Virus record (IMG/VR): IMGVR_UViG_3300033146_000946
Span: 62,001 to 126,000 of that record
Reading direction: 5' to 3' (one strand)
Length of the DNA stretch: 64,000 nt
Source of the DNA: a virus
A program made the position numbers and the translations under genes. Below are positions 1 through 64,000 of this stretch, in pieces (the stretch's first letter is position 1; each line of letters opens with the position of its first letter). The notes beneath the pieces are model-generated. The model saw only the letters and a list, made by a program, of their open reading frames with translations, was not told the origin of the DNA and did not search any database.

Positions 1-1
1 T

Positions 2-1903
2 TTACAAGACGCATTAGAATATTGTAATTCTGATAATGATGTACAGTTTTTACATATTGAAAATAATAAATATGAAAATATTAATATAACTATTAATAAT
101 TCTTATAATATATATGGTGAATATTATATAGAAAAAAATTATAATTCTGTTATTATTGACGCATCGGATATTACTATTTTATCAAAAATGCAAATTAATA
201 ATTGTGATTTTTATAATAGTACAATTAATACTAATTATAATTTAATTATTAAATATTTTGTTATTAATAATTGTACATTAACTTTAACTAATATTTGTAA
301 TTTAATTAATGGAGAAGTAATTACATCTAATTTTAATATATCTAATGGAACTAGTACATTTGACACGATTAATATATATAATACTAATAAAAATATTATA
401 TTAAATGATGTTAATTTTAATATTACTAAATCTAATATAATTAGTAATACTACAACTATAACTAGTGATAATTCGTTTATTACTATAAATGAGTCTTTAA
501 TAAATGGAAATAAAGCATTAGATATTATAAATAATAATAGATTATTATTAGCAAATAGTACTATTAATAATGGTATTAATTTATTAGGTGATAATAATTA
601 TTTAGATATATCAACAAGTCTTATTTTATATTCATATGATAATTCATATAATTATACATTATATTCTAGAAATTCTACATATTATAATACTACATTTAAT
701 ATAAATGTAAATAATAATATTATATTAACTTCATATCCAAGTTTTGTAGATGAAATTAGAAATGATTATAGAGTATTTTTTGGAGTTGGTATAAATTTAG
801 ATAAATACGAATTAACTAATGATAATGAATTATTAGAACATAATTATAAAGCTCAATCATTAACAACGTATAATATAAATATTTCTGAATACTCATATAA
901 TATAAATGATGTTTTTACATTAACTGATTATAAAAAAGAAATTATGTTTGCAAATGATTTTAATCATTTGAATATAAGTACGTTAGAATATCAAATATCA
1001 TTTTATAAAAAACATATAATGAATGATGTAATTACTGAATCAGCATTTCCTTATAATGAAATAAATGATTCATCTGATCCTAATATTTGGCCTTATGAAT
1101 GGACATATGAGAGAATTTATAATGGTAAAACAGAAATGTTATCTAGAATTATTCCTAAATCTATAATTGATATAACAGATATTATTAATAGCGTATTTTT
1201 TATGAATCCAAAAACAGTAACAATTGATAATCTTAGAGTTTACGCATTTAAAGAAAAAATAATACATGGTATAACTTACGATTATAATAATAGTTCTGAT
1301 ACAAGAAAAATAATTTGGAAATTAACTAATGATGAAGTATTAATTAAAATGGACTTATATCAAGGTTCTATTATTAATACATATAATCTATTATCTAAAA
1401 TAATTCCTGAAAAAAAATATATAATACCAATATCTGGTGTTATTCCATATACTAAATATCAAGATGGTTATAAATATTCATTGGAATCAAATCCAAATAC
1501 TATTATAAATGGTGTAGATGAAAATTATAATTTTGAATGGTTACCTACTGATAGAATTTATAAGTACGATTTATATGGAATTCTTATATATAAAAATAAT
1601 TTATATATATCTGGTAATAGAATATCTGATAATACTCCTGTTATTCTTATATATGATACAAAAGGTGTATATTTAGATTATACTACTATTGAACCATATA
1701 TTATTGAATTAAATATTCCTAATTTATATCCAACAGATTTAACCGTTTTAGAAGATGGTTCATTTCTTATAGCAAATAAGATAAATAAAAAACTTTATAA
1801 CTTTGTTTTACAATATGATTATGGTATGATTGTATCAAGTGATATAAAAAATACCAAAATATTATTAAGAGAACAATATAATGATGTTCAATTAACACAG
1901 TAG
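2..1903 (+). CDS. Beta-helix-like tail spike/fibre protein, 5' end outside window
   Basis: The frame is open from base 2 with no stop upstream of the first ATG at 188, so the gene begins before the window and is 5'-truncated here. The visible part opens with an ALEYC segment and short Asn/Ile/Thr-rich beta repeats of the kind seen in right-handed beta-helix (pectate-lyase-like) spike proteins. The C-terminal 200 or so residues are less repetitive and may be a globular receptor-binding or adaptor domain. It ends with TAG 9 bases before the next gene. Role in host recognition is inferred from composition and position at the head of a structural block; no enzyme motif was seen. Confidence 0.6.
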   Translation, partial: LQDALEYCNSDNDVQFLHIENNKYENINITINNSYNIYGEYYIEKNYNSVIIDASDITILSKMQINNCDFYNSTINTNYNLIIKYFVINNCTLTLTNICNLINGEVITSNFNISNGTSTFDTINIYNTNKNIILNDVNFNITKSNIISNTTTITSDNSFITINESLINGNKALDIINNNRLLLANSTINNGINLLGDNNYLDISTSLILYSYDNSYNYTLYSRNSTYYNTTFNINVNNNIILTSYPSFVDEIRNDYRVFFGVGINLDKYELTNDNELLEHNYKAQSLTTYNINISEYSYNINDVFTLTDYKKEIMFANDFNHLNISTLEYQISFYKKHIMNDVITESAFPYNEINDSSDPNIWPYEWTYERIYNGKTEMLSRIIPKSIIDITDIINSVFFMNPKTVTIDNLRVYAFKEKIIHGITYDYNNSSDTRKIIWKLTNDEVLIKMDLYQGSIINTYNLLSKIIPEKKYIIPISGVIPYTKYQDGYKYSLESNPNTIINGVDENYNFEWLPTDRIYKYDLYGILIYKNNLYISGNRISDNTPVILIYDTKGVYLDYTTIEPYIIELNIPNLYPTDLTVLEDGSFLIANKINKKLYNFVLQYDYGMIVSSDIKNTKILLREQYNDVQLTQ

Positions 1904-1912
1904 GAGATTATA

Positions 1913-3712
1913 ATGGCTGTATTAAAATATCCAGAAGGAACACCTTCAACAGGATTCGATGATTCCATAAACCAATCTACATTTAGTCCTGCTAATATTA
2001 CAGCTGGTATTAGAGATAATTATTCAGCTGTAAATAATGCAACTATGAGAAACACACATGGTAAACATATATCTTTATTAGAAAATTTTGTAAATAGTAC
2101 TTATCTTGGTAGATCTACAGTTCCAGTTTTATCTGGTTTTATAACAAATTTAACATCTACTACTATTGATAATAGTGATGTTATTTATACTAAATATTTA
2201 GGTAGTAGTAGTAGATATGTTAATTCTATATATGCTACTACTGGTAATATTACTACGCTTAATTCTACTACTGGTAATATTACTACAATTAATTCTACTA
2301 CTGGTAATATTACTACAATTAATTCTACAACTATTAATAATTCAAATTATATTTATAGTAAATATATAGGTTCAACTAGTAATTTTGTAAATACTGCATA
2401 TATTACTACATTAAATTCAGCTAGTAATTATGGTACAAATATATATTATACTAATATATACGCATCAATAGTTGATACTACAACTTTATTTGCTAATACA
2501 ATTGGTTCAACTTCTGATGTAGTAAATACAGGATATATAAAACAATTATATAGTACAATAATAGGTTCTTCTTCTAATCCTATAATTAGTGGTTATATAA
2601 CTAATATTACTTCTTCTAATATAGTAACTAATACTATTGGTAATAGTAGTAATATTGTATCTAATATTTATACTAGTAAAATAGGAAATGATTCAAGTTA
2701 TATAGAATTCGATAGCGATAATATCACTACTACTAGTTCTAATTTAAATCTACAAAATTCTACTATTAATATAGATTCAAATACTACTACTGTAAATATT
2801 AAACCTTCTTCAACAGTCGATATTTATTCATCTAATATTATTATTAATGCTAATTATGGTGGTTATTTAAAATATAGAACATCAACATCTTCTAGTGAAC
2901 GAACATACTATTTAAGATCAAAATCTGATGCTTCTAATAATATAGTAGATGGATTATATGGTTATTATCATAATAGTACATCACATTTAACTAATAAAAG
3001 TATACTTAATACACATTCTCTTTATTTATATCATAAATCTGGATTTAATCCATCTAAATCTATAACTATATCATATGATGATACAATTATTGATAATGAT
3101 TATGATATTTCTGTAAATGGAGATTTAACAGTAACCTCTTCTAATCTAATAATTAATGGAACAATTACATCAGATGATACTGAAAAAATAACAGTAGCAA
3201 GAACTCTCGATTTATCATCGGCTGGAGGATATGAAGGTATTACAGATGTTAGTTTAGTAACCAAACATATTTGGGTAGAAAATGGTTATTCTATAAGATA
3301 TAAACCATTATCTATTCATGATTCCACATTACATACTGTAAATTTTAATAGTAGTAAGGTCGAAATTAAATCTAATAATCGTGTCGTGTTAAATAAATGT
3401 TCATTTAGTGATACTAATGTTACTGAATCAACACTGGATTTAGGTTTAAATGTTGAATTAAAAGCTTATAAGAATGATATTAATATAACTGCAACAAATG
3501 GTGATATTAGTCTTACTTCAACAAACAGTGATATTAGTCTTTCAGCTTTTAATGTTGGGTTCTATGGTATAATTTCGTGCGCTAATAATGGTATAATAAC
3601 TGCAATTTTTAACTCTGTAGGTACATCATTATTAATGTTAAATTCTAGTAGTGGTCTATATGAATTAAAGACTTTAGTTTTTGATTCCAATGGATATGTA
3701 CATGCTAGTTAA
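1913..3712 (+). CDS. Tail fibre/spike protein with tandem repeats
   Basis: A 599-residue protein preceded by a GGAG ribosome binding site. Residues about 90-260 contain repeats of the form (I/L)GS(S/T)S-x3-(V/I)-x2-(G/A/I)Y-I, a common tail-fibre shaft pattern. Three exact decapeptides TTGNITT(L/I)NS sit inside them. The C-terminal half is rich in Ser, Thr and Asn with short beta segments, typical of trimeric phage fibres. It lies in the structural block just after another beta-rich protein. The assignment as a fibre is inferred from repeats and context; no chaperone or enzyme domain is evident. Confidence 0.65.
   Translation: MAVLKYPEGTPSTGFDDSINQSTFSPANITAGIRDNYSAVNNATMRNTHGKHISLLENFVNSTYLGRSTVPVLSGFITNLTSTTIDNSDVIYTKYLGSSSRYVNSIYATTGNITTLNSTTGNITTINSTTGNITTINSTTINNSNYIYSKYIGSTSNFVNTAYITTLNSASNYGTNIYYTNIYASIVDTTTLFANTIGSTSDVVNTGYIKQLYSTIIGSSSNPIISGYITNITSSNIVTNTIGNSSNIVSNIYTSKIGNDSSYIEFDSDNITTTSSNLNLQNSTINIDSNTTTVNIKPSSTVDIYSSNIIINANYGGYLKYRTSTSSSERTYYLRSKSDASNNIVDGLYGYYHNSTSHLTNKSILNTHSLYLYHKSGFNPSKSITISYDDTIIDNDYDISVNGDLTVTSSNLIINGTITSDDTEKITVARTLDLSSAGGYEGITDVSLVTKHIWVENGYSIRYKPLSIHDSTLHTVNFNSSKVEIKSNNRVVLNKCSFSDTNVTESTLDLGLNVELKAYKNDINITATNGDISLTSTNSDISLSAFNVGFYGIISCANNGIITAIFNSVGTSLLMLNSSSGLYELKTLVFDSNGYVHAS
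2237..2326 (+). repeat. Three tandem 30-bp direct repeats inside the fibre gene
   Basis: Three adjacent 30-bp copies beginning ACTACTGGTAATATTACTAC, differing only at two bases (GCT versus AAT near the end of the first copy). Each encodes the decapeptide TTGNITT(L/I)NS, so copy-number change keeps the reading frame. Confidence 0.9.
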
Positions 3713-3726
3713 TAAGGAATTAAATT

Positions 3727-5211
3727 ATGAATAAACCAGTAAAAAAGCAAGTTTGGAATAATATAGATGCGATTGGATTATTAAATGGTATTTCTATTTG
3801 GGATGAACAATATCAAAAATTAAAATATGTTAGATTACCAGATGAAAATAATATCGAATTAAGACATAAAATAAATAATTTTAGAAAAAATCCAATTGAA
3901 GGTAATATAGATCAACAATTAATGCGTGGTCTAGCTAATGAATTAAATTTACAAAGTTATGATAATAATAATGTTTCTACTTTTATATTATCCAGAAGTC
4001 CATTTCCAATTGAAGATAAAAGAATTCAAGATGTATTCGTTTATTATCAAGTTCCTAATTCGGATATATGGGAAGAATTAACTCCACAATATTGGTCAGA
4101 AGATGTAGAATTTAATACACCTACTAATGGATTTATAGTCTGGGAAAATATGTATTATAATAATTCAACGGAAAATAGTAAAACAAATACTTATAGTAGA
4201 TTATTACAAGTATATGAAGATTTACCTCATAATACACGCTTAAAAATCACATATACTATTAGACGATTTGATGAAAATGATAATCCATATTATTTAAAAT
4301 TTACAGATATTAGTAATAAAGAAGATCCAGATGATGTTAGATTCATTTATAAAAAAAGTGATACTGCTTTAACATCAGAATTGATAGATCATGTATGTGT
4401 GTACTCTTTATCTAAAATTCCAGAAAATTTTAGAGATAAATATTTTGAAACTGATGGTAAACCTAAAGATCTTTTATTTGAAATTCAAGATGTAATTGAT
4501 GATGTTTATAAAACGAGATGGAAATATATTAAAAATAGAAATACTATTTGGGATATTAATACTACATTTGCGTCTGGAGTTATTCCGAGTTTCTATGATA
4601 TAGGTGGCAAATCTATTAATGATTTTAATAATAATTTAATTGGTGGTGTTAACTATTATAATACATCTTTATATTTAAAAGATATAGATGTTATATATGA
4701 TGAGATAGAAGATATAGAACATTGGTATCCTGTTCTACAACCTGGACCTTTCTATCTACATGGAAAGAAACAATATTTAATGCAAAATCCAAAATTCGAA
4801 ATTATTAATTTTTCTAATAATCAAGCACCATTACCAAGTGGTGTTAAAATAACATATTATACTATACTAGATAAAGATACAGCAACTATTAACACTGATT
4901 ATATTTATAATGATTATGATTATAAAATAACATGTGATGATGGTGATTATATTCCAATTACTAATATTTTAAGAAAACGCCCACATTTAACATTAGATAA
5001 AGGATTCGAAATTACACTAAATAATAATGAATATATGATAGATTATGATAATAATATTATATATGCTAAAGGTGTCACATCAGCAGTACTTTATTGGGAT
5101 GAAGTAGATATTCCAGATAAAGTCACTATTATTGATAAATTTGTAGATATGAATCCTATTAATGATACTGAACTATCTTATGATTCGTATTTTATAACCA
5201 TAACAGAATAG
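3727..5211 (+). CDS. Predicted virion structural protein (baseplate/tail adaptor type)
   Basis: A 494-residue protein in the structural block. The N-terminus (residues about 15-70) contains LRHKINNFRKNP followed by a helical GNIDQQLMRGLANEL segment, resembling the LPxE-xYR-rich start of several phage tail-adaptor proteins, though I cannot name the family. The rest is beta-rich. It starts 14 bases after the preceding stop and ends 11 bases before the next gene, consistent with co-transcription. Function beyond virion structure is unknown. Confidence 0.45.
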   Translation: MNKPVKKQVWNNIDAIGLLNGISIWDEQYQKLKYVRLPDENNIELRHKINNFRKNPIEGNIDQQLMRGLANELNLQSYDNNNVSTFILSRSPFPIEDKRIQDVFVYYQVPNSDIWEELTPQYWSEDVEFNTPTNGFIVWENMYYNNSTENSKTNTYSRLLQVYEDLPHNTRLKITYTIRRFDENDNPYYLKFTDISNKEDPDDVRFIYKKSDTALTSELIDHVCVYSLSKIPENFRDKYFETDGKPKDLLFEIQDVIDDVYKTRWKYIKNRNTIWDINTTFASGVIPSFYDIGGKSINDFNNNLIGGVNYYNTSLYLKDIDVIYDEIEDIEHWYPVLQPGPFYLHGKKQYLMQNPKFEIINFSNNQAPLPSGVKITYYTILDKDTATINTDYIYNDYDYKITCDDGDYIPITNILRKRPHLTLDKGFEITLNNNEYMIDYDNNIIYAKGVTSAVLYWDEVDIPDKVTIIDKFVDMNPINDTELSYDSYFITITE

Positions 5212-5222
5212 TTGAGATAATT

Positions 5223-5726
5223 ATGAACTTATATGCACGAGTATTAAATAGAAAAAATTTACCGTACAATTTATCAGCAGATCGTATTTTATTAAAAGTA
5301 TCATTAGTTGATATACAAGGTAATTCATCATATTTAGAAAATATTGAATTAAAATTGTATTCAAATTTTGATGGATCAGATAACTATTTAGGTAGTTGGT
5401 TTACTAATGATTATGGTTCTAAAGAAATAGAATATAGAACTGATTTAATTACAGATAAAACTATAGATACAGCTTTAATGTGGATTAAATATGTATATAA
5501 TGGAACTGAATATATTTCTAATAAAGTTAGAGTTAATTTTGTTTATGATGCTGATATTAATTTAGAATTTACTATTATTGATGCTGGTTATGATATTAAT
5601 AGAAATGCTAATATAGAAAATATTTATGACGCAGGTATAAGACATCCTAGTAATCCAAGTGGTGTATTAGATGATATGACTGATAGAAATAATGATTATA
5701 CTATTATTGAAAGAGGTAATTTTTAA
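5223..5726 (+). CDS. Small beta-sandwich-like structural protein
   Basis: A 167-residue protein. Residues about 15-115 alternate short hydrophobic strands with polar turns (ILLKVSLVD, IELKLYS, ALMWIKYVYNG, NKVRVNFVY), which looks like an Ig-like or carbohydrate-binding beta-sandwich. The last 50 residues are charged and probably extended. Its stop overlaps the start of the next gene (TAATG), indicating translational coupling. Virion role is inferred from position only. Confidence 0.4.
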   Translation: MNLYARVLNRKNLPYNLSADRILLKVSLVDIQGNSSYLENIELKLYSNFDGSDNYLGSWFTNDYGSKEIEYRTDLITDKTIDTALMWIKYVYNGTEYISNKVRVNFVYDADINLEFTIIDAGYDINRNANIENIYDAGIRHPSNPSGVLDDMTDRNNDYTIIERGNF

Positions 5727-7759
5727 TGGCAAAATTTAGAAAATTTAATAAAACTTATGATAAGAAAAATACAGCTGTATCTGTTGTACAATTAGATAAT
5801 TTTAATAATAATAATATTGTTAAAAAAATAAGTTATGATAATTTAATAATAGAAAATAGTACAGAAAATGAATTTATTCAATCTATAATACCTATATCTG
5901 AAACTGAAAGTTATAAATTTAAATTAACACATTATTTAGCTAATGCTAATAATAATATGGATTTTTTATTTACTGAAAAAGTTAATAAAAAAAATCAACC
6001 TGTATTTTTTCAATACCAATTAAAATTTGATGTAGCTGGAATCGGAAGAAATGATTTAATACAAATTTATAAGAATAATAATGAACTAATTGATCCTAAT
6101 GAATATATAGTTGAATATGCTCAATTAACATTATATGATAATTATTTAAATGGTAATGATCCAGATTATAGTAGATATGGTTCTAAAATAGAATGGAATA
6201 CATATGATGGTGTTAGTAATGTATATAGAGCTAGAATTTTATTACCTATGAAATTCTTTAGAGATGAAGCATTTTATATGATAAAGTATAATAAAAACTA
6301 TCTTAATGTTGACTTTCCTACTCATATGGAATTATTAGAATTAGTACCATTATATGATTCATCATTATTTATTCAAACATATGACGTTGCATCCAAATCA
6401 ACTATTATTGATATATCTACATCTGAAATTGTAAATAAAAATCTTAATAATTTATATGTTGTTAAAGATCCTAATAAACATATTAATATGGAAGAATCTT
6501 TAGTTATTATTACAGATGGTATTTCTAGTGAAGCATCATCATCTTGGAATGTTAAAATTAATACTGGTAATTTTATTAGAAGTGAAGAAATATTTGATAC
6601 TGAAACATCATTATTTAAATTAGCGTATTCATCAGCTGATAAATATAAATATCAAATAGTTTCATATATTAAACCTAAAATGCTTGGTGATAATATTGTT
6701 AAATTAAGTGAGAAACCAATTTATATAGCAGAATATAATTATCCAGAATATAATATAAGAATATTTCCTAATATGACTCAAACAAATGCTTTACCATTAG
6801 GATCAATTGGATTAACTATTGATGAGCAATTAATTAAAGATCTATCTATTGCTTCAATTGATAGATATAAAGGTTATATAATGTTTAATAAAAATTTAAA
6901 AGCTACACAAGAAGTTTCATTTTTTGTATATATTGATTTTAAAGAAACATTATTTATTCAAAATCTAGAATTGAATCCACGTATTACTGCTAAATATGGT
7001 TTATCTAGTAAATCAGATGTATCATTTAAAGAAATTGGTATAGCTATTAGAAAAGCTAAACCTGGTATACCTAATTCTGAACGTAAATATTATTATCATC
7101 CATATTTTTATGATACTCATGATCCAACTAAATTTTATCTTGGAGACGTTGTATCAAATACTAATGATACTTATGTTATAGATGATGCACAATTAATTTG
7201 GGATCCATTTAATTCAGTTTATAATAAATTAGGTGAGTTTTTACCAATAGGATTATTATCTTTAAATAGATTAAGTTTAGATTTATTAAAAATAACTGAT
7301 GCTAGAGTAATTGGTGGAGGTATTGATAATAATAAATTACAAAATTTAACTAATAATCAAGATAATAGTTATTCTGATAATGGATATTTCGATGGAGTAT
7401 TACTTCCATATGAAGGATTAAAAATTATTCATATACCTAAATACATATATGAAGATTTAATTAATAAATGGAAAAATTCTGGATTGTTTAATGAAACATT
7501 ATATACTGATATAACACAATATGAAATTGATAATTTTAGTAGTGATGAAGAACAACAATATTATTCTAATTTACTACAAGGTATGGCTAGTAATAAAGAA
7601 GATCGATATAAAAATCCTTTTGTTAAAATGAAACAAGAATGGGCTGAAAAAGAAGCTAGTTATTATATAGATAGATTAATTAAAAAGTATATATCTGCTG
7701 GTACGCAATATATTTTATTAGATGAAAATTTTGAACAAATTAAATTAAGGTTGGACTAA
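5726..7759 (+). CDS. Predicted virion structural protein, 677 residues
   Basis: Not recognised. The protein is beta-rich through most of its length, with a basic N-terminus (KFRKFNKTYDKK). Charged helices occur near the C-terminus, around the segments with PFVKMKQEWAEKEASYY. Start overlaps the preceding stop and the stop overlaps the next start (TAATGG), so it belongs to a tightly coupled structural operon. Probably a baseplate or tail component. Confidence 0.4.
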   Translation: MAKFRKFNKTYDKKNTAVSVVQLDNFNNNNIVKKISYDNLIIENSTENEFIQSIIPISETESYKFKLTHYLANANNNMDFLFTEKVNKKNQPVFFQYQLKFDVAGIGRNDLIQIYKNNNELIDPNEYIVEYAQLTLYDNYLNGNDPDYSRYGSKIEWNTYDGVSNVYRARILLPMKFFRDEAFYMIKYNKNYLNVDFPTHMELLELVPLYDSSLFIQTYDVASKSTIIDISTSEIVNKNLNNLYVVKDPNKHINMEESLVIITDGISSEASSSWNVKINTGNFIRSEEIFDTETSLFKLAYSSADKYKYQIVSYIKPKMLGDNIVKLSEKPIYIAEYNYPEYNIRIFPNMTQTNALPLGSIGLTIDEQLIKDLSIASIDRYKGYIMFNKNLKATQEVSFFVYIDFKETLFIQNLELNPRITAKYGLSSKSDVSFKEIGIAIRKAKPGIPNSERKYYYHPYFYDTHDPTKFYLGDVVSNTNDTYVIDDAQLIWDPFNSVYNKLGEFLPIGLLSLNRLSLDLLKITDARVIGGGIDNNKLQNLTNNQDNSYSDNGYFDGVLLPYEGLKIIHIPKYIYEDLINKWKNSGLFNETLYTDITQYEIDNFSSDEEQQYYSNLLQGMASNKEDRYKNPFVKMKQEWAEKEASYYIDRLIKKYISAGTQYILLDENFEQIKLRLD

Positions 7760-9936
7760 TGGATTATTCATATAGTATTAATAGCGAATTAGAAAATATT
7801 CAAAAAATATTATTACAAAATTCTATTAAACAATTCACTAATACTGAATTATTAAATAGTGAAGAAGCTGTAAAAAAAGTATATGATGCGTATGCTGATA
7901 AAATAAAAAATGTTGGATCTAAAATATACGATTTTAATAACTTCTTAGTAAAAAGTAAACAAGTAATAACAAAAGAATATTTTGATTATTTATTACAAGA
8001 TATTTATAATGATTTACATGCATTATATATTAATATGAAATATATAGATGATATCTTAAATATTAATCTTCAAAAAAATAAAAAATTTTATGGAACAATT
8101 GAAAAAAGAATATTAGCATTAGAACAAAAACTAGATATTGCTAGATTAAATGTTAATAATACTATAGGTTTTGATAAAATTTATTTTGAAGGTTTTGATA
8201 ATAAATCATCTGATTCATATTATTATAATTTAATTATAGATAAAAAAAGTGGTGAATTATCTTTGAAACCAATAGATATTCATGTATATAATAAAAAATA
8301 TAATATTAGACAAGTTACATCTACATTATATCCTGTAGCTAATAATGATGGTGGTGTATTAGTTACTACTAATAATTTAAATACATATGAGGAAAATTAT
8401 AGACGCGATGGTTTAAATGATATGTTAATAAATGGTTTATGGAAAGAACAAGTTTTTTGTAATGAAGTTCCTGATATTCAATTTTATATAAATAAAAATG
8501 TAGTAGATGCTCCAACTTTTAAAATTGTTACTCAAGGAATAGTTAGTTATGTAGATATAGAATTTAAATATTTTATTAATTTTAATAATATTGAAATAGA
8601 TTTATTTGGTGAATATGAAACAAATGTTTTATTAATGTTATATAAAAAAGAAGAAAATGATTCTTGGTTACCTGTTAGTAAATTAAAAAGAGATATCGTG
8701 GATGATCAAGAAATAGTATTTGATACTTATACATCAAAAGCACAATTTAATATTATACAATTTAAAAATTTAGAAATGATGCATGCTAAATATCTTAGAA
8801 TAATATTTAATCAAAAAAACTATTCATTAATACATAGTGATAGTTCACAAGTTGCTGATCTTACTAAAAAAATATATACTGATCTATCTGAACGACGATT
8901 AGATGTTTTAAAATTAGATGGAAATTCTGATAGTAAACCAGCTATTCCTAGATTATATCATTATGATTCTTTTTATAATGAATTATATGAAATTATAGAA
9001 TATTCATCGTCTGTTAATGAAATGATTAAAAAATTAATTACTAAATTAAATCCTACTCCAAAATTAATAACAATAGAATTTAATAAATTATTAAAATATG
9101 AACTTGGAGCATGGTCTATTGAACCTAAATTATTACAATATATCGGTACTGGTATTTATATATCGAGATTATATGAATATAATGATAGACCATTAGTTTC
9201 GATTACATTAGATACTAAACAAGAAGATATAAAATCTAATTCATGTAATTGGTATATATCTGATAATTTAGAAACATCAGTAATACCAATTATTCCTAAT
9301 GATGAATTAATACGAAAAGAACCTTTATTAATAGTTGAACATGAATATTATAAAGATTTAGGATGGACTGATGGTACATTAATTAAATTAGAATTTCCAT
9401 GTGATTTAAAATTTATCGATTATTTAGTATTATATGAAGATGAAAAATTTATTAGTCCTGAATATCTAGATATGTATCCTTTAAATTCACAATTAATTTT
9501 TATTAAAAATATTAAAGATCCAAAAAAACATAAATATGTAATTAAATATATACCAGCTAAATATAATTCTACTAATGTTTATGTTTTATTTAAAACAAAA
9601 AAATATAATGATAATGTTTTAGAATATCAAATAGTTGCATCTAGAAAATCTATTTTAGAATTATTCTTAGATAAAACAAATCTAACAGAAGACTATACTA
9701 TAAAGAAAGTACCATGTACTGAATATGAATATCATTCATATTTTGATGATGATTATGCTAATATTTGTATTACTAAAAAATATTATAATAAAGAACCATA
9801 TAAATCAGTTATAGATACATATCTTTATCCTAATATAGTTGAAAAGTTAAGAGATGTAAATATCAATTATACAAATTCAGCATTTATATTAGATGAACCT
9901 CCAGCTACTCCATTAGTTTTAACAAGGAAATTATAA
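7759..9936 (+). CDS. Predicted tail/baseplate protein with helical N-terminus and discoidin-like domain
   Basis: A 725-residue protein. Residues about 1-130 are helical and coiled-coil-like (SINSELENIQKILLQN, KRILALEQKLDIARLN). A beta domain follows at about 150-370 whose pattern (IVSYVDIEFKYFINFNNIEI, later AKYLRIIFNQ) resembles F5/8-type or discoidin-like domains. The C-terminal half is beta-rich. The same coiled-coil-then-beta layout appears in the proteins at 17118-20426 and 20703-21890, suggesting a related role in the tail. This is inference from pattern. Confidence 0.4.
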   Translation: MDYSYSINSELENIQKILLQNSIKQFTNTELLNSEEAVKKVYDAYADKIKNVGSKIYDFNNFLVKSKQVITKEYFDYLLQDIYNDLHALYINMKYIDDILNINLQKNKKFYGTIEKRILALEQKLDIARLNVNNTIGFDKIYFEGFDNKSSDSYYYNLIIDKKSGELSLKPIDIHVYNKKYNIRQVTSTLYPVANNDGGVLVTTNNLNTYEENYRRDGLNDMLINGLWKEQVFCNEVPDIQFYINKNVVDAPTFKIVTQGIVSYVDIEFKYFINFNNIEIDLFGEYETNVLLMLYKKEENDSWLPVSKLKRDIVDDQEIVFDTYTSKAQFNIIQFKNLEMMHAKYLRIIFNQKNYSLIHSDSSQVADLTKKIYTDLSERRLDVLKLDGNSDSKPAIPRLYHYDSFYNELYEIIEYSSSVNEMIKKLITKLNPTPKLITIEFNKLLKYELGAWSIEPKLLQYIGTGIYISRLYEYNDRPLVSITLDTKQEDIKSNSCNWYISDNLETSVIPIIPNDELIRKEPLLIVEHEYYKDLGWTDGTLIKLEFPCDLKFIDYLVLYEDEKFISPEYLDMYPLNSQLIFIKNIKDPKKHKYVIKYIPAKYNSTNVYVLFKTKKYNDNVLEYQIVASRKSILELFLDKTNLTEDYTIKKVPCTEYEYHSYFDDDYANICITKKYYNKEPYKSVIDTYLYPNIVEKLRDVNINYTNSAFILDEPPATPLVLTRKL

Positions 9937-10713
9937 ATGAGTATAGATACTAATATCAATATTAATAGAATACATGGAACATCATTAGTTACTACTAGTA
10001 TTAATGTTCCATTAGAATTTGGATTAACAGATATGGATTCAACTTCATTTACATTAACATATGATGATAATTATAAATTTGTAGTAGATGAAAATAATAT
10101 AACATCTATAATAGAATTAGATATTGTACCATTTATAGATTATTCAAAATATGATAATGATCGTCGTAAATGGTTTAATATTGATAAATATGGGTCATTA
10201 TGGCGACATTATAAATGTGGTGATTTCATTATTGAGAAAGATAAACTATTTACATCTGGAGGTGATCCTAATGGAGGTATGTGTTCAGCTTATGGTGGTA
10301 ATTTATATTATTCAATGGAAAATCTATTTAAATTACAATATGATTATTTATATCCAAATGATGAAGATAGAATAAAATTGCTTAATGATTTACAAATAAC
10401 TGAATATGAACCAATTTCACTTTTGCTTAAAAATGAAAAAATTAAAGATGTAACTGATTACACTTTTAATATTACACCTACTTTAGATTATATAGTTCCT
10501 GAAAAAAATAAACAATTTTATTTTAAAAATAATAGATTATATACTAATTTAGATTTAACATTATATGAACCACAAGATATAGTAATAAAATATAAAAGTA
10601 CTATTAATAAAATTAAAGTTAAAAATATAATGGATACTAATTCAAATAATTATAGTAATTATACTCCAATTGTTGATTATTATATGTTAAAAATAACTGG
10701 ACAAAATTTGTAA
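9937..10713 (+). CDS. Predicted structural protein, 258 residues
   Basis: Not recognised. It begins one base after the previous stop and uses an AAGGA-type site inside the upstream gene. The middle contains an aromatic and Gly-rich stretch (WFNIDKYGSLWRHYKCGDF, then GGDPNGGMCSAYGG) that may be a compact domain. The ORF at 10151-10375 in another frame is a shadow. Confidence 0.35.
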   Translation: MSIDTNININRIHGTSLVTTSINVPLEFGLTDMDSTSFTLTYDDNYKFVVDENNITSIIELDIVPFIDYSKYDNDRRKWFNIDKYGSLWRHYKCGDFIIEKDKLFTSGGDPNGGMCSAYGGNLYYSMENLFKLQYDYLYPNDEDRIKLLNDLQITEYEPISLLLKNEKIKDVTDYTFNITPTLDYIVPEKNKQFYFKNNRLYTNLDLTLYEPQDIVIKYKSTINKIKVKNIMDTNSNNYSNYTPIVDYYMLKITGQNL

Positions 10714-10723
10714 AGGTTTCAAT

Positions 10724-12208
10724 ATGAATTATATATATAAATTATTTTCTAAATATTTTAATAAATATAAACAGAATGTACTTAATAGAATTAGCGGATT
10801 AGTTAGAGTAACTGATACTGAAGTTTTAGAAGTTAGTTTAGATGAATTATTTAAAATATTAGATATTATTAGTGGTAGACAAACAACTGAATTATATATT
10901 CCAAAATATAATAAATTTCCATCGAGTAAAGATTTTAATATATTATTAGAAAAAATGGATGTTGATTTTGATGTGTTATTTAATTCTAGTAAAATTGTTG
11001 TAACTGATGCACAAAATGTAGTTAATTTTGATGTTACTCAAAGAATAGGTATAATTAATCTTTTATCTAAAACGCAAGGTAATGTGTTTCAAAGTTATGT
11101 TCTATCTAAAAAAGGTATTAATGGAAATATAATTATTAAAGAAGATTTTAAAACTGATGATAAAAAAACATTATTATCTGCTAATTCAAATAATGTAGAT
11201 ATTGATACGGATTTAAATATTTTAACATTAAAAAAGAAAAATAATAAACCAATATTAAATAATACTGTTATAGATACTAGAAATGTAGATGTTGCATTTG
11301 CAGAACAACAAGATATAAACTATAAGTTATATCCAAATAATTTTGATTTAAAATTAGGATCTTTTTGGAATACTAAATCTTCTGGTGCACATTTTAATAA
11401 AAATTTAAATCCAGAACAATATAGACAAAATATAACGTCAGGATATAAAAATCCTAATGCTACAAAAAAATCTCATTCTGTAGAATTACCTAGTAGTTCT
11501 ATTTCATGGTTGCCAAAAGGACCAGGTTATATAGCTTCACCTAAAATAGATAGTTGTCAATTTGAATCTGTTATTACATATGATCCAGATAAAAATTTAG
11601 AAACTAAAATTGAAAATAAATTTTCTGAAAGTGAAGATATTCCTAAAAATTCAATTTTTATAGATAGACAAATTTCTATAAATGGTAAATATATTTCAAC
11701 ATTAGATACATATCCTAATTCAAAAATAATTATAAAAATACCTTTTGAGGAAAATGCTACTTTATCTAATGGATTATATATAACATTAAATCCAAATGAT
11801 CATAATGAATTACCAAATTTAAATGCTAATGAAAGTTATATTATATCTACTAAAAATGAAAAAGTCGGAATTTATTCAGTATCAAATGATACTAAAGAAG
11901 ATACTAATATAACAGACAAATTATATAGCGTTACTTTTCATAAACCTATTATTCCAGCTATGATAAAATTAGTATTTGAATATGATAAAATATCTGGATG
12001 GGCACAAGTCCAATATTGGATGAGTAATTGGGAATTAGAAATATTAAAATCTTTAGATATTAATGTATATGTAGATGAAGAAGAAAATCCAGATACTGTC
12101 CATGTTGATTTTAATAGAAAAGTTAATATACTAATTGATGATATAAGTGATGATATATCTGAAAGAAATAAAGCTTTATCATTAGTTATATCTGAAGGAG
12201 TTGAATAA
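10724..12208 (+). CDS. Predicted structural protein, 494 residues
   Basis: Not recognised. The N-terminal 110 residues look helical (YKLFSKYFNKYKQNVLNR, LDELFKILDIISG), followed by polar linkers and beta segments. A Ser/Pro-rich section near residue 250 (SVELPSSSISWLPKGPGY) may be a flexible hinge. The stop is directly followed by the next start. Virion function is inferred from location. Confidence 0.35.
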   Translation: MNYIYKLFSKYFNKYKQNVLNRISGLVRVTDTEVLEVSLDELFKILDIISGRQTTELYIPKYNKFPSSKDFNILLEKMDVDFDVLFNSSKIVVTDAQNVVNFDVTQRIGIINLLSKTQGNVFQSYVLSKKGINGNIIIKEDFKTDDKKTLLSANSNNVDIDTDLNILTLKKKNNKPILNNTVIDTRNVDVAFAEQQDINYKLYPNNFDLKLGSFWNTKSSGAHFNKNLNPEQYRQNITSGYKNPNATKKSHSVELPSSSISWLPKGPGYIASPKIDSCQFESVITYDPDKNLETKIENKFSESEDIPKNSIFIDRQISINGKYISTLDTYPNSKIIIKIPFEENATLSNGLYITLNPNDHNELPNLNANESYIISTKNEKVGIYSVSNDTKEDTNITDKLYSVTFHKPIIPAMIKLVFEYDKISGWAQVQYWMSNWELEILKSLDINVYVDEEENPDTVHVDFNRKVNILIDDISDDISERNKALSLVISEGVE

Positions 12209-13912
12209 ATGTTAGTAGATATTTATGCTAATAAAAATAATGCATCTATAGCTGTAACGGATGGTTATTTAATATTACCTGTATTTAATTGGGGCGGATT
12301 TGCTAGTTCACCATATTTATCTCTTTTTCCATATATCCATGGTAAAAATAATAAACAAGCAACAACTCATACTGAATATTTAAATAAATTTAGTAATAAT
12401 AAAGAAAAATATGAATATAATTTATATTTAGATTATATAAAAAAAGATGATATAGAACCTGATAAAAATATCTATGATTTGAGTGAAAAAGCTAAACATA
12501 TAGAATTAAAATTACCATTTATATTTCCTATGTTTTTAAATAATGGAATACAAAATAGTATATTTAATAGTACTGTTGATTTCTTTTCTAATCATAGTAA
12601 TAATTATTATCGAAAGCCATTTTTTAAAACATATAATCCAGATGCAAATACTATTTTTAATAGTAATAGTTATCAAGATAGTACATTTGCTAATACTAAG
12701 CAAATTAATCATAATATGCAATATTGTATAATTAATGGCGATTTATTACAACAATATTTGGAAGTATTTGATACCATGCTTTATATGTATTCTTGTTATG
12801 GTGATGCTTTTTTAAATAAATTTTATTTAAAAACAGATAGATCTAATTGGGATGATCAAAATCCTATATTATATCCAGATGATTATAATAGAAATGATGG
12901 AATTACTACTAAACCATATTTAAATACTGGAAAAGAATTTAATTTAATGTTAAGTAGATCAAATTTTAAAGGTGAAATATTAACAAAAATGGTAGTATCA
13001 GATAAATTAAAAATTCATTTTGATAATTTAAAATTAATATCTATGGCTACTCCTGGTAATGATTATATAATTATTACATATAATGCTATTATTGACATAC
13101 ATTATTGTTATAATTTAACAGGACATTCGGAATATCCTACGTTTAATGCATATACTTTAGATTTTATAATGTATGTTGACGAAATATTAATAGAGATTGA
13201 TGATTGGAAATTAGATTTCGATTTAAAATCTGAATGGATTTCATATGTTTTAAATTTACTCACTGAAGCACCTTGGGATCATTATTTAATTAACGTTCCA
13301 ATGATTACTAAATTTAGATTAATAGATAATAGATTAGCATTAGTAGATGCTGCTTGTCCAATTCAAACAATAATAAATGCTGAAACTCGTGTAGAACAAA
13401 TACCTGGTATAAATGATATGATGTTTATTCGTGCTCCTTTTAGAATGATGTATTCATATCATTCACATCATGATAAATTAAAACCTATATATTCTAATGG
13501 TAAAAGTAGTAGTGTATATGATGCTAAAAATGACAATATAGTTATGGCTATGTGGTTAAATAATAGTGCTGATACTGAATATAAATTTGATACAATTGAT
13601 GCTGATGATCCATATGATCTAACGGGTTTTATTGGAGTTATATTAGCGACTTATTCAGCAAATGATTCATTTGAAAGAAAAAATCCATCTCTATTTAAAA
13701 TAGAAGTTATATATGTAGATCCTATTAAAGATATGACTTTAATTTATCATAATGAACATTTATATTTATCATATGTTGATAAATGGAATATGTTTTATGT
13801 TGTTAAATTAACATATTTAAATAATGGACAATATGATGTTTCACCATCTTTTATTAAAAGTGACGTATTAGATTTTGATGTTATAGGAGTTAAAAATGGT
13901 AAACTTGGATAA
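12209..13912 (+). CDS. Predicted structural protein, 567 residues
   Basis: Not recognised. The N-terminus is hydrophobic and glycine-rich without looking like a signal peptide (GYLILPVFNWGGFASSPY). The centre contains several His/Tyr-rich runs (RMMYSYHSHHDK). It overlaps the next gene by 17 bases. Short ORFs on both strands near 12536-12731 are shadows of this gene. Confidence 0.35.
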   Translation: MLVDIYANKNNASIAVTDGYLILPVFNWGGFASSPYLSLFPYIHGKNNKQATTHTEYLNKFSNNKEKYEYNLYLDYIKKDDIEPDKNIYDLSEKAKHIELKLPFIFPMFLNNGIQNSIFNSTVDFFSNHSNNYYRKPFFKTYNPDANTIFNSNSYQDSTFANTKQINHNMQYCIINGDLLQQYLEVFDTMLYMYSCYGDAFLNKFYLKTDRSNWDDQNPILYPDDYNRNDGITTKPYLNTGKEFNLMLSRSNFKGEILTKMVVSDKLKIHFDNLKLISMATPGNDYIIITYNAIIDIHYCYNLTGHSEYPTFNAYTLDFIMYVDEILIEIDDWKLDFDLKSEWISYVLNLLTEAPWDHYLINVPMITKFRLIDNRLALVDAACPIQTIINAETRVEQIPGINDMMFIRAPFRMMYSYHSHHDKLKPIYSNGKSSSVYDAKNDNIVMAMWLNNSADTEYKFDTIDADDPYDLTGFIGVILATYSANDSFERKNPSLFKIEVIYVDPIKDMTLIYHNEHLYLSYVDKWNMFYVVKLTYLNNGQYDVSPSFIKSDVLDFDVIGVKNGKLG

Positions 13913-15704
13913 TTGTTTAATAATTTATTACGGTGATAAAAGTAAGAATTATATTCATATTTTATCAGATGATGGAACTACTCAAGATTATGAAATATCA
14001 GAGGTTTATGATAATTTAATAACTATGGATAATGTTACTTATCTTGATTATTGTTGCAATATGTATGATTTTGATACAAAAATGAAAAAGTATGATAAAA
14101 TATCTGTTTATAGTTTATTATCATATCATTCTAAAAAAGTATATTTACAAAAATATTATTATAAACATTATTATGCTGTTAATGAAGCAGTTTCATCTTA
14201 TATATTAGATGATCATTCATTTAAATATAATAATAATTCTGATTCATTAGTAGATTGGGAATCATTTATGCAAATAACAGCATCATGTAAAGATAGTAGT
14301 ATGTATAGTACGATTTTATATGAAGACGGTGATAAAACTGTTAAAATATTTGGACCAGATCCTAGCACATATTATGATATAACTAATATTGTTATTCACT
14401 ATGCAAAGATTGAATATAAAAAAATTTCTATGGAAGTATGGAAAATAATAATATATGAACATGCTAGTGATATAGATGTCGAATTAATTGGATATATAAA
14501 TGGTAAAAAAGTAGATTCAAAAAAATCTTCAAATAATACATATTTAACTTATAATTATAGTTATAATATGTCAGTTGCTTTTATAGTTGGAGACGATTTT
14601 GATAAATATTTTGGATCTACTTTAGATATAGATTTAGAAATTATTATAAAATATAAAAATGTAAAACTTGAATCTAAAACTATTTCAACATCATTAACAC
14701 CAGTACAACCAGCAAAAGATACTTTAAAATTAACTACATATGATGGTACAAATGTTACTACTGATTGGTATATTATTCCAAATCATAAATATAGAACTAA
14801 AGTCTATTATACATTTACTAATGATCCCAAAATTAAAAATATAGTTAATATTTTAGATTCTAATAATAATATTATTAAATCTTCAATAGAAATGACATCT
14901 ATATATTCTAGTAAATTTTTTAGATTAGATAATGATATTAAAATAGGTGAAGAATATAAATTACAATTAACGCAAAAAACTAATTTAATTGTAGATAAAT
15001 CAAATATTACTAATTCATTTAAAATTATAGATGCTTTCATGGGTTATAATCTATATGGTGTAAATTTTAAAGCAATTATTAAAGATAAAAATAGTAATGA
15101 TATTGATTACATTTATTATACAAATCCAGGATTATCTGAATTTTCAGCTGGTGCTATTAAAAAAACATTAAGTAATGGTAATGTTAAATTACATGCATCT
15201 TTTAAAATTAATAAACCAGAAAAAATATATATGGATAATAAATTTATAACTACAGTAAATTCTTATATTTCACCACATAATATGTATTTAATTTCTATGA
15301 AAAAAGACGAAACATTCTATACTACTTTTCATACAGAAATTACAAAAACAAAATACACAAAAAATTTATTTAGAGATAAAAATAATGTTTATAAATATCA
15401 ATCTATGTCAGCTAGTATTGGTGAATATTTAATAAAATTAGCAAATGATAAACATTTATTTGATTCTAATATAGAAATAGAAGGAGCAGTTGGTGTTAAA
15501 AAAGTAATTACTACTACTAATGATCTTTTAGATACTACTAAAATTCATGAAATTGAAAATGAAATATTTACTAATGGGGAATATAAAACATTTCTTATAT
15601 TTGAAACTAAATTAGATGACATAAAAAGTTATACTACTTATGAATTAACATTTATAGAAACTAGATCAGATTATATAACTCAATTCGATATAACAGAAGG
15701 TTAA
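13896..15704 (+). CDS. Predicted structural protein, 602 residues
   Basis: Not recognised. The ORF overlaps the preceding gene by 17 bases; the ATG at 13896 is preceded by a TAGGAG site within that gene. The protein has several repeated beta-sandwich-like modules, with VEL(I/K)-x-Y-type strands around residues 190-270 and 270-350, consistent with Ig-like fibre or decoration domains. No catalytic motif was seen. The minus-strand ORF at 14807-15040 is a shadow. Confidence 0.35.
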   Translation: MVNLDNCLIIYYGDKSKNYIHILSDDGTTQDYEISEVYDNLITMDNVTYLDYCCNMYDFDTKMKKYDKISVYSLLSYHSKKVYLQKYYYKHYYAVNEAVSSYILDDHSFKYNNNSDSLVDWESFMQITASCKDSSMYSTILYEDGDKTVKIFGPDPSTYYDITNIVIHYAKIEYKKISMEVWKIIIYEHASDIDVELIGYINGKKVDSKKSSNNTYLTYNYSYNMSVAFIVGDDFDKYFGSTLDIDLEIIIKYKNVKLESKTISTSLTPVQPAKDTLKLTTYDGTNVTTDWYIIPNHKYRTKVYYTFTNDPKIKNIVNILDSNNNIIKSSIEMTSIYSSKFFRLDNDIKIGEEYKLQLTQKTNLIVDKSNITNSFKIIDAFMGYNLYGVNFKAIIKDKNSNDIDYIYYTNPGLSEFSAGAIKKTLSNGNVKLHASFKINKPEKIYMDNKFITTVNSYISPHNMYLISMKKDETFYTTFHTEITKTKYTKNLFRDKNNVYKYQSMSASIGEYLIKLANDKHLFDSNIEIEGAVGVKKVITTTNDLLDTTKIHEIENEIFTNGEYKTFLIFETKLDDIKSYTTYELTFIETRSDYITQFDITEG

Positions 15705-15707
15705 AAT

Positions 15708-17114
15708 ATGAGCTTAATAAGAATTAATACTACAGGTTTACCTGATTATACTTTTACTATTACATCTGGTTGGACTGAATCTGGTCATGCTAAATTTAAT
15801 GTTGTATCTGATAAGATTATCGATAATGATATACTTATACAGGTAGTATTTTATGACGCATCATTAACTATTACTGATTCTGAATTAATTATTTTATTTG
15901 ATGATTTATATAATGGAACAAATAATAGTTCTTTTATAACTGAACGATTATATTATAGTCAATATGAAAGTGATGGTACTAGTAAATTTGATAAAGATAT
16001 AGATATATATTTTAAATCTAGTGAGAATACACATCATAAATTTTCATATTTAGTTAGATTTATTGGTGAAGAATATGAAGATATATTTGATCCAAATGTT
16101 GATACTCATACTACTTTATATTTATCTAACCCATATCAACCATATCTTTCCAATTTTGTTAGCGATACATCAGAATCTTTAATTACTGCACAAGTAGTTA
16201 ACGCATCTGAAACAACAACTGATTTAGAATTAACTATTGATCATAATTCACCATTAGTAAATTTAACAAAAAGTAATTCTAAATATCAATTATATATAAC
16301 ATCTTATGATGAAACAACTGGAAATGATATTAAATCATATGGTATAAATAAAGCGACATATCCTTTAGGTACTATTCCATCTGAAAATAATATTACAGAT
16401 GAAACTATTACAATAACATTACCATTTACATATGAAAAAGATGATAAATTTAATTTTATTATTTATAAAATTAGATTAAGATATGTAGATCAAACAGGAA
16501 ATATTACTACTAAATATATAACATTTGATACAAAAAAAATTAAAATTTTTAATGATGTAATTGATAGTGGAAAAATTACAGATAAAGAATTAAGTTATAA
16601 TTTAGTATTAGGTGAATCATTTTTAATAGATGATAATTTAACAACTAAACATAGAATGATTGTTGATATAGAAGATGTATGTTTGGTATCTAATAAATTC
16701 GAATCATCAGGTAGATATGTTTCAAAATATTATTATTTTGATTCTCCATTATATACTGTTATGTTGAAAGTTGATGAAATCTTACCATATAATATATCTG
16801 TTAATTCAATTAAATATTATATTCAATTTGGTGAAAATGATGAAATACAAATATCACCTTTGAATAGAGATCAAGAATTTGATGGAGAAGGAAATTTAAT
16901 TCCAAAATTATTAATATTAGATAAATTGGATATTAAACGATTATCTAGTAATATAAAAGAATTAGAATATTCTTCTAGTTATTCATTTAGAGTTATTATA
17001 GAATTTGATGTTACTACTATAGATGGTACAGATTTAGGTGATTATTTTTTACCACCATTTTTAAACTCATATGAATGTCATGTATCTGATAAAAATTCAT
17101 TTTTAAGGATTTAA
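15708..17114 (+). CDS. Predicted structural protein, 468 residues
   Basis: Not recognised. The protein is dominated by beta strands with acidic loops and is similar in style to the preceding gene product, perhaps built of two or three Ig-like domains. It starts 3 bases after the previous stop and ends 3 bases before the next start, within the coupled structural operon. Confidence 0.35.
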   Translation: MSLIRINTTGLPDYTFTITSGWTESGHAKFNVVSDKIIDNDILIQVVFYDASLTITDSELIILFDDLYNGTNNSSFITERLYYSQYESDGTSKFDKDIDIYFKSSENTHHKFSYLVRFIGEEYEDIFDPNVDTHTTLYLSNPYQPYLSNFVSDTSESLITAQVVNASETTTDLELTIDHNSPLVNLTKSNSKYQLYITSYDETTGNDIKSYGINKATYPLGTIPSENNITDETITITLPFTYEKDDKFNFIIYKIRLRYVDQTGNITTKYITFDTKKIKIFNDVIDSGKITDKELSYNLVLGESFLIDDNLTTKHRMIVDIEDVCLVSNKFESSGRYVSKYYYFDSPLYTVMLKVDEILPYNISVNSIKYYIQFGENDEIQISPLNRDQEFDGEGNLIPKLLILDKLDIKRLSSNIKELEYSSSYSFRVIIEFDVTTIDGTDLGDYFLPPFLNSYECHVSDKNSFLRI

Positions 17115-17117
17115 TTT

Positions 17118-20100
17118 ATGAACACAAAAAAAGAATTATTATATAATTTATTATTTAAACAAACTATAACTGGTGAAATAGATTATCCTAGAATTCCACC
17201 TAAAAGTGATTTATATAAATTAATAGATTTAAAAAATATTGATGATGTTAAACCATTATTAAATTTAGAATTATTTGATGAATTAAATTTTGATACATTA
17301 AATACTGCTTTTAAATCAGTAGTAGATGATTTTAATTTATTATATTCTTCAATCAATAAACAATCTATGGATGTAATGAATCAATTAACTAATTCATTAA
17401 AAGAATATAGAGGTATAACTAGATCATTAAATAGAATAAATCAATCAGCAGTAGATATTATAAATGGTAGAGCTGATATCAATAAATATACATATAAATA
17501 TACCGAAACATTTACTAATGCTGATAATATTAATGAATTTTTATCTACTAAAGATAGTTCAACTAAATTACCAGTAATAGATATTGAATCTGGTACAATG
17601 TATATACCATCAAATACTTTAAATTTAATAGATTTACATCATTATTATGGTACAAAGTTAAATGTTAGATTTTCTAATTATAATGGTATGATTACAAAAA
17701 CAAAAGTTTTATCTAATTATGATATGAGTATTATTTTAGATCCATTATTACACCCAGATGATAAATATGTTTATTACGTAGAAACTAATAAACCTACACC
17801 ATTAACTATGTCATTTGTTATTCAATTAAATCCAGATTCATCAAAATCTGAAATATCAGGAGTAGCTTTTTCTATTGATTCAGCTGTGACAGGTGGATAT
17901 CTAAGATTAGATTATAAAGATGAAACAGGTTGGAAACCTTTTAATTATGCTATAAAACAATTAACACCAGGATTAGATGATTATGCTATAACATTATCAG
18001 ATGTAATTAATACTTCACATATTAGATTTTCTATTATTAAAGAATTTCCAGATGAATTAAAAAATTTAGGTTATTATTTATCTATCAAAAACATATCTAT
18101 TTATAAAAGTACAACTAGTAAAACTGCTGTATTAGTTTCAAAAAGTACTGAAATAAAATCTTATGGTTTTGAAGATACAATTATTGGAACTATTGGTGCT
18201 AAAATAAAAGGAATATTACCACAAAATTGTTATGCTAATATATATGTTTCATCTGATAAAGTTATTCATGCTCATTTTGAAGATATTCATGGTGATTACG
18301 TTGATCCTAAATCTCTTAATAAATTTAGATTAGTTGATACTAAAACTGATGAATTAACAAAAGATAAAAGATTTGTATTATTATCAGATTTAATAGGAAA
18401 TGAACATTTAGAAGGTGTATCAAAATATAATAATCTAGCGTTCGATTGGCAAATTATCAAATCATTTGAAAGTGATAATTTAAAACCTGATATGGTTACA
18501 TTAATTAATATTGGTCAAAAAGATCCATATGATAATAGTATTGCTAATACTAGAGATGTATTATTTGGTGATAGATATTATAATGATATATTATCTGGTA
18601 CATATCCGCAAGATGATTTTCCTCCTCCATTTTCATTAGATGATTGGTTTATGAGTGGTATAATAAATGAATCAAATCCAGATTGGCATAATATAGAATA
18701 TTTAGTAGATGCTGATCCTCATTTATATGGTACTGATTATGGTGATCCTGTTTATGGTTTTCCTTGGAATTGGTTTTATAAACGTAAAAAGAGACATTTA
18801 AAATTTAATGATTTTATTGCTATGATTCCTGGTTGGTGGAGACCTGACTCATCATTAGTTACGCCATCTGGTATATTAAATGAATATGGTGAAATAGATA
18901 AAAGTATAGTAGATACTGTTACTTTTCCATATCCAGATTTTTATATTAATGGTATTAAATTTTATAAAATTTTTAGATTTGATAGAAATTCTGAAGTATT
19001 AGGTTCTGATATGAGAATTTATACATATCAAACTAAACCAGTTAATGGTGTTACTACTAATGATAAAGAAGATTATTATCCTCATAATATGAAATGGGTT
19101 TTTACTTCTAAATATACACCAGTTAGAGCAGTACAAGAAGCTATACCAACTGTATCAGGTTATGCTGATGATCCTCATAAAATAACTGGAAAAGTAAAAG
19201 TTGATATTCCAGATAATGCTAAATATATTGATAGTAGTATAAAAAATGTACATTATAAAGATGATAATCTTTATCTAGATGAAATACGACAATATAAAAT
19301 AATTAAGGATAATGATAAGGATGTTTTTATAGATCTATCTCCTTTAGAAAATAGTGATTTATTAATTGAAGATCATCCATTAGCATTTGAATATGCTTAT
19401 AATTTAATTGATAATTATACATCTTATTGGGATGGTTATATTATAGTTGATGATGAAACTGTTGATATAACTTTAAAACAATCATATGCTTATACAAATC
19501 AAATTAATAAATATAATGTTGTTAATAAATATAAAATTATTAATGTTGATACAGATGAGGTAATAACAAAAAATGATGATGTTAATAATAAAGATTATAA
19601 TATGTTAGATGAGAGTGTTAAAACTATCACTCTAGATAGGGGTATCTATGAATTTAAAATTCATTGTTTAACAGAAAAAGATAATGCTTATCCTGCAAAT
19701 AAATGGTCACCAAACTCTTCTGATTTTATAAAGGTAACTGGAAATGCTAGAATCGTTGCAGATATTAAGCCATTACATATAGTCACATTAGAAACATTAT
19801 TATATTCTACTACTTATGAAAATGATTATAGATGTGCTGTAATTACAGATAGTGATTATACTAATTATGTAATAGTCAAAGAACCATCAAAAAATATTGT
19901 ACCTGGTTATTATTTTGATTCGGAAGGATCTTATTATAATAAATTAGATGAACATCAAATACAAAATATTGGACACTATAAAAGAAGATGGTATGGTGCA
20001 CAAACTAATATAATTGAAACATATTATACTGGTTCAAAAATTGATACTATTATGAGTGGATATTATTATGATAATACGTCTTATGAAGTAGATTATAAAT

Positions 20101-20426
20101 GGAATAAAGGTAAAACTTATGACCAACATTATAAAAATACTTATGATAAATTATATCCGCAACATTCTACATTTGGAGTTCCTATTAATGTTGATGAGCC
20201 AATAACAAATGTATTAAATTCAGGATATCTATTTCATAATACTTCAGAAAATTTACCATCATTTTATACAGCTGAATATGGTTTAGTTGATAGAGATAAT
20301 GTTGCAGGTAACAGATTTTTATATAAAATAGAATTAATTAGTGAAGATGAACAATTGACACCAGTATTAGATGAAATAGAATTTTCTATTAATCCTAAAA
20401 TAGAGGAGTTATTATATGAGACCTAA
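17118..20426 (+). CDS. Large tail/baseplate structural protein, 1102 residues
   Basis: The largest structural protein here. Residues about 1-120 are helical (FDTLNTAFKSVVDDFNLLYS, MDVMNQLTNSLKEYRG), then comes a beta domain at about 150-330 (AFSIDSAVTGGYLRLDYKDE, SHIRFSIIKEFPDELKN) like the discoidin-type domain of the 725-residue protein. A Trp/Pro-rich segment at about 540-585 (GFPWNWFYKRKKRHLKF, IPGWWRP) stands out. The C-terminal 300 residues are again beta-rich. It overlaps the next gene by 11 bases. Size and order suggest a baseplate or fibre-base component. Confidence 0.4.
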   Translation: MNTKKELLYNLLFKQTITGEIDYPRIPPKSDLYKLIDLKNIDDVKPLLNLELFDELNFDTLNTAFKSVVDDFNLLYSSINKQSMDVMNQLTNSLKEYRGITRSLNRINQSAVDIINGRADINKYTYKYTETFTNADNINEFLSTKDSSTKLPVIDIESGTMYIPSNTLNLIDLHHYYGTKLNVRFSNYNGMITKTKVLSNYDMSIILDPLLHPDDKYVYYVETNKPTPLTMSFVIQLNPDSSKSEISGVAFSIDSAVTGGYLRLDYKDETGWKPFNYAIKQLTPGLDDYAITLSDVINTSHIRFSIIKEFPDELKNLGYYLSIKNISIYKSTTSKTAVLVSKSTEIKSYGFEDTIIGTIGAKIKGILPQNCYANIYVSSDKVIHAHFEDIHGDYVDPKSLNKFRLVDTKTDELTKDKRFVLLSDLIGNEHLEGVSKYNNLAFDWQIIKSFESDNLKPDMVTLINIGQKDPYDNSIANTRDVLFGDRYYNDILSGTYPQDDFPPPFSLDDWFMSGIINESNPDWHNIEYLVDADPHLYGTDYGDPVYGFPWNWFYKRKKRHLKFNDFIAMIPGWWRPDSSLVTPSGILNEYGEIDKSIVDTVTFPYPDFYINGIKFYKIFRFDRNSEVLGSDMRIYTYQTKPVNGVTTNDKEDYYPHNMKWVFTSKYTPVRAVQEAIPTVSGYADDPHKITGKVKVDIPDNAKYIDSSIKNVHYKDDNLYLDEIRQYKIIKDNDKDVFIDLSPLENSDLLIEDHPLAFEYAYNLIDNYTSYWDGYIIVDDETVDITLKQSYAYTNQINKYNVVNKYKIINVDTDEVITKNDDVNNKDYNMLDESVKTITLDRGIYEFKIHCLTEKDNAYPANKWSPNSSDFIKVTGNARIVADIKPLHIVTLETLLYSTTYENDYRCAVITDSDYTNYVIVKEPSKNIVPGYYFDSEGSYYNKLDEHQIQNIGHYKRRWYGAQTNIIETYYTGSKIDTIMSGYYYDNTSYEVDYKWNKGKTYDQHYKNTYDKLYPQHSTFGVPINVDEPITNVLNSGYLFHNTSENLPSFYTAEYGLVDRDNVAGNRFLYKIELISEDEQLTPVLDEIEFSINPKIEELLYET

Positions 20427-20703
20427 TTATCCATTAATATCATTTGAATTAAATGATATGTTCCAAGATTTATATTATAAATTAGTTTATATATTGGGAT
20501 ATGATAATGAAGAAAATGAAACAACTTATACTGGTAAATATGATAAAATCGAAATTAATTTACGAGAATCAGTATATAAAATAATTAATCAACTTGATTC
20601 GTATGAAACTAGTTTAGTATTATATAAAGGTACAACACAAGAAATTCCATTGTTTTCAAAATGGAATAAATATATAATCATAAATGAACTTAGGAGTTTA
20701 TAA
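20416..20703 (+). CDS. Small structural-operon protein, 95 residues
   Basis: Not recognised. A mostly helical protein starting inside the end of the 1102-residue gene after a GAGGAG site and ending in a TAATG overlap with the next gene. Tight coupling on both sides suggests it is made in ratio with the tail proteins. Confidence 0.4.
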   Translation: MRPNYPLISFELNDMFQDLYYKLVYILGYDNEENETTYTGKYDKIEINLRESVYKIINQLDSYETSLVLYKGTTQEIPLFSKWNKYIIINELRSL

Positions 20704-21890
20704 TGAAAATAAATGATAAAAAAAGTTTATCAGTTTATCCATTAATTGAAAATATAGAATATTCTGAACCAATTAGTAGTGAAAAATTAAATAAACAATT
20801 TCAATCTTTAAAAGAATCTGTTTTAAGATCTTTAATAAGAACGCAAGAAATTAATACATCATTAAATATCTTTGAACAAGCTGTAGTAGCGCAAGGAACA
20901 GCGTTAGGTAATCAATATAATAGTTTATTATATAAAGATAATACTAATTCATATATAACAGCATATGATGATATAATGGTTGATGAAAATAATATAAATC
21001 ACGATACAGCTTATGGTTATATAACATTAAATACTGTTGCGCATTATAGTAAAATTCCTAGATTAGAAAAATATAATGGTAAAGTTTCACCACAAGTTAA
21101 GATATTTATTAATTATCAAGAACAAGAAATAGATAGTGGACCATATTATACTTTAGATAATAGTTTAAATACAGTATGGTTTGACACATTTGCTCCTGAT
21201 TCAGAAGTTAGATTTGAAATACAATTACCACCTTCATTAACTAAACGATTTAATTATATTAGACTAGATCCATTTCCAATATTTGGATTTAATATTACAA
21301 AAATAACATATCAAGATTTATATGGAAATTATCATGATATAAATGAAGATATATATGGTACACACGATCCTTTATTAAATAATAAAGCATATCCAACTAA
21401 GATATTTACATCTCCTAAAGAATTTAATGGAACTTTAATTATATATGGAAAAACTGATAGTACAGGTTATTTTGGATTTAGTAATATTGATATAGGTTTT
21501 ATGGATTTTGATAATACAACTACTGAAGTTTTTGTTGAATATAATATATATGAAAAAGATAATAGTACTACTAGATCTCTTAAATTAGAAACGTGTGTAT
21601 TAGATTATTATTTTGATGCAAAAGATGCTAAATCGTTATTAAATAATACTAATCCTGTACTAGAAGCTAGATTAATATCTGGAACTAAACAATGTGTTAA
21701 TAATAGTTGCACTATAGTTCCTGGTGCAGTCGATATTAAATTAGATATATCTGCTAATCAAATAATAGATATTAATAAGACAATAATATTAAGTCCTAAT
21801 CAACGACTTTATTTAAAGTTAAGAATTAAAGAACATAATATGACAACCCCTGTATTTAGAGGTTCTAAATTAAAATATGAGAAGGTTTAA
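20703..21890 (+). CDS. Predicted tail protein with helical N-terminus and discoidin-like beta domain
   Basis: A 395-residue protein. Residues about 25-70 form a likely coiled coil (KLNKQFQSLKESVLRSLIRT). Residues about 130-290 contain YTLDNSLNTVWFDT, then EIQLPPSLTKRFNYIRLDPFP, a pattern typical of ligand-binding jelly-roll domains. The C-terminal part carries four Cys (KQCVNNSC plus two others). The layout matches the 725- and 1102-residue proteins upstream. Confidence 0.4.
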   Translation: MKINDKKSLSVYPLIENIEYSEPISSEKLNKQFQSLKESVLRSLIRTQEINTSLNIFEQAVVAQGTALGNQYNSLLYKDNTNSYITAYDDIMVDENNINHDTAYGYITLNTVAHYSKIPRLEKYNGKVSPQVKIFINYQEQEIDSGPYYTLDNSLNTVWFDTFAPDSEVRFEIQLPPSLTKRFNYIRLDPFPIFGFNITKITYQDLYGNYHDINEDIYGTHDPLLNNKAYPTKIFTSPKEFNGTLIIYGKTDSTGYFGFSNIDIGFMDFDNTTTEVFVEYNIYEKDNSTTRSLKLETCVLDYYFDAKDAKSLLNNTNPVLEARLISGTKQCVNNSCTIVPGAVDIKLDISANQIIDINKTIILSPNQRLYLKLRIKEHNMTTPVFRGSKLKYEKV

Positions 21891-21892
21891 TT

Positions 21893-22246
21893 ATGAATAT
21901 AGTAGAAATGGAAAATAGAATTCTTGAATTAGAAACTGGATTAAGAAAAGTGCAAAATCAAGTAAATTCATTAGAACGTGAATTAGGAAAATATGCAACA
22001 CAAGGTCATTTAAAAACCTCAGAAGCTAATACAAAAAATCTTATTAATAAAAATAGTATGATGATAAATAATTTGGAACAGAGATTGGAAACAATCTCCA
22101 TTCCAGATGATACAAGATATTATTTAGAAGCAACTGAGATAGAAGATTTTAGAAGTAATTATAAACGATTGATAGCTTTAATGGCTGATGCAGAAAAGAT
22201 GTATCAAGCGTTAATTACTTATGTTAGTCAGTTTGAGCTAAAGTAA
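21893..22246 (+). CDS. Small coiled-coil protein closing the structural operon
   Basis: A 117-residue protein, mostly heptad-like (MENRILELETGLRKVQNQVN, then NNLEQRLETI), so a dimeric or trimeric coiled coil is likely. It starts 2 bases after the previous stop. Its last 23 bases overlap the 3' end of the convergent minus-strand nuclease gene. It could be a fibre trimeriser or tail chaperone; the function is not shown by sequence. Confidence 0.5.
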   Translation: MNIVEMENRILELETGLRKVQNQVNSLERELGKYATQGHLKTSEANTKNLINKNSMMINNLEQRLETISIPDDTRYYLEATEIEDFRSNYKRLIALMADAEKMYQALITYVSQFELK

Positions 22247-23243
22247 TACCACTATCTGCCATACATTTATCTTTAAAATTACAATAAGCACATTCCATAT
22301 CACCGATTGGTTCGTGCTTTTTATAATGTTTATTATATTTGATTTTAGATATACGACCACAATGGTATTGTAAATCTACATCTGAGTTATTATATATTAA
22401 TTTATATGATGGATCTGGTAAATGTTGTTCTCTAACATAATTATAAACACTATCAAATTTTGCTATTATATCACGTAATGAAAATCTCAATTCAGCTAAT
22501 CTAGATTGATCTTTAGTAGCAGTTGTAGAATGATGTAATAACTCATCAAACGAATCTACTTGTTGTAAATGAATTGTTTCAAATTCATTACCTGCTTCAT
22601 CTACTGGAGTTATAATAGCATATTCTTCATCATCTAAATCAACCTTAAAATACATAAGACTACCTGTACTTCTATCAATATATAAAAGATAAACTTCTTC
22701 TATATTTCTTTCTTTTCCATCACTACATAATACTGGTCCTTGTAAAGAACGTTTTTTATAATGCATAGCTTGAATTAAATTTTTTGGCGCAGGTAATGGT
22801 ATCTTTTTATTAGTACCAAATACAGAATCTACTTTATATGAAGATATAGATTTGATTTCAATTCCAATATTTTTATTATTTTCATTGATTAATAAATCCA
22901 TTTTACCAGAAGTTATAACTTTATGAATAGTATCTTCAGAAATATATTCCATTCGAACTTGTTCATCAACATATAAATTGTTTTTCTTAAATTCATTTAT
23001 GATACTATCTTCATACATAATACCTGCATCACAAATATGTCGTACACGTACTGACATTGGATTTGTATATTCTTGTCCTAGAAATTTATAAAATAAAGAT
23101 CTTTGACATTCTCCTATTGTGATACCAGCACCTACTTCAGCAATGCCTTCACTTGCCCAAATAACATTCTCTTCACGATATAAAGAACCTTTATCTGCGC
23201 TTACTTCATCTAATTTTTTCCCAAATAGTTTTTTGATAAACAT
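22224..23243 (-). CDS. Cas4/RecB-like PD-(D/E)XK nuclease
   Basis: A 339-residue protein with the nuclease core GKMDLL followed by IGIEIKSISSYK, the D...E-x-K signature of RecB-family nucleases. Cys in GECQRSLFYKF and three in CAYCNFKDKC flank the core, the arrangement that binds a 4Fe-4S cluster in Cas4/AddB-type nucleases. No CRISPR array or other cas gene is present, so this is a phage recombination or end-processing nuclease. It is transcribed leftward from a promoter facing away from the HNH and annealing-protein genes and converges on the structural operon with a 23-base overlap. The start follows an AAGGAG site. Confidence 0.75.
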   Translation of the reverse strand: MFIKKLFGKKLDEVSADKGSLYREENVIWASEGIAEVGAGITIGECQRSLFYKFLGQEYTNPMSVRVRHICDAGIMYEDSIINEFKKNNLYVDEQVRMEYISEDTIHKVITSGKMDLLINENNKNIGIEIKSISSYKVDSVFGTNKKIPLPAPKNLIQAMHYKKRSLQGPVLCSDGKERNIEEVYLLYIDRSTGSLMYFKVDLDDEEYAIITPVDEAGNEFETIHLQQVDSFDELLHHSTTATKDQSRLAELRFSLRDIIAKFDSVYNYVREQHLPDPSYKLIYNNSDVDLQYHCGRISKIKYNKHYKKHEPIGDMECAYCNFKDKCMADSGITLAQTD

Positions 23244-23266
23244 ATTATCTCCTTCGTTATGTTTGT

Positions 23267-23295
23267 AATATAACTAAAAGTTGGAGATAAGTCAA
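23267..23295 (-). promoter_or_regulatory. Sigma-70-type promoter for the Cas4-like nuclease
   Basis: Read on the minus strand: TTGACT (23295-23290), a 17-base spacer, then TATATT (23272-23267). It lies about 25 bases upstream of the nuclease ATG and matches the other two promoters in this window almost exactly. Confidence 0.75.
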
Positions 23296-23400
23296 TAAAA
23301 AGTTTAATAAATAATAAATAATAATATATAAATATAATATATAATTATTTTAAAATAAATATATATAATATATATAATAATATAATATTAATATTATATA

Positions 23401-23421
23401 CTAAACCCTGTTAGGGTTTAG
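23401..23421. terminator. Perfect 9-bp inverted repeat (hairpin or operator)
   Basis: CTAAACCCT, loop GTT, AGGGTTTAG. It is the only GC-bearing element in the AT-rich intergenic region. It lacks a clean T tract, so it may be a weak terminator, a protein-binding operator or an origin-associated hairpin. Confidence 0.4.
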
Positions 23422-23468
23422 TTAAATATATAAATAAATATATAATAAATAATTTTTTTAAAAAAAAG

Positions 23469-23497
23469 TTGATTTTAATATTTAAATTAATTATATT
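23469..23497 (+). promoter_or_regulatory. Sigma-70-type promoter for the HNH/annealing-protein operon
   Basis: TTGATT (23469-23474), a 17-base spacer and TATATT (23492-23497), 34 bases before the ATG at 23532. The spacing and -10 are the same as in the other two promoters of this window. Confidence 0.75.
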
Positions 23498-23531
23498 AGT
23501 GATAAGTTAATAAAAAGTTAAGGAGATAGTT

Positions 23532-24254
23532 ATGAAAACTATGACAACTCGAGTAATCGCTCAAAAGTCTAAAAGACTAAACAAAGATATTTTAAAGTAT
23601 ATCAGAAGACATAAAATAAAACACACGAAAACAACATACACGACAAAGAACAATAGAAAAGCGACTGAGTATATTTTAAATATCGATGATGCAGAGCGAA
23701 TTATTAAACGTTTTAACAAAGATTACAAATCTATCAATGTTAACGTATCTTTGGATAAAAATAATGTTGTAACATCTAAGAAAACTAAAAAGATTATTAC
23801 AACTAAGAAGAATAGTGTACAGGTTACTAATGATAAGAAAGATACATATTTGAATATCTATTCTAAATATGCTATTAATTCTAAGACCATTAGAAAAGTA
23901 GTATTAAGTCATATCTTTTCTCCTATGAAGAAAATGGATATGAGTATTGATGAATCATTTGAATTAATTGTAGATACAATAAATGCATTTAATTTACATG
24001 ATTATATCAGTAATTATGCTTATAATTTAGGATCACATAAAAGTTATAAGTTCTTTTTAAAAAGTACATATTGGAATGTGATTAGAATGAAGCAATTACA
24101 AGATCATCCTATCTGTGCTATCTGTGGTGCAACTGAAAATTTAAGAGTTCATCATCCAGATTATAAACAAGTTCCTAGAGGAACAGAATATAAGAATATG
24201 CATTTATTAACAACTGTATGTGATGAATGTCATTCAAATATTCATAATAAATAA
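23532..24254 (+). CDS. HNH-type endonuclease-like protein with basic N-terminal region
   Basis: A 240-residue protein. The first 110 residues are very Lys/Arg-rich and probably bind DNA. The C-terminal 45 residues carry a zinc-coordinating HNH-like module: CAICG, then RVHHPDY and CDECHSNIH, i.e. CxxC-His-His-CxxCH. The start follows AAGGAGAT. Codon choice in the first 300 bases is less A/T-biased than in neighbouring genes. It is first in an operon with the annealing protein, so a role in DNA processing or homing are both possible. Confidence 0.6.
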   Translation: MKTMTTRVIAQKSKRLNKDILKYIRRHKIKHTKTTYTTKNNRKATEYILNIDDAERIIKRFNKDYKSINVNVSLDKNNVVTSKKTKKIITTKKNSVQVTNDKKDTYLNIYSKYAINSKTIRKVVLSHIFSPMKKMDMSIDESFELIVDTINAFNLHDYISNYAYNLGSHKSYKFFLKSTYWNVIRMKQLQDHPICAICGATENLRVHHPDYKQVPRGTEYKNMHLLTTVCDECHSNIHNK

Positions 24255-24299
24255 TTATTTTAAAAAATAAATTGAATTAAATATATAAGGAGATTGCAA

Positions 24300-24962
24300 A
24301 TGCAAGATTTAAAAACTGTTAATATTAAAGGTAAAAATTATGTTGAAGTTAACGAAAGAATTAAATACTTTCGTAAAGAAGATGCATATAAAGGTTGGTC
24401 ATTAAGAACAGATATTATCGAATTAACTGATGAAAGATGTGTTCTTAAAGCAGTTATATCAGATACTGATGGAAGAATAATTGCTGAAGGTCTAGCTTAT
24501 GAAAAAGCTGGAAGCTCATTTATTAATAAAACTAGTTATATTGAAAACTGTGAGACTTCAGCATGGGGTAGAGCACTTGGTAATTTAGGTATTGGTGTAG
24601 ATGCGTCAGTAGCATCTGCTTTAGAAATAGCTAATGCTATTAATAATCAAACACAAAATACTCAACAAAAAGTAGAAACTAAATCTAATGAGTATAAACC
24701 AAGTAATCCTAATAGATATAATAAAGATAAAGGTGGATCTAATGTAACATATACTAAATCTACATCTATATCTGAAGCTACTATGAAAAGAATTAGTGCT
24801 TTAAGTAGAGATGGTAAACAAGGTAAAGTTGTATTATTAGATTATCTTGAAGATTATAATAAATTAAATAAAACAAAATTAGTTGCTAGTGATTTAACTA
24901 CTGATGAAGTATTAAATCCATTAATTGATTTTATCGATAATCAACCACCAAAAGATCTTTAA
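24300..24962 (+). CDS. Erf/Rad52-like single-strand annealing protein
   Basis: A 220-residue protein. The central block KTSYIENCETSAWGRALGNL is the hallmark of Erf-type and related Rad52-superfamily annealing proteins of phages, preceded by the conserved NIKGKNYVEVNERIKYF start. The C-terminal 100 residues are a polar linker and a small helical end. The ATG at 24300 is preceded by AAGGAG; a TTG at 24294 is a poorer start. It likely pairs complementary strands during recombination, perhaps with the divergently transcribed Cas4-like nuclease. Family assignment is from motif recognition and could not be tested by a profile search. Confidence 0.65.
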   Translation: MQDLKTVNIKGKNYVEVNERIKYFRKEDAYKGWSLRTDIIELTDERCVLKAVISDTDGRIIAEGLAYEKAGSSFINKTSYIENCETSAWGRALGNLGIGVDASVASALEIANAINNQTQNTQQKVETKSNEYKPSNPNRYNKDKGGSNVTYTKSTSISEATMKRISALSRDGKQGKVVLLDYLEDYNKLNKTKLVASDLTTDEVLNPLIDFIDNQPPKDL

Positions 24963-24989
24963 TAATTATTTTAAAAAAATATGTATTAT

Positions 24990-25020
24990 AAAGGGTAATT
25001 TAATTATTACCCTTTTTTTT
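24990..25020 (+). terminator. Rho-independent terminator after the annealing-protein gene
   Basis: AAAGGGTAAT, 6-base loop, ATTACCCTTT, followed by a run of T. A 10-bp perfect stem with T tail immediately before the next promoter. Confidence 0.85.
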
Positions 25021-25021
25021 A

Positions 25022-25050
25022 TTGACTTTTTATAAAAATCATATTATATT
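25022..25050 (+). promoter_or_regulatory. Sigma-70-type promoter for the primase-helicase operon
   Basis: TTGACT (25022-25027), a 17-base spacer and TATATT (25045-25050), directly after a terminator and 38 bases before the primase ATG. Third member of the same promoter set. Confidence 0.8.
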
Positions 25051-25088
25051 ACTCGTAACAATAAACAATAATCCAAAGGATTTAAAAC

Positions 25089-27518
25089 ATGAATACAAAT
25101 AATACAAACTTAAATAATTTATCTGTTATACAAGAACTACGTAAAAAATTACCAGAATATTTAACATCACAAAATATAACTGTTAATGGTGCTGGTTTCT
25201 TTTCTTGTATACATCCAGATCACCTTGATAGAAATCCATCATGTTCTTTGAATTATGGTAATCATTTAGAAAATGAAGTATTCCATTGTTTCTCTGGAAC
25301 TGGTCATGATGGTAATATATTTACTGCTGCTCATTGGTTAGAAGGAATGCCATTAGTTGGTGCTGAATTTTGGGATGTAACTGTTAGAACTTTAGCACAG
25401 CGTTATAATATACCTTATAATCCAATGGAGATATCTGAAGATCAGAAAAGAAAATATCAAGCTTTAAGAGCTATTTCTGACGCAGTTAAGATAATATCAA
25501 GAATGTCTTTTAATCATGATAATGAGTTACGAGTTAATCATATTGGTATTAAACATTTAATAGATAGAGGTATAACTGAAGAAACTATTAAAGAATGGAA
25601 GATTGGTGTACTTACATCTAAATCGGCTTTTAATGACGCTATGGATAAACTTGGTCATATAGATAAAGAATTTCTAGCATCAAAAGGTCTTCAGCATCAT
25701 TCTATTTTAAATAGAGATGGATTTATATTACCTATAAATGATATTAATAGTCGACCTGTAGGATTTGTATCTAGAAATTGTAAAGTTGATGCTAATGAGC
25801 ATGTTACACGTAAATATGCTAATAGTCCAAATAATGATGTTTATAAAAAAGGTGAAATACTTTTTGGTTATGATAAAGTTAAAAACATACCAGGACCATT
25901 ATATATAGTAGAAGGTTATTTAGATGCTATTTATCTTCAACAAGAAGGTTTAAAGAAAACAGTAGCTTTAGGTTCAACAACTATTACAGAATATCATGTT
26001 GAAGAAATATTATATAAATATAATGAACAAGAAATTATTCTTGCATTAGATGGTGATCAAGGTGGTATTGATGGTACTAAATTAGCAATCGAACGTATTA
26101 GTCCATTCAGTATGTTTAATGTTAAAATATTAAATATACCAAAAGATTATGATCCAGATTCATATGTTAGAGAATTTGGTTTAAAAGCATTTCAAGAATT
26201 AGAAAAACTAACTCCATTTGCATGGACTTTACAAAAATCTGATTACGATAAAGATATGCTTACTATTGCTAAAAATATTATACCTACTATAGCATCTGAA
26301 GAAAGAGCAGTAGAAAGATTGAGTATGATAAAAGAATTATCTCAATTTACAGCTATTCCAGAAGCTGAAATTAAAAAAGATGTTGACCTTTTAGTTAATA
26401 AAAAAGAAGATAAATATCTTGATGAACTTGCTCATTTAAATAATTTTGTTCAAGTAAAATTAAATAAAGCAATGCCATCTGAAACAAGATCTATATTATC
26501 TAATGCTTTAGATAAACTAGAATCTATAGAAGATAAATATGAGAATGTTAAAGATGTTCAATCATTAAGTCTTGATAATTTAATGTTATTAAGAAATGAT
26601 ATTCTTGAAGGTAATTATGAATATGGTTTAATTACACCTAATCATAGTTCATTTGAGAAAAAACTTAATGGAATACCTTATAAAGAAAAATTAATATATT
26701 TTGGAGGTAGAGGTTCAGCTGGTAAAACTGCATTTATGACTTCATTAGCATTAGATTTAATAAAAGCAAATGCTGATGTAACTATATTTTATATGTCTAT
26801 TGATGATAGTTTTTCATTTTTAGCAACTAAAATGCAAGCAGTATTAAGTGGTCTTGCTACTACTGAAATACAAAATTATCAAAATTTAACTATAGATGAT
26901 AAAGGTAAAGTTGATGAAGCATTTAATTTTGTTGCTAATTCTATGAAAGAAAAGAAATTAGTTATTATGGATTCATCTAGTGGTAATACTATTGAAATTA
27001 TTGAAAATTATATGAGACAAATACAACGCGATTTTGCTGGACGTAAAGCTATATTTGTATTAGATAACTTTCATAAATTACAAATGGATGCAGGTCAAGG
27101 ACAAAAACGAGATGCTATTAGTGACACATCTTCTAAATTAAAAGATTTAGCAACTAAATATAAAGTGACTATTATGGCATCAGTAGAACTTAGAAAATTA
27201 CAAAATGAAATATCTCGTCCTACAAGACAAGATATGCAAGGTTCTAATAAACTTGATTATGATGCAGATGTAGTTTGTATGGTACATAATGATTTACAAG
27301 TTAATCCATCAACTAAAATCATTCATGAAAAAGAAGTTAATGGACAAATGGTTGTTATGCCTTGGGTTGAAATTAATATAGTTAAAAATAAAATAACTGG
27401 TCAACTTGGTGAATGTGTATTTAAATATAATGCAGTTAATATGAGTTTTGAAGAAGGAGAGTATTCATTATTTAAAAGACTCAGAGAATCTGGAACAACT
27501 AGAAAATTATCATTTTAA
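25089..27518 (+). CDS. DNA primase-helicase (TOPRIM primase fused to DnaB-type helicase)
   Basis: An 809-residue bifunctional replication protein. A CHC2-type zinc finger occupies residues about 40-80 (C40, H42, C52, C67). TOPRIM lies at about 270-350 with IVEGYLDA (E275) and LALDGDQGG (D321, D323). The RecA-like helicase core begins with Walker A GGRGSAGKT at 539-547, with Walker B at VLDNFHKL and a MASVELRK sensor-like strand later. It resembles T7 gp4-type fusions. It should make primers and unwind DNA ahead of the phage polymerase. It has its own promoter and an AAAGGA ribosome binding site. Confidence 0.88.
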   Translation: MNTNNTNLNNLSVIQELRKKLPEYLTSQNITVNGAGFFSCIHPDHLDRNPSCSLNYGNHLENEVFHCFSGTGHDGNIFTAAHWLEGMPLVGAEFWDVTVRTLAQRYNIPYNPMEISEDQKRKYQALRAISDAVKIISRMSFNHDNELRVNHIGIKHLIDRGITEETIKEWKIGVLTSKSAFNDAMDKLGHIDKEFLASKGLQHHSILNRDGFILPINDINSRPVGFVSRNCKVDANEHVTRKYANSPNNDVYKKGEILFGYDKVKNIPGPLYIVEGYLDAIYLQQEGLKKTVALGSTTITEYHVEEILYKYNEQEIILALDGDQGGIDGTKLAIERISPFSMFNVKILNIPKDYDPDSYVREFGLKAFQELEKLTPFAWTLQKSDYDKDMLTIAKNIIPTIASEERAVERLSMIKELSQFTAIPEAEIKKDVDLLVNKKEDKYLDELAHLNNFVQVKLNKAMPSETRSILSNALDKLESIEDKYENVKDVQSLSLDNLMLLRNDILEGNYEYGLITPNHSSFEKKLNGIPYKEKLIYFGGRGSAGKTAFMTSLALDLIKANADVTIFYMSIDDSFSFLATKMQAVLSGLATTEIQNYQNLTIDDKGKVDEAFNFVANSMKEKKLVIMDSSSGNTIEIIENYMRQIQRDFAGRKAIFVLDNFHKLQMDAGQGQKRDAISDTSSKLKDLATKYKVTIMASVELRKLQNEISRPTRQDMQGSNKLDYDADVVCMVHNDLQVNPSTKIIHEKEVNGQMVVMPWVEINIVKNKITGQLGECVFKYNAVNMSFEEGEYSLFKRLRESGTTRKLSF

Positions 27519-27532
27519 TAAAAGGAGCAATT

Positions 27533-28198
27533 ATGATAACATCTCATACTTTTGCAGAAAGACTTTATAATTGCTCTAACTTTAAAGAGGAGAAAAATTA
27601 TGGCAGTATTATTCAGAAACTTACCATGGAAATTATTAATGAAAGTATCGACAGTAGGAAAGATAATGACAACGTTAGTATCTTTACTCTTCTCTATCAA
27701 AAATTTATTGAATCCAAAACCTTACGGTTGGTGATGAAAGAAGATAAAGAATTAGTAGAAGATATAATTATAGCATATGCTGAAAATATGAGTTATATTT
27801 TAAATAAGTTTAATCTTAATTTTACTGATGTTTATTATGAATATCGTTATAAGATATATGGTAATATTTTTGGTGTATTAGAAGGAGATCATAATTACAA
27901 TTTTGATATTAGTTATCGATCTCCAACTGACACATTTTATCATTTATATTATTATAAGTTAAATTTCTTTTTATATAATAAAACTTATAATACAAAACGG
28001 GATGGGTTAGTTTTTATTTTATCTAATAAAACAGTATACTATATACCATATAATGAAGATGACTATACTATAAATAGAGGATTTTTAGATTACAATATAA
28101 AGAATCGTGCTGTTAGACCAGGTCATCAATGTTTATATTGTTCAGTAAAAAATTGTAAACCAAGATTAATTACAAATATAGATAGATTTCTAATTTAA
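27533..28198 (+). CDS. Unknown protein with C-terminal Cys cluster
   Basis: A 221-residue protein preceded by AAAGGAGC. Its end contains CLYCSVKNCKPR, a CxxC...C cluster like those closing Fe-S-containing PD-(D/E)XK nucleases, and a middle acidic/aromatic section (EGDHNYNFDISYRSP) could be a degenerate nuclease core. The family is not recognised. An out-of-frame ORF with its own strong ribosome binding site lies inside its first third (27600-27734). Confidence 0.5.
   Translation: MITSHTFAERLYNCSNFKEEKNYGSIIQKLTMEIINESIDSRKDNDNVSIFTLLYQKFIESKTLRLVMKEDKELVEDIIIAYAENMSYILNKFNLNFTDVYYEYRYKIYGNIFGVLEGDHNYNFDISYRSPTDTFYHLYYYKLNFFLYNKTYNTKRDGLVFILSNKTVYYIPYNEDDYTINRGFLDYNIKNRAVRPGHQCLYCSVKNCKPRLITNIDRFLI
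27600..27734 (+). CDS. Possible nested out-of-frame gene for a small membrane peptide
   Basis: A 44-codon frame wholly inside the 27533-28198 gene in a different frame. It has a better ribosome binding site (AGAGGAG, 7 bases before the ATG) than many separate genes here. The product is basic and hydrophobic (LPWKLLMKV, then IMTTLVSLLFSIKNLL), consistent with one short membrane segment. It might be a lysis- or host-control-related peptide. Expression is inferred only from the start signals. Confidence 0.4.
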   Translation: MAVLFRNLPWKLLMKVSTVGKIMTTLVSLLFSIKNLLNPKPYGW

Positions 28199-28210
28199 GG
28201 AGAATTTAAA

Positions 28211-28402
28211 ATGAGTATTGAAATTAAAAACAAAAATGGAAAGACAATAGGTCTTATTGATCGAGAAGATGGTGAAGATTATGTTGTGGTAAAAAATAAA
28301 AAAGTCGCTTTATCAGATGTATATCAAGATAAAGAACTACTTAATGAATTTAATGATGAAATCAAAAATTCAGAAGTAGAGTTAAATGATGATTCAGAGT
28401 AA
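28211..28402 (+). CDS. Small acidic protein, 63 residues
   Basis: Not recognised. A compact beta-rich N-terminus (IEIKNKNGKTIGLI) and acidic C-terminal tail. Good AAGGAG site; it overlaps the next gene by 17 bases. Confidence 0.45.
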   Translation: MSIEIKNKNGKTIGLIDREDGEDYVVVKNKKVALSDVYQDKELLNEFNDEIKNSEVELNDDSE

Positions 28403-28631
28403 TATAATAAACAATATAGATTTAGATAAATTACCAGAAGATGTACAATATACTATGTATGTTATTTTTAAAGAATTACCTTTAAAAGAACGCATGATTA
28501 TATTATCTAAATTAACACATGGAACATTATTTAAATTAAATAAACAAGATATTATTAAATTACAAAAAACTTCTGTATCAAAAATCTATAATAATTATAT
28601 AGAATTAATTAAACAGGAGTTAGGAGAGTAA
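28386..28631 (+). CDS. Small helical protein with possible helix-turn-helix
   Basis: An 81-residue, mainly helical protein. The last 50 residues (LPLKERMIILSKL, NKQDIIKLQKTSVSKIYNNY) resemble a sigma region 4 or other helix-turn-helix segment, so a transcription-related role is possible. The evidence is pattern only. It starts inside the end of the preceding acidic protein gene. Confidence 0.4.
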   Translation: MMIQSNIINNIDLDKLPEDVQYTMYVIFKELPLKERMIILSKLTHGTLFKLNKQDIIKLQKTSVSKIYNNYIELIKQELGE

Positions 28632-28632
28632 T

Positions 28633-28794
28633 ATGAATTTAAGAAAATTAAAATATTTTGGCAATTTAATAAAAAATAGATTATATTTAAAGAATAAGAT
28701 TTACTTCGAGTCTACAAAAACTCAACCATCTTTATTTTATAGAAAATGGTTAGAAGTAGATTTATCAAACCAACAAGAACTTAATAACCTTTAA
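28633..28794 (+). CDS. Small basic protein beginning MNLRKLKY
   Basis: A 53-residue ORF after a GGAGAG site, too short for most gene callers. It begins with the N-terminal motif MNLR-x2-K that recurs in several unrelated small genes near 58-62 kb. It lies 13 bases before the first glycosyltransferase gene. Function unknown. Confidence 0.5.
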   Translation: MNLRKLKYFGNLIKNRLYLKNKIYFESTKTQPSLFYRKWLEVDLSNQQELNNL

Positions 28795-28807
28795 CATAGG
28801 ATAAAAT

Positions 28808-30250
28808 ATGTCCAAAAGAATACTGATTATATCTGATAGTATTTTCAGACAAACAGGTTATTCTACAGTTACCAATAATATTATAGAACATTTAAGTAAA
28901 GATTTTGAAGTGGCTCAAATGGGACTGGCTCATATGCCAGTCCCTAATTATAATAATACTTCTATAGATTATTATACTCCAATAATGAGCCATAGTAAAT
29001 GTTGTGGTAAAGAATTATTAATTGAACATTATAACTCTAAAACTGGTAAAGTAGAATACATTACACCTAATGTTGATTTAGATGTAATACAAAATGAATG
29101 TAATCGAGGATATCCAAATCAATCAGATCCATTTGGATTTGAATCAGCGTATTATATAATTGAACATTTTCGTCCAGATATTGTTATACCGATTAATGAT
29201 ATTTGGGGTATTTATAAATTAAACTTTTTAAAGAATAGAAAAAATTTCAAATTAGTACCATATCTTGCTATTGATAGTGAATGTTTTCCTGCTCAAATAC
29301 AAACTAATGAAAATATAAATACTTTACAATTTTTAAAAATAACTGATAAATTAGTTGTATTTACTAATTGGGCTAAACATACTATAAATAAAACTTCTGA
29401 ATTAATAATAGGAACTAAATTTAATAATATTGAAATTATTCCACATGGTGTTAATGCATCTAAATTTTTTAATTTAAATGCTAGAGATAGATTAATACAT
29501 GAATTATTTAGATTAGATCCAAATAAAGTATTTATAATAGGTTCAGTTAATAGAAATCAACCTAGAAAAAGATTGGATGCTATTTTTCAAATATTAAAAA
29601 TATTAAAAAATAAATATGAAAAACCAAATGGTAAAAAATTTATGGTTCATTTTCATTGTGCTATCAAAGATAGTCATGGTTGGGATTTACCTTGGTTAGC
29701 TAAATATTATGGTGTAGAAGATAGAGTTATTTTAGATCAAAATTTAAAACCTGGAATAGGTGTTACTGATGAATTATTAAATATGATTATGAATACATAT
29801 GATGTACATTTAGTACCAACTAATAGTGAAGGTTGGGGGTTGTCTATTCTTGAAACTATGGCTGTTGGTATCCCAAATGTAATATCTGATTATTCGGCTC
29901 ATGGAGATTGGGCTAAAGATTATTCTCTTAAAATAAAATTAGCAGCAAAGATACATGAACCAATAACAAATCATATTAAAGGTATTATCGATGTAAATCA
30001 TGCAGCGAAGCAAATATCTTTATTATATAATTCTAAAAAAATGTTAGAGTCATATAAAAATAAAAGTATTAAATTAGCAAATAAATTGCAATGGGTAAAT
30101 GTAGTTGAACAATGGAATATATTATTAAATAATATTGATATAAGTGATTTAAAAGAAAATAGATATCATGAAGGATATTTTGATGTTTATAATTTAAAAC
30201 ATGTACCAGAAAACCCAATAACTACTGAATTTGAATTACAAGAAATTTAA
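28808..30250 (+). CDS. GT4-family (group 1) glycosyltransferase
   Basis: A 480-residue GT-B-type enzyme. The N-terminal domain begins ILIISDSIFRQTGYSTV. The C-terminal sugar-nucleotide domain has IIPHGVNASKF, GSVNRNQPRKR and NSEGWGLSILETMAVG, the EX7E motif of group 1 glycosyltransferases. It transfers an activated sugar to an unknown acceptor. It is first of three glycosyltransferase genes in a row, so virion, host-surface or DNA-base glycosylation are candidates. No DNA hydroxymethylase that would support DNA glucosylation is visible here. Confidence 0.8.
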   Translation: MSKRILIISDSIFRQTGYSTVTNNIIEHLSKDFEVAQMGLAHMPVPNYNNTSIDYYTPIMSHSKCCGKELLIEHYNSKTGKVEYITPNVDLDVIQNECNRGYPNQSDPFGFESAYYIIEHFRPDIVIPINDIWGIYKLNFLKNRKNFKLVPYLAIDSECFPAQIQTNENINTLQFLKITDKLVVFTNWAKHTINKTSELIIGTKFNNIEIIPHGVNASKFFNLNARDRLIHELFRLDPNKVFIIGSVNRNQPRKRLDAIFQILKILKNKYEKPNGKKFMVHFHCAIKDSHGWDLPWLAKYYGVEDRVILDQNLKPGIGVTDELLNMIMNTYDVHLVPTNSEGWGLSILETMAVGIPNVISDYSAHGDWAKDYSLKIKLAAKIHEPITNHIKGIIDVNHAAKQISLLYNSKKMLESYKNKSIKLANKLQWVNVVEQWNILLNNIDISDLKENRYHEGYFDVYNLKHVPENPITTEFELQEI

Positions 30251-30265
30251 AAAAAGGATTGAATT

Positions 30266-30610
30266 ATGTCAGATAAAAAAATAGTTACTGAAACTAAAAT
30301 GGAAACAGTTAAAACAGAATTAGAAAGAATGCATCCAGAAGAAGGAGATATTTTTATATTAAATGTTAATACTGATGATCCCGATATAATATATTCAGAA
30401 GAAATTGCTGAAAGTGTAGAACAATTATCAGAAATATTAAAAGATCTAACTGGTATAGATATTCCTATTTTAGTATTTGGAACAGAACTAACTATGTCAT
30501 TAATTAAAAAAGATGATCTTGAAAAATTATTAGATAGTATTGAAATAATTGATGATATAGATGAAGAATTAGATAACGACGTAGAAAATATTAAAGATTT
30601 ATTTAATTAA
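30266..30610 (+). CDS. Acidic protein between glycosyltransferase genes
   Basis: A 114-residue, strongly acidic protein (EELDNDVENIKDLF near the end). No family recognised. It sits in a good operon position between two glycosyltransferases, after an AAGGA site, and may be an accessory or adaptor for them. Confidence 0.4.
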   Translation: MSDKKIVTETKMETVKTELERMHPEEGDIFILNVNTDDPDIIYSEEIAESVEQLSEILKDLTGIDIPILVFGTELTMSLIKKDDLEKLLDSIEIIDDIDEELDNDVENIKDLFN

Positions 30611-30622
30611 AGGATAATTAAA

Positions 30623-31774
30623 ATGAAGATCGTAATTAGAGGATATAAGAACCAAAGTGGATTTGGTGTTGCTTTAATTAATTTATTAAAAGTTTTAGAT
30701 AAATCTAAATATGATTTTAGATTTATCCCATTAAATGCTATACAAGAACAAGATGATTCATCATTATCCAATGATACTCAAAACTTTATTAAAAGTATAA
30801 CAATAAATGAAAATGATTCATTTATTAATGATTCTATATTTATTGATATTGGTTCTTTAAATAGAGGTGAAATTTCAATTCGCCCTAAAAATGTAAAAAA
30901 ATACATTTTATATACTACTACTGAAACAACTAGAATTGATCCATATTATTCAAATATCTTTAATAAGAAATTCGATGAAATATGGACTGCTAGTAGATTT
31001 AATAAAGCAACATTATATTCATCTGGAGTGGAAAAGCCTATTAAAATTTTACCACATGCTATTGATACTGATATTTATATTCCTGGTTTACCAGAATATA
31101 AGATTACTAATAAAAGGAAATTTAATTTTTTAATTAATATTGATTTTTCTTTTAGAAAAGGTATACATAAATTATTGCCAGCTTGGTTAGAAGTATTTAA
31201 TTCTACAGATGATGTTGCATTAATAATGAAATTATCTGAGTTTGATTTTAAAGATTCATCTAGACCATTAAAAAGTTTAAATAATTTATTATTTCAATTT
31301 GAATATACTGAAAAAGATCATGCTCCAATTATAGTTATGAGTGATTTAATTAATGAGAAATATATACCAAATATGTATTCAATTTGTGATGTTTATATTG
31401 CTCCAACATTAGGTGAAGGTTTTGGTTTTCCAATAGCTGAAGCTATGTCTTGTGGTAAACCTACTATTACTAGTGGTTGTTCTGCCCCATTAGATTATGT
31501 TACTAATGATAATGGTTTTATTATTGATTTAGATGATACTAAAATGATATCTAAAATAGTAAACGAAGAAGGTTTATTAATGAGAGATCAAAGATATAAA
31601 GATCATTATCTTTATGATATCTCTGTTGAATCTTTATCATATCAATTAGAAGAAGCATATAATATGTCAAAAGAAGAATTAATAACTAAAGGAAGTATAG
31701 CTCGTAATGATATTATTGATAAATATTCATTACAATCTGTTGTGTCAATATTAACTCAACTATTAGAGGAATAA
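30623..31774 (+). CDS. GT4-family glycosyltransferase (second of three)
   Basis: A 383-residue GT-B enzyme with KILPHAIDTDIY, then FNFLINIDFSFRKG and the EX7E segment GEGFGFPIAEAMSCGKPTIT. It is shorter than the first and probably acts on the same glycan in a later step. The stop lies one base before the next gene. The ORF at 30936-31133 is a shadow. Confidence 0.8.
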   Translation: MKIVIRGYKNQSGFGVALINLLKVLDKSKYDFRFIPLNAIQEQDDSSLSNDTQNFIKSITINENDSFINDSIFIDIGSLNRGEISIRPKNVKKYILYTTTETTRIDPYYSNIFNKKFDEIWTASRFNKATLYSSGVEKPIKILPHAIDTDIYIPGLPEYKITNKRKFNFLINIDFSFRKGIHKLLPAWLEVFNSTDDVALIMKLSEFDFKDSSRPLKSLNNLLFQFEYTEKDHAPIIVMSDLINEKYIPNMYSICDVYIAPTLGEGFGFPIAEAMSCGKPTITSGCSAPLDYVTNDNGFIIDLDDTKMISKIVNEEGLLMRDQRYKDHYLYDISVESLSYQLEEAYNMSKEELITKGSIARNDIIDKYSLQSVVSILTQLLEE

Positions 31775-31775
31775 A

Positions 31776-32891
31776 ATGAAATTAAATATTATAGGTACTA
31801 CTGCTAAAGTAGGATTTGGTACTCATTGTAAAGGTATGCTTAAATCACTTGATAATATAGGTGTCGATATATCTTTTATGCCAATTGGTAATCTTGAAGA
31901 AGAAGATTCTGAATTATATAAAAAAATAACATCAAATCAATTCGATCCAGATGGTATATCATTATATATATTTCATGATGCATTTTTAACTCAAAGATTT
32001 AGTAAAACAGTAATAATGTTTTATGTATTTGAAACAACTATAATTTCTGATCATGTTAAGAATAAAATTGAAAATTATGTTGATATTCTTTTTACATCTA
32101 CTGAAAAACATAAAGATATATTATTAAAAAATGGAATAACTAAACCTATTTATGTTATACATGAAGGTATAGATCCAGAATTATTTAATATTAATAATAA
32201 TAAAAAATTAATTGAAACAAATAATTACACATATTTAATATTAGGTAAAAGTGAAAAACGTAAAAATACTAATAAAGTATTTGCATCATTCTTTGAAACT
32301 ATGCAATATGAAAATGTAAGTTTAATAGCTCATACTTATAATCATAGACATGAAGCTAATATTATTTATAATTGGTTTGATTTTGATTTAAAAGATTTTG
32401 GTTATAGATTAATAGAAGATAATGATTTATATTTGAAATATTATAATTCATTTTCAACAATATATTTAACTAAACCTAAATTAACAGATGAGCAAATGAC
32501 AGAATTATATAATTCTGCTAATATAGGACTATCTTATAGTTCAGCAGAAGGGTGGGGTTTACCTGAAATGGAAATGATGACTTGTGGAAAACCTGTTATA
32601 ATAACAAATGTTTTAGGTCATAATGAATATATAAATAATATCCCAATTTATAAAGAATTAATAATAGAACCAATTGGAACAGAATTGGCTAAAGATATGG
32701 TTTATTTTGATGGATCAACTGGATATTGGTCTAAGTTAAATATTTCAGCATTAAAAGAAAAATTAATATATACTTATAAACATAATATAGGATCGATAAA
32801 ATCGGAAATTTTATCAGATTATTTTAAAAATAATTTTAGTTGGCATAATGCCGCAATAACATTAAAACAAATACTCACAGAGGAGATTTAA
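31776..32891 (+). CDS. GT4-family glycosyltransferase (third of three)
   Basis: A 371-residue protein related in layout to the previous one: a start with IIGTTAKVGFGTHCKGM, then VIHEGIDPELF, LGKSEKRKNTNK and the EX7E-type motif AEGWGLPEMEMMTCGKPV. The three enzymes could build a short oligosaccharide stepwise. The acceptor is unknown. Confidence 0.8.
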   Translation: MKLNIIGTTAKVGFGTHCKGMLKSLDNIGVDISFMPIGNLEEEDSELYKKITSNQFDPDGISLYIFHDAFLTQRFSKTVIMFYVFETTIISDHVKNKIENYVDILFTSTEKHKDILLKNGITKPIYVIHEGIDPELFNINNNKKLIETNNYTYLILGKSEKRKNTNKVFASFFETMQYENVSLIAHTYNHRHEANIIYNWFDFDLKDFGYRLIEDNDLYLKYYNSFSTIYLTKPKLTDEQMTELYNSANIGLSYSSAEGWGLPEMEMMTCGKPVIITNVLGHNEYINNIPIYKELIIEPIGTELAKDMVYFDGSTGYWSKLNISALKEKLIYTYKHNIGSIKSEILSDYFKNNFSWHNAAITLKQILTEEI

Positions 32892-33206
32892 ATGAATGAT
32901 CTTAATATTGAATTAGTAAAAGTTATCCAAGATAAACATATGGAAGTTAAATATAATGAAAAGTTTATTGTAATAAATAATAAACGAATACATATTGAGA
33001 TGCAAGGAAAAATTAATTGTCCAGTATTAAATACTAAAATTTCATCTTTAACATGTAGTAAATTTATGGAACAAAAAGGTTGGCCTAGACATATTGATAA
33101 TCATATTTGTGATAGAGCTAATTGTAAAATTTATAAATCTATACAAAAAAATATGGCAAATAGAAATGAAAATAAAACAAGAAAAAATAATAAAGAGACT
33201 AGATAA
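32892..33206 (+). CDS. Cysteine-containing small protein downstream of glycosyltransferases
   Basis: A 104-residue protein with C-x10-C...C-x4-C spacing (NCPVL, LTCSKF, HICDRANC) suggesting a metal or Fe-S site. The C-terminal 20 residues are basic. It starts one base after the third glycosyltransferase. The family is not recognised. Confidence 0.5.
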   Translation: MNDLNIELVKVIQDKHMEVKYNEKFIVINNKRIHIEMQGKINCPVLNTKISSLTCSKFMEQKGWPRHIDNHICDRANCKIYKSIQKNMANRNENKTRKNNKETR

Positions 33207-33444
33207 AATATTAAAAATATATGATACTAAAGTTGAAATGTTAAATGAGATGCACCAATTAGGTGCATCTCGACATATTTGTATGATTACTGAATTATTA
33301 TTATTAAATAAATCATATAAATCAATACAAAAAACTTTATTATTTACAGATAATGCTTTTGAAATATTAATTGAAGAATTGAATACGTTTTTTATTAATT
33401 ATAAACAACTTAGAAAACGATATAAAAAATTAAGAGGGTTTTAA
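33166..33444 (+). CDS. Small basic helical protein
   Basis: I chose ATG 33166 (92 residues); a longer frame from 33094 would be an unlikely read-through of the preceding gene. The product is basic and helical, with a helix-turn-helix-like segment (SYKSIQKTLLFTDNAFEILI). A perfect 10-bp hairpin GAGATGCACC-AATTA-GGTGCATCTC lies inside it at 33248-33272. Just after comes a two-way terminator. Confidence 0.45.
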   Translation: MKIKQEKIIKRLDKILKIYDTKVEMLNEMHQLGASRHICMITELLLLNKSYKSIQKTLLFTDNAFEILIEELNTFFINYKQLRKRYKKLRGF

Positions 33445-33458
33445 TAAACCCTCTTTTT
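33432..33458. terminator. Two-way terminator between converging operons
   Basis: AAGAGGGTTT, loop TAAT, AAACCCTCTT, followed by T on the plus strand and by A-rich sequence that reads as T on the minus strand. It separates the rightward small-protein gene from the leftward Hsp20 gene. Confidence 0.85.
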
Positions 33459-33463
33459 AATTA

Positions 33464-33865
33464 TTATTTAATTTCTACTTTAGTTATATTATCATCATGT
33501 TCTTTATTAAATAATGTTATAGATAATATACCATCTTTAAATTCAGATTGAATAGAACTTAAATCATATTTATCAGATATATTAAATTCTAATCTATAAG
33601 ATTTGGTGTTTTTATTTTTATCTGGTAAATCTATAACTATCATATTATTATTTTTTATAACAAAAACCGATAATAAATCTTTATTAGCTCCAGCAAGATT
33701 AATTTTATAATTAATCTTATTATCTTGTTTATCATAATAAACAACATTAGTTTTATAATATTTAATACCTTCTTGTGGTATTATACGTATTGTATTTTGT
33801 GTATCAGGTTTTTTATCATAGATGTTATAAACATCATTAATAAAATCATACATAGTTCTAACCAT
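33464..33865 (-). CDS. Hsp20-family small heat-shock protein
   Basis: A 133-residue protein with an alpha-crystallin-type core: VVYYDKQDNKINYKINLAG, MIVIDLPDKNKN, YRLEFNISDKYDLSSIQSEF, then a GILSITLF strand, matching the last beta strands of this family. The short N- and C-terminal tails are typical. It would hold unfolded proteins, perhaps virion subunits. The gene is alone between a terminator and an inverted-repeat-rich promoter region. AAGGAG precedes the start. Confidence 0.75.
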   Translation of the reverse strand: MVRTMYDFINDVYNIYDKKPDTQNTIRIIPQEGIKYYKTNVVYYDKQDNKINYKINLAGANKDLLSVFVIKNNNMIVIDLPDKNKNTKSYRLEFNISDKYDLSSIQSEFKDGILSITLFNKEHDDNITKVEIK

Positions 33866-33886
33866 TTAAAACTCCTTGGTTAAAAA

Positions 33887-33904
33887 TATCCGAATTAACG
33901 GATA
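33887..33904. promoter_or_regulatory. Inverted repeat TATCCG-AATTAA-CGGATA upstream of hsp20
   Basis: A perfect 6-bp inverted repeat 22 bases before the Hsp20 start. It could be a leader hairpin or an operator. Confidence 0.4.
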
Positions 33905-33907
33905 AGT

Positions 33908-33932
33908 GTTATATATTCGCTTAATATATAAC
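33908..33932. promoter_or_regulatory. Perfect 10-bp inverted repeat GTTATATATT-CGCTT-AATATATAAC
   Basis: A perfect palindromic element in the gap between the sigma-factor gene end and hsp20, next to another inverted repeat. It is a candidate operator or a promoter recognised by the phage sigma factor. Confidence 0.45.
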
Positions 33933-33934
33933 AA

Positions 33935-33967
33935 AAAGTATGCCAATCTTTTAAATCAGCATACTTT
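33935..33967 (-). terminator. Terminator-like hairpin after the sigma-factor gene
   Basis: AAAGTATGC and GCATACTTT arms (9 bp) around a 15-base loop, followed on the minus strand by a TT-rich tail. It probably ends sigma-operon transcripts before hsp20. Confidence 0.6.
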
Positions 33968-33986
33968 AATAATTGATGTTTAAATT

Positions 33987-34808
33987 TTAATCTATATATG
34001 TTTTAACATAATACATTAAATTATTAATAAATTCATCATCTAAATTATAAATATATTTTAATTCTTGTAAATCATAAGGTCTATCATACCCTATACCAAA
34101 TCTCATTTTAATAATATTTAAATATTCTATAGGAATATATTTTAATTCATTTAATATATTTGTTTGAAATTCTAATAATGCAGCAAATGTATTATCATTA
34201 GATAAATCATCTATATTATTAGTTGTGAAACTTGAATCACTCATAGAGTTTAATTCTATTAATGTTAATAATTGTATTATAATTTCTCTTTTTAATTCAA
34301 TATTTCGATTTAATAATACATTTTGAATTTCTTCAACAGTAGGTTCAAAACCATTATTATTCATTGTCAATTCTTCTTTTATATCTGTTATATGTTTTAT
34401 AAATCTAGCAATATTTCGATTAACTGATATAACTTTATTTTTCTTAATATAATCTATTAAACATTTTTTAACATAATGATATGCGAATGTTGTAAAATTA
34501 ACACCACGATAAACATCGAATCTATCTATTGCTTCTATTATACCCATTTGTGCTTGTTGAAATAAATCATCAATAATATCACTATTATTTAATTTCTTAC
34601 AATATGTTATTGCATATTTCATAGCAAAACCACCATTAGATAATATTAATATATTTCTCAAATTATCATATTCTTCTTGATTATCTGGTAGATTTTCTCG
34701 CAATACATGCAATGTTTTAAATCTTTCTAAATTTTCATTTTTAGAAGGAAAAGGATATTTTTTAATATATCTATTTAATTGTATTTTTAATCGAACGAAA
34801 CTATCCAT
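33987..34808 (-). CDS. Sigma-70-family phage sigma factor
   Basis: A 273-residue protein. Region 2 is clear: DIIDDLFQQAQMGIIEAIDR, then VNFTTFAYHYVKKCLIDYIK (about residues 75-140). A region-3-like section follows (FIKHITDIKEELTMN) and a degenerate region 4 near the end (YLNIIKMRFGIGYDRPYDLQ). It should redirect host RNA polymerase to phage promoters, probably late ones. It overlaps the upstream gene by one base. Divergence means a dedicated promoter sequence is likely, but none is proven here. Confidence 0.8.
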   Translation of the reverse strand: MDSFVRLKIQLNRYIKKYPFPSKNENLERFKTLHVLRENLPDNQEEYDNLRNILILSNGGFAMKYAITYCKKLNNSDIIDDLFQQAQMGIIEAIDRFDVYRGVNFTTFAYHYVKKCLIDYIKKNKVISVNRNIARFIKHITDIKEELTMNNNGFEPTVEEIQNVLLNRNIELKREIIIQLLTLIELNSMSDSSFTTNNIDDLSNDNTFAALLEFQTNILNELKYIPIEYLNIIKMRFGIGYDRPYDLQELKYIYNLDDEFINNLMYYVKTYID

Positions 34809-35164
34809 TAGTTAATCCTTTCAACATAATTAGCATATTTATTATTTCTTTTAAATAAATCAACTAATTTTTTATTGTTATCAATAAGAAAATCAACTGA
34901 TGAATAATATGATTCATCTTTTATTTTATAATCCCAAATATATTCTGTTAAACCTACAGAATCAATATATCGTTTCATAGTAAGTAGTGATTCAGTTTTA
35001 GACCAAACGTTAATAAATTGACCTAAACCTATAAGATATTTAAATTCAGTGGCTAATGCTTCTGGATTACTATTTTTAATAATTTCGAAATCAATATAAG
35101 TTTTAAATTTAATTTGAAATTTATCTAATAATACTTCTTTTTCATCTGTTTTGTTTTCACTCAT
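34808..35164 (-). CDS. Unknown 118-residue protein coupled to sigma factor
   Basis: Not recognised. Mixed helical protein with an acidic N-terminus. Its stop overlaps the sigma start (TAATG) and its start overlaps the stop of the HNH gene, so all three are translationally linked. A sigma-associated regulator is one possibility, from context only. Confidence 0.4.
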   Translation of the reverse strand: MSENKTDEKEVLLDKFQIKFKTYIDFEIIKNSNPEALATEFKYLIGLGQFINVWSKTESLLTMKRYIDSVGLTEYIWDYKIKDESYYSSVDFLIDNNKKLVDLFKRNNKYANYVERIN

Positions 35165-35577
35165 TATCTTCTCCTTGGTCTTTTAAACATAAGAGAACCA
35201 GCTCTTAATTTAGATAAAAGATATTTTCCTTTATCTTCCCATTTTTTAATAAGATTTATTAGACCGTGATATTCTACATGTGTCATCTCACCTTTAGCAT
35301 TATTACATTTAGAACAACAATAAGCAAGATTAGTTTCAGTAGTATCACCTCCACGAGAAAGAGGTATTTTATGATCAACAGATAAATTAGTACGAGTTAA
35401 TTTAACTCCACAATATTCACATTTACCTTTTAATTTTTCTTTAATTATTTCTGCATATTCAACACGTTTTGTTAAATAATTATATTTCTTTTTATATTTC
35501 TTGTGTCTTCTTTGAAAACCACCGATTAAACAATCAGCTTTCCATTTGAAGTAATCTGTTTTTTTATTATAAGCCAT
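35164..35577 (-). CDS. HNH endonuclease
   Basis: 137 residues from the ATG at 35577, which follows GGGAGA. The HNH core is KGKCEYCGVKLTR, then LSVDHKIPLSRGG, then LAYCCSKCNNAKG, with two zinc-binding CxxC pairs and the D-H catalytic pair. The longer frame to 35637 starts before the ribosome binding site and is not used. It could be a free-standing homing nuclease or a packaging-type nuclease. An inverted repeat covers its ribosome binding site. Confidence 0.75.
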   Translation of the reverse strand: MAYNKKTDYFKWKADCLIGGFQRRHKKYKKKYNYLTKRVEYAEIIKEKLKGKCEYCGVKLTRTNLSVDHKIPLSRGGDTTETNLAYCCSKCNNAKGEMTHVEYHGLINLIKKWEDKGKYLLSKLRAGSLMFKRPRRR

Positions 35578-35581
35578 AATA

Positions 35582-35630
35582 AATCTCCCATGATATATTA
35601 TATATAATATAACATAATTCACGGGAGATT
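35582..35630 (-). promoter_or_regulatory. Inverted repeat that could mask the HNH ribosome binding site
   Basis: AATCTCCC (plus-strand 35582-35589) and GGGAGATT (35623-35630) are perfect 8-bp arms around an AT-rich, partly self-complementary loop. In the minus-strand transcript the downstream arm is the GGGAGA ribosome binding site itself. Confidence 0.45.
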
Positions 35631-35637
35631 GCAACAA

Positions 35638-35850
35638 TTAATTTATACAAATCGAATTTATTTCTTCTTTAAGATTTTCATTTTCAGGACTTACACTCAT
35701 AAATTCATGATCTTCATATATTCCGATAGTAGGAGTAAAAAATATTCTATTATATCTATTACCTTCTTCATCTTCAGAATAAATAACATCTAGATCTCCA
35801 AACTCATTATAAGTTTGTTGTAGTTCATTAATTAATTTAGATAATTTCAT
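35638..35850 (-). CDS. Small acidic protein, 70 residues
   Basis: Not assigned. The segment ELQQTYNEFGDLDVIYSEDE resembles a small, widespread phage protein type with a DxxV motif. It starts one base past the ligase stop and ends before the HNH leader hairpin. Confidence 0.45.
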   Translation of the reverse strand: MKLSKLINELQQTYNEFGDLDVIYSEDEEGNRYNRIFFTPTIGIYEDHEFMSVSPENENLKEEINSICIN

Positions 35851-35851
35851 A

Positions 35852-37273
35852 TTATTCTCCTTTTAAACCTAAAACCATATTTTGATTATTTATAATATCT
35901 TCAAGTGAATCAGCATCAGAATCATCTCTTAAAATTTTATATACTGGATGTAATAAAGAATAATTTCCTTCTTTATCTTGTGATAAACCATTACATTTAA
36001 TTTCAACAATTGAGTTTAATAATTCATCTCGACTATTCCATATTAAATCACGTTTATCATCTTTTATTCCACTAGCATCTGCTTTTAATAAACCATCAGA
36101 TGATTCACATTGCAATGAACCTAAAGTGTTAGCGTATTTAGTTCCTTTTTTACCAGGATTAAATCCTACTATCTTTAAATTTATAGTAAATTCTAATTTC
36201 ATTTTAATTTGATATACTGGTTTTTTATTTTCCCATATACCTTTTAAAGATTTAACAATTACACCTTCTTCACCTTTATTTAAAAGTTCTTTAAAGTAAG
36301 TCATTATACCTTTATATGAATGTAAGAATTTATATTCAACTAATCTAATAACATCAGTTAAAACTGGCATAGATTTTTCTAAAATTTCTAATCGTTTTTT
36401 TCTTATTTTTTTCCAAGGCTTATTTTCTTTATAAAATTTATATGGTAAGAAATCCCAAACTGTAACATAAACTTTGTCAACTATTTTTTCAAAGTCACCA
36501 TGTTTCTTTTTAAATTTTTCTAAATCTTTTTCAATATTTTCACCAGCTAATTCTTTTTCAGTTATTTTAATAATACTATTTAATATTCCATTAGCTTCAT
36601 ATCTAGAATAACCTTCTAACATTAATTCACCATTGAATACTATACCATCATCAATATTATTATTTTTTGCTAAATATATCGCAGTATATTTAGCAGTATT
36701 TATCAATTTTTTATTATTAATAAATGATGGTTTTCCTTGTCTAGATACCATTTCTACAATATTATCATGAACAATAATATTAACATATCTACCATCCATT
36801 TTAACATCTACTTCAACCATATCATTATCTTTTATAACATTTAATATTTTTTCTTTATCAAACGTTACAGCACCCATATATGGTGTAACAGGTATAAGAT
36901 TAGGAATAGCTTTATTAATAGTTGATATATTACAATCTAATTTTAAATTACGATCTAAAATTCTTTTAATAACAACTTCGTCGTCATGATCTAATTTAGC
37001 TAACATATATCTAACTTGATCTATTGCTTTATTACCAACATATTTTCTATTAGATATATCTTCTAATAAATCTAAACCATTTAGTAATTCATATTCACCA
37101 GTAGATTTAATATCTATATCAACATCTTTAATTCGATATATATAATTTGGATCATATGCTAGTTTTAATACTCTAATAAATAATTTATTAGATTTATATT
37201 TTTTAATTAATTCTATTTTTTTATTTTTACTATTTTCTTCTGATATAATATTTAATATATCTAATATATTCAT
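35852..37273 (-). CDS. ATP-dependent DNA ligase
   Basis: A 473-residue protein. The nucleotidyltransferase motif I is VKMDGR with the adenylated Lys at K158. Motif III-like (VWDFLPY), motif IV (EGVIVKS) and motif V (YQIKMKLEF) follow in order. The N-terminal 130 residues form a helical DNA-binding region and the C-terminus an OB-fold-like domain (LKIVGFNPG...), as in T4 gp30-type ligases. It should join nicks in replication and recombination. Confidence 0.85.
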   Translation of the reverse strand: MNILDILNIISEENSKNKKIELIKKYKSNKLFIRVLKLAYDPNYIYRIKDVDIDIKSTGEYELLNGLDLLEDISNRKYVGNKAIDQVRYMLAKLDHDDEVVIKRILDRNLKLDCNISTINKAIPNLIPVTPYMGAVTFDKEKILNVIKDNDMVEVDVKMDGRYVNIIVHDNIVEMVSRQGKPSFINNKKLINTAKYTAIYLAKNNNIDDGIVFNGELMLEGYSRYEANGILNSIIKITEKELAGENIEKDLEKFKKKHGDFEKIVDKVYVTVWDFLPYKFYKENKPWKKIRKKRLEILEKSMPVLTDVIRLVEYKFLHSYKGIMTYFKELLNKGEEGVIVKSLKGIWENKKPVYQIKMKLEFTINLKIVGFNPGKKGTKYANTLGSLQCESSDGLLKADASGIKDDKRDLIWNSRDELLNSIVEIKCNGLSQDKEGNYSLLHPVYKILRDDSDADSLEDIINNQNMVLGLKGE

Positions 37274-37356
37274 TATAAAATCCTTTCAATAAATGCTTTA
37301 CATTTATTTTTAGTTATATAAATTTTTTTATCATTTTCATTTATTAATATAAACAT
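37273..37356 (-). CDS. Very small ORF coupled to ligase, 27 residues
   Basis: A 27-codon frame with a GGAGA site just before its ATG and a TAATG overlap with the ligase start. The basic peptide (NDKKIYITKNKCKAF) has no known family. It may mainly serve translational coupling. Confidence 0.35.
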   Translation of the reverse strand: MFILINENDKKIYITKNKCKAFIERIL

Positions 37357-37364
37357 ATAGTCTC

Positions 37365-38459
37365 CTAAAATTTATCATGAATATGAGTAACACGTACAAA
37401 TGTAGCACATTTACCAAAGTCTTTTATATCACCAGCACCAATATAGGTTCCAGTAGAACGAAGTCCACCTAATAAATCTTTTATAATATTATTAACAGAT
37501 CCTTGATATTGTACAGTTGTTACTATTCCTTCAGATGCACGATAATCTTTTTTACCACCAAAATGTTGTTCTTGAGCATAATCAGAACTCATACCATAAA
37601 ATACCATTTTTTGTTCAGTAATAATTTCATTTACCCATTTCCCATCTATCCATGTCATCGTTGGTAATTTAACATCTTCAGAAGATATTTCACCTTCTTG
37701 TTCATCTGTACCAGCAAACATACCACCTAACATTACCATGTCTGCATTAGCACAGAATGCTTTTGCCACATCACCAGGAGTTCGCATGCCTCCGTCCAAT
37801 ATAATACCCCCACCAAGACCATGGGCAGCATCTGCACATTCAATAGCAGCAGAAAGTTGAGGATACCCAACTCCAGTTTGTTTACGAGTAGTACATACTG
37901 AACCAGGTCCAATTCCAATTTTAACATAATCAGCTCCAGCTATAATTAATTCTTCTGTCATTTCAGGTGTTGCAACATTTCCAGCTATAATAACATGATG
38001 TGAAAAATGTGATCTGACTTTTTTAACAAAGTCAGCAAAATTTTGAGTATAACCATTAGCTATATCAATAACAATTTTAAGATGTTTTAAATCTTTAGAA
38101 TTATTAGCATATATCTCATGTGCAAAATCACATAATGAATAAAATTCATCATCATTCATTCCAATTGTATAAAATCCATATTTTAATATATCTGAATTTT
38201 TTTTATATTCTTCTAACCATTGTTTATTATTATGTTTAGCAACTGCTACAAACATTTGTTCTTCTTTAAATGCTTTAACCATGGCAAATGAACCAGTAGC
38301 CATATTAGCTGCCATAATTGGTACACCTGAAAATTGATCACCATATTTTGGTTTAAATGTTTTAATAAGATTAACTTCTTTCCGACTAGATAAAGTTGAT
38401 CTTTTTGGTTTTATAAGTACATCTGAAAAATCTAATTTTATATCATTTTCAATTATCAT
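37365..38459 (-). CDS. guaC: GMP reductase
   Basis: 364 residues from the ATG at 38459 with AAGGAT upstream (the TTG at 38465 is a worse start). It is an IMP dehydrogenase/GMP reductase barrel without a CBS insert. Key segments are DIANGYTQNF, VIIAGNVATPEM, the catalytic-Cys loop GIGPGSVCTTRKQTGVGYPQ (Cys at about 189) and GGIILDGGMRTPGDVAKAF. The loop and GYPQLSA match GMP reductase rather than IMP dehydrogenase. It converts GMP to IMP with NADPH, moving purines from the G pool toward the A pool. It is unusual in phages and fits the AT-rich genome. Confidence 0.85.
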   Translation of the reverse strand: MIIENDIKLDFSDVLIKPKRSTLSSRKEVNLIKTFKPKYGDQFSGVPIMAANMATGSFAMVKAFKEEQMFVAVAKHNNKQWLEEYKKNSDILKYGFYTIGMNDDEFYSLCDFAHEIYANNSKDLKHLKIVIDIANGYTQNFADFVKKVRSHFSHHVIIAGNVATPEMTEELIIAGADYVKIGIGPGSVCTTRKQTGVGYPQLSAAIECADAAHGLGGGIILDGGMRTPGDVAKAFCANADMVMLGGMFAGTDEQEGEISSEDVKLPTMTWIDGKWVNEIITEQKMVFYGMSSDYAQEQHFGGKKDYRASEGIVTTVQYQGSVNNIIKDLLGGLRSTGTYIGAGDIKDFGKCATFVRVTHIHDKF

Positions 38460-38468
38460 AATCAATCC

Positions 38469-38696
38469 TTAATCGTTAAATTTATGAAATTCTTCTGTTG
38501 GCATCATTAAACAATCTTCTGAGTTTTCTGATATAAAAATAGTAGTACCTATTCTTAAATCTCTTTTTTCTGGTAAAAACTCACAACCATATTCAGTTAA
38601 CCATTTAATTATATCTTCATAATTACTTGTATCTGTAACATCATGATAATATAATTTTAATCCAAATGCATTAACTAATTTAAATATTTTACTCAT
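38469..38696 (-). CDS. Small protein, 75 residues
   Basis: Not recognised. I chose ATG 38696, just inside the end of the upstream gene; the longer frame to 38753 starts well inside that gene. Mixed alpha/beta composition (KIFKLVNAFGLKLYYHD, EDIIKWLTEYG). Confidence 0.45.
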   Translation of the reverse strand: MSKIFKLVNAFGLKLYYHDVTDTSNYEDIIKWLTEYGCEFLPEKRDLRIGTTIFISENSEDCLMMPTEEFHKFND

Positions 38697-38970
38697 CAAG
38701 CTCCTCATATGTTTTAAAAAAGATATCAGGTTTACATGCATAAAATTCACCATTTATACCTTTAATAATATAATCATTTTCAGTTGCTTTCATTGGGCCT
38801 TCTAAAGTATCTATAGTACATATTGCTAAACAATTTATACATTTAGGTATTAATAATGTATGAGCTACATTATTAGTAAATGTTTTTATTTCATTCCAAT
38901 TATCTCTAGTAAATTGAACTGCTTCAATTTTAATCGGTTTCTTCTGATAATGTTTTATCATATTCTTCAT
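38689..38970 (-). CDS. Conserved phage protein with GEFYACKPD motif
   Basis: A 93-residue protein. The start (HYQKKPIKIEAVQF) and end (DYIIKGINGEFYACKPDIF) match a small protein found widely in phages, with no firm function known to me. It overlaps its upstream membrane-peptide gene and the downstream gene. Confidence 0.6.
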   Translation of the reverse strand: MKNMIKHYQKKPIKIEAVQFTRDNWNEIKTFTNNVAHTLLIPKCINCLAICTIDTLEGPMKATENDYIIKGINGEFYACKPDIFFKTYEELDE

Positions 38971-39070
38971 CCAATCGTTGATGATAACCTAATAATATAC
39001 CAAATGAAAATCCAATAGAAATACCTATTAATAGACATCCAATAATTATTCCAGGTAATAGTATATTCAT
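38930..39070 (-). CDS. Single-span small membrane protein, 46 residues
   Basis: A short ORF. Residues about 3-28 are a strong membrane segment rich in Gly and Ile (LPGIIIGCLLIGISIGFSFG) followed by a charged tail (HQRLDEEYDK). Its 3' end overlaps the next gene by 41 bases. It could be holin-like or a small host-membrane effector; no function is shown by sequence. Confidence 0.5.
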   Translation of the reverse strand: MNILLPGIIIGCLLIGISIGFSFGILLGYHQRLDEEYDKTLSEETD

Positions 39071-39072
39071 AA

Positions 39073-39330
39073 TTATTTCCTTATCATTTTATCTATTTCA
39101 TCCATCATTTTATTATAATTTTCGACATCATGTGGAAATGTACATGAACTACAATCTTTATAACCAGATGGAAGATATTTTGCATCACCATTTAAAATTC
39201 CAGGACAATCTGTTTTAGTTTGTAATGGACAATAACAAAATAAACAATTTAAAACCTTACCATTCATATCATGACAAGGATAATATTCGCAATTTTTATT
39301 AGTAAAAAATTGATAATGTTTTACTATCAT
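39073..39330 (-). CDS. Cysteine-rich small domain protein
   Basis: An 85-residue protein with eight Cys in the pattern NCEYYPCH, LNCLFCYCPL, DCPG, DCSSCTFPH. This closely matches the Cys-rich small metal-binding domain known from bacteria and archaea. It probably binds a metal. The start overlaps the preceding 37-residue ORF (ATGA). Confidence 0.7.
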   Translation of the reverse strand: MIVKHYQFFTNKNCEYYPCHDMNGKVLNCLFCYCPLQTKTDCPGILNGDAKYLPSGYKDCSSCTFPHDVENYNKMMDEIDKMIRK

Positions 39331-39440
39331 AATATATTAGTCCCAGTTATTATAGTATAGACTGTGACCCAATTGATAAGATTTAATGGTGGAACTTTTT
39401 TAGTTTTATTATAATATTCACAACATTCTTGAGGTGTCAT
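39327..39440 (-). CDS. Small ORF, 37 residues
   Basis: Starts 2 bases after the preceding stop with a GAGG site and ends with an ATGA overlap into the Cys-rich protein gene. Contains a Cys-Cys pair (PQECCEYY). Function unknown. Confidence 0.4.
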   Translation of the reverse strand: MTPQECCEYYNKTKKVPPLNLINWVTVYTIITGTNIL

Positions 39441-39442
39441 AT

Positions 39443-39592
39443 TTATACCTCATCATTTAATGTTATTACTATATCTTTATTAAAATATATTTTAGTTAAT
39501 CTTTTAATTTCAGTAATATCCATATTATAAATATCACCAAAAGAAAATCCAGATTTTTCTGCTAATAATATACAAAATTCTTCTACATTCAT
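39443..39592 (-). CDS. Small acidic protein, 49 residues
   Basis: Starts in an ATGA overlap with the upstream zinc-ribbon-like gene and has an AAGGA site inside it. The product (EEFCILLAEKSGFSF, then DITEIKRLTKIYF) is helical. No family recognised. Confidence 0.4.
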   Translation of the reverse strand: MNVEEFCILLAEKSGFSFGDIYNMDITEIKRLTKIYFNKDIVITLNDEV

Positions 39593-39810
39593 AGTATATC
39601 CTTTATATTTTGTTCAAATTTCATATCACATTTACAGCAATGATAATATATTTTTTTATTACATTTATGTACTATTCTAATTTGATGTTTATGTTCTTTA
39701 TTTTTCCAATATTCAAATTTTTTCATTTCATCAGATGTAAATGATTCTTCAAAATATCCTCTACCTTCTGTTCTACAATAACAAGGATATAAAGATAATT
39801 GTTTACTCAT
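39589..39810 (-). CDS. Small zinc-ribbon-like protein, 73 residues
   Basis: N-terminal CYC and a C-terminal HCCKCDMKF cluster suggest a metal-binding ribbon; the middle is very basic. It lies between the reductase terminator and the small-gene cluster. Function unknown. Confidence 0.45.
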   Translation of the reverse strand: MSKQLSLYPCYCRTEGRGYFEESFTSDEMKKFEYWKNKEHKHQIRIVHKCNKKIYYHCCKCDMKFEQNIKDIL

Positions 39811-39841
39811 ATATATTCCTTATTTTACATTCATAAAAATA

Positions 39842-39859
39842 GGGAGGATTACTCCTCCC
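39842..39859 (-). terminator. Terminator after the ribonucleotide reductase gene
   Basis: On the minus strand: GGGAGGA, loop GTAA, TCCTCCC, then TATTTTT. Perfect 7-bp GC-rich stem just past the reductase stop. Confidence 0.85.
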
Positions 39860-39865
39860 ATTTAT

Positions 39866-40801
39866 TTAAATTGAACTAACTTCACAAGCTCCGCCTGAGC
39901 AAGCAAGTTCACCACTTAAATCGGTATTATCTTGTGTTTCAATTATATCATTAATATTAAAATCCTTAATAGCATTATTTAATTTAGAAATTAAATCAGC
40001 ATATTTAGCTTTTGATATATCTTCAAATGGCATTTGTGGATAAGTACCACCATCTAAAGGAAGAACTGAAATACCATGATAATGTTTTCTATTTTCCCAC
40101 ATCCAATTACCAACTTCTTCCCATTGATTTTTATCAATAGAAACAGTAACTGAAACATTATGAGTATTAGCACCTTCTTTATGACCAGCTTTAATCCATT
40201 TATCGTGTACTAATTTAGTTCGTTCTAAAAGATCAATTGGACTTTCATTTCTAAAAATAGCACCTTCAGGAGCAGCAATTGGTACTGTTAATACTGCTGT
40301 TGTATTAGGTGAGAAATAATCATCTTCTAAAAATTCTTTTGGAAGTAATTCAGAAAGATATTTATAAATTGCTTCATCTTTATTAATTCGCATACGACGC
40401 ACATAATAAGGAGCATGCCATGCATGTATACCAGATGAAGTTTTACCAACTAAACTAGCAGTTCCACTAGGTTTTACTGTTGTTATTCTTTTACCTGTAT
40501 TAATACTAATTAATTCAGCAATTCTTTCATTTTCTTTTACAGCTTCTTTACCAGCTTCTTCCATATCTAATTTAAGTACATCACCAGAAGCAATACCTGT
40601 CATCGAAACACCTAATAAGGCATCATTATCAGCATTTTCTTTCCAATCAGATCTTAGATAATGAAAGTTAGTATAACCAGCTTGCAATGTACCTAAAAAT
40701 GCAGCAGCACGAGCTCTAGCATTATATTCTTCTTGAGAATCAATTCCAGATGCGATAATTTCTGTCAAATTACAATATCCTTTTGATTGTAAACTTATTT
40801 C
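39866..40801 (-). CDS. nrdJ: Class II ribonucleotide reductase, exon 2
   Basis: After intron removal this exon continues from exon 1 with Glu-Ile-Ser (GAA at 40801). It supplies the catalytic Glu363, Cys372 in QSKGYCNLTE, the barrel end and the C-terminal redox pair C663/C668 in LACSGGACEVSSI, spaced as in the Lactobacillus leichmannii adenosylcobalamin enzyme. It encodes 311 residues and ends just before a strong terminator. The spliced enzyme is 673 residues, about 65 shorter than the L. leichmannii enzyme. An ATG-like start inside the exon would give a meaningless fragment. Confidence 0.85.
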   Translation of the reverse strand, partial: EISLQSKGYCNLTEIIASGIDSQEEYNARARAAAFLGTLQAGYTNFHYLRSDWKENADNDALLGVSMTGIASGDVLKLDMEEAGKEAVKENERIAELISINTGKRITTVKPSGTASLVGKTSSGIHAWHAPYYVRRMRINKDEAIYKYLSELLPKEFLEDDYFSPNTTAVLTVPIAAPEGAIFRNESPIDLLERTKLVHDKWIKAGHKEGANTHNVSVTVSIDKNQWEEVGNWMWENRKHYHGISVLPLDGGTYPQMPFEDISKAKYADLISKLNNAIKDFNINDIIETQDNTDLSGELACSGGACEVSSI

Positions 40802-41721
40802 CTATGAGCAGATAAACTAATATCTGACATTTCGACTATATCTTCAACTTTATATAACATACATTTTGGTATATCAGATAAAAATGGTTTAATAAAATTA
40901 TAAAAAAACTTTAAATCGTTTTCTTTACCTTTACATATAATAGATGTTCCATCTTCTCTAGCATCTATATCAAATGTTTTTAAAACATCAATAGCTTTTA
41001 ATCTAAGTTTTTTATCACGTTTACAACATATTGAAATATTTTGATTATATGAACCATCATCTAAAAACCATAGTAACCAACCAAAATTGGTTAATTTAGT
41101 AATAGCTTCTAATTCAGATATAATATCTATATTTCCTAATGGTGTATAATAATCTCCATAAATGTGACCTTGTTTATGTGTTCTTATATTAACAATTGAA
41201 CTAGTTTTAGGATATGCTTTATTTAACATAGAAACTTTCCATTTTAAATATGGAATTTGTTTTTCTCCATGTATAATGCGTAATCCATGACTTTTCTTAT
41301 TATAAGAACCATCTCCCAATAATTGAGAATAAATAATACTTCTATTATCTTCTCTAATAGGTACATAATTTGTATCTAATTTTTCACTTAAAATTTTTAA
41401 TCTAGCTTTTTTAAAAGTAGATACTGAGAAATATCTATCAAATATACCTTTAGTTAAGTTATTAGGTAAATTTAAAGTTTCAAAAAACATTTTACTATTT
41501 GATGATTCTAAAAGTATTTCAATTATTTCTTGTCTACTAGGAAATATATTTTTTATAATATATTCTCTTGGTGACATTTTAAAAATACTTTTAAATCTAT
41601 TATAAATAGTTTTTTCACATACAGAATATTTATTTGTTAAATATTCTATTTTAGTAGCAAAATAAGAATAGTCTTTCTTATTAATTGCTTCTTGTATAAT
41701 TTTATTAAAATCATTTATCAT
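40795..41721 (-). CDS. LAGLIDADG homing endonuclease inside the group I intron
   Basis: A 308-residue protein. The two LAGLIDADG motifs are SQLLGDGSYNK and LLWFLDDGSYNQ, each keeping its acidic residue. The N-terminal 115 residues hold a helix-turn-helix-like segment (SVCEKTIYNRF). Its coding region ends 7 bases inside exon 2, so its last codons cross the 3' splice site, and it also contains the P7-forming S element of the intron at 40834-40844. It should spread the intron into intron-less reductase genes. Start follows a GAGG site. Confidence 0.85.
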   Translation of the reverse strand: MINDFNKIIQEAINKKDYSYFATKIEYLTNKYSVCEKTIYNRFKSIFKMSPREYIIKNIFPSRQEIIEILLESSNSKMFFETLNLPNNLTKGIFDRYFSVSTFKKARLKILSEKLDTNYVPIREDNRSIIYSQLLGDGSYNKKSHGLRIIHGEKQIPYLKWKVSMLNKAYPKTSSIVNIRTHKQGHIYGDYYTPLGNIDIISELEAITKLTNFGWLLWFLDDGSYNQNISICCKRDKKLRLKAIDVLKTFDIDAREDGTSIICKGKENDLKFFYNFIKPFLSDIPKCMLYKVEDIVEMSDISLSAHRK

Positions 41722-41893
41722 TTTTATACCTCACATTATTATATAAAGTGCTTCGCACTATTAGTCTGTGAACCTTCCTAATTTATAATTAGGCTTGGCT
41801 GCTGATTGTCCAACGCTTTCGCTTTAACAGAGTCCCAGCAGTTCACGAAGTTTTTTAACTTAGATCACTCTAAGCAGCTGCCAAATAATTCAA
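40802..41893 (-). other. Group I intron in the ribonucleotide reductase gene
   Basis: 1092 bases between exon ends T (41894) and G (40801), with the intron's last base G at 40802. P1 is visible: exon GCUGU pairs with GCAGC just inside the intron, leaving the usual U-G pair at the 5' splice site. Core elements in order on the minus strand are Q AATCAGCAGCCAAGCC (41807-41792), R GTTCACAGACTA (41773-41762) and S AAGATATAGTC (40844-40834); R GACTA pairs with S TAGTC to form P7. Splicing rejoins NPCC with EIS. Self-splicing is inferred from structure. Confidence 0.9.
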
Positions 41894-42979
41894 ACAGCAA
41901 GGATTAGATCCTAATTCTTTATCATTAGTCCAATAAATACCAGGTTCACCAGCACCAGATGCTTTTACTTGTTTCCATATTTTATCAAATATATTTCTAT
42001 CAACTTTATCATATTCAAGAACAATTGAATTATTTGCTCGACCTCTTTGTGGTTCAAAAATATACCAAGGTAATTTTTTTGATTCTTGATACTCAGTATA
42101 TTGTGATTTAGAAATAAAAACTTCTTTTCTAACTCCATTATAAGAACCTTCAAGAATTACCATGTCTCCTTCAAATCTAGGAGCCATAGTAGTTTCAAAA
42201 TTAATATAACCTTTACAGTTTAACATTTCATTATCTTCAAGTGAAAATAAAGATATTAAAGCCGAACGTCTAATACCACCAGCTAATACTGCATCTGATA
42301 TATAACATAATATGTCATGTACTTCTAACGGTGTTAAGTTAGTTTCACCTCGTGTTTCTATAATTTTATCTAATTTTTCTGATACGATATCAATACATTC
42401 TTTTAATGGTTCTGGTCCAGGTGCTTTACCACCTGCTGTAACTAATTCAGTTCCTTTTGCTCTAATATCAGAATAATCAAAAACAATTCTTGATGAACCT
42501 TTAAAATATGATTTCATTAACATTTTAATTGACTCAGCCCAACCTTCTATTGAATCTCCAATAAGATATCTTTTATGTTTTTTAGAAGATGGCGCTTTAA
42601 CTGTAGGTAATTTTTCTACATGATGTTGTTGTACACTAAATCCAACACCAGATCCACCAAGTAAATTAAACATAGTTTCATTAAATACAGATGGATGATC
42701 AGCAGCAACATATGCACAATTATAAATTCGGTTTGGTGCTACTTCAATTGCTCTTCCAGCAAATTGTAAGCTTCTCATACTTGGAAATATTTTTTTTGGT
42801 ATTACAAATTTTCCATATAATTCATATATTTCATCTGCAATATTAGGATATCGTTTTGCATGCATATCAGCGTTTCTTTGACAAATCTCAATCCAGTTTT
42901 CTCGTCGTTGTAATGATTTATTATATTTAGCATATTTACTATAAATCACAATCTGTGATAAAAATTCTTTTGAATCCAT
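41894..42979 (-). CDS. nrdJ: Class II (adenosylcobalamin-dependent) ribonucleotide reductase, exon 1
   Basis: 362 codons ending NPCC. Recognisable features are PSMRSLQFAG, NRIYNCAY (redox Cys88), GGSGVGFSVQ, GGIRRSALISLF, and the finger-loop thiyl-radical Cys361 in SNPC. Cys361 to Cys372 spacing (11) equals that of the L. leichmannii enzyme. It reduces ribonucleotides to deoxyribonucleotides with vitamin B12, feeding phage DNA synthesis. Unspliced reading would add seven residues (LNYLAAA) and stop. Start follows GGAGG. Confidence 0.88.
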
Positions 42980-43004
42980 TAAACCTCCATAATAAAGATA
43001 AAAA

Positions 43005-43022
43005 AAGGAACTTTTGTTCCTT
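43005..43022 (-). terminator. Terminator before the ribonucleotide reductase gene
   Basis: On the minus strand: AAGGAAC, loop AAAA, GTTCCTT, then TTTTTATC. It ends the upstream operon just before the reductase start. Confidence 0.75.
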
Positions 43023-43052
43023 ATATTTTGAGTGAGTATTTTATAGTATACA

Positions 43053-43418
43053 TTATATTTTATGTTTTTGCTGAATTATTTTTTGCTGTATACTACCATT
43101 TAATTGTGTGTCTAATTTTAACATTATTTTTTTTAAATTATCTAATTCGTTTTTAATATTATTATAATCTTCTTTTAATTTAATATTTTCTTGTAATATT
43201 ATTTTTAATTCTGCACCTGATAATTCATAATCTGGTTCAAATACAAAATGAGCATTATCATTTATATATATTTGTTGAGTATATTCATTATTAAAAGCTG
43301 CTATATAACTTGGATTACTAATATATATTGAAGATAATAAATTATCATCTTGAGTTACTCTAATTTCACCACTTGGTATTATTTGTGAATTATCTATTTG
43401 TGGATTTCTAATATTCAT
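43053..43418 (-). CDS. Protein with C-terminal coiled coil, 121 residues
   Basis: The first 70 residues look globular. The segment AELKIILQENIKLKEDYNNI plus the next 25 residues forms a clear coiled coil. Not a known family to me. It is last in the operon ending at the terminator at 43005-43022. Confidence 0.4.
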   Translation of the reverse strand: MNIRNPQIDNSQIIPSGEIRVTQDDNLLSSIYISNPSYIAAFNNEYTQQIYINDNAHFVFEPDYELSGAELKIILQENIKLKEDYNNIKNELDNLKKIMLKLDTQLNGSIQQKIIQQKHKI

Positions 43419-43420
43419 AT

Positions 43421-43762
43421 TTAATCCTTTATTAAATTATCTAAATTTCCATTACGCCATGTATCACAAAGTGTATAACCTTCTGATCTTTCAGTTTCAT
43501 ATTGTAAAACATAACCACCAGATGAAGGAATAATATTTTTTAATATAATATAATTTTTGGATTTAATTGAATGGATACCTCTTTTAGTACCAGGAATATA
43601 AATTCGATTATGGCAATTAGGACATAAAGTGACAAGATTAAATTTATTATTCTTGCCACCTTGTGATTTTGGAATTATATGGTGAAAATGTATTTGATGT
43701 TTATCTAATGTTGTATAAACACAACCAGGTGCTTCACATTTATATACTGTTAATTCTTTCAT
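43421..43762 (-). CDS. HNH endonuclease
   Basis: 113 residues with CEAPGC, HFHHIIPKSQGG, NLVTLCPNCHNRI: a CxxxxC zinc pair, the HH catalytic pair and CxxC. Short size suits a free-standing homing HNH. It starts inside the end of the upstream gene. Confidence 0.75.
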   Translation of the reverse strand: MKELTVYKCEAPGCVYTTLDKHQIHFHHIIPKSQGGKNNKFNLVTLCPNCHNRIYIPGTKRGIHSIKSKNYIILKNIIPSSGGYVLQYETERSEGYTLCDTWRNGNLDNLIKD

Positions 43763-44096
43763 CTAAATCTTCCCAAGGAATAAATAAAATTATACGTTGA
43801 TCTTTTTCATGCATTACAAATTGAGCTCTATCTAAAATATTTTTTTCTTCTTTTGTTTCAGGAATTAACTTTACAAAATCTTCATAATCATTATCTTTAT
43901 CAATATAATTTTCATCTTCATAATAATAATTAAAAGATATATATTCATTATCATCTATAGGAACATTTAAATAATAAGTAGTAGAATCAGGATATACATA
44001 TTTATAAATTGTATTAATTATTAATTTTGGAAATTTTCCATCATAATCATAATGTGCAGATTGAATAATTTTATTATTTTTTATTTTAAGTTTCAT
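43740..44096 (-). CDS. Unknown 118-residue acidic protein
   Basis: Not recognised. Beta-rich with acidic stretches (EDENYIDKDNDYEDF). It sits between the HNH and lipase genes and overlaps the HNH gene by 23 bases. Confidence 0.35.
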   Translation of the reverse strand: MKLKIKNNKIIQSAHYDYDGKFPKLIINTIYKYVYPDSTTYYLNVPIDDNEYISFNYYYEDENYIDKDNDYEDFVKLIPETKEEKNILDRAQFVMHEKDQRIILFIPWEDLDERINSI

Positions 44097-44104
44097 AATA
44101 TATC

Positions 44105-44854
44105 CTAATGAATATGATAATCGTATAAGTTATTAATAACTCGATCATAATCTAAATGAACTTTTTTAAACATAAATCTAAATCGATGCCACCAAGCACC
44201 AGGTAATTGCATAAGTTTAGAATTATAAGGATGTTCATAACCCATTTCAATAGGTGGAACATCACATACTATATCATGTGTAAAAAATACTCGCAGATAA
44301 TCGATTGAATTATTTACCAAATATTCAGCAAGATTTCTATCAGCTATTCTAGGTTGACCATATGTTGTAACATATAATGTTAAATGATCAGCATAGTTAT
44401 TTAATTTTAACAAAGTAGCAGCCATTAATGCTAACGCTCCACCTCTAGAATGACCTATAAAATTATTATCTTTTGCTGTATTTAATTTTTCTTTAATTAA
44501 ATCTATTAATTTAATAGATTTTTTATTTTTAGTATTATATTTATATAAATCTAATAAAGATAAATAAAAACCTTGATGAAATTTAATATCATTAATATTA
44601 ATTCCTATAGCATCAAAATTATTAAGCCAATCTATAACATCATTAGATCCAAGAAATATAAAATTTATTTCTTTAGAATTTTCTGCGATATACATCACAT
44701 CATTTCCTATAACGTATCTTTTAAAATGATATACATTATTTCTTTGATTTTTTAAATGTAATTTGATAGTTGCAGCATGTGCTCCATCTGTATACATTTT
44801 TTGGGCAAAATGATAAAGTTGCCAATGATTAAATGTTCTATCTAATTTATTCAT
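44105..44854 (-). CDS. Class 3 lipase-like alpha/beta hydrolase
   Basis: A 249-residue protein. The nucleophile elbow is FIGHSRGGALA, the Asp is in FTHDIVCDVPP and the His in GYEHPYN, which is the order seen in class 3 (fungal-type) lipases; YGQPRIADR is also typical. It could hydrolyse membrane lipids during lysis or entry, but no signal peptide is visible. The plus-strand ORF at 44573-44755 is a shadow. Confidence 0.75.
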   Translation of the reverse strand: MNKLDRTFNHWQLYHFAQKMYTDGAHAATIKLHLKNQRNNVYHFKRYVIGNDVMYIAENSKEINFIFLGSNDVIDWLNNFDAIGININDIKFHQGFYLSLLDLYKYNTKNKKSIKLIDLIKEKLNTAKDNNFIGHSRGGALALMAATLLKLNNYADHLTLYVTTYGQPRIADRNLAEYLVNNSIDYLRVFFTHDIVCDVPPIEMGYEHPYNSKLMQLPGAWWHRFRFMFKKVHLDYDRVINNLYDYHIH

Positions 44855-45575
44855 TTAATTCCTCATATTTATTTGATTTTTTAAGATTATCTTCAGCAGA
44901 TAATATTTGCATATTAGTATAGTGAAAACATTTTTCTTGTTCTTCAGGTTTTGACAAATCAAACATTGAACAAGGTTTAATATGATCAATATGATATTCT
45001 TGTCCAGAATAATTATGTATATCAAAATCTAAGTATCCATTATCAATTGCTGTTTGTTGTAAATGATTTTTAAATTCTTCTATAAAACAACCTAATAATT
45101 TCATTGTTGATTTAGATTTAATATTATTTTTTAAAGTTTGGTTTATTCTTTGTCGTAATCTATTACCTATAAGTATATTAACATTGTTTTTTCTTTTATT
45201 CATTTCATTACTATAACCATATTTTTTTCTAAATTTCATTTTATAAAAATATGATTCATTATATACACATTGTTTACATTTCTTTGAAATATTAAAATAT
45301 CTATAACGTGTATGCTTTGAATAAAAAAAATTATTTAATGATTTAATCTCCTTACATTGTTTACATTTAGCACCATTATGTTTTATGAAATTAATTCTAT
45401 CTATTACATAATTTGGAAAATTTTGTTTTATTCTATATTTAACTTTACTAAGTTTAGATATATCATTAATATTGTAATACTCTCTTATAGCTGCAGTTAA
45501 TGTTGAATATTTAAGTGTTATAAATAATTGATATATATTATATAAATCTTCTTTTTTAAATGTTTCATTATACAT
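44847..45575 (-). CDS. HNH endonuclease with Cys-rich N-terminal region
   Basis: 242 residues. N-terminal CKQCKEIKSLNNFF, then KKCKQCVYN zinc pairs, and a C-terminal HNH core YHIDHIKPCSMFDL, then TNMQILSAEDNLKKS. This is typical of phage free-standing HNH genes, the third of four here. It overlaps the lipase gene by 8 bases. Confidence 0.75.
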   Translation of the reverse strand: MYNETFKKEDLYNIYQLFITLKYSTLTAAIREYYNINDISKLSKVKYRIKQNFPNYVIDRINFIKHNGAKCKQCKEIKSLNNFFYSKHTRYRYFNISKKCKQCVYNESYFYKMKFRKKYGYSNEMNKRKNNVNILIGNRLRQRINQTLKNNIKSKSTMKLLGCFIEEFKNHLQQTAIDNGYLDFDIHNYSGQEYHIDHIKPCSMFDLSKPEEQEKCFHYTNMQILSAEDNLKKSNKYEELNE

Positions 45576-45584
45576 AATATACTC

Positions 45585-46238
45585 CTAATGTTTTCTAAAA
45601 GCTATATTATATTTTTTGTCTACCATACATAAATTACAAGATTTACAACTACCAGGACATAATTTATATCCTTCTGGTATTTCTTCATTTTTATCTAATA
45701 TAGTTGTCATACCATTATTACCTTTATTATGTCCAGAACCTTTAACTAAAAAAGATACATTTTTAAAATTAAGATCTTTTCTAGATGTATAACCATAAAC
45801 TACAATTCCAAAATTTCTTAATTTTTTAGCAATAACATCTAGTTTTTTAATATCATGTTGATCCCAAAAATCTCCAGCTTCATTAAATCTAATATATTTA
45901 ATAGGTATACTAGATTTTTTATCAGCTATTTTTTTAATAATATCATTAGATATAGTAGTAGCTGAATTATTTCTCCAATAATTAAATTGTCTTTGTCGAT
46001 AAGGTTCAACTTGTTTATATAATTGTTCTGCTTTTAAAGCATAACATTTAGCACCATTTTTAACAGCATTACACATTCCAAGTTCTTTACTTGGACAATT
46101 AGTAGCTGATCCCATATTTAAAATTAAAGTATTTTTACCAAGTTTAGTATTACCTATTGATATTTCTAATATATTTGAATCATTTGTAACTAATGCCATT
46201 TTTTTTAAAAGTTTATTTATTTTTTGTAATTTATTCAT
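45585..46238 (-). CDS. GP88-like phage protein with conserved Cys residues
   Basis: A 217-residue protein. The segment LILNMGSATNCPSKELGMCN, then GAKCYALKAE, then IRFNEAGDFWDQHD and C-terminal CPGSCKSCNLC match the conserved phage 'gene product 88' type. The Cys groups suggest one or more Fe-S clusters, possibly radical-SAM-like chemistry, but that is inference. Confidence 0.65.
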   Translation of the reverse strand: MNKLQKINKLLKKMALVTNDSNILEISIGNTKLGKNTLILNMGSATNCPSKELGMCNAVKNGAKCYALKAEQLYKQVEPYRQRQFNYWRNNSATTISNDIIKKIADKKSSIPIKYIRFNEAGDFWDQHDIKKLDVIAKKLRNFGIVVYGYTSRKDLNFKNVSFLVKGSGHNKGNNGMTTILDKNEEIPEGYKLCPGSCKSCNLCMVDKKYNIAFRKH

Positions 46239-46239
46239 T

Positions 46240-46590
46240 TTATTTTTCCTTATATAATTCTTTTAATTTTGATATTATATCTAAAATTTCAATTAATTTT
46301 TTATGTATTTTCATAGATAGTATTTTTTTTATTATTTTTATATGTTTAAATAATTTAAATACTTTAAATATAGGTAATAATAATATAATATCAAACCAAT
46401 AATTTTTAAAAAAATCTTTTTTATTATTATATATAATAAAAAGATATATTAATTCTATTATATAATAGAATGAAATAATATATAAAATATTATGTATAAT
46501 ATTATTTTTAAATTTAAATGATAAAAAAAATACTATTACCCATATTATAAATATTATATATTTGATAATTTTATTAAATTTTAAATTCAT
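46240..46590 (-). CDS. Four-helix membrane protein resembling a voltage-sensor domain
   Basis: A 116-residue protein with four hydrophobic segments: about 11-26, 31-54, 64-74 and an amphipathic fourth. The fourth has Lys at every third position (K76, K79, K82, K85, K88), the classic S4 pattern, after S3-like WFDIILLLP with Asp67, and S2-like segment with Glu46. These are the charge partners of voltage-gated channels. No pore helix or selectivity filter follows, so it is a stand-alone sensor-like protein, perhaps a proton pathway, regulator or lysis factor. A plus-strand ORF at 46193-46402 is a shadow. Confidence 0.5.
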   Translation of the reverse strand: MNLKFNKIIKYIIFIIWVIVFFLSFKFKNNIIHNILYIISFYYIIELIYLFIIYNNKKDFFKNYWFDIILLLPIFKVFKLFKHIKIIKKILSMKIHKKLIEILDIISKLKELYKEK

Positions 46591-46918
46591 TACAATTTAT
46601 TATTTTTATAGTTATATTTAATTTTTTTATTTTATTTACATATTTTAACATTTTAGCTTTATTAAAATCATGTTTAGTAAAACATAATAAAAATATACCT
46701 GGTTTTTTTCCAGTAAATGTACTATATGCTAATGCTTGACCGATTGCTTCATACCATTTACAAGCAAAATCTACTTCATATGCATGCGACTTTGTAATTA
46801 TATCAACACTTAATCCATTATCTAATTTATATTCAATTTTACCATTAATAATATCAGCTAATTTGATCTGATATTGTTGTTCTGATAATTCTTTTTTTTT
46901 AGTATTATTAATAATCAT
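46574..46918 (-). CDS. PD-(D/E)XK nuclease-like protein
   Basis: 114 residues with GKIEYKL, LSVDIITKSHAYEVDF, then KWYEAIGQALAYSTFTGKKP, the Glu-Asp-ExD/E...Q pattern of a small PD-(D/E)XK family seen near phage and restriction genes. It is probably a nuclease or a nuclease-fold accessory. It overlaps the membrane protein gene by 17 bases. Confidence 0.55.
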   Translation of the reverse strand: MIINNTKKKELSEQQYQIKLADIINGKIEYKLDNGLSVDIITKSHAYEVDFACKWYEAIGQALAYSTFTGKKPGIFLLCFTKHDFNKAKMLKYVNKIKKLNITIKIINCNEFKI

Positions 46919-46920
46919 AA

Positions 46921-47328
46921 TTAAATCTCATAATATTTTAATACTTTAATTAATTCTTTTTTTAATTCGCAAATATCGTTAATAGAAGTGATAGAATGTT
47001 TAGTTTCATTTCTATTTTCATCAAATGTACCAATATACATTTTAGATGATTCTAAATATAATCTAGCAAGTGGTTTTCTATTATTATCATCTAATAATAT
47101 ACCACAATATTTTATTTTATCTCTTAAAATAATTCTAGAAGGATTAATTTTTGAAGATAATAATCCAATAATTATTCCATATGAAATCAATTCTTCATCA
47201 GTTGTTTGTATTCTAACTTCTGATTCTTGTTGTACTTCAATTTCATCTATTTCTTCTTCTGCTATAATTCCTTCTATATTATTAATATTATCAGTATTTT
47301 TTTTAAAAAGTTTTTTAAAAATCTCCAT
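46921..47328 (-). CDS. Unknown 135-residue protein
   Basis: Not recognised. A basic start (FKKLFKKN), an acidic middle (EGIIAEEEIDEIEVQQESE), and a beta-rich end (LARLYLESSKMYIGTF). The plus-strand frame at 46988-47332 is a shadow. Confidence 0.4.
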   Translation of the reverse strand: MEIFKKLFKKNTDNINNIEGIIAEEEIDEIEVQQESEVRIQTTDEELISYGIIIGLLSSKINPSRIILRDKIKYCGILLDDNNRKPLARLYLESSKMYIGTFDENRNETKHSITSINDICELKKELIKVLKYYEI

Positions 47329-47339
47329 TTAATTCTCCT

Positions 47340-47783
47340 TTACCAACTACTGATATAATACAATGTATCTATTTCAAAATTTACTGGTTCTATAATACCA
47401 TCTCCAAATGTTTCTTGTAATTCTTCACCATTTAAAATTTTATATATTTTATCATAAGTATTTACAATATCTTCAATAAAATATTCATCTATATCTGTTG
47501 AACCAAAAAAGAATCCAGCAGTTGGTGGTAAATTTTCATTTATATAATCCAAATCATCTGAATTATCTTTTATATATTTTAATATATCTAATAATGTTTC
47601 AAGAATATCTCTTGTTAATTTATAATAATTACAGTCATCAATATTATCTTGTACATTTCTAACAAACCAATTATGTAATGCATTGAATTTTCGCCAATAA
47701 GCTATTTCTTCAAGATCATCATAATTGGGTTCAGATTTATTAGTTTGTTGATGTTCACGATACATCATCATATCTAAACCCAT
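47340..47783 (-). CDS. Conserved phage protein starting MGLDMMMY
   Basis: 147 residues. The start MGLDM, then YWRKFNALHNWFVRNVQ and GFFFGSTDIDEYF match a widespread conserved phage protein of unknown function. The operon position is just downstream of the polymerase gene. Confidence 0.6.
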   Translation of the reverse strand: MGLDMMMYREHQQTNKSEPNYDDLEEIAYWRKFNALHNWFVRNVQDNIDDCNYYKLTRDILETLLDILKYIKDNSDDLDYINENLPPTAGFFFGSTDIDEYFIEDIVNTYDKIYKILNGEELQETFGDGIIEPVNFEIDTLYYISSW

Positions 47784-47792
47784 ATTATCTCC

Positions 47793-50700
47793 TTATTCAA
47801 AATCATGATTAACTTTATCTAATTTAACTTTATCTGGAATATCATCTAAACCAATATCGATAAATAAAGATTGTTGTTTAACACGAGAGATGTTAAATTT
47901 ATTTAACATCTTATCTATTTGTTTATTATAATAACTAATATCTATTTCAGATATGTCCTTAGCTAATTTAATAAATTTATAATTTTCACCAGTTTTTTTC
48001 TCATAAAACTTTTTAAATTTTGGATCAGTTAAAGGTTTACACGTAATAATGTAAGGAATAGTTGTATCAACTGCAGGTTTAGAATGAGTAAGATGTTCAT
48101 ATTGAGCTGCTAAAAATGCAACTTGACCAGTTTTATCATCGTATTCATCTAAATCTTTATTTAATCTAATCCTATATTCAAAATCCTTTAATTCTAATCC
48201 AGTAAAATCATATGCTTCTCTAATAACTTCTTCCATTGGTTTATTATTAAACCAATATTCAATAGCTAAATCACGAGCCCTATCTTGTACATAACAATTA
48301 CGAGATGATTTTAATGAAGATCCATGTAAGTGAGTATGTCCTTCAATTTCAACAACATAATTTTTCATAGCACAAAAATAAGCTGGTCCTACAATATCTA
48401 GTTCCATTTGCATATAATTTTCATCAATACCAAATTGATTAATCATTAATTGATCTAACCATTTATTAGTTTCTTCTTCAGAAATCCATTTATCAATAGC
48501 AAGACCATCAGTATTATGTAAAACTATATTACCTAATGCTGTAACAAAAGTTCCATCATCAGTTGATATATCATAAACATATGTATCATTTTTATTAGAT
48601 ATTATTATATTATTTTTAATAACTAAACCATTAGAATAATCTTCATCATTATATCTAACACATCTATATGTATTACCATTATTAACTAAATATATTTTAC
48701 AATCATTAAATATAAATTGTATACCAGCAGCTAATGTTTTAGATGAGGTATCAATATATCTATTTTTACGCATACTATAAGGTTTAATTGCATACGTTGA
48801 ATCAGCTAATAAACCACCAATAAATGCATCACCTTTTTCGACATTGTTTATAATATCAATAGGCACTTTACTATATCCATTTTTTGTATATAATTTTTTA
48901 ATTAAAAACTCATATATTTTAAAACTATTTTTACCCCAAGGTATAAGTTCATAATGATTTCTAAATTCTGTTGTTCTAAATCTACATTCAAATTTTGAAC
49001 CAATATATAAATTTAGTAATTTAACAATGTTTGTTTTTATATGTTTATATTTTTTACTTAAAATTAATTTTGTTTTTAAAGTTCTAAATCTAGTTTTATA
49101 TGTATCTATTTTAATATTATTAAGTAAAAATCCATATAACCATGCTAATTCATTATTTATAAAATTATTATTTGGTATATAAAAATAATCAGTTAATTCA
49201 ATATGACTTTTATTTACGATAATATCTTTTGGTGTTAATTCTTCTTCATTATTATTAAATAAAGAATGATCTTCTGTTATATCAACAAAACCATTTTTTA
49301 TTCTAGTTCTATATATATTTTTTGATACTTCATGTCGTTTCGTATAATTAATATCAGCCCAACCATGTCTAGTTAAAGCTTTAATAGGTTCAACTACTTC
49401 ATAATTTTTAGCATCACCTCTATGTATATCTTCAATAGGAATTATATCTACCATATTCATAAATTTATTTTTAACCCAAATAGGAGTATCACCAGTTACA
49501 CTATCGAGTTCTACTAATTCATCTTCGTATTTAACAATAGTTTTACCAGTAGTATATCTACACATTGCTGTAATAGTTGCACCAGTTATAGTATCACCAT
49601 ATGTTGAACTTTTTAAACCTTGAATACCATAAATAGAATTCAAAATAATTTTAATAGCAAGCTGTTGAGAATCAAGCATAGGAACTAATTCAGGATTAGT
49701 TTTAGCTGCTTCTTTCATCTCTTTTTTAATAGCTTTACGTTCAGCCCAAAGCATCTTAATTTCTTTTTTAAGAATACCTTCAATATCATTTCTAACACGA
49801 ACTACGAGATCTACACCAAAGTTTTTATCTGGAAATGAATGCCAATCATATTTAGCAGTCTTTTTAAATTTGTATTTACCAGTATAAGGTCTAACTTCAA
49901 TTAATTTAGTTGTATCAGGTCCTAAATTAAAAGTACATATAGCAGAAGGATACATAGATGTAAAGTCAAGTTTATATGTATCTTCAAATTTACCATATTT
50001 ATATAAACCAACGAGTGCACCTTGATATTTTAATTCTTTATTATCATATTTTCTAAATTGATATCTAGTACCAGTTCTAGAATTATATTTACTAAAATTA
50101 GTTTCAGTAGATATAAGTTTATTTTTATAAAAGTTACGAGCTAAAAATATTTTAGGTATAAAAGATGGATAACTATTCATAGTATCATTTAAAGATACTT
50201 GAACTTTTTCAGCAAGTGTTATATCATTTCTAATATAAACAGCACCTACATGTTCAGTTCTAATAACATCTGCTTTTTGATATGACCATAATAAATCTGG
50301 ATTTTCAGTTCTAACTTTTTCAGTATTTCTAATAGCATCTTCAAGTTCAACATCAGCATCTTTATCAAGTGGTACTTTATAATGTCGTGCTAATGTTTTT
50401 AATGATTTATTTTTAAGACCATATAATGATTGATCTTTAAGAACTTTAAGATACATATCATAATGTATTCTACCATTAATAAATATTTGACCTCTGTCAT
50501 TTATAAATGGAGATTTATTTTCTCGAGCAAAACCTTGCATAGATACTTTTCTAATTTTACATCGATTATAAAAATAAGGAAAGTCAAATATTTCTGAGTT
50601 ATATCCAGCTAATATATCAACATCCCATTTTCTCATAGCTTCTACAAAATCTTGTAGAATAAATAAATCTGTTTTATCTTCGTCATAATTATTAAGTAAT

Positions 50701-51185
50701 GTATAATTTAACTTTTCCTTTGATCCATCAGGATGATAATCCCAAATAGAAAATCCTATACAAATAATAGGTTGTTTTTCTGGTTTTGGGAATACATCAT
50801 CACCAACAGTTCTAGTCTCAATATCCCAGAACATTATTCTAATTTTTTCTTCATGAGGAAATTTTAAAATAAAATCTGGATCACTAATATATAATTGTTC
50901 GACATAACTATTATTATAAATTTGATTTATTTTATCTTTATGTCTATCAAGAAATTCTCGTTGTTGAGCCGTATCATTAAATACGACTCTTTTATAATTA
51001 GTTAATTCATCATCTGGGATTTTAGTCCATTTTTCAATAGCTTTATTTGAGACAGAAACTTCTGGAAAAGCTGACTCTTCCAGAAGATTAAAAGGTTTAA
51101 AAGGAAAATTTGTATATACAAATTTATTATTATGAAAGATCCTCAGATTCGTTTTCGTTGCTTTCAACAGTAGCGGTACTTTCAT
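47793..51185 (-). CDS. Family B DNA polymerase carrying an intein
   Basis: 1130 codons, of which 330 are intein; the mature enzyme is 800 residues. The 3'-5' exonuclease has Exo I FWDIET (120-123), Exo II AGYNSEIFDFPYF (about 193) and Exo III YQKADVIRTEH. Polymerase motif A is KLDFTSMYPS (Asp407), motif B is KIILNSIYG (about 512). Motif C (DTD) is made by joining Asp561 to Thr892-Asp893 after intein removal. It is the replicative polymerase. Start follows GAGGAAG and overlaps the upstream gene by 56 bases. Confidence 0.9.
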   Translation of the reverse strand: MKVPLLLKATKTNLRIFHNNKFVYTNFPFKPFNLLEESAFPEVSVSNKAIEKWTKIPDDELTNYKRVVFNDTAQQREFLDRHKDKINQIYNNSYVEQLYISDPDFILKFPHEEKIRIMFWDIETRTVGDDVFPKPEKQPIICIGFSIWDYHPDGSKEKLNYTLLNNYDEDKTDLFILQDFVEAMRKWDVDILAGYNSEIFDFPYFYNRCKIRKVSMQGFARENKSPFINDRGQIFINGRIHYDMYLKVLKDQSLYGLKNKSLKTLARHYKVPLDKDADVELEDAIRNTEKVRTENPDLLWSYQKADVIRTEHVGAVYIRNDITLAEKVQVSLNDTMNSYPSFIPKIFLARNFYKNKLISTETNFSKYNSRTGTRYQFRKYDNKELKYQGALVGLYKYGKFEDTYKLDFTSMYPSAICTFNLGPDTTKLIEVRPYTGKYKFKKTAKYDWHSFPDKNFGVDLVVRVRNDIEGILKKEIKMLWAERKAIKKEMKEAAKTNPELVPMLDSQQLAIKIILNSIYGIQGLKSSTYGDTITGATITAMCRYTTGKTIVKYEDELVELDSVTGDTPIWVKNKFMNMVDIIPIEDIHRGDAKNYEVVEPIKALTRHGWADINYTKRHEVSKNIYRTRIKNGFVDITEDHSLFNNNEEELTPKDIIVNKSHIELTDYFYIPNNNFINNELAWLYGFLLNNIKIDTYKTRFRTLKTKLILSKKYKHIKTNIVKLLNLYIGSKFECRFRTTEFRNHYELIPWGKNSFKIYEFLIKKLYTKNGYSKVPIDIINNVEKGDAFIGGLLADSTYAIKPYSMRKNRYIDTSSKTLAAGIQFIFNDCKIYLVNNGNTYRCVRYNDEDYSNGLVIKNNIIISNKNDTYVYDISTDDGTFVTALGNIVLHNTDGLAIDKWISEEETNKWLDQLMINQFGIDENYMQMELDIVGPAYFCAMKNYVVEIEGHTHLHGSSLKSSRNCYVQDRARDLAIEYWFNNKPMEEVIREAYDFTGLELKDFEYRIRLNKDLDEYDDKTGQVAFLAAQYEHLTHSKPAVDTTIPYIITCKPLTDPKFKKFYEKKTGENYKFIKLAKDISEIDISYYNKQIDKMLNKFNISRVKQQSLFIDIGLDDIPDKVKLDKVNHDFE
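48513..49502 (-). mobile_element. Intein in polymerase motif C
   Basis: Residues 562-891. It starts with Ser562 (SVTGDTPIWV), has a block B-like TEDHSLF, and ends VLHN with Asn891, followed by Thr892, giving Ser/Asn/Thr splice chemistry. The insertion site is the same as in Thermococcus-type polymerase inteins whose insert starts SVTGDTE and ends VHN before TDG. The central region has LAGLIDADG-like blocks; the first (LAWLYGFLLNN) lacks the usual acidic residue, the second (FIGGLLADS) keeps it. So protein splicing is likely intact, but the homing endonuclease is probably weakened. Confidence 0.9.
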
Positions 51186-51552
51186 TTTCAGCTTCCTCTT
51201 GTTTTTGCATATAAGTGTTTAGTCTTTCTGTAAGACTTCTAATATCATCATTGTCTATTGATTTACCAATATTAGTGATAATACTAATTGTGTCATTAGA
51301 AATGGTATCCAATTCATCTAAGATATTTTTATTATCTTTATAATCATTTAGCAATTTAGCATTAACAATCATTTTAGATAGAATATCAAATAGTTCATTG
51401 AATCCCATACTAGTAGCAGCAAGAAGTGCACTTGTAATTTGATCATCATTAAGATCTTTTGTTTCTAATTCATTGATAACATTTTCATAAATTTCACCAA
51501 TTTTTGGGTTTTCTGATACACTATGATACATAGTATTGTTGTTTTTACTCAT
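51130..51552 (-). CDS. Unknown 140-residue acidic helical protein
   Basis: Not recognised. Mostly helical with an acidic, low-complexity C-terminus (EEAENESTATVESNENESED), so an adaptor or polymerase-associated protein is possible. It overlaps the polymerase start by 56 bases and the upstream gene by 8. Confidence 0.4.
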   Translation of the reverse strand: MSKNNNTMYHSVSENPKIGEIYENVINELETKDLNDDQITSALLAATSMGFNELFDILSKMIVNAKLLNDYKDNKNILDELDTISNDTISIITNIGKSIDNDDIRSLTERLNTYMQKQEEAENESTATVESNENESEDLS

Positions 51553-51976
51553 CTTTTAATTCCTTTAGTTTAAGTAAGATATTAACCAATTCATCATTTA
51601 AATCAGTTGTAATATTATTAACAGATTGTTCAATATATTTTCTAGATAATGTCATAGATATTTTAGCAAGATCGTCATAATCAAGATTAGAATCTTTAAT
51701 TATTTTTTCAATTGCTAAAATTAATTTATAAGAATATTCTAATTGCCCAATTGCATTAGTCAATAATTGTAAACTCATTGCATATGTAGTTCCAATCATA
51801 TCTTTTTGCGTTTCTTCATCAGGTAATATACCTTCATCGTTAACAAATTGCGATTTAAATAAATTATAATATTCATCAAATTCAGTTCTAACTTTTTCAC
51901 CCAGAGTAGAATAATCGACATTTTTTAAATTTTCAATAATGTCATCTATCTCAACAGGTTCTGTTACGTCTATCAT
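51545..51976 (-). CDS. Unknown 143-residue helical acidic protein
   Basis: Not recognised. Similar in size and helical style to the protein encoded next downstream, with which it overlaps; the two may have arisen by duplication or form a complex. This is inference. Confidence 0.4.
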   Translation of the reverse strand: MIDVTEPVEIDDIIENLKNVDYSTLGEKVRTEFDEYYNLFKSQFVNDEGILPDEETQKDMIGTTYAMSLQLLTNAIGQLEYSYKLILAIEKIIKDSNLDYDDLAKISMTLSRKYIEQSVNNITTDLNDELVNILLKLKELKDE

Positions 51977-51986
51977 ATAATATCCT

Positions 51987-52349
51987 TTATATTAAAGCCC
52001 AATCTCGAATATTCTTAGAATATTTAAGTTTCTTTTTATTAGTATTTAGTTCTCGTAAAATCGCTTCATCTGATATAGAATCATATCCTATACATTTAAA
52101 TCTTTTACCAGTTTTAACATTAAAATAATCTTGTCCTTTATGAAAATTTGCATGTGTTAAAATTAATCTTTTATGAGAATCATATTTAGCATTTGTTCTA
52201 TATAAAATAAAATCTTCACCTATATTATCTCTTAATTTTTCAACTAATTTTCTAGAATTAGTTAATAAATAAATTTCATCAAATAAAATTTCACGTCCAG
52301 TTTCATCATTTAATGTTACATAATCGAAATGTGATACAGTAAATTCCAT
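51987..52349 (-). CDS. Unknown 120-residue protein
   Basis: ATG 52349 has a GGAGC site; the frame to 52397 would run into the upstream gene. Mixed alpha/beta (EFTVSHFDYVTLNDETG, EIYLLTNSRKLVEKLRD). No family recognised. Confidence 0.4.
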   Translation of the reverse strand: MEFTVSHFDYVTLNDETGREILFDEIYLLTNSRKLVEKLRDNIGEDFILYRTNAKYDSHKRLILTHANFHKGQDYFNVKTGKRFKCIGYDSISDEAILRELNTNKKKLKYSKNIRDWALI

Positions 52350-52371
52350 ATTAGTGCTCCTATTATAAATA

Positions 52372-52893
52372 CTATTTAATGATATGTAATCTTTCAAAAC
52401 TAAGAGTTTCTCTTAGTTCTTCAATCATATCATTTATATATACATTATTTTTATATAAAGTATTCTCTTTATCTATCATTAATTTAATAATATTAACTAA
52501 ATGTATTACAACACCTTCTGTCAATATTAAATCATTAATATCAGATTTAGCATGAGTAACTGTTATATAATATAGTATATATAAAATTGAATCAATTTTC
52601 AAGTTATTTTCATAATTATTCGATATTATATATTTTATAATAGAATTATAGATATAACTGTAAGGTAAAGCATTTACGATTTTTGATTTATTATTAATTT
52701 TAGATTTTAATAAACATATTTTATTATCATCTATTAAAATATTAAAATTATTATTATTTAATTCAGTAGAATATGTAGATAGAATCAAATCTAAATCAAT
52801 ATCATTAATAATAGTTATCCCAGAATTTTTTAAAAAAATTGATCTAGGATAACCATAATCTGCTATAAAATCAATTAATGAACTAATGTTCAT
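52372..52893 (-). CDS. Unknown 173-residue protein downstream of the Ubl gene
   Basis: Not recognised. Helical, many Ile/Asn/Tyr residues. It starts 2 bases after the Ubl stop, so it is co-translated with it and could act with that system. Confidence 0.4.
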   Translation of the reverse strand: MNISSLIDFIADYGYPRSIFLKNSGITIINDIDLDLILSTYSTELNNNNFNILIDDNKICLLKSKINNKSKIVNALPYSYIYNSIIKYIISNNYENNLKIDSILYILYYITVTHAKSDINDLILTEGVVIHLVNIIKLMIDKENTLYKNNVYINDMIEELRETLSFERLHIIK

Positions 52894-52895
52894 TA

Positions 52896-53114
52896 TTAAC
52901 CACCAATTAATTGATTCATAATAGTAATAGTTTTTGCATCCTGAAGTTCATCTTCTAATACAAAATCTTTCATATAAGGTGAACCATTAATATAAATTGT
53001 CTTATTATTTCTTTTTTCAGAATTAATAAAATCAATTGCTTCTTTTAAATCGTAATCTTTTACAACTGGGCCATTTGTATCAATCATTTCGATTGTAATT
53101 TTTTTGTTACTCAT
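52896..53114 (-). CDS. Small ubiquitin-like (beta-grasp) protein ending in Gly-Gly
   Basis: 72 residues. Strand ITIEMIDTNG, helix LKEAIDFINSE, strand TIYINGSPY, and the end LEDELQDAKTITIMNQLIGG. A terminal Gly-Gly after a short beta strand is the hallmark of proteins activated by E1/ThiF enzymes (ubiquitin, ThiS, MoaD, PRTRC protein C types). An E1-like gene is in the same operon. The stop comes directly after Gly-Gly, so no protease is needed to expose it. Start overlaps the GroES stop (TAATG). Confidence 0.6.
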   Translation of the reverse strand: MSNKKITIEMIDTNGPVVKDYDLKEAIDFINSEKRNNKTIYINGSPYMKDFVLEDELQDAKTITIMNQLIGG

Positions 53115-53395
53115 TATTCATCTCCTAATATAATTAAAATGTCAGACTCATCCATTATTAAATATTTTTTATCTCTTAATTCAATTTCAGTTCCAGCATA
53201 CTTCCCATGTAATACTGTATCACCTATTACTGCGGTCATATCATAATCAGATGTACCTGGACCAGTAGCAATCACTTTTGCTAATTGTGGTCTATCTTGA
53301 GCTTGATCTGGAATATAAATTCCACCTTTAGTAATTGTTTCTTTTTCGATAGGTTCTAATAAAATTTTAGAACCTAATAATGTTACATTTTTCAT
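53114..53395 (-). CDS. groES: GroES-family co-chaperonin
   Basis: 93 residues with GSKILLEPIEKETITKGGIY, VIATGPGTSDYD, DTVLHGKYAGTEIELRDKKY and LIMDESDILIIL, matching GroES from end to end. Because no GroEL is seen, it probably caps the host GroEL, as T4 gp31 does. The mobile loop is KETITKGGIYIPDQAQDR, which has an IY pair as in other GroES. Coupled to the Ubl gene. Confidence 0.85.
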   Translation of the reverse strand: MKNVTLLGSKILLEPIEKETITKGGIYIPDQAQDRPQLAKVIATGPGTSDYDMTAVIGDTVLHGKYAGTEIELRDKKYLIMDESDILIILGDE

Positions 53396-53398
53396 AAA

Positions 53399-55702
53399 TT
53401 AACCTTTATTTAATTCATCTTCTAAATTATAAATTGAACTAGCAATTACACTATCATTTTTAAGTGAAAGAAGTTTAGATACAACTGTATCATAACCAAC
53501 CGTTGATTTCATTTTTGATTGATCAATCATACATATATATGTACCATTAATATATATTTCTTTATCTGTTTCAGCAACAATATTATCTAATTCTGGATTC
53601 ATAAAAACAAATGATTCTTTTAAATTATATGCTATAACATAATTTTTACCAGATAATCCTGTAACTTTAATACCATCATATTCAACTTTATTTTGTTTAT
53701 CAAAATATTTCACATAATTACAATCTAAATCTTCAACTTTTTTAGTTAAAAATTCTTTCGATTTATCAATATATAATTGATATGATTTATCAATCATAAT
53801 TTTATATTTAATATAATCAAATTTAGTTTCACATGATTTAAATACATGATTATTAATATATTCCATATTGCTAATTGATGATCTGTAACTACTATCTCTA
53901 GTTTTTAATATACAAATATTATATAATGTATTAAATACTTTTTTGCCTTTAATTTTAATATCAACACCATCAATATTCATTTCATATATATTTGTTTTAT
54001 CAGTTGTTTTAAATTTAAAATAATTTTTATCTATAAAATAACCTGAACTTAAACCAATAAATACTGACAAACCTTTTTTTGTAATATTATCAATGAATAA
54101 TTGAGCAGATGCTTGTGAATTATAACATGACATTTCTTTTAATACATTTATAATTTCATTTTTATTAATTCGTTTTTCATTAATATATGTAAAATTACTA
54201 CCATTCTTATATAATTCAATTTTAATATTTACTGTATTATTAAACTCAATAAATATATCACGTGATTCTTTAGTATAAGTAATTACCGATTCCAGATGAT
54301 TAAATATTTTTCTAGTTAATTGTTCAATTATTTCATCTTCATTTGTTTGTTTTCTAAAATATAATACCATATATTCATTTGCTAATGTATATAATCTTTC
54401 TTTTAATGATTCATCATTAAATTGAATAGCAAAATCGTTATATGAAATTTTACCTTTTTCATGTTCATATAAAATATCATCTGTAATTTTAACATCATCA
54501 CCAGTTGATTTTTGTTTTTTAATTACATATAAATATTCATTAGATAAATTCTTTAAACCTTTTAAAACATCTTTAAAAGTATGTTTATATTTATGTGAAG
54601 GTAAATATGTGCTTAAACGTAATGTTTTATCTGAACCTTCAAAATATAAATTATCTATTTTAATATTTTCACTCAAAATTTTATTTAGAGATTTATCTAT
54701 AACTTCTTCGATATCAAAAGTATGAACTTTTGGATCAGATGTAATAGTAGTAAATTGAAATTTACTACCATCACCAAATGAAATTATATATCTACCTTCA
54801 TCTAAATAATTAAAAGGTACACCTCTAAAAAGAACATTAACATAATTAATAGAATTTAACATAATAAAATCATTAGCATTATGATATAAGTCCATTGTAT
54901 CAGAACTATTATTAGTTGCTTTATCAGAATGTACAGATTTAACAATACGTTCAGAATCAGGATCTTTAAAATATGATGTTACCATACAATATCTTTTATT
55001 TTCAATATTAAATATTTTATCTATTTTAGATATTATTAATATATTATCAGTTCTATAAGAATCAGTAGAAGGATTATTTAAATTAATATCTATAAATTCT
55101 AATGGATTTACAAATGATAATTTTAATTTTTTCGCAGTATTATTAAATTTTTTAATAATATTATTTTTAATTTCAAGTTCTTTATTAAAAGTAAATTTAG
55201 CTAAATTTGTTAAAGTATCATTACTTATAATATCATCATTATATTTATCCATTAAGTCTTTAAGTTCATATACTTTTTGTTTATTAATTTTATAACTTAA
55301 AGTTGTTTTAGTAATCATTAATGTTACTATTTCATTTATAGTTAATGGTGAATTTTCTGATATTTCTGTAATAAATTCATATAAATTTTCAGTTGATGTT
55401 TGTTCTAATTTATAATTAAATCCAGTATCAATAGCTTTAGTTTTTTCAATAATAAATCCGAAATTATATGAATAAGTATCTTCTGTATATGATATAATTA
55501 AAATTAAATAACTTTTCTTTTTTATATCAATTGAAAATAAACTAAAACCATTTCTGGTATTTAATATATCTGATATATCATTAGTAAATTTTTCTACTAC
55601 ATCATAATTATTTTTAACTTCATCTAAATTTAAATAATTAAAAAATAATAGATCAAAAAATTCTTTATCTGAATTTTGTCCAGACGTACTAAATGTTTTC
55701 AT
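53399..55702 (-). CDS. Unknown 767-residue protein between E1-like and GroES genes
   Basis: Not recognised. The N-terminal 120 residues look like an alpha/beta domain. The rest has several beta-rich sections (RYIISFGDGSKFQFTT, VFIGLSSGYFIDKNYF) and a C-terminal section (KNYVIAYNLKESFVFMNP). No Cys-motif typical of a RING or HECT ligase was found. It could be the conjugation target, an E2/E3 analogue, or unrelated. Confidence 0.4.
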   Translation of the reverse strand: MKTFSTSGQNSDKEFFDLLFFNYLNLDEVKNNYDVVEKFTNDISDILNTRNGFSLFSIDIKKKSYLILIISYTEDTYSYNFGFIIEKTKAIDTGFNYKLEQTSTENLYEFITEISENSPLTINEIVTLMITKTTLSYKINKQKVYELKDLMDKYNDDIISNDTLTNLAKFTFNKELEIKNNIIKKFNNTAKKLKLSFVNPLEFIDINLNNPSTDSYRTDNILIISKIDKIFNIENKRYCMVTSYFKDPDSERIVKSVHSDKATNNSSDTMDLYHNANDFIMLNSINYVNVLFRGVPFNYLDEGRYIISFGDGSKFQFTTITSDPKVHTFDIEEVIDKSLNKILSENIKIDNLYFEGSDKTLRLSTYLPSHKYKHTFKDVLKGLKNLSNEYLYVIKKQKSTGDDVKITDDILYEHEKGKISYNDFAIQFNDESLKERLYTLANEYMVLYFRKQTNEDEIIEQLTRKIFNHLESVITYTKESRDIFIEFNNTVNIKIELYKNGSNFTYINEKRINKNEIINVLKEMSCYNSQASAQLFIDNITKKGLSVFIGLSSGYFIDKNYFKFKTTDKTNIYEMNIDGVDIKIKGKKVFNTLYNICILKTRDSSYRSSISNMEYINNHVFKSCETKFDYIKYKIMIDKSYQLYIDKSKEFLTKKVEDLDCNYVKYFDKQNKVEYDGIKVTGLSGKNYVIAYNLKESFVFMNPELDNIVAETDKEIYINGTYICMIDQSKMKSTVGYDTVVSKLLSLKNDSVIASSIYNLEDELNKG

Positions 55703-55714
55703 TTTTTTATCCTT

Positions 55715-56287
55715 TTAAAATATATGATTTAATTCTGTTGGTAAAATATTTTTTCTACTGTATGTTAATAGAGCTTGTGCTAAAATTTGAGCAATAATTC
55801 TATTGCCTAATTCAATTTCATTTTTTTCTAATTGATAAGGAAATTGACAACTGAAACTTTCAGTAGAATCATCGATTGTATTTAGATAATCATTTGTATC
55901 TGAACTAAATAAACCAACTGCTCTACCATTAGATCTAGAGTCAATAAATGGAATATTATTTTCCTTATAATTTTTGAAAACTTCTCTTCTAATAATATTA
56001 TTATCAGCACAAATAAGAATTAAATTATATTCTTGTAAGTCAGAATAATTAACTCGTTTTACTTCATATTCCAAGTTAAAATATCTTTCTTCTAATGCTT
56101 CTACTTTATAAGAATCAATATCACTAGATTCGAAATTTTGATATCTAATATTTTTCATTTCAACATTATCATCATCGACAGCAATAAACTCCCAATCTGA
56201 TTCAAATTGATCATTATCTATTAGATTATCAAGTGTTTCTATAAAATAAGAACCGATACCACCAGCTCCTATAATTAATACTTTCAT
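55715..56287 (-). CDS. ThiF/E1-like adenylyltransferase
   Basis: 190 residues. VLIIGAGGIGSYF is the nucleotide-binding loop. Next come DDDNVEMKNIRYQNF (the D-x-D-x-V...N...R...Q motif), K at SYKVEAL, and ICADNNIIRREVF, the C-x-D...R motif. Cys occurs at FSCQFPY, a possible thioester site. It is shorter than full E1 enzymes and similar to ThiF/PRTRC-F sizes. It should adenylate the C-terminal Gly of a Ubl such as the 72-residue protein downstream. Confidence 0.7.
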   Translation of the reverse strand: MKVLIIGAGGIGSYFIETLDNLIDNDQFESDWEFIAVDDDNVEMKNIRYQNFESSDIDSYKVEALEERYFNLEYEVKRVNYSDLQEYNLILICADNNIIRREVFKNYKENNIPFIDSRSNGRAVGLFSSDTNDYLNTIDDSTESFSCQFPYQLEKNEIELGNRIIAQILAQALLTYSRKNILPTELNHIF

Positions 56288-56296
56288 TTTTATCTC

Positions 56297-56890
56297 CTAA
56301 TACTTAATTGTTGTATATTCATTTATTTTTCCATCAATTATTTTATTTGTAATTCTTATATTACAAGAACCATTGATTATTGTGTAATTTAAAAATCCAC
56401 TACATGAAAATTGTGATGTTTCTTCTGTTTTATATAAATTAGTAACATCATATTTATCATCTAATATAAAAAATAAATGATAACCTTGTCTTTTACTAAT
56501 AGGATTTTTAGAAGAAATAAATAATTTATAATCGATTAATTTATCACCTAATAATTTTTTATAAAATTTATATACTAAATCTAATCTATACATATCTGTA
56601 TCATTAAATTTTTTATTTTTTGCATCTTTTCTTATTATATAATTTAAATTAGAATGATATATTTTATTAATATTATCTATATCTAATACAAATAAATTAG
56701 TATTTTTTATATCTGTCAATATTCCAAAACTATATGATTTAGTAATTGGACTAATATTATGATTAAGTATTTCATCTAATGTAACTTGTTTATATAATCT
56801 ATATTCACTATATTCATGTTCTATATCATATTGTACTAATGTATAATTATATTTATTTATTAAATCTAAATGTATATCAGAAACCAACAT
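56297..56890 (-). CDS. Possible archaeo-eukaryotic-type primase-like protein
   Basis: About 197 residues from ATG 56890, which has a GAGGAT site (a frame to 56911 is worse). LFVLDIDNINKIYH gives an hhhDhD motif. KNPISKRQGYHLFFILDD gives a Gly-x-His then acidic strand, as in primase-polymerase cores. The rest is not similar to known families. The phage already has a TOPRIM primase, so this would be an extra enzyme. Assignment is tentative. Confidence 0.4.
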   Translation of the reverse strand: MLVSDIHLDLINKYNYTLVQYDIEHEYSEYRLYKQVTLDEILNHNISPITKSYSFGILTDIKNTNLFVLDIDNINKIYHSNLNYIIRKDAKNKKFNDTDMYRLDLVYKFYKKLLGDKLIDYKLFISSKNPISKRQGYHLFFILDDKYDVTNLYKTEETSQFSCSGFLNYTIINGSCNIRITNKIIDGKINEYTTIKY

Positions 56891-57467
56891 CGTATTTATC
56901 CTCTTTATCATTATTTAAAATAGATTTATTTTTAACAGATATATATTTTCTAACATAATTTGACATGAGATTAGTTTCAATACATATCCTATTTAATTTA
57001 TAATTTTTAATACTTGATTTAGTTATTATATATTGTTTATATTCATGTTCTTCATTATAATTTAAATAAAATATATTTAATATATTAATAGGAATACCTT
57101 CAGATATTGGTTTAGAACTAATATCTAAATTTGTTACAAATTCTATTTTAACTAATTCATTAAAATTTAACTTCGATAATTTATCTAATAATTTAGTTTT
57201 ATCATATGAAATTAATAATGGAACGTTTAATATATAAATATTACTTTTATTAATAACTTTATGTCTTAAATTAATTTTACTAACTTTAGTATCTTTTTTA
57301 AAATATAAAGTTAGATTGTCGATATTATATCCATTAAATACATTTAAATATGTTGTATTTTGTGTTCGTTTTAATAATAAACTAACTGGTTCATTTGATT
57401 TTTCATTACTATATAATATAAAATTAGGTATACCAATTAATTTTGATATTTCATTTATAATAGACAT
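56877..57467 (-). CDS. Unknown 196-residue protein
   Basis: Not recognised. Alpha/beta composition with several beta strands (TYLNVFNGYNIDNLTLYF) and a basic C-terminal part. It overlaps the next gene by 14 bases and may be its partner. The plus-strand ORF at 57316-57501 is a shadow. Confidence 0.4.
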   Translation of the reverse strand: MSIINEISKLIGIPNFILYSNEKSNEPVSLLLKRTQNTTYLNVFNGYNIDNLTLYFKKDTKVSKINLRHKVINKSNIYILNVPLLISYDKTKLLDKLSKLNFNELVKIEFVTNLDISSKPISEGIPINILNIFYLNYNEEHEYKQYIITKSSIKNYKLNRICIETNLMSNYVRKYISVKNKSILNNDKEDKYDVGF

Positions 57468-57469
57468 AA

Positions 57470-58060
57470 TTAACTCTCAATCAAAGTGTTATAATAATTA
57501 GAAATAATTTCCCAATCTTCTTTTAAAATACTAAGTTTATAATTATCATCTTCATATCCAGTTCTTTTATTATAATAATCAATATTATAAGTTAATATAA
57601 CTGGTATATCATCATAATTATATACAACTTTACCATGATCCTCTATAATGTTAGGTTTTTGATTCATAAATAATTCAGCTGAACTATCATCAAATGTAAC
57701 TATTAATTTAGGACCAATTATTTCAATTAAATCGTAAAATATTTCTCTTGATTTTTTTATAGTTTTTCTAGCAGCACCAAAACTTTTAGATGGTTGCGCA
57801 TAACATATAATATAATTAGTTATATTATATTTATCTAATATTGATATAAAAAATTGTTTCTCAAAATCAGCATTAAAAAAACCATGATTAGTTATAAATG
57901 GAAAAATAAATAATACACAATTATTAAAATTTTTTTTATTACCTTTTATAATTGTAAATTTACCTTTACCATTTTGATCTACTTCTAATAATTTTTTATA
58001 TTTTTCTTTCATTTCATTTAATCTTTGATTAACTGATAAATTACTACTAAACAAATCCAT
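57470..58060 (-). CDS. Unknown 196-residue alpha/beta protein, possible uracil-DNA-glycosylase-like fold
   Basis: ATG 58060 follows GGAGAG; the frame to 58105 starts upstream of it. The sections VLFIFPFITNHGFF, ARKTIKKSREIFYDLIEIIG and PKLIVTFDDSSAELF have a pattern like the centre of uracil-DNA-glycosylase-type proteins, but the active-site motifs are not convincing. Best kept as unknown. Confidence 0.4.
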   Translation of the reverse strand: MDLFSSNLSVNQRLNEMKEKYKKLLEVDQNGKGKFTIIKGNKKNFNNCVLFIFPFITNHGFFNADFEKQFFISILDKYNITNYIICYAQPSKSFGAARKTIKKSREIFYDLIEIIGPKLIVTFDDSSAELFMNQKPNIIEDHGKVVYNYDDIPVILTYNIDYYNKRTGYEDDNYKLSILKEDWEIISNYYNTLIES

Positions 58061-58367
58061 TTTCTCTCCATATTTTAAATGCTTTATTAAGATTAACACA
58101 ATCATTTTTAGTTAACATTATTTCTGATTCATCATTTTCATCAGTTGATTTAACTATATTTATTAAATTATCTAAAACATCAACTGTTTTATCCCATAAT
58201 AATTCACCTATAATTTCGTGTAATGTAGATATTTTAATTGTTACCATTTTATATAGATAATAACAATCTATAATAACAACTAAATCATAAATAGTTTTTA
58301 TCATTTTAATATCGTATCTTGGTGTGTTTATTATAGGTTTATATAATAATTTTCTAAAATTAATCAT
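58047..58367 (-). CDS. Unknown 106-residue protein
   Basis: ATG 58367 follows a GGA site inside the end of the upstream gene; ATG 58379 lacks one. Helical protein starting MINFRKLLY, a variant of the recurrent MNLR start. It overlaps the next gene by 14 bases. Confidence 0.4.
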   Translation of the reverse strand: MINFRKLLYKPIINTPRYDIKMIKTIYDLVVIIDCYYLYKMVTIKISTLHEIIGELLWDKTVDVLDNLINIVKSTDENDESEIMLTKNDCVNLNKAFKIWRENGFV

Positions 58368-58797
58368 TTTTAGTTCCATTTAAAAATTTTGATAGTGCAA
58401 GATATTCTCTATAAGTTATATTTTTATAATTTTGTTGTGTTATAAAATAATTATTATTATTAATATCTATATCATTATAATTAAGTGTAATATTAAATAA
58501 ATATTTATTAAACATACCTATTATAGCATTATTATTTATAATTGATCTATCATCATTTGAATTAGTATGAATTGAATATATTTTATATAATAAATCATTT
58601 AATAAATTACTTTCAATTATAAAATAATAATAAGCATAATTATTACAACCATCACAAACTTTGAATTCAGGTAAATTAATTTTTAAATCATCATAACTTA
58701 AAATATAATATTGTATTGTTTGCATAGTAGAATTAAATTTTAAACCACATACATCACAATATTTAGATTGTTTTAATTTACCATATCTCAAATTCAT
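58360..58797 (-). CDS. Zinc-ribbon protein, 145 residues
   Basis: N-terminal CDVCGLKF and KVCDGCNNY form a CxxC...CxxC metal site in residues 14-55; the rest is helical. The start overlaps the helicase stop (ATGA). It begins with MNLR. Confidence 0.5.
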   Translation of the reverse strand: MNLRYGKLKQSKYCDVCGLKFNSTMQTIQYYILSYDDLKINLPEFKVCDGCNNYAYYYFIIESNLLNDLLYKIYSIHTNSNDDRSIINNNAIIGMFNKYLFNITLNYNDIDINNNNYFITQQNYKNITYREYLALSKFLNGTKND

Positions 58798-60533
58798 AAT
58801 CCCATTTCCTTAACAAATTGAGGTTTTTTATTACCAGAATAAGTTATATATAATCGTTCTTTTGCTCTAGTTATACCTACATAAAATAATCTACGTTCAC
58901 TTTCAACCACATCAGCAACTCTCTCATCTAATTTCATTTTCCAATTAGCGAAAGGTATAATGACCATTTCTGATTCTCCACCTTTAGCACCATGAATAGT
59001 TGATAACATTATTTTAGCATCTTCATTTTGTACTTCTTCTTTACCATCTAATCCAAAATTATTACATAATTCTTTAATTGAATCAGTTGTTATTTCATAA
59101 TCTTCAGCGATATCTATTAAAAAATCAGAAATAGCTTGAGGTACATCAAATGATTTAATCATATAATCTGGAAAGATTTTTAATAATTCATCTAATGATT
59201 TATTTTTTTCAGCTAATTTACAAAATTCACTTTGTAATTTAAAAGCTTGTATCATTCCTCTTTTAATTTTTTTATTAGCATCAGCTAGTCGAGATACTTG
59301 AGAATAAAATGGTTCATCTTCTACAATAACATCGAACATATTTAATTGTGGTGAATCACTTATACTTTCAACTATATTATTAGTTTTTTGTTTAATTAAT
59401 TCAACAGTTGTAGTACCTAATGCTTTCATACCTTTAGCTGCAATTTCTAAATCATAAATATCATAATCTTTTGCTGCTATTTTCATAATAGCAATATAAA
59501 CTCGAAAAGCAGATCTATCAACTAATTCAGTAGAATCATTAACTGTGTAATTTAATCTTGCTTTTTTTAATTGATATTCTAATTGCATTTTATTAGTTCT
59601 ATCACGATATAATATTAATATATCTCTATTTCTATTAGTTCTACATAAAGATACTATATAATCTATTTCAGATAAAGGATGATTAGTTTGATAGACATGT
59701 ACTATTCCATCTGTTTTATCATATGCTCTTAAATCTATTTTAGAATGAGTTATATTATGTTCAATAAGATTTCTTGAATATTTAACTATATTATTTTTAG
59801 ATCTAAAATTTAATCCTAAATTAACAACATTACATTTAAATAATTTAATAAATTTATCAACATTTCGAGGTTTAGCTCCTCGAAATTCATATATAGCTTG
59901 TGACTTATCAGCAACACCAATCATATGAGATTCATAATTATAATATAATTGTTTTAAAAATTCTAATTGTGCTAATGATGTATCTTGTAATTCATCAACT
60001 AAAATATGTGTATATGTAAATTCAGGTTGTTTTTCTTTAATAAATTCAATACCATTAAAAATAATATCATCGAAATCGTACATATTATATTTTTCTAATT
60101 CGTTATTATATTGTTCAGTATATTCACATGATCTTTGAGGATAATTAGATTTTGTAATACTAATTTCATTTTTAATTCTTTCAAATTCAGACTTATCTTT
60201 TTTACAATCAAATATTTTTCTTATAATCATATTAGATTTATTTGTATCACAAATATTAAAAGATATTCCGTTTTGACGCATTAGTCTATAAGCAATTGAA
60301 TGAAAGGTTCCACCTGAAATTCTATCAGAATTACCAGCTTTATCAATAATATCTTTTGCCGATTTATTAGTAAAAGTAATTAATAATACTTTATTATTAG
60401 AATTTTGTTGTAATATTAATCTAGCTATTTCTGCAAGTGTTGTACTTTTACCACTTCCAGGACCAGCCATAATATATGTATTTTGTTTTAGTGAGCTTTC
60501 TATAGCTTCTTGTTGTTCTTTAGTAAATTGCAT
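58794..60533 (-). CDS. UvrD/Rep-family (superfamily 1A) DNA helicase
   Basis: A 579-residue protein. Walker A MAGPGSGKSTT near residue 18, motif Ia FTNKSAKDI, motif II VDELQDTSLAQ, motif III GVADKSQAIYEFRGA, motif IV FRSKNNIVKY, motif V IHGAKGGESEMV and motif VI RRLFYVGITRAKERLYI are all present. It should unwind DNA 3'-5' in replication or recombination. Ends with TGA, overlapping the zinc-ribbon gene start. Confidence 0.88.
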   Translation of the reverse strand: MQFTKEQQEAIESSLKQNTYIMAGPGSGKSTTLAEIARLILQQNSNNKVLLITFTNKSAKDIIDKAGNSDRISGGTFHSIAYRLMRQNGISFNICDTNKSNMIIRKIFDCKKDKSEFERIKNEISITKSNYPQRSCEYTEQYNNELEKYNMYDFDDIIFNGIEFIKEKQPEFTYTHILVDELQDTSLAQLEFLKQLYYNYESHMIGVADKSQAIYEFRGAKPRNVDKFIKLFKCNVVNLGLNFRSKNNIVKYSRNLIEHNITHSKIDLRAYDKTDGIVHVYQTNHPLSEIDYIVSLCRTNRNRDILILYRDRTNKMQLEYQLKKARLNYTVNDSTELVDRSAFRVYIAIMKIAAKDYDIYDLEIAAKGMKALGTTTVELIKQKTNNIVESISDSPQLNMFDVIVEDEPFYSQVSRLADANKKIKRGMIQAFKLQSEFCKLAEKNKSLDELLKIFPDYMIKSFDVPQAISDFLIDIAEDYEITTDSIKELCNNFGLDGKEEVQNEDAKIMLSTIHGAKGGESEMVIIPFANWKMKLDERVADVVESERRLFYVGITRAKERLYITYSGNKKPQFVKEMGL

Positions 60534-60796
60534 TACATTAATCCTATTTTGAGAGAATAATCTATTTCATTAATAGTCATATAAATATAAATTATACTAT
60601 CCTGTTTTTTAACATCAAATTTATTAAAATTAGTATTTTGATGTTTTGTTAATATTATAATTACATCATCAATAATATTATTTTTTATATTGTCATCCAT
60701 ATAAAGACCAATATATTTAAACTCTAATAAATCAAATATATCTTTTGATATAGATTTTAATAATTCATTTGTTTTTGGTTTTCTTAAATTAATCAT
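60533..60796 (-). CDS. Unknown 87-residue protein
   Basis: Not recognised. Starts MINLRKPK and has alternating Ile-rich strands. It is coupled to the helicase start (TAATG). Confidence 0.4.
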   Translation of the reverse strand: MINLRKPKTNELLKSISKDIFDLLEFKYIGLYMDDNIKNNIIDDVIIILTKHQNTNFNKFDVKKQDSIIYIYMTINEIDYSLKIGLM

Positions 60797-60941
60797 TTAT
60801 TTCATCCAAGAATAAAAGTTTATTCAATGTTGTTATATGTTTATTATTTTGTCTTCCAACTTTAACAGTCCAAATTTGAGTTTTTGTATTATAAGTAATT
60901 TTATTATTATTTAATTTATATTTAATCTTTCTTAGATTCAT
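60789..60941 (-). CDS. Small basic protein, 50 residues, beginning MNLRKIKY
   Basis: I use ATG 60941; a longer frame to 61025 is out of frame with, and inside, the upstream gene. The start lies within the last codons of the diphosphohydrolase-like gene (20-base overlap). It has the same MNLR start as other small genes. Function unknown. Confidence 0.45.
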   Translation of the reverse strand: MNLRKIKYKLNNNKITYNTKTQIWTVKVGRQNNKHITTLNKLLFLDEIND

Positions 60942-61314
60942 TTTGTTGTTCTTTTTCAAGATAATATAAAAACATAGCGTTAACTGCGATGGCTGCCAGA
61001 TGTTGTCCAAATGGATAATCTTCATCTGTTAATTGACCACTTAAATATTTTAACATATGTCTAAAAAGACTATTTTTAATTCTATCGATTTCTAATTTTT
61101 GCCAATTATAATCACCATGAACTTTAGCACCTTCAGTTAAAATATAAGCCATTTCTTCTAAAAATTCTGGATTAATTAATGCAGGTCTAATTTTACCAGC
61201 ATCATTTTTAGTTCCACCTTTTTCATTTTTAGGCATTTCTTTTCTAAGTTTTTCAAAATATTCTTTTGAAAAATGTTGTTTATTAAATTTTAAATCTTCT
61301 TTATCTTTTTCCAT
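60922..61314 (-). CDS. dATP/dGTP diphosphohydrolase-like protein
   Basis: 130 residues. The segment GGTKNDAGKIRPALINPEF, then ILTEGAKVHGDYNWQK, RHMLKYLSGQLTDEDYP and GQHLAAIAVNAMFLYYLE matches the N-terminal domain annotated in phages as dATP/dGTP diphosphohydrolase. It probably removes a purine dNTP from the pool. Together with GMP reductase it may tune the A:G balance. Which nucleotide it prefers cannot be read from sequence. Confidence 0.65.
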   Translation of the reverse strand: MEKDKEDLKFNKQHFSKEYFEKLRKEMPKNEKGGTKNDAGKIRPALINPEFLEEMAYILTEGAKVHGDYNWQKLEIDRIKNSLFRHMLKYLSGQLTDEDYPFGQHLAAIAVNAMFLYYLEKEQQNESKKD

Positions 61315-61384
61315 AATTTCTCCTATTTATAAAAACAGGTTTGCTGCTCCCAAAATTTTTAAATTTATAATAAGAGCAACGCAC
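61315..61384. other. Short intergenic gap in the minus-strand cluster
   Basis: Seventy bases with imperfect inverted repeats containing TTGCTC and GAGCAGCAA; possibly a weak transcription signal. No gene is seen. Confidence 0.3.
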
Positions 61385-61582
61385 CTATACGACAGTTGTA
61401 TTATGTCTATTAATAAAATCAGCAATACGATTATATGCTTCTTCATTAGTAAGTACATCATGATGTAATCGACTAGGTTGTAAAGGTGATAATGTAATTT
61501 CACCACAAGGATTTTGTATTATTTTTGTTATTTTTTTTTTTGGTACATAATTTTGTTTATATTTTATAAATCTTAAATTCAT
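61385..61582 (-). CDS. Small protein with NPCGEI hexapeptide, 65 residues
   Basis: Starts MNLRFIKYKQNY. The centre has IIQNPCGEITLSP, where NPCGEI equals the catalytic motif of class II ribonucleotide reductases, although the phage's own enzyme reads NPCCEI. The C-terminal part has a helix (EEAYNRIADFINRHN). Function unknown. Confidence 0.45.
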   Translation of the reverse strand: MNLRFIKYKQNYVPKKKITKIIQNPCGEITLSPLQPSRLHHDVLTNEEAYNRIADFINRHNTTVV

Positions 61583-61896
61583 ATCATATTTACCTTACCA
61601 TGAATATCTAATTGTCGTTGATGATATAAAGTATGATATTCAGTAATATATTTTGGAATATTCACATATTGTAAATCTTCCCGTGGTATAAAAACACATA
61701 TTCTCCATTTAGAAGATTTATAATGATAATTTTTAGTTAAACCATAATATTTACCATTAGCACTAGTTTGTATAATAAAAACTTCTGATGTATCTAATGT
61801 TTCATATTTAATTTTTAATGCTTTAATTAAAATATCAAATTCGTTTTTATATCTATTTTTTATATTAAAAGTAATAGCTATTAATCTTAAATTCAT
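61579..61896 (-). CDS. Unknown 105-residue protein beginning MNLRLIAIT
   Basis: Not recognised. Alpha/beta composition with WRICVFIPRED near residue 70. Its TGA stop overlaps the start of the next gene (ATGA). Confidence 0.4.
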   Translation of the reverse strand: MNLRLIAITFNIKNRYKNEFDILIKALKIKYETLDTSEVFIIQTSANGKYYGLTKNYHYKSSKWRICVFIPREDLQYVNIPKYITEYHTLYHQRQLDIHGKVNMI

Positions 61897-61898
61897 AA

Positions 61899-62063
61899 TT
61901 ATTCTTCAATATCATATATTTCTTCAAAATCATCAGGTATAATAAAACATTCAAATGTACCTTTACATGAATTACATTCAATTATAATATTTACACCACC
62001 ATCTTGTTCTTGAATATTACTTTTATTAACAGGTATATTTTTATTACATTTTGGGCATTGCAT
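61899..62063 (-). CDS. Small zinc-ribbon protein, 54 residues
   Basis: MQCPKCNKNI and ECNSCKGTFECF make a CxxC...CxxC pair. The acidic C-terminal end is DDFEEIYDIEE. GGAG site at the start. Possibly a regulator or polymerase accessory; function unknown. Confidence 0.55.
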   Translation of the reverse strand: MQCPKCNKNIPVNKSNIQEQDGGVNIIIECNSCKGTFECFIIPDDFEEIYDIEE

Positions 62064-62073
62064 AATTTACTCC

Positions 62074-63222
62074 TTAATCATCTAATACAGATAAATCCAA
62101 ATCATCATTATTGTCATCTTTAATATCATCAATTTCTTTATTAGCTAATTCTAAAAATTTTGGTTCTAATAAAGTTTCTAAATAATTAATAGCTTCATTA
62201 GGTAATCCTCTATTTTCACTTTCAATCATTTCTTTTAAACCCCGAGCTTTATATTCTATATCATTTCCATCAGTATCTTTATAAATCACAGTTTTACCAT
62301 CATGTAAACCTAAATCTTTAGCTATAGCTATAATATTAAATCTTTTATCAAATTTACCTTTATAAAAATAACCTTTTAAAGTTAATCCTTTATATCTATT
62401 AGCACCTTTAATTTTATCGATTTTATATGTAACTACATAACTATGAGGTGGAAGTTTTGGAACAGAATATGGCCATTGTGTTGCTGATTCTGATTTAGTC
62501 ATTTTTACAATTAAATTACAATAATGTTTAATAGCATTACCACCAGTCATACCATCAAATGGCATACCGCCACCAATACCAGCTGTTCTAATTTGTGATA
62601 CAAGCATAATAGATAAACCTGTATTTAAAGAAGTATACATTCTAAAAAATTGTGAATATAATCTTGGAATAAGAGCCATTGTATTATCTGATACAGATTT
62701 AGTATCTTTACCTTTATATAATTCACCTTCAGGAGCTAAAGCTTGTAATGTATCAATAGTTAGAATATCAACAGGAACTTCCCCAGTCGCAGCTTTATTA
62801 CACATATCTAATGATTGTTCTACAGTTTCAAATTCAGCAACTTGAATCTGATCAAATTTTACACCAGCTTGATCCCAATAATTTCTATCCATAGTTTTTT
62901 CTTGATTCATATATAAATGAAAAGCGTCATATTCTTTTTGAGTATATGCAACCATATCTCTAATAAAAGTTGATTTACCAACTCCAGGACCACCATAGAT
63001 AACATTTACTAAACCTTGAAAATTACCACCTGTTAATATATCATATGCTATATTACCAGTTTTATATTGTTCGATAATTCCAATATCTTCGTTTTCTGAT
63101 AAAATACCAATTTTAACATTTGGATTATCTTCTAATTTATATTTTTTAATAAATGATTTATTTGAACTTTTTATCTTTCTTTTCTTTTCAGCATTAGAAA
63201 GATTATTTTTTCTTAAAGACAT
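62074..63222 (-). CDS. RecA-family recombinase
   Basis: 382 residues from ATG 63222, which has a GAGGA site; the ATG at 63237 lies in that site. Walker A is GGPGVGKST (about 77-85). Walker B is DILTIDTLQAL, and the loop SIMLVSQIRTAGIGGGMPFD corresponds to L1/L2. The N-terminus is basic. It resembles UvsX/RecA-type strand-exchange enzymes. It works with the annealing protein and nucleases in repair and replication restart. Confidence 0.82.
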   Translation of the reverse strand: MSLRKNNLSNAEKKRKIKSSNKSFIKKYKLEDNPNVKIGILSENEDIGIIEQYKTGNIAYDILTGGNFQGLVNVIYGGPGVGKSTFIRDMVAYTQKEYDAFHLYMNQEKTMDRNYWDQAGVKFDQIQVAEFETVEQSLDMCNKAATGEVPVDILTIDTLQALAPEGELYKGKDTKSVSDNTMALIPRLYSQFFRMYTSLNTGLSIMLVSQIRTAGIGGGMPFDGMTGGNAIKHYCNLIVKMTKSESATQWPYSVPKLPPHSYVVTYKIDKIKGANRYKGLTLKGYFYKGKFDKRFNIIAIAKDLGLHDGKTVIYKDTDGNDIEYKARGLKEMIESENRGLPNEAINYLETLLEPKFLELANKEIDDIKDDNNDDLDLSVLDD

Positions 63223-63739
63223 TATTATTCTCCTCAAAAAGATTATATTGACGATTATTTATTTCTTCTAATTCTTTATTTAAAGATTCTTCTAATTCTT
63301 TAAATTTTTCATTATATTTTGATTTAATTGCATCTATAATTTTTATAGATCGTTTTATTAATTTTTTATATTCGTATCGTTCTGTTTTAGATTTACATGA
63401 TGATATATTTGATTCTACAAAACGCATCAATGACATACCTACGATAATATGAAGTACATCTTTAAATATAATACTATCTGGAATAGATAATAATTTTATT
63501 CCTTTATTTTCTGTTATAAATAAAGGAATCTTTTTTTGTAAATTAGCAGCATCAATTAATCTATCAATATCTTTACGCAATATAGAAATATTTTTAGTTT
63601 CTGAAAATTTACATTGTGTTATAGTAGATAAACCAATTACATCTTCTTCACCTTTTCCATTACCTGAACCAGGAACAGTTTCAGCTTTATCTAATAACAA
63701 TAATTCTGTCATTAGATCTTCAAGATTTTGCCATGACAT
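63203..63739 (-). CDS. PD-(D/E)XK-type nuclease (Holliday-junction-resolvase-like)
   Basis: 178 residues. GSGNGKGEEDVIGLSTITQC gives the acidic motif, then QCK as the second motif (Q-x-K variant). This is followed by ILRKDIDRLIDAANLQKKIP, a pattern common in resolvase-like nucleases. The C-terminal half is a long coiled coil. It overlaps the recA start by 20 bases. Confidence 0.6.
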   Translation of the reverse strand: MSWQNLEDLMTELLLLDKAETVPGSGNGKGEEDVIGLSTITQCKFSETKNISILRKDIDRLIDAANLQKKIPLFITENKGIKLLSIPDSIIFKDVLHIIVGMSLMRFVESNISSCKSKTERYEYKKLIKRSIKIIDAIKSKYNEKFKELEESLNKELEEINNRQYNLFEENNNVFKKK

Positions 63740-63742
63740 AAT

Positions 63743-64000
63743 TTATCCTTTAACTAAATATTTATATATTCCAAAATATTTACATAGTGTATAACCTGAT
63801 TTAGCTAATTCATTTTTACTATCTTTTTTAAATGTATCTCTAAATTCAATTGCTATTTCTTTTATTTTATCAATATCTTCTTCATGCATTAATTCGATAA
63901 CTTTTTTATTTAAAAAATCTCTACCAGTTGTTAAAGCATCATCAAAATTACATTCATTTTCAATTTGTAAAACTCGTACTAATTGAATTAATTGTGAATC
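63743..64000 (-). CDS. Protein cut by the window edge, C-terminal 85 residues
   Basis: The frame is open to the window end, so the start lies outside. The visible part is helical and basic (RDFLNKKVIELMHEEDIDKI, then GYTLCKYFGIYKYL). It ends 3 bases before the nuclease start. No family recognised. Confidence 0.45.
   Translation of the reverse strand, partial: DSQLIQLVRVLQIENECNFDDALTTGRDFLNKKVIELMHEEDIDKIKEIAIEFRDTFKKDSKNELAKSGYTLCKYFGIYKYLVKG

Follow-up and report, generated by a model that had tools for sequence, protein, structure and literature searches.

Does a bacterial virus encode, next to its co-chaperonin gene, a pared-down version of the machinery that attaches ubiquitin-like proteins to other proteins? 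The question is raised by five minus-strand genes that follow each other in tight succession in the window, the whole 64,000-nucleotide stretch analysed here, which belongs to a 147 kb, AT-rich tailed-phage contig. In order they encode a 190-residue E1/ThiF-like adenylyltransferase (55715..56287; identified through PF00899 and a residue alignment, below), a 767-residue protein that lies between the E1 and GroES genes (53399..55702), the 93-residue co-chaperonin GroES (53114..53395; PF00166, E = 2.2e-22; phrog_3188, 2e-19), a 72-residue putative ubiquitin-like beta-grasp protein (Ubl) ending in ...TIMNQLIGG (52896..53114), and a 173-residue protein (52372..52893, an ORF call) whose start lies 2 nt past the Ubl stop codon. 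Neighboring genes lie -1 to 12 nt apart, the stop codon of GroES overlaps the start codon of Ubl as TAATG, and a stretch resembling AGGAG, AAGG or GGTGG ends 6-8 nt upstream of each of the five gene starts; the coordinates, strand and gaps thus bear out the tightly coupled operon that an earlier note on this DNA had described. Two terminator-like sites are present between 51000 and 58900, both outside the five-gene block. The next ORF downstream (51987..52397, minus strand, 136 residues when read from TTG) has no convincing family match, and by eye a later ATG behind AGGAG is its likelier start.

AlphaFold2, run on the single sequence, predicts a beta-grasp fold for Ubl (pLDDT 84.6, element order E-E-H-E-E-h-E) with a low-confidence C-terminal tail. 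The structural matches listed are mostly ubiquitin-like with modest scores, and among them are SUMO, ISG15, UFM1, MoaD and one bacterial E1-E2-Ubl structure. Foldseek query TM-scores are 0.40-0.60 among the PDB matches listed, no PDB or viral match falls below E = 1e-3 (among the viral matches the Ubl-bearing protein of cr111 does no better than E = 0.28 with a probability of 0.13), and the VIA-align Z values of up to 5.5 are of middling size and flagged by that tool's own warning. A fold other than beta-grasp, which would have told against the earlier proposal, did not appear, and the 72-residue protein can be described, by prediction only, as a beta-grasp protein with a free C-terminal Gly-Gly. 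None of the Ubl models in Pfam or NCBIfam recognizes it, and a weak NCBIfam match to a pyrimidine reductase model (0.0015; 18.3 bits, cut-off 226) was set aside. Homologues were found neither by tblastn in 50,697 phage records, nor by a back-translated scan of IMG/VR, nor in 26 related records (searched without a positive control), and a degenerate scan for [IVM]-hydrophobic-N-Q-hydrophobic-I-G-G-stop returned eight stretches, none with a Ubl-like frame; these scans rely on short exact patterns, with which relatives can be missed.

The E1-like protein scores 43.4 bits with PF00899 (E = 2.9e-11; cut-off 28.1) and also matches, under their cut-offs, TIGR02356 (1.1e-10) and the PRTRC_ThiF family TIGR03736 (1.7e-9, 37.3 bits against 144.75); the ThiF of Bacillus phage KLEB27-3, from a cassette that resembles PRTRC in other respects, likewise scores under the TIGR03736 cut-off at 107.2 bits. 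Its best blastp match in a set of 30 proteins is cr111 ThiF (1.8e-9), and its closest matches include ThiF proteins of the PRTRC type from phages and plasmids. Nine MoeB/ThiF active-site positions are kept (G7, G9, G12, D38, D40, N46, Q50, K61 and D95), but the arginine in the E1 motif quoted by the earlier note is R48, one residue before the conserved Arg column (MoeB R73, ThiF R70), which is occupied by Tyr49. The broken nucleotide site that the same note would have taken as a refutation therefore applies to one Arg only, and that Arg is absent from 12 of the 29 aligned E1-like rows, window included. This Arg and the zinc CxxC pairs are functional features of MoeB and ThiF. C147, one of only two cysteines in the protein (the other is C93), aligns with ThiF C184 and MoeB C187 in a column that holds Cys in 26 of the 29 rows, again counting the window, and is a candidate transfer cysteine. 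The protein begins at the first Rossmann strand, the segment before that strand being missing, and falls ~60 residues short of its E. coli counterparts ThiF and MoeB, with C-terminal strands among the missing parts; its single-sequence structure model has a pLDDT of 36.4. A tree of the 29 rows places it, with weak support (81/53), close to the rows for MoeB and the crAss-like phages, on a branch long enough (2.28) to draw a long-branch warning, and we kept the tree out of the evidence. On sequence grounds, Tyr49, the truncation and the lack of a Pfam ThiS match (below) count against reading the two proteins as a pair, as does the failure of the searches to turn up any relative of Ubl or of the 767-residue protein in which the Gly-Gly end or the pairing might be seen conserved.

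The Gly-Gly end is real, but is it more than chance or the packing of genes? Glycine makes up 4.9% of the residues encoded in the contig, composition predicts 0.41 GG-ended ORFs among 174, and exactly one is observed; the chance of such an end among the five operon ORFs is ~1.2%. A GG end by itself is not rare contig-wide, and its placement in this operon is rare. The GGT GGT codons end ~8 nt before the ATG of the 173-residue gene, with the Ubl stop codon in between, and because of this spacing they could act as its ribosome-binding site; their overlap with this likely site counts against a working E1-Ubl pair. The same overlap suits the view that the locus descends from a PRTRC- or crAss-like cassette that lost JAB and E2, and that its E1 is decaying and its Gly-Gly end is a by-product of the next gene's ribosome-binding site. 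The short E1, its missing Arg and its long branch suit this view too. Among 119 tightly coupled gene pairs, 25 do have a glycine at one of the final three positions of the protein encoded upstream, but in only one of the 119 does that protein end in GG, the nine active-site positions and C147 persist although the rest of the E1 has diverged strongly, and both the E1 and Ubl genes are open and have ribosome-binding-like sites. We judge it unlikely that the locus is such a remnant.

What else of a ubiquitin-like pathway is present? Related phage E1 genes lie in cassettes with a JAB gene, often with E2-like and Ubl genes as well, in crAss-like, Flavobacterium, Acinetobacter, Salmonella, Vibrio and Bacillus phages. 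A JAB-motif ORF is found at 15 of 16 other phage E1 loci (the 16th, ME3, has an interrupted PRTRC_A) and a small GG-ended ORF at none, the opposite of the window, where the GG-ended ORF is present and JAB is not: no JAB motif occurs within 6.5 kb of the locus, PF14464 has no match in the contig, and HMMs of three JAB groups gave nothing convincing there (best 0.0088, 8.8 bits). Missing JAB is not unique to the window, however, as in a comparison set of two plasmid and 12 further plasmid/bacterial loci a JAB match lies within 3.5 kb of the E1 gene in eight of 14 and is lacking over that distance in five (L161, L162, L164, L166 and L168), one locus having given no ThiF ORF; none of the 14 has a small GG-ended ORF within 3.5 kb. 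HMMs of three E2-like groups likewise gave no convincing match anywhere in the contig (the lowest E, 2.6e-4 at 13.5 bits with filters off, belongs to a 143-residue ORF at 51545-51976), and an HMM of seven phage PRTRC_B-like proteins reached at best E = 0.032 among 174 ORFs, with no ORF assignable to Prok-E2_D. Closer kin of the phage were sought through its terminase, which gave 31 loci; five of them, on contigs 6-35 kb long, are 58-80% identical, and samples 3300026544 and 3300028045 contain matches at 76-80%. A ThiF family search of 24 of the 31 records and two named phages found ThiF in five of the 26 and in none of the five closest relatives. The best 80 of 487 DNA polymerase relatives, which were kept, are all only 22-26% identical. 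Searches limited to openly accessible literature yielded no account of phage E1 cassettes apart from the lambda-type tail-assembly Ubl in Iyer et al. 2006.

If an E2 were present it could be too diverged to recognize, and a full E1-E2-Ubl cascade might then be completed by the 767- or the 173-residue protein as an E2-like or substrate protein in the large-protein slot of crAss-like cassettes. G024, L152 and the crAss-like and Flavobacterium phages have, directly before JAB, a gene for a 394-520-residue protein with a conserved cysteine, and the position of the 767-residue gene beside E1 is similar. The 767-residue protein, however, gave chance-level scores in single-sequence hhalign comparisons with 11 cassette proteins, the cr111 and G024 group members included (P 0.21-0.53), and was rejected as an E2-like or helical PRTRC partner; together with the E2-like HMM results this makes a hidden cascade improbable. 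Neither protein has a convincing family match (the lowest for the 767-residue protein is SMC_N, E = 0.0026, 17.7 bits, below cut-off), and searches for relatives of the larger one, including one without a positive control, found none. Its sole hhalign signal is between its residues 692-721 and Ubl residues 21-45 (P = 5.3e-4), which is the best of 173 ORFs and a score reached by six of 500 shuffles; the stretch is possibly a second beta-grasp piece, or the match is chance.

GroES was also tried as a conserved partner and rejected. An IMG/VR scan with a GroES alignment, in which 80 loci were kept from at least 268 relatives with flanks of up to 4 kb on each side, found a ThiF match or a GG-ended ORF of 50-120 residues at none of the 80. 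The coupling of Ubl to GroES, which had seemed striking, looks incidental in view of these counts and of the lack of a GroEL family match in the contig, and a phage GroES that serves the host GroEL is the ordinary reading.

What, then, might the pair do? Because a Gly-Gly-ended Ubl and an E1 occur together where the usual protease gene is absent, a stripped-down viral system for tagging proteins or for carrying sulfur may apply. In sulfur transfer Ubl would behave like ThiS and MoaD: after adenylation by the E1 it would become a thiocarboxylate and give up its sulfur to an acceptor of the phage or the host, either a nucleoside or a metabolite. Global alignment of Ubl with E. coli ThiS reaches a score equalled by 13 of 1000 shuffles and runs gap-free over the last 34 Ubl residues, the C147-C184 correspondence agrees with ThiF, and the contig has no convincing E2 or JAB. 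On the other side, the contig has no match to rhodanese, Aminotran_5 (cysteine desulfurase), ATP_bind_3 or the ThiS family (PF02597, positive in 13 of 14 control genomes), the window has no tRNA gene, and the related phage E1 genes are near JAB genes; host enzymes could supply the missing steps. No thiamin or molybdopterin gene is seen near the locus, as the earlier note had it. We regard sulfur carriage as a doubtful explanation.

We favor, at a probability of roughly 0.4, an E1 and a Ubl that form a minimal pair and tag proteins in the manner of Urm1 or SAMP, conjugation to a phage or host protein being an option from the gene content. The E1 would bind Ubl, use ATP to adenylate its C-terminal glycine and then carry it on Cys147, bound as a thioester or acyl-persulfide, from which Ubl would be transferred to lysine residues in proteins of the phage or the host with neither a dedicated E2 nor a JAB protease, as with Urm1/Uba4 and SAMP. 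No processing protease would be needed because Ubl is made already mature, and, there being no JAB, the tag would not be removed by a phage enzyme of that kind. SAMP conjugation is not known to need an E2 or E3. Urm1 conjugation is described as independent of both in PMC12645042, which also makes it dependent on sulfur supply and on the sulfur-transferring Cys397 of Uba4; taken with the lack of a rhodanese in the contig, this dependence counts against the tagging pair. A much more speculative and very unlikely extension is a virus with constitutively mature Ubl tagging free of E2 and protease, in which a one-domain E1 attaches Ubl irreversibly, marking host or phage proteins in the course of infection or jamming host Ubl-based defences (Bil, CBASS), with the co-expressed GroES and 767-residue protein as cofactor or target. 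The window is the simplest form among the E1 loci compared, two genes and a ready-made Gly-Gly, and an active pair would offer a model, with two proteins only, for E2-less protein tagging and for the uses that bacterial viruses make of tags.

How does this arrangement compare with known systems? The Urm1-Uba4 and archaeal SAMP-UbaA pairs share with it an E1, a mature Gly-Gly Ubl and the lack of a dedicated E2, whereas the putative pair in the window is viral and has an E1 without a rhodanese domain. ThiS-ThiF and MoaD-MoeB likewise combine a GG-ended beta-grasp protein with one E1 domain, and ThiF has its cysteine in the same place, but the window E1 is much shorter and has neither the zinc Cys pairs nor the MoeB R73 equivalent, and no pathway gene is seen with it. 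Bil and type II CBASS (Cap2) conjugation systems of bacteria have a distantly similar adenylation domain (Cap2 chains, best E = 0.0013); the window has a single 190-residue E1 domain with no E2 fusion and no JAB. The PRTRC set consists of the PRTRC_A JAB, the E2-like PRTRC_B, the PRTRC_C Ubl and PRTRC_ThiF; the window is like it in ThiF kinship and in a small Ubl gene in the same operon, and differs in having GroES and the 767-residue protein in place of JAB and a recognizable E2 and in a Ubl that falls outside the family models and ends in GG. We read operon type 6d in Iyer et al. 2006 as the PRTRC system.

The crAss-like and Flavobacterium cassettes (Ubl, a ~400-residue protein that is E2-like by eye, JAB and ThiF, near a uracil-DNA glycosylase gene) have the JAB and E2-like genes that the window lacks, and their Ubl, as read by eye, carries a C-terminal extension or a KIKSG-x end, unlike the GG of the window. 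They share with it the phage setting, the same E1 cysteine and the lack of Arg at the Tyr49 column, where they have Gly. They also share a neighbor: upstream of the five genes the window has a minus-strand ORF (57470..58105) that weakly resembles family-4 uracil-DNA glycosylase (TIGR00758, 8.9e-4; 19 bits, cut-off 125; nothing in Pfam at 1e-3), and an annotated gene for that enzyme is also near the E1 cassette in cr111, crAss001, FpV4 and cr106.

The source is a linear virus record of 147,061 bases, and the window covers its bases 62001-126000, with a GC content of 23.1%. Genes for terminase, a family B DNA polymerase, a UvsX-like recombinase, DNA ligase and ribonucleotide reductase identify it as a large tailed phage whose replication genes we infer to be of the T4 type; among named phages, Moorella phage MTATph1 gives the best terminase match (30.8% over 85%). 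Five minus-strand genes follow one another in the order 190-residue E1-like protein (55715-56287), 767-residue protein (53399-55702), GroES (53114-53395), 72-residue ubiquitin-like protein (Ubl, 52896-53114) and 173-residue protein (52372-52893), spaced by -1 to 12 nt. A purine-rich stretch lies upstream of all five starts and ends 6-8 nt before each, no terminator-like sites were found between the genes, and promoter-like sites are not enriched (94 versus a shuffle mean of 101.6).

The E1-like protein matches the Pfam ThiF family at 43.4 bits (cut-off 28.1) and the NCBIfam models ThiF (1.1e-10) and PRTRC_ThiF (1.7e-9), both far under their cut-offs. When 29 E1-like sequences were aligned, G7, G9, D38, D40, K61 and D95 were invariant, and N46 was present in 28, Q50 in 26 and C147 in 26 of the 29. 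Residues D40, N46, Q50, K61, D95 and C147 correspond to D64, N70, Q74, K86, D130 and C187 of E. coli MoeB and to D61, N67, Q71, K83, D127 and C184 of E. coli ThiF, the last of which we take to be the conserved cysteine that is linked to ThiS. Iyer et al. (2006, PMC1779556) describe ThiS as covalently joined to a conserved ThiF cysteine. The conserved-arginine column of the same alignment holds Tyr in the window protein and Arg in 17, Gly in 5, Asn in 5 and Ala in 1 of the others; in MoeB, R73 and an N-terminal arginine contact ATP. The protein is also short, 190 residues versus 251 for ThiF and 249 for MoeB: its N-terminus is the first Rossmann strand, preceded by an in-frame TAG, and its C-terminus lies shortly past the last helix. 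The altered arginine and the shortness of the E1 count alike against protein tagging and against sulfur carrying.

No sequence search found a credible relative of the Ubl, the lowest E-value being 0.0015 to a pyrimidine reductase model (18.3 of 226 bits). Its single-sequence AlphaFold2 model has a mean pLDDT of 84.6 (four of the five models exceed 83 and the fifth is at 52.5) and the order strand 5-12, strand 15-22, helix 23-35, strand 38-42, strand 45-47, short helix 54-58 and strand 62-67, followed by a low-confidence tail that ends in LIGG. Foldseek gave 922 PDB matches to this model at E up to 10, none of them under 1e-3; the 50 matches listed run from E 2.3e-3 onward with query TM-scores of 0.40-0.60 and include SUMO (often as a fusion tag), ISG15, Ddi2, Get5 and ubiquitin, with a bacterial E1-E2-Ubl complex at rank 49 among them. 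VIA-align of the Foldseek candidates gave Z up to 5.5, with ISG15, the Raf Ras-binding domain, UFM1 and SUMO1 slightly above the MoaD entries, and the viral structure matches were topped by a giant-virus ubiquitin-like protein and one unnamed phage protein. In global alignments 13 of 1000 Gly-Gly-preserving shuffles reached the score with E. coli ThiS, to which the last 34 residues align without a gap, and 225 of 1000 reached the score with MoaD. Thus a beta-grasp fold is supported by prediction, and kinship to ThiS is only suggested by the sequence. Separately, residues 692-721 of the 767-residue protein resemble Ubl residues 21-45 (YDLKEAIDFIN...KTIYINGS), with a score that 6 of 500 shuffles reach.

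Composition predicts 0.41 Gly-Gly-ended ORFs among 174, and one is observed. The GGT GGT that encodes the two Ubl glycines is placed 5 to 11 nt ahead of the 173-residue gene's ATG and can double as that gene's ribosome-binding site. In 25 of 119 same-strand gene pairs with close spacing, the upstream protein has Gly among its last three residues, and of the 119 upstream proteins the Ubl is the only one with a Gly-Gly end. The tail could therefore stem from a ribosome-binding site, and such an origin would be no proof of uselessness.

To see what surrounds related E1 genes in other phages, the comparison set comprised 16 other phage loci gathered by tblastn, family searches and scans: ME3 (an Acinetobacter phage), Rctr197k, cr111, Arash, D69, L014, L016, G024, G006, G010, KLEB27-3, crAss001, FpV4, L152, DAC15 and cr106. 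Excluded before counting were G014 (a near copy of G010), L015 (ME3 again), the short duplicates L050-L054, duplicate RefSeq or D148/D181 entries, and MD-2021a records, which are flanked by genes of bacterial chromosomes. Of the 16 loci, 15 have a JAB-motif ORF within 6.5 kb, or the distance to the locus end, and none has a non-nested ORF of 45-129 residues ending in Gly-Gly there; over this distance the window holds the Ubl and lacks a JAB. In ME3, the sixteenth (L008:2733-5843), the gene annotated as PRTRC protein A breaks off at the JAB motif's first His. A group I intron (Rfam RF00028, 81 bits, 3859-4195 of the ME3 locus L008) and Cys-pair ORFs come next, and then an ORF that is possibly the remainder of the PRTRC_A gene, in which case the intron would be seated in the JAB active site.

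The cassettes of the other phages are of two types. The PRTRC-like one of KLEB27-3 matches Prok-E2_D (3.0e-4), PRTRC_B (0.0012), PRTRC_A (3.1e-7) and PRTRC_ThiF (7.9e-31), all below cut-off. The crAss-like type has the order Ubl-like N-terminal domain, ~400-residue protein, JAB, ThiF; the first domain ends ...KIRSG/KIKSG-x or ...KSGG, mostly followed by an extension that the JAB could trim off, and the ~400-residue protein has a conserved HSH stretch and a cysteine. Calling the former beta-grasp and the latter E2-like reflects our reading by eye. Full-looking Ubl / E2-like / JAB / E1 cassettes are seen in five crAss-like and Flavobacterium phages (cr111, crAss001, FpV4, DAC15 and cr106; loci L010, L150, L151, L153 and L154), four of which (cr111, crAss001, FpV4 and cr106) have a gene annotated as uracil-DNA glycosylase in the vicinity. 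According to Iyer et al. (2006, PMC1779556), the E1-like genes of such bacterial neighbourhoods always adjoined a JAB gene when they were not fused to one, and in a type 6e subset another domain replaces JAB. Of our 14 plasmid and bacterial loci, eight have a JAB match within 3.5 kb, five have none and one yielded no ThiF ORF. A JAB-less E1 is thus unusual among the phages examined here and not unheard of elsewhere.

The whole contig, which may be an incomplete record, gave no match to ThiS (PF02597), Prok-JAB (PF14464), rhodanese (PF00581), Aminotran_5 (PF00266), Cpn60 (PF00118) or ATP_bind_3 (PF01171); the same searches each detected their family in 11-14 of the 14 control genomes. HMMs were also built from the E2-like, JAB, Ubl and helical proteins of the other cassettes, and none gave a convincing match in the 174 non-nested ORFs; the lowest E-value, 2.6e-4 (crAss-type E2-like model, 13.5 bits, filters off), was to a 143-residue ORF at 51545-51976. 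GroES matches its own family well and GroEL is absent from the contig. Among 80 GroES loci kept from at least 268 IMG/VR relatives, none had a ThiF match or a small Gly-Gly-ended ORF, and we take the position of GroES beside the Ubl and E1 as shared expression.

The most likely working is that the E1 would activate the Ubl by way of Cys147 and that the Ubl would then be handed to protein amines with no E2; this reading uses the observed parts and requires none that is missing. PMC12645042 reports that Urm1 conjugation runs without E2 or E3, that an archaeal Urm1 conjugates in an E1-dependent way, and that this conjugation depends on sulfur transfer to Urm1, so the Ubl may act in both sulfur carrying and tagging, and host sulfur enzymes would be needed. 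E1 plus Ubl is already known as a kind; the phage form described here, with no JAB, no E2 and an already mature Gly-Gly end, is a variant not met elsewhere in this analysis. By title and start of abstract, none of the open-access matches listed describes a phage E1-Ubl cassette, and a prior account is possible among subscription papers, which lie outside that set; by title, the open-access papers on PRTRC and phages concern bacterial genomes, plasmids or physiology, and the single paper listed for crAss together with ThiF is unrelated.

Several other features of the window were observed. The 204-residue ORF directly upstream of the E1 gene (56297-56911) gave no convincing family match; its VLDID ... 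SKRQGYHLFF pattern, by eye, recalls archaeo-eukaryotic primases. The DNA polymerase B gene (47793-51185) has an apparent intein at the DTDS motif, placed by eye between '...ELDSVTGDT' and '...VLHNTDG', and Pfam gave no family for the insert. Two further ORFs resemble a LAGLIDADG endonuclease (40795-41721) and a class 3 lipase (44105-44854). A GMP reductase is encoded at 37365-38465 (NCBIfam NF003470, 422.6 bits, exceeding the cut-off of 397), and in this phage of 23% GC it would shift guanine nucleotides to adenine nucleotides.
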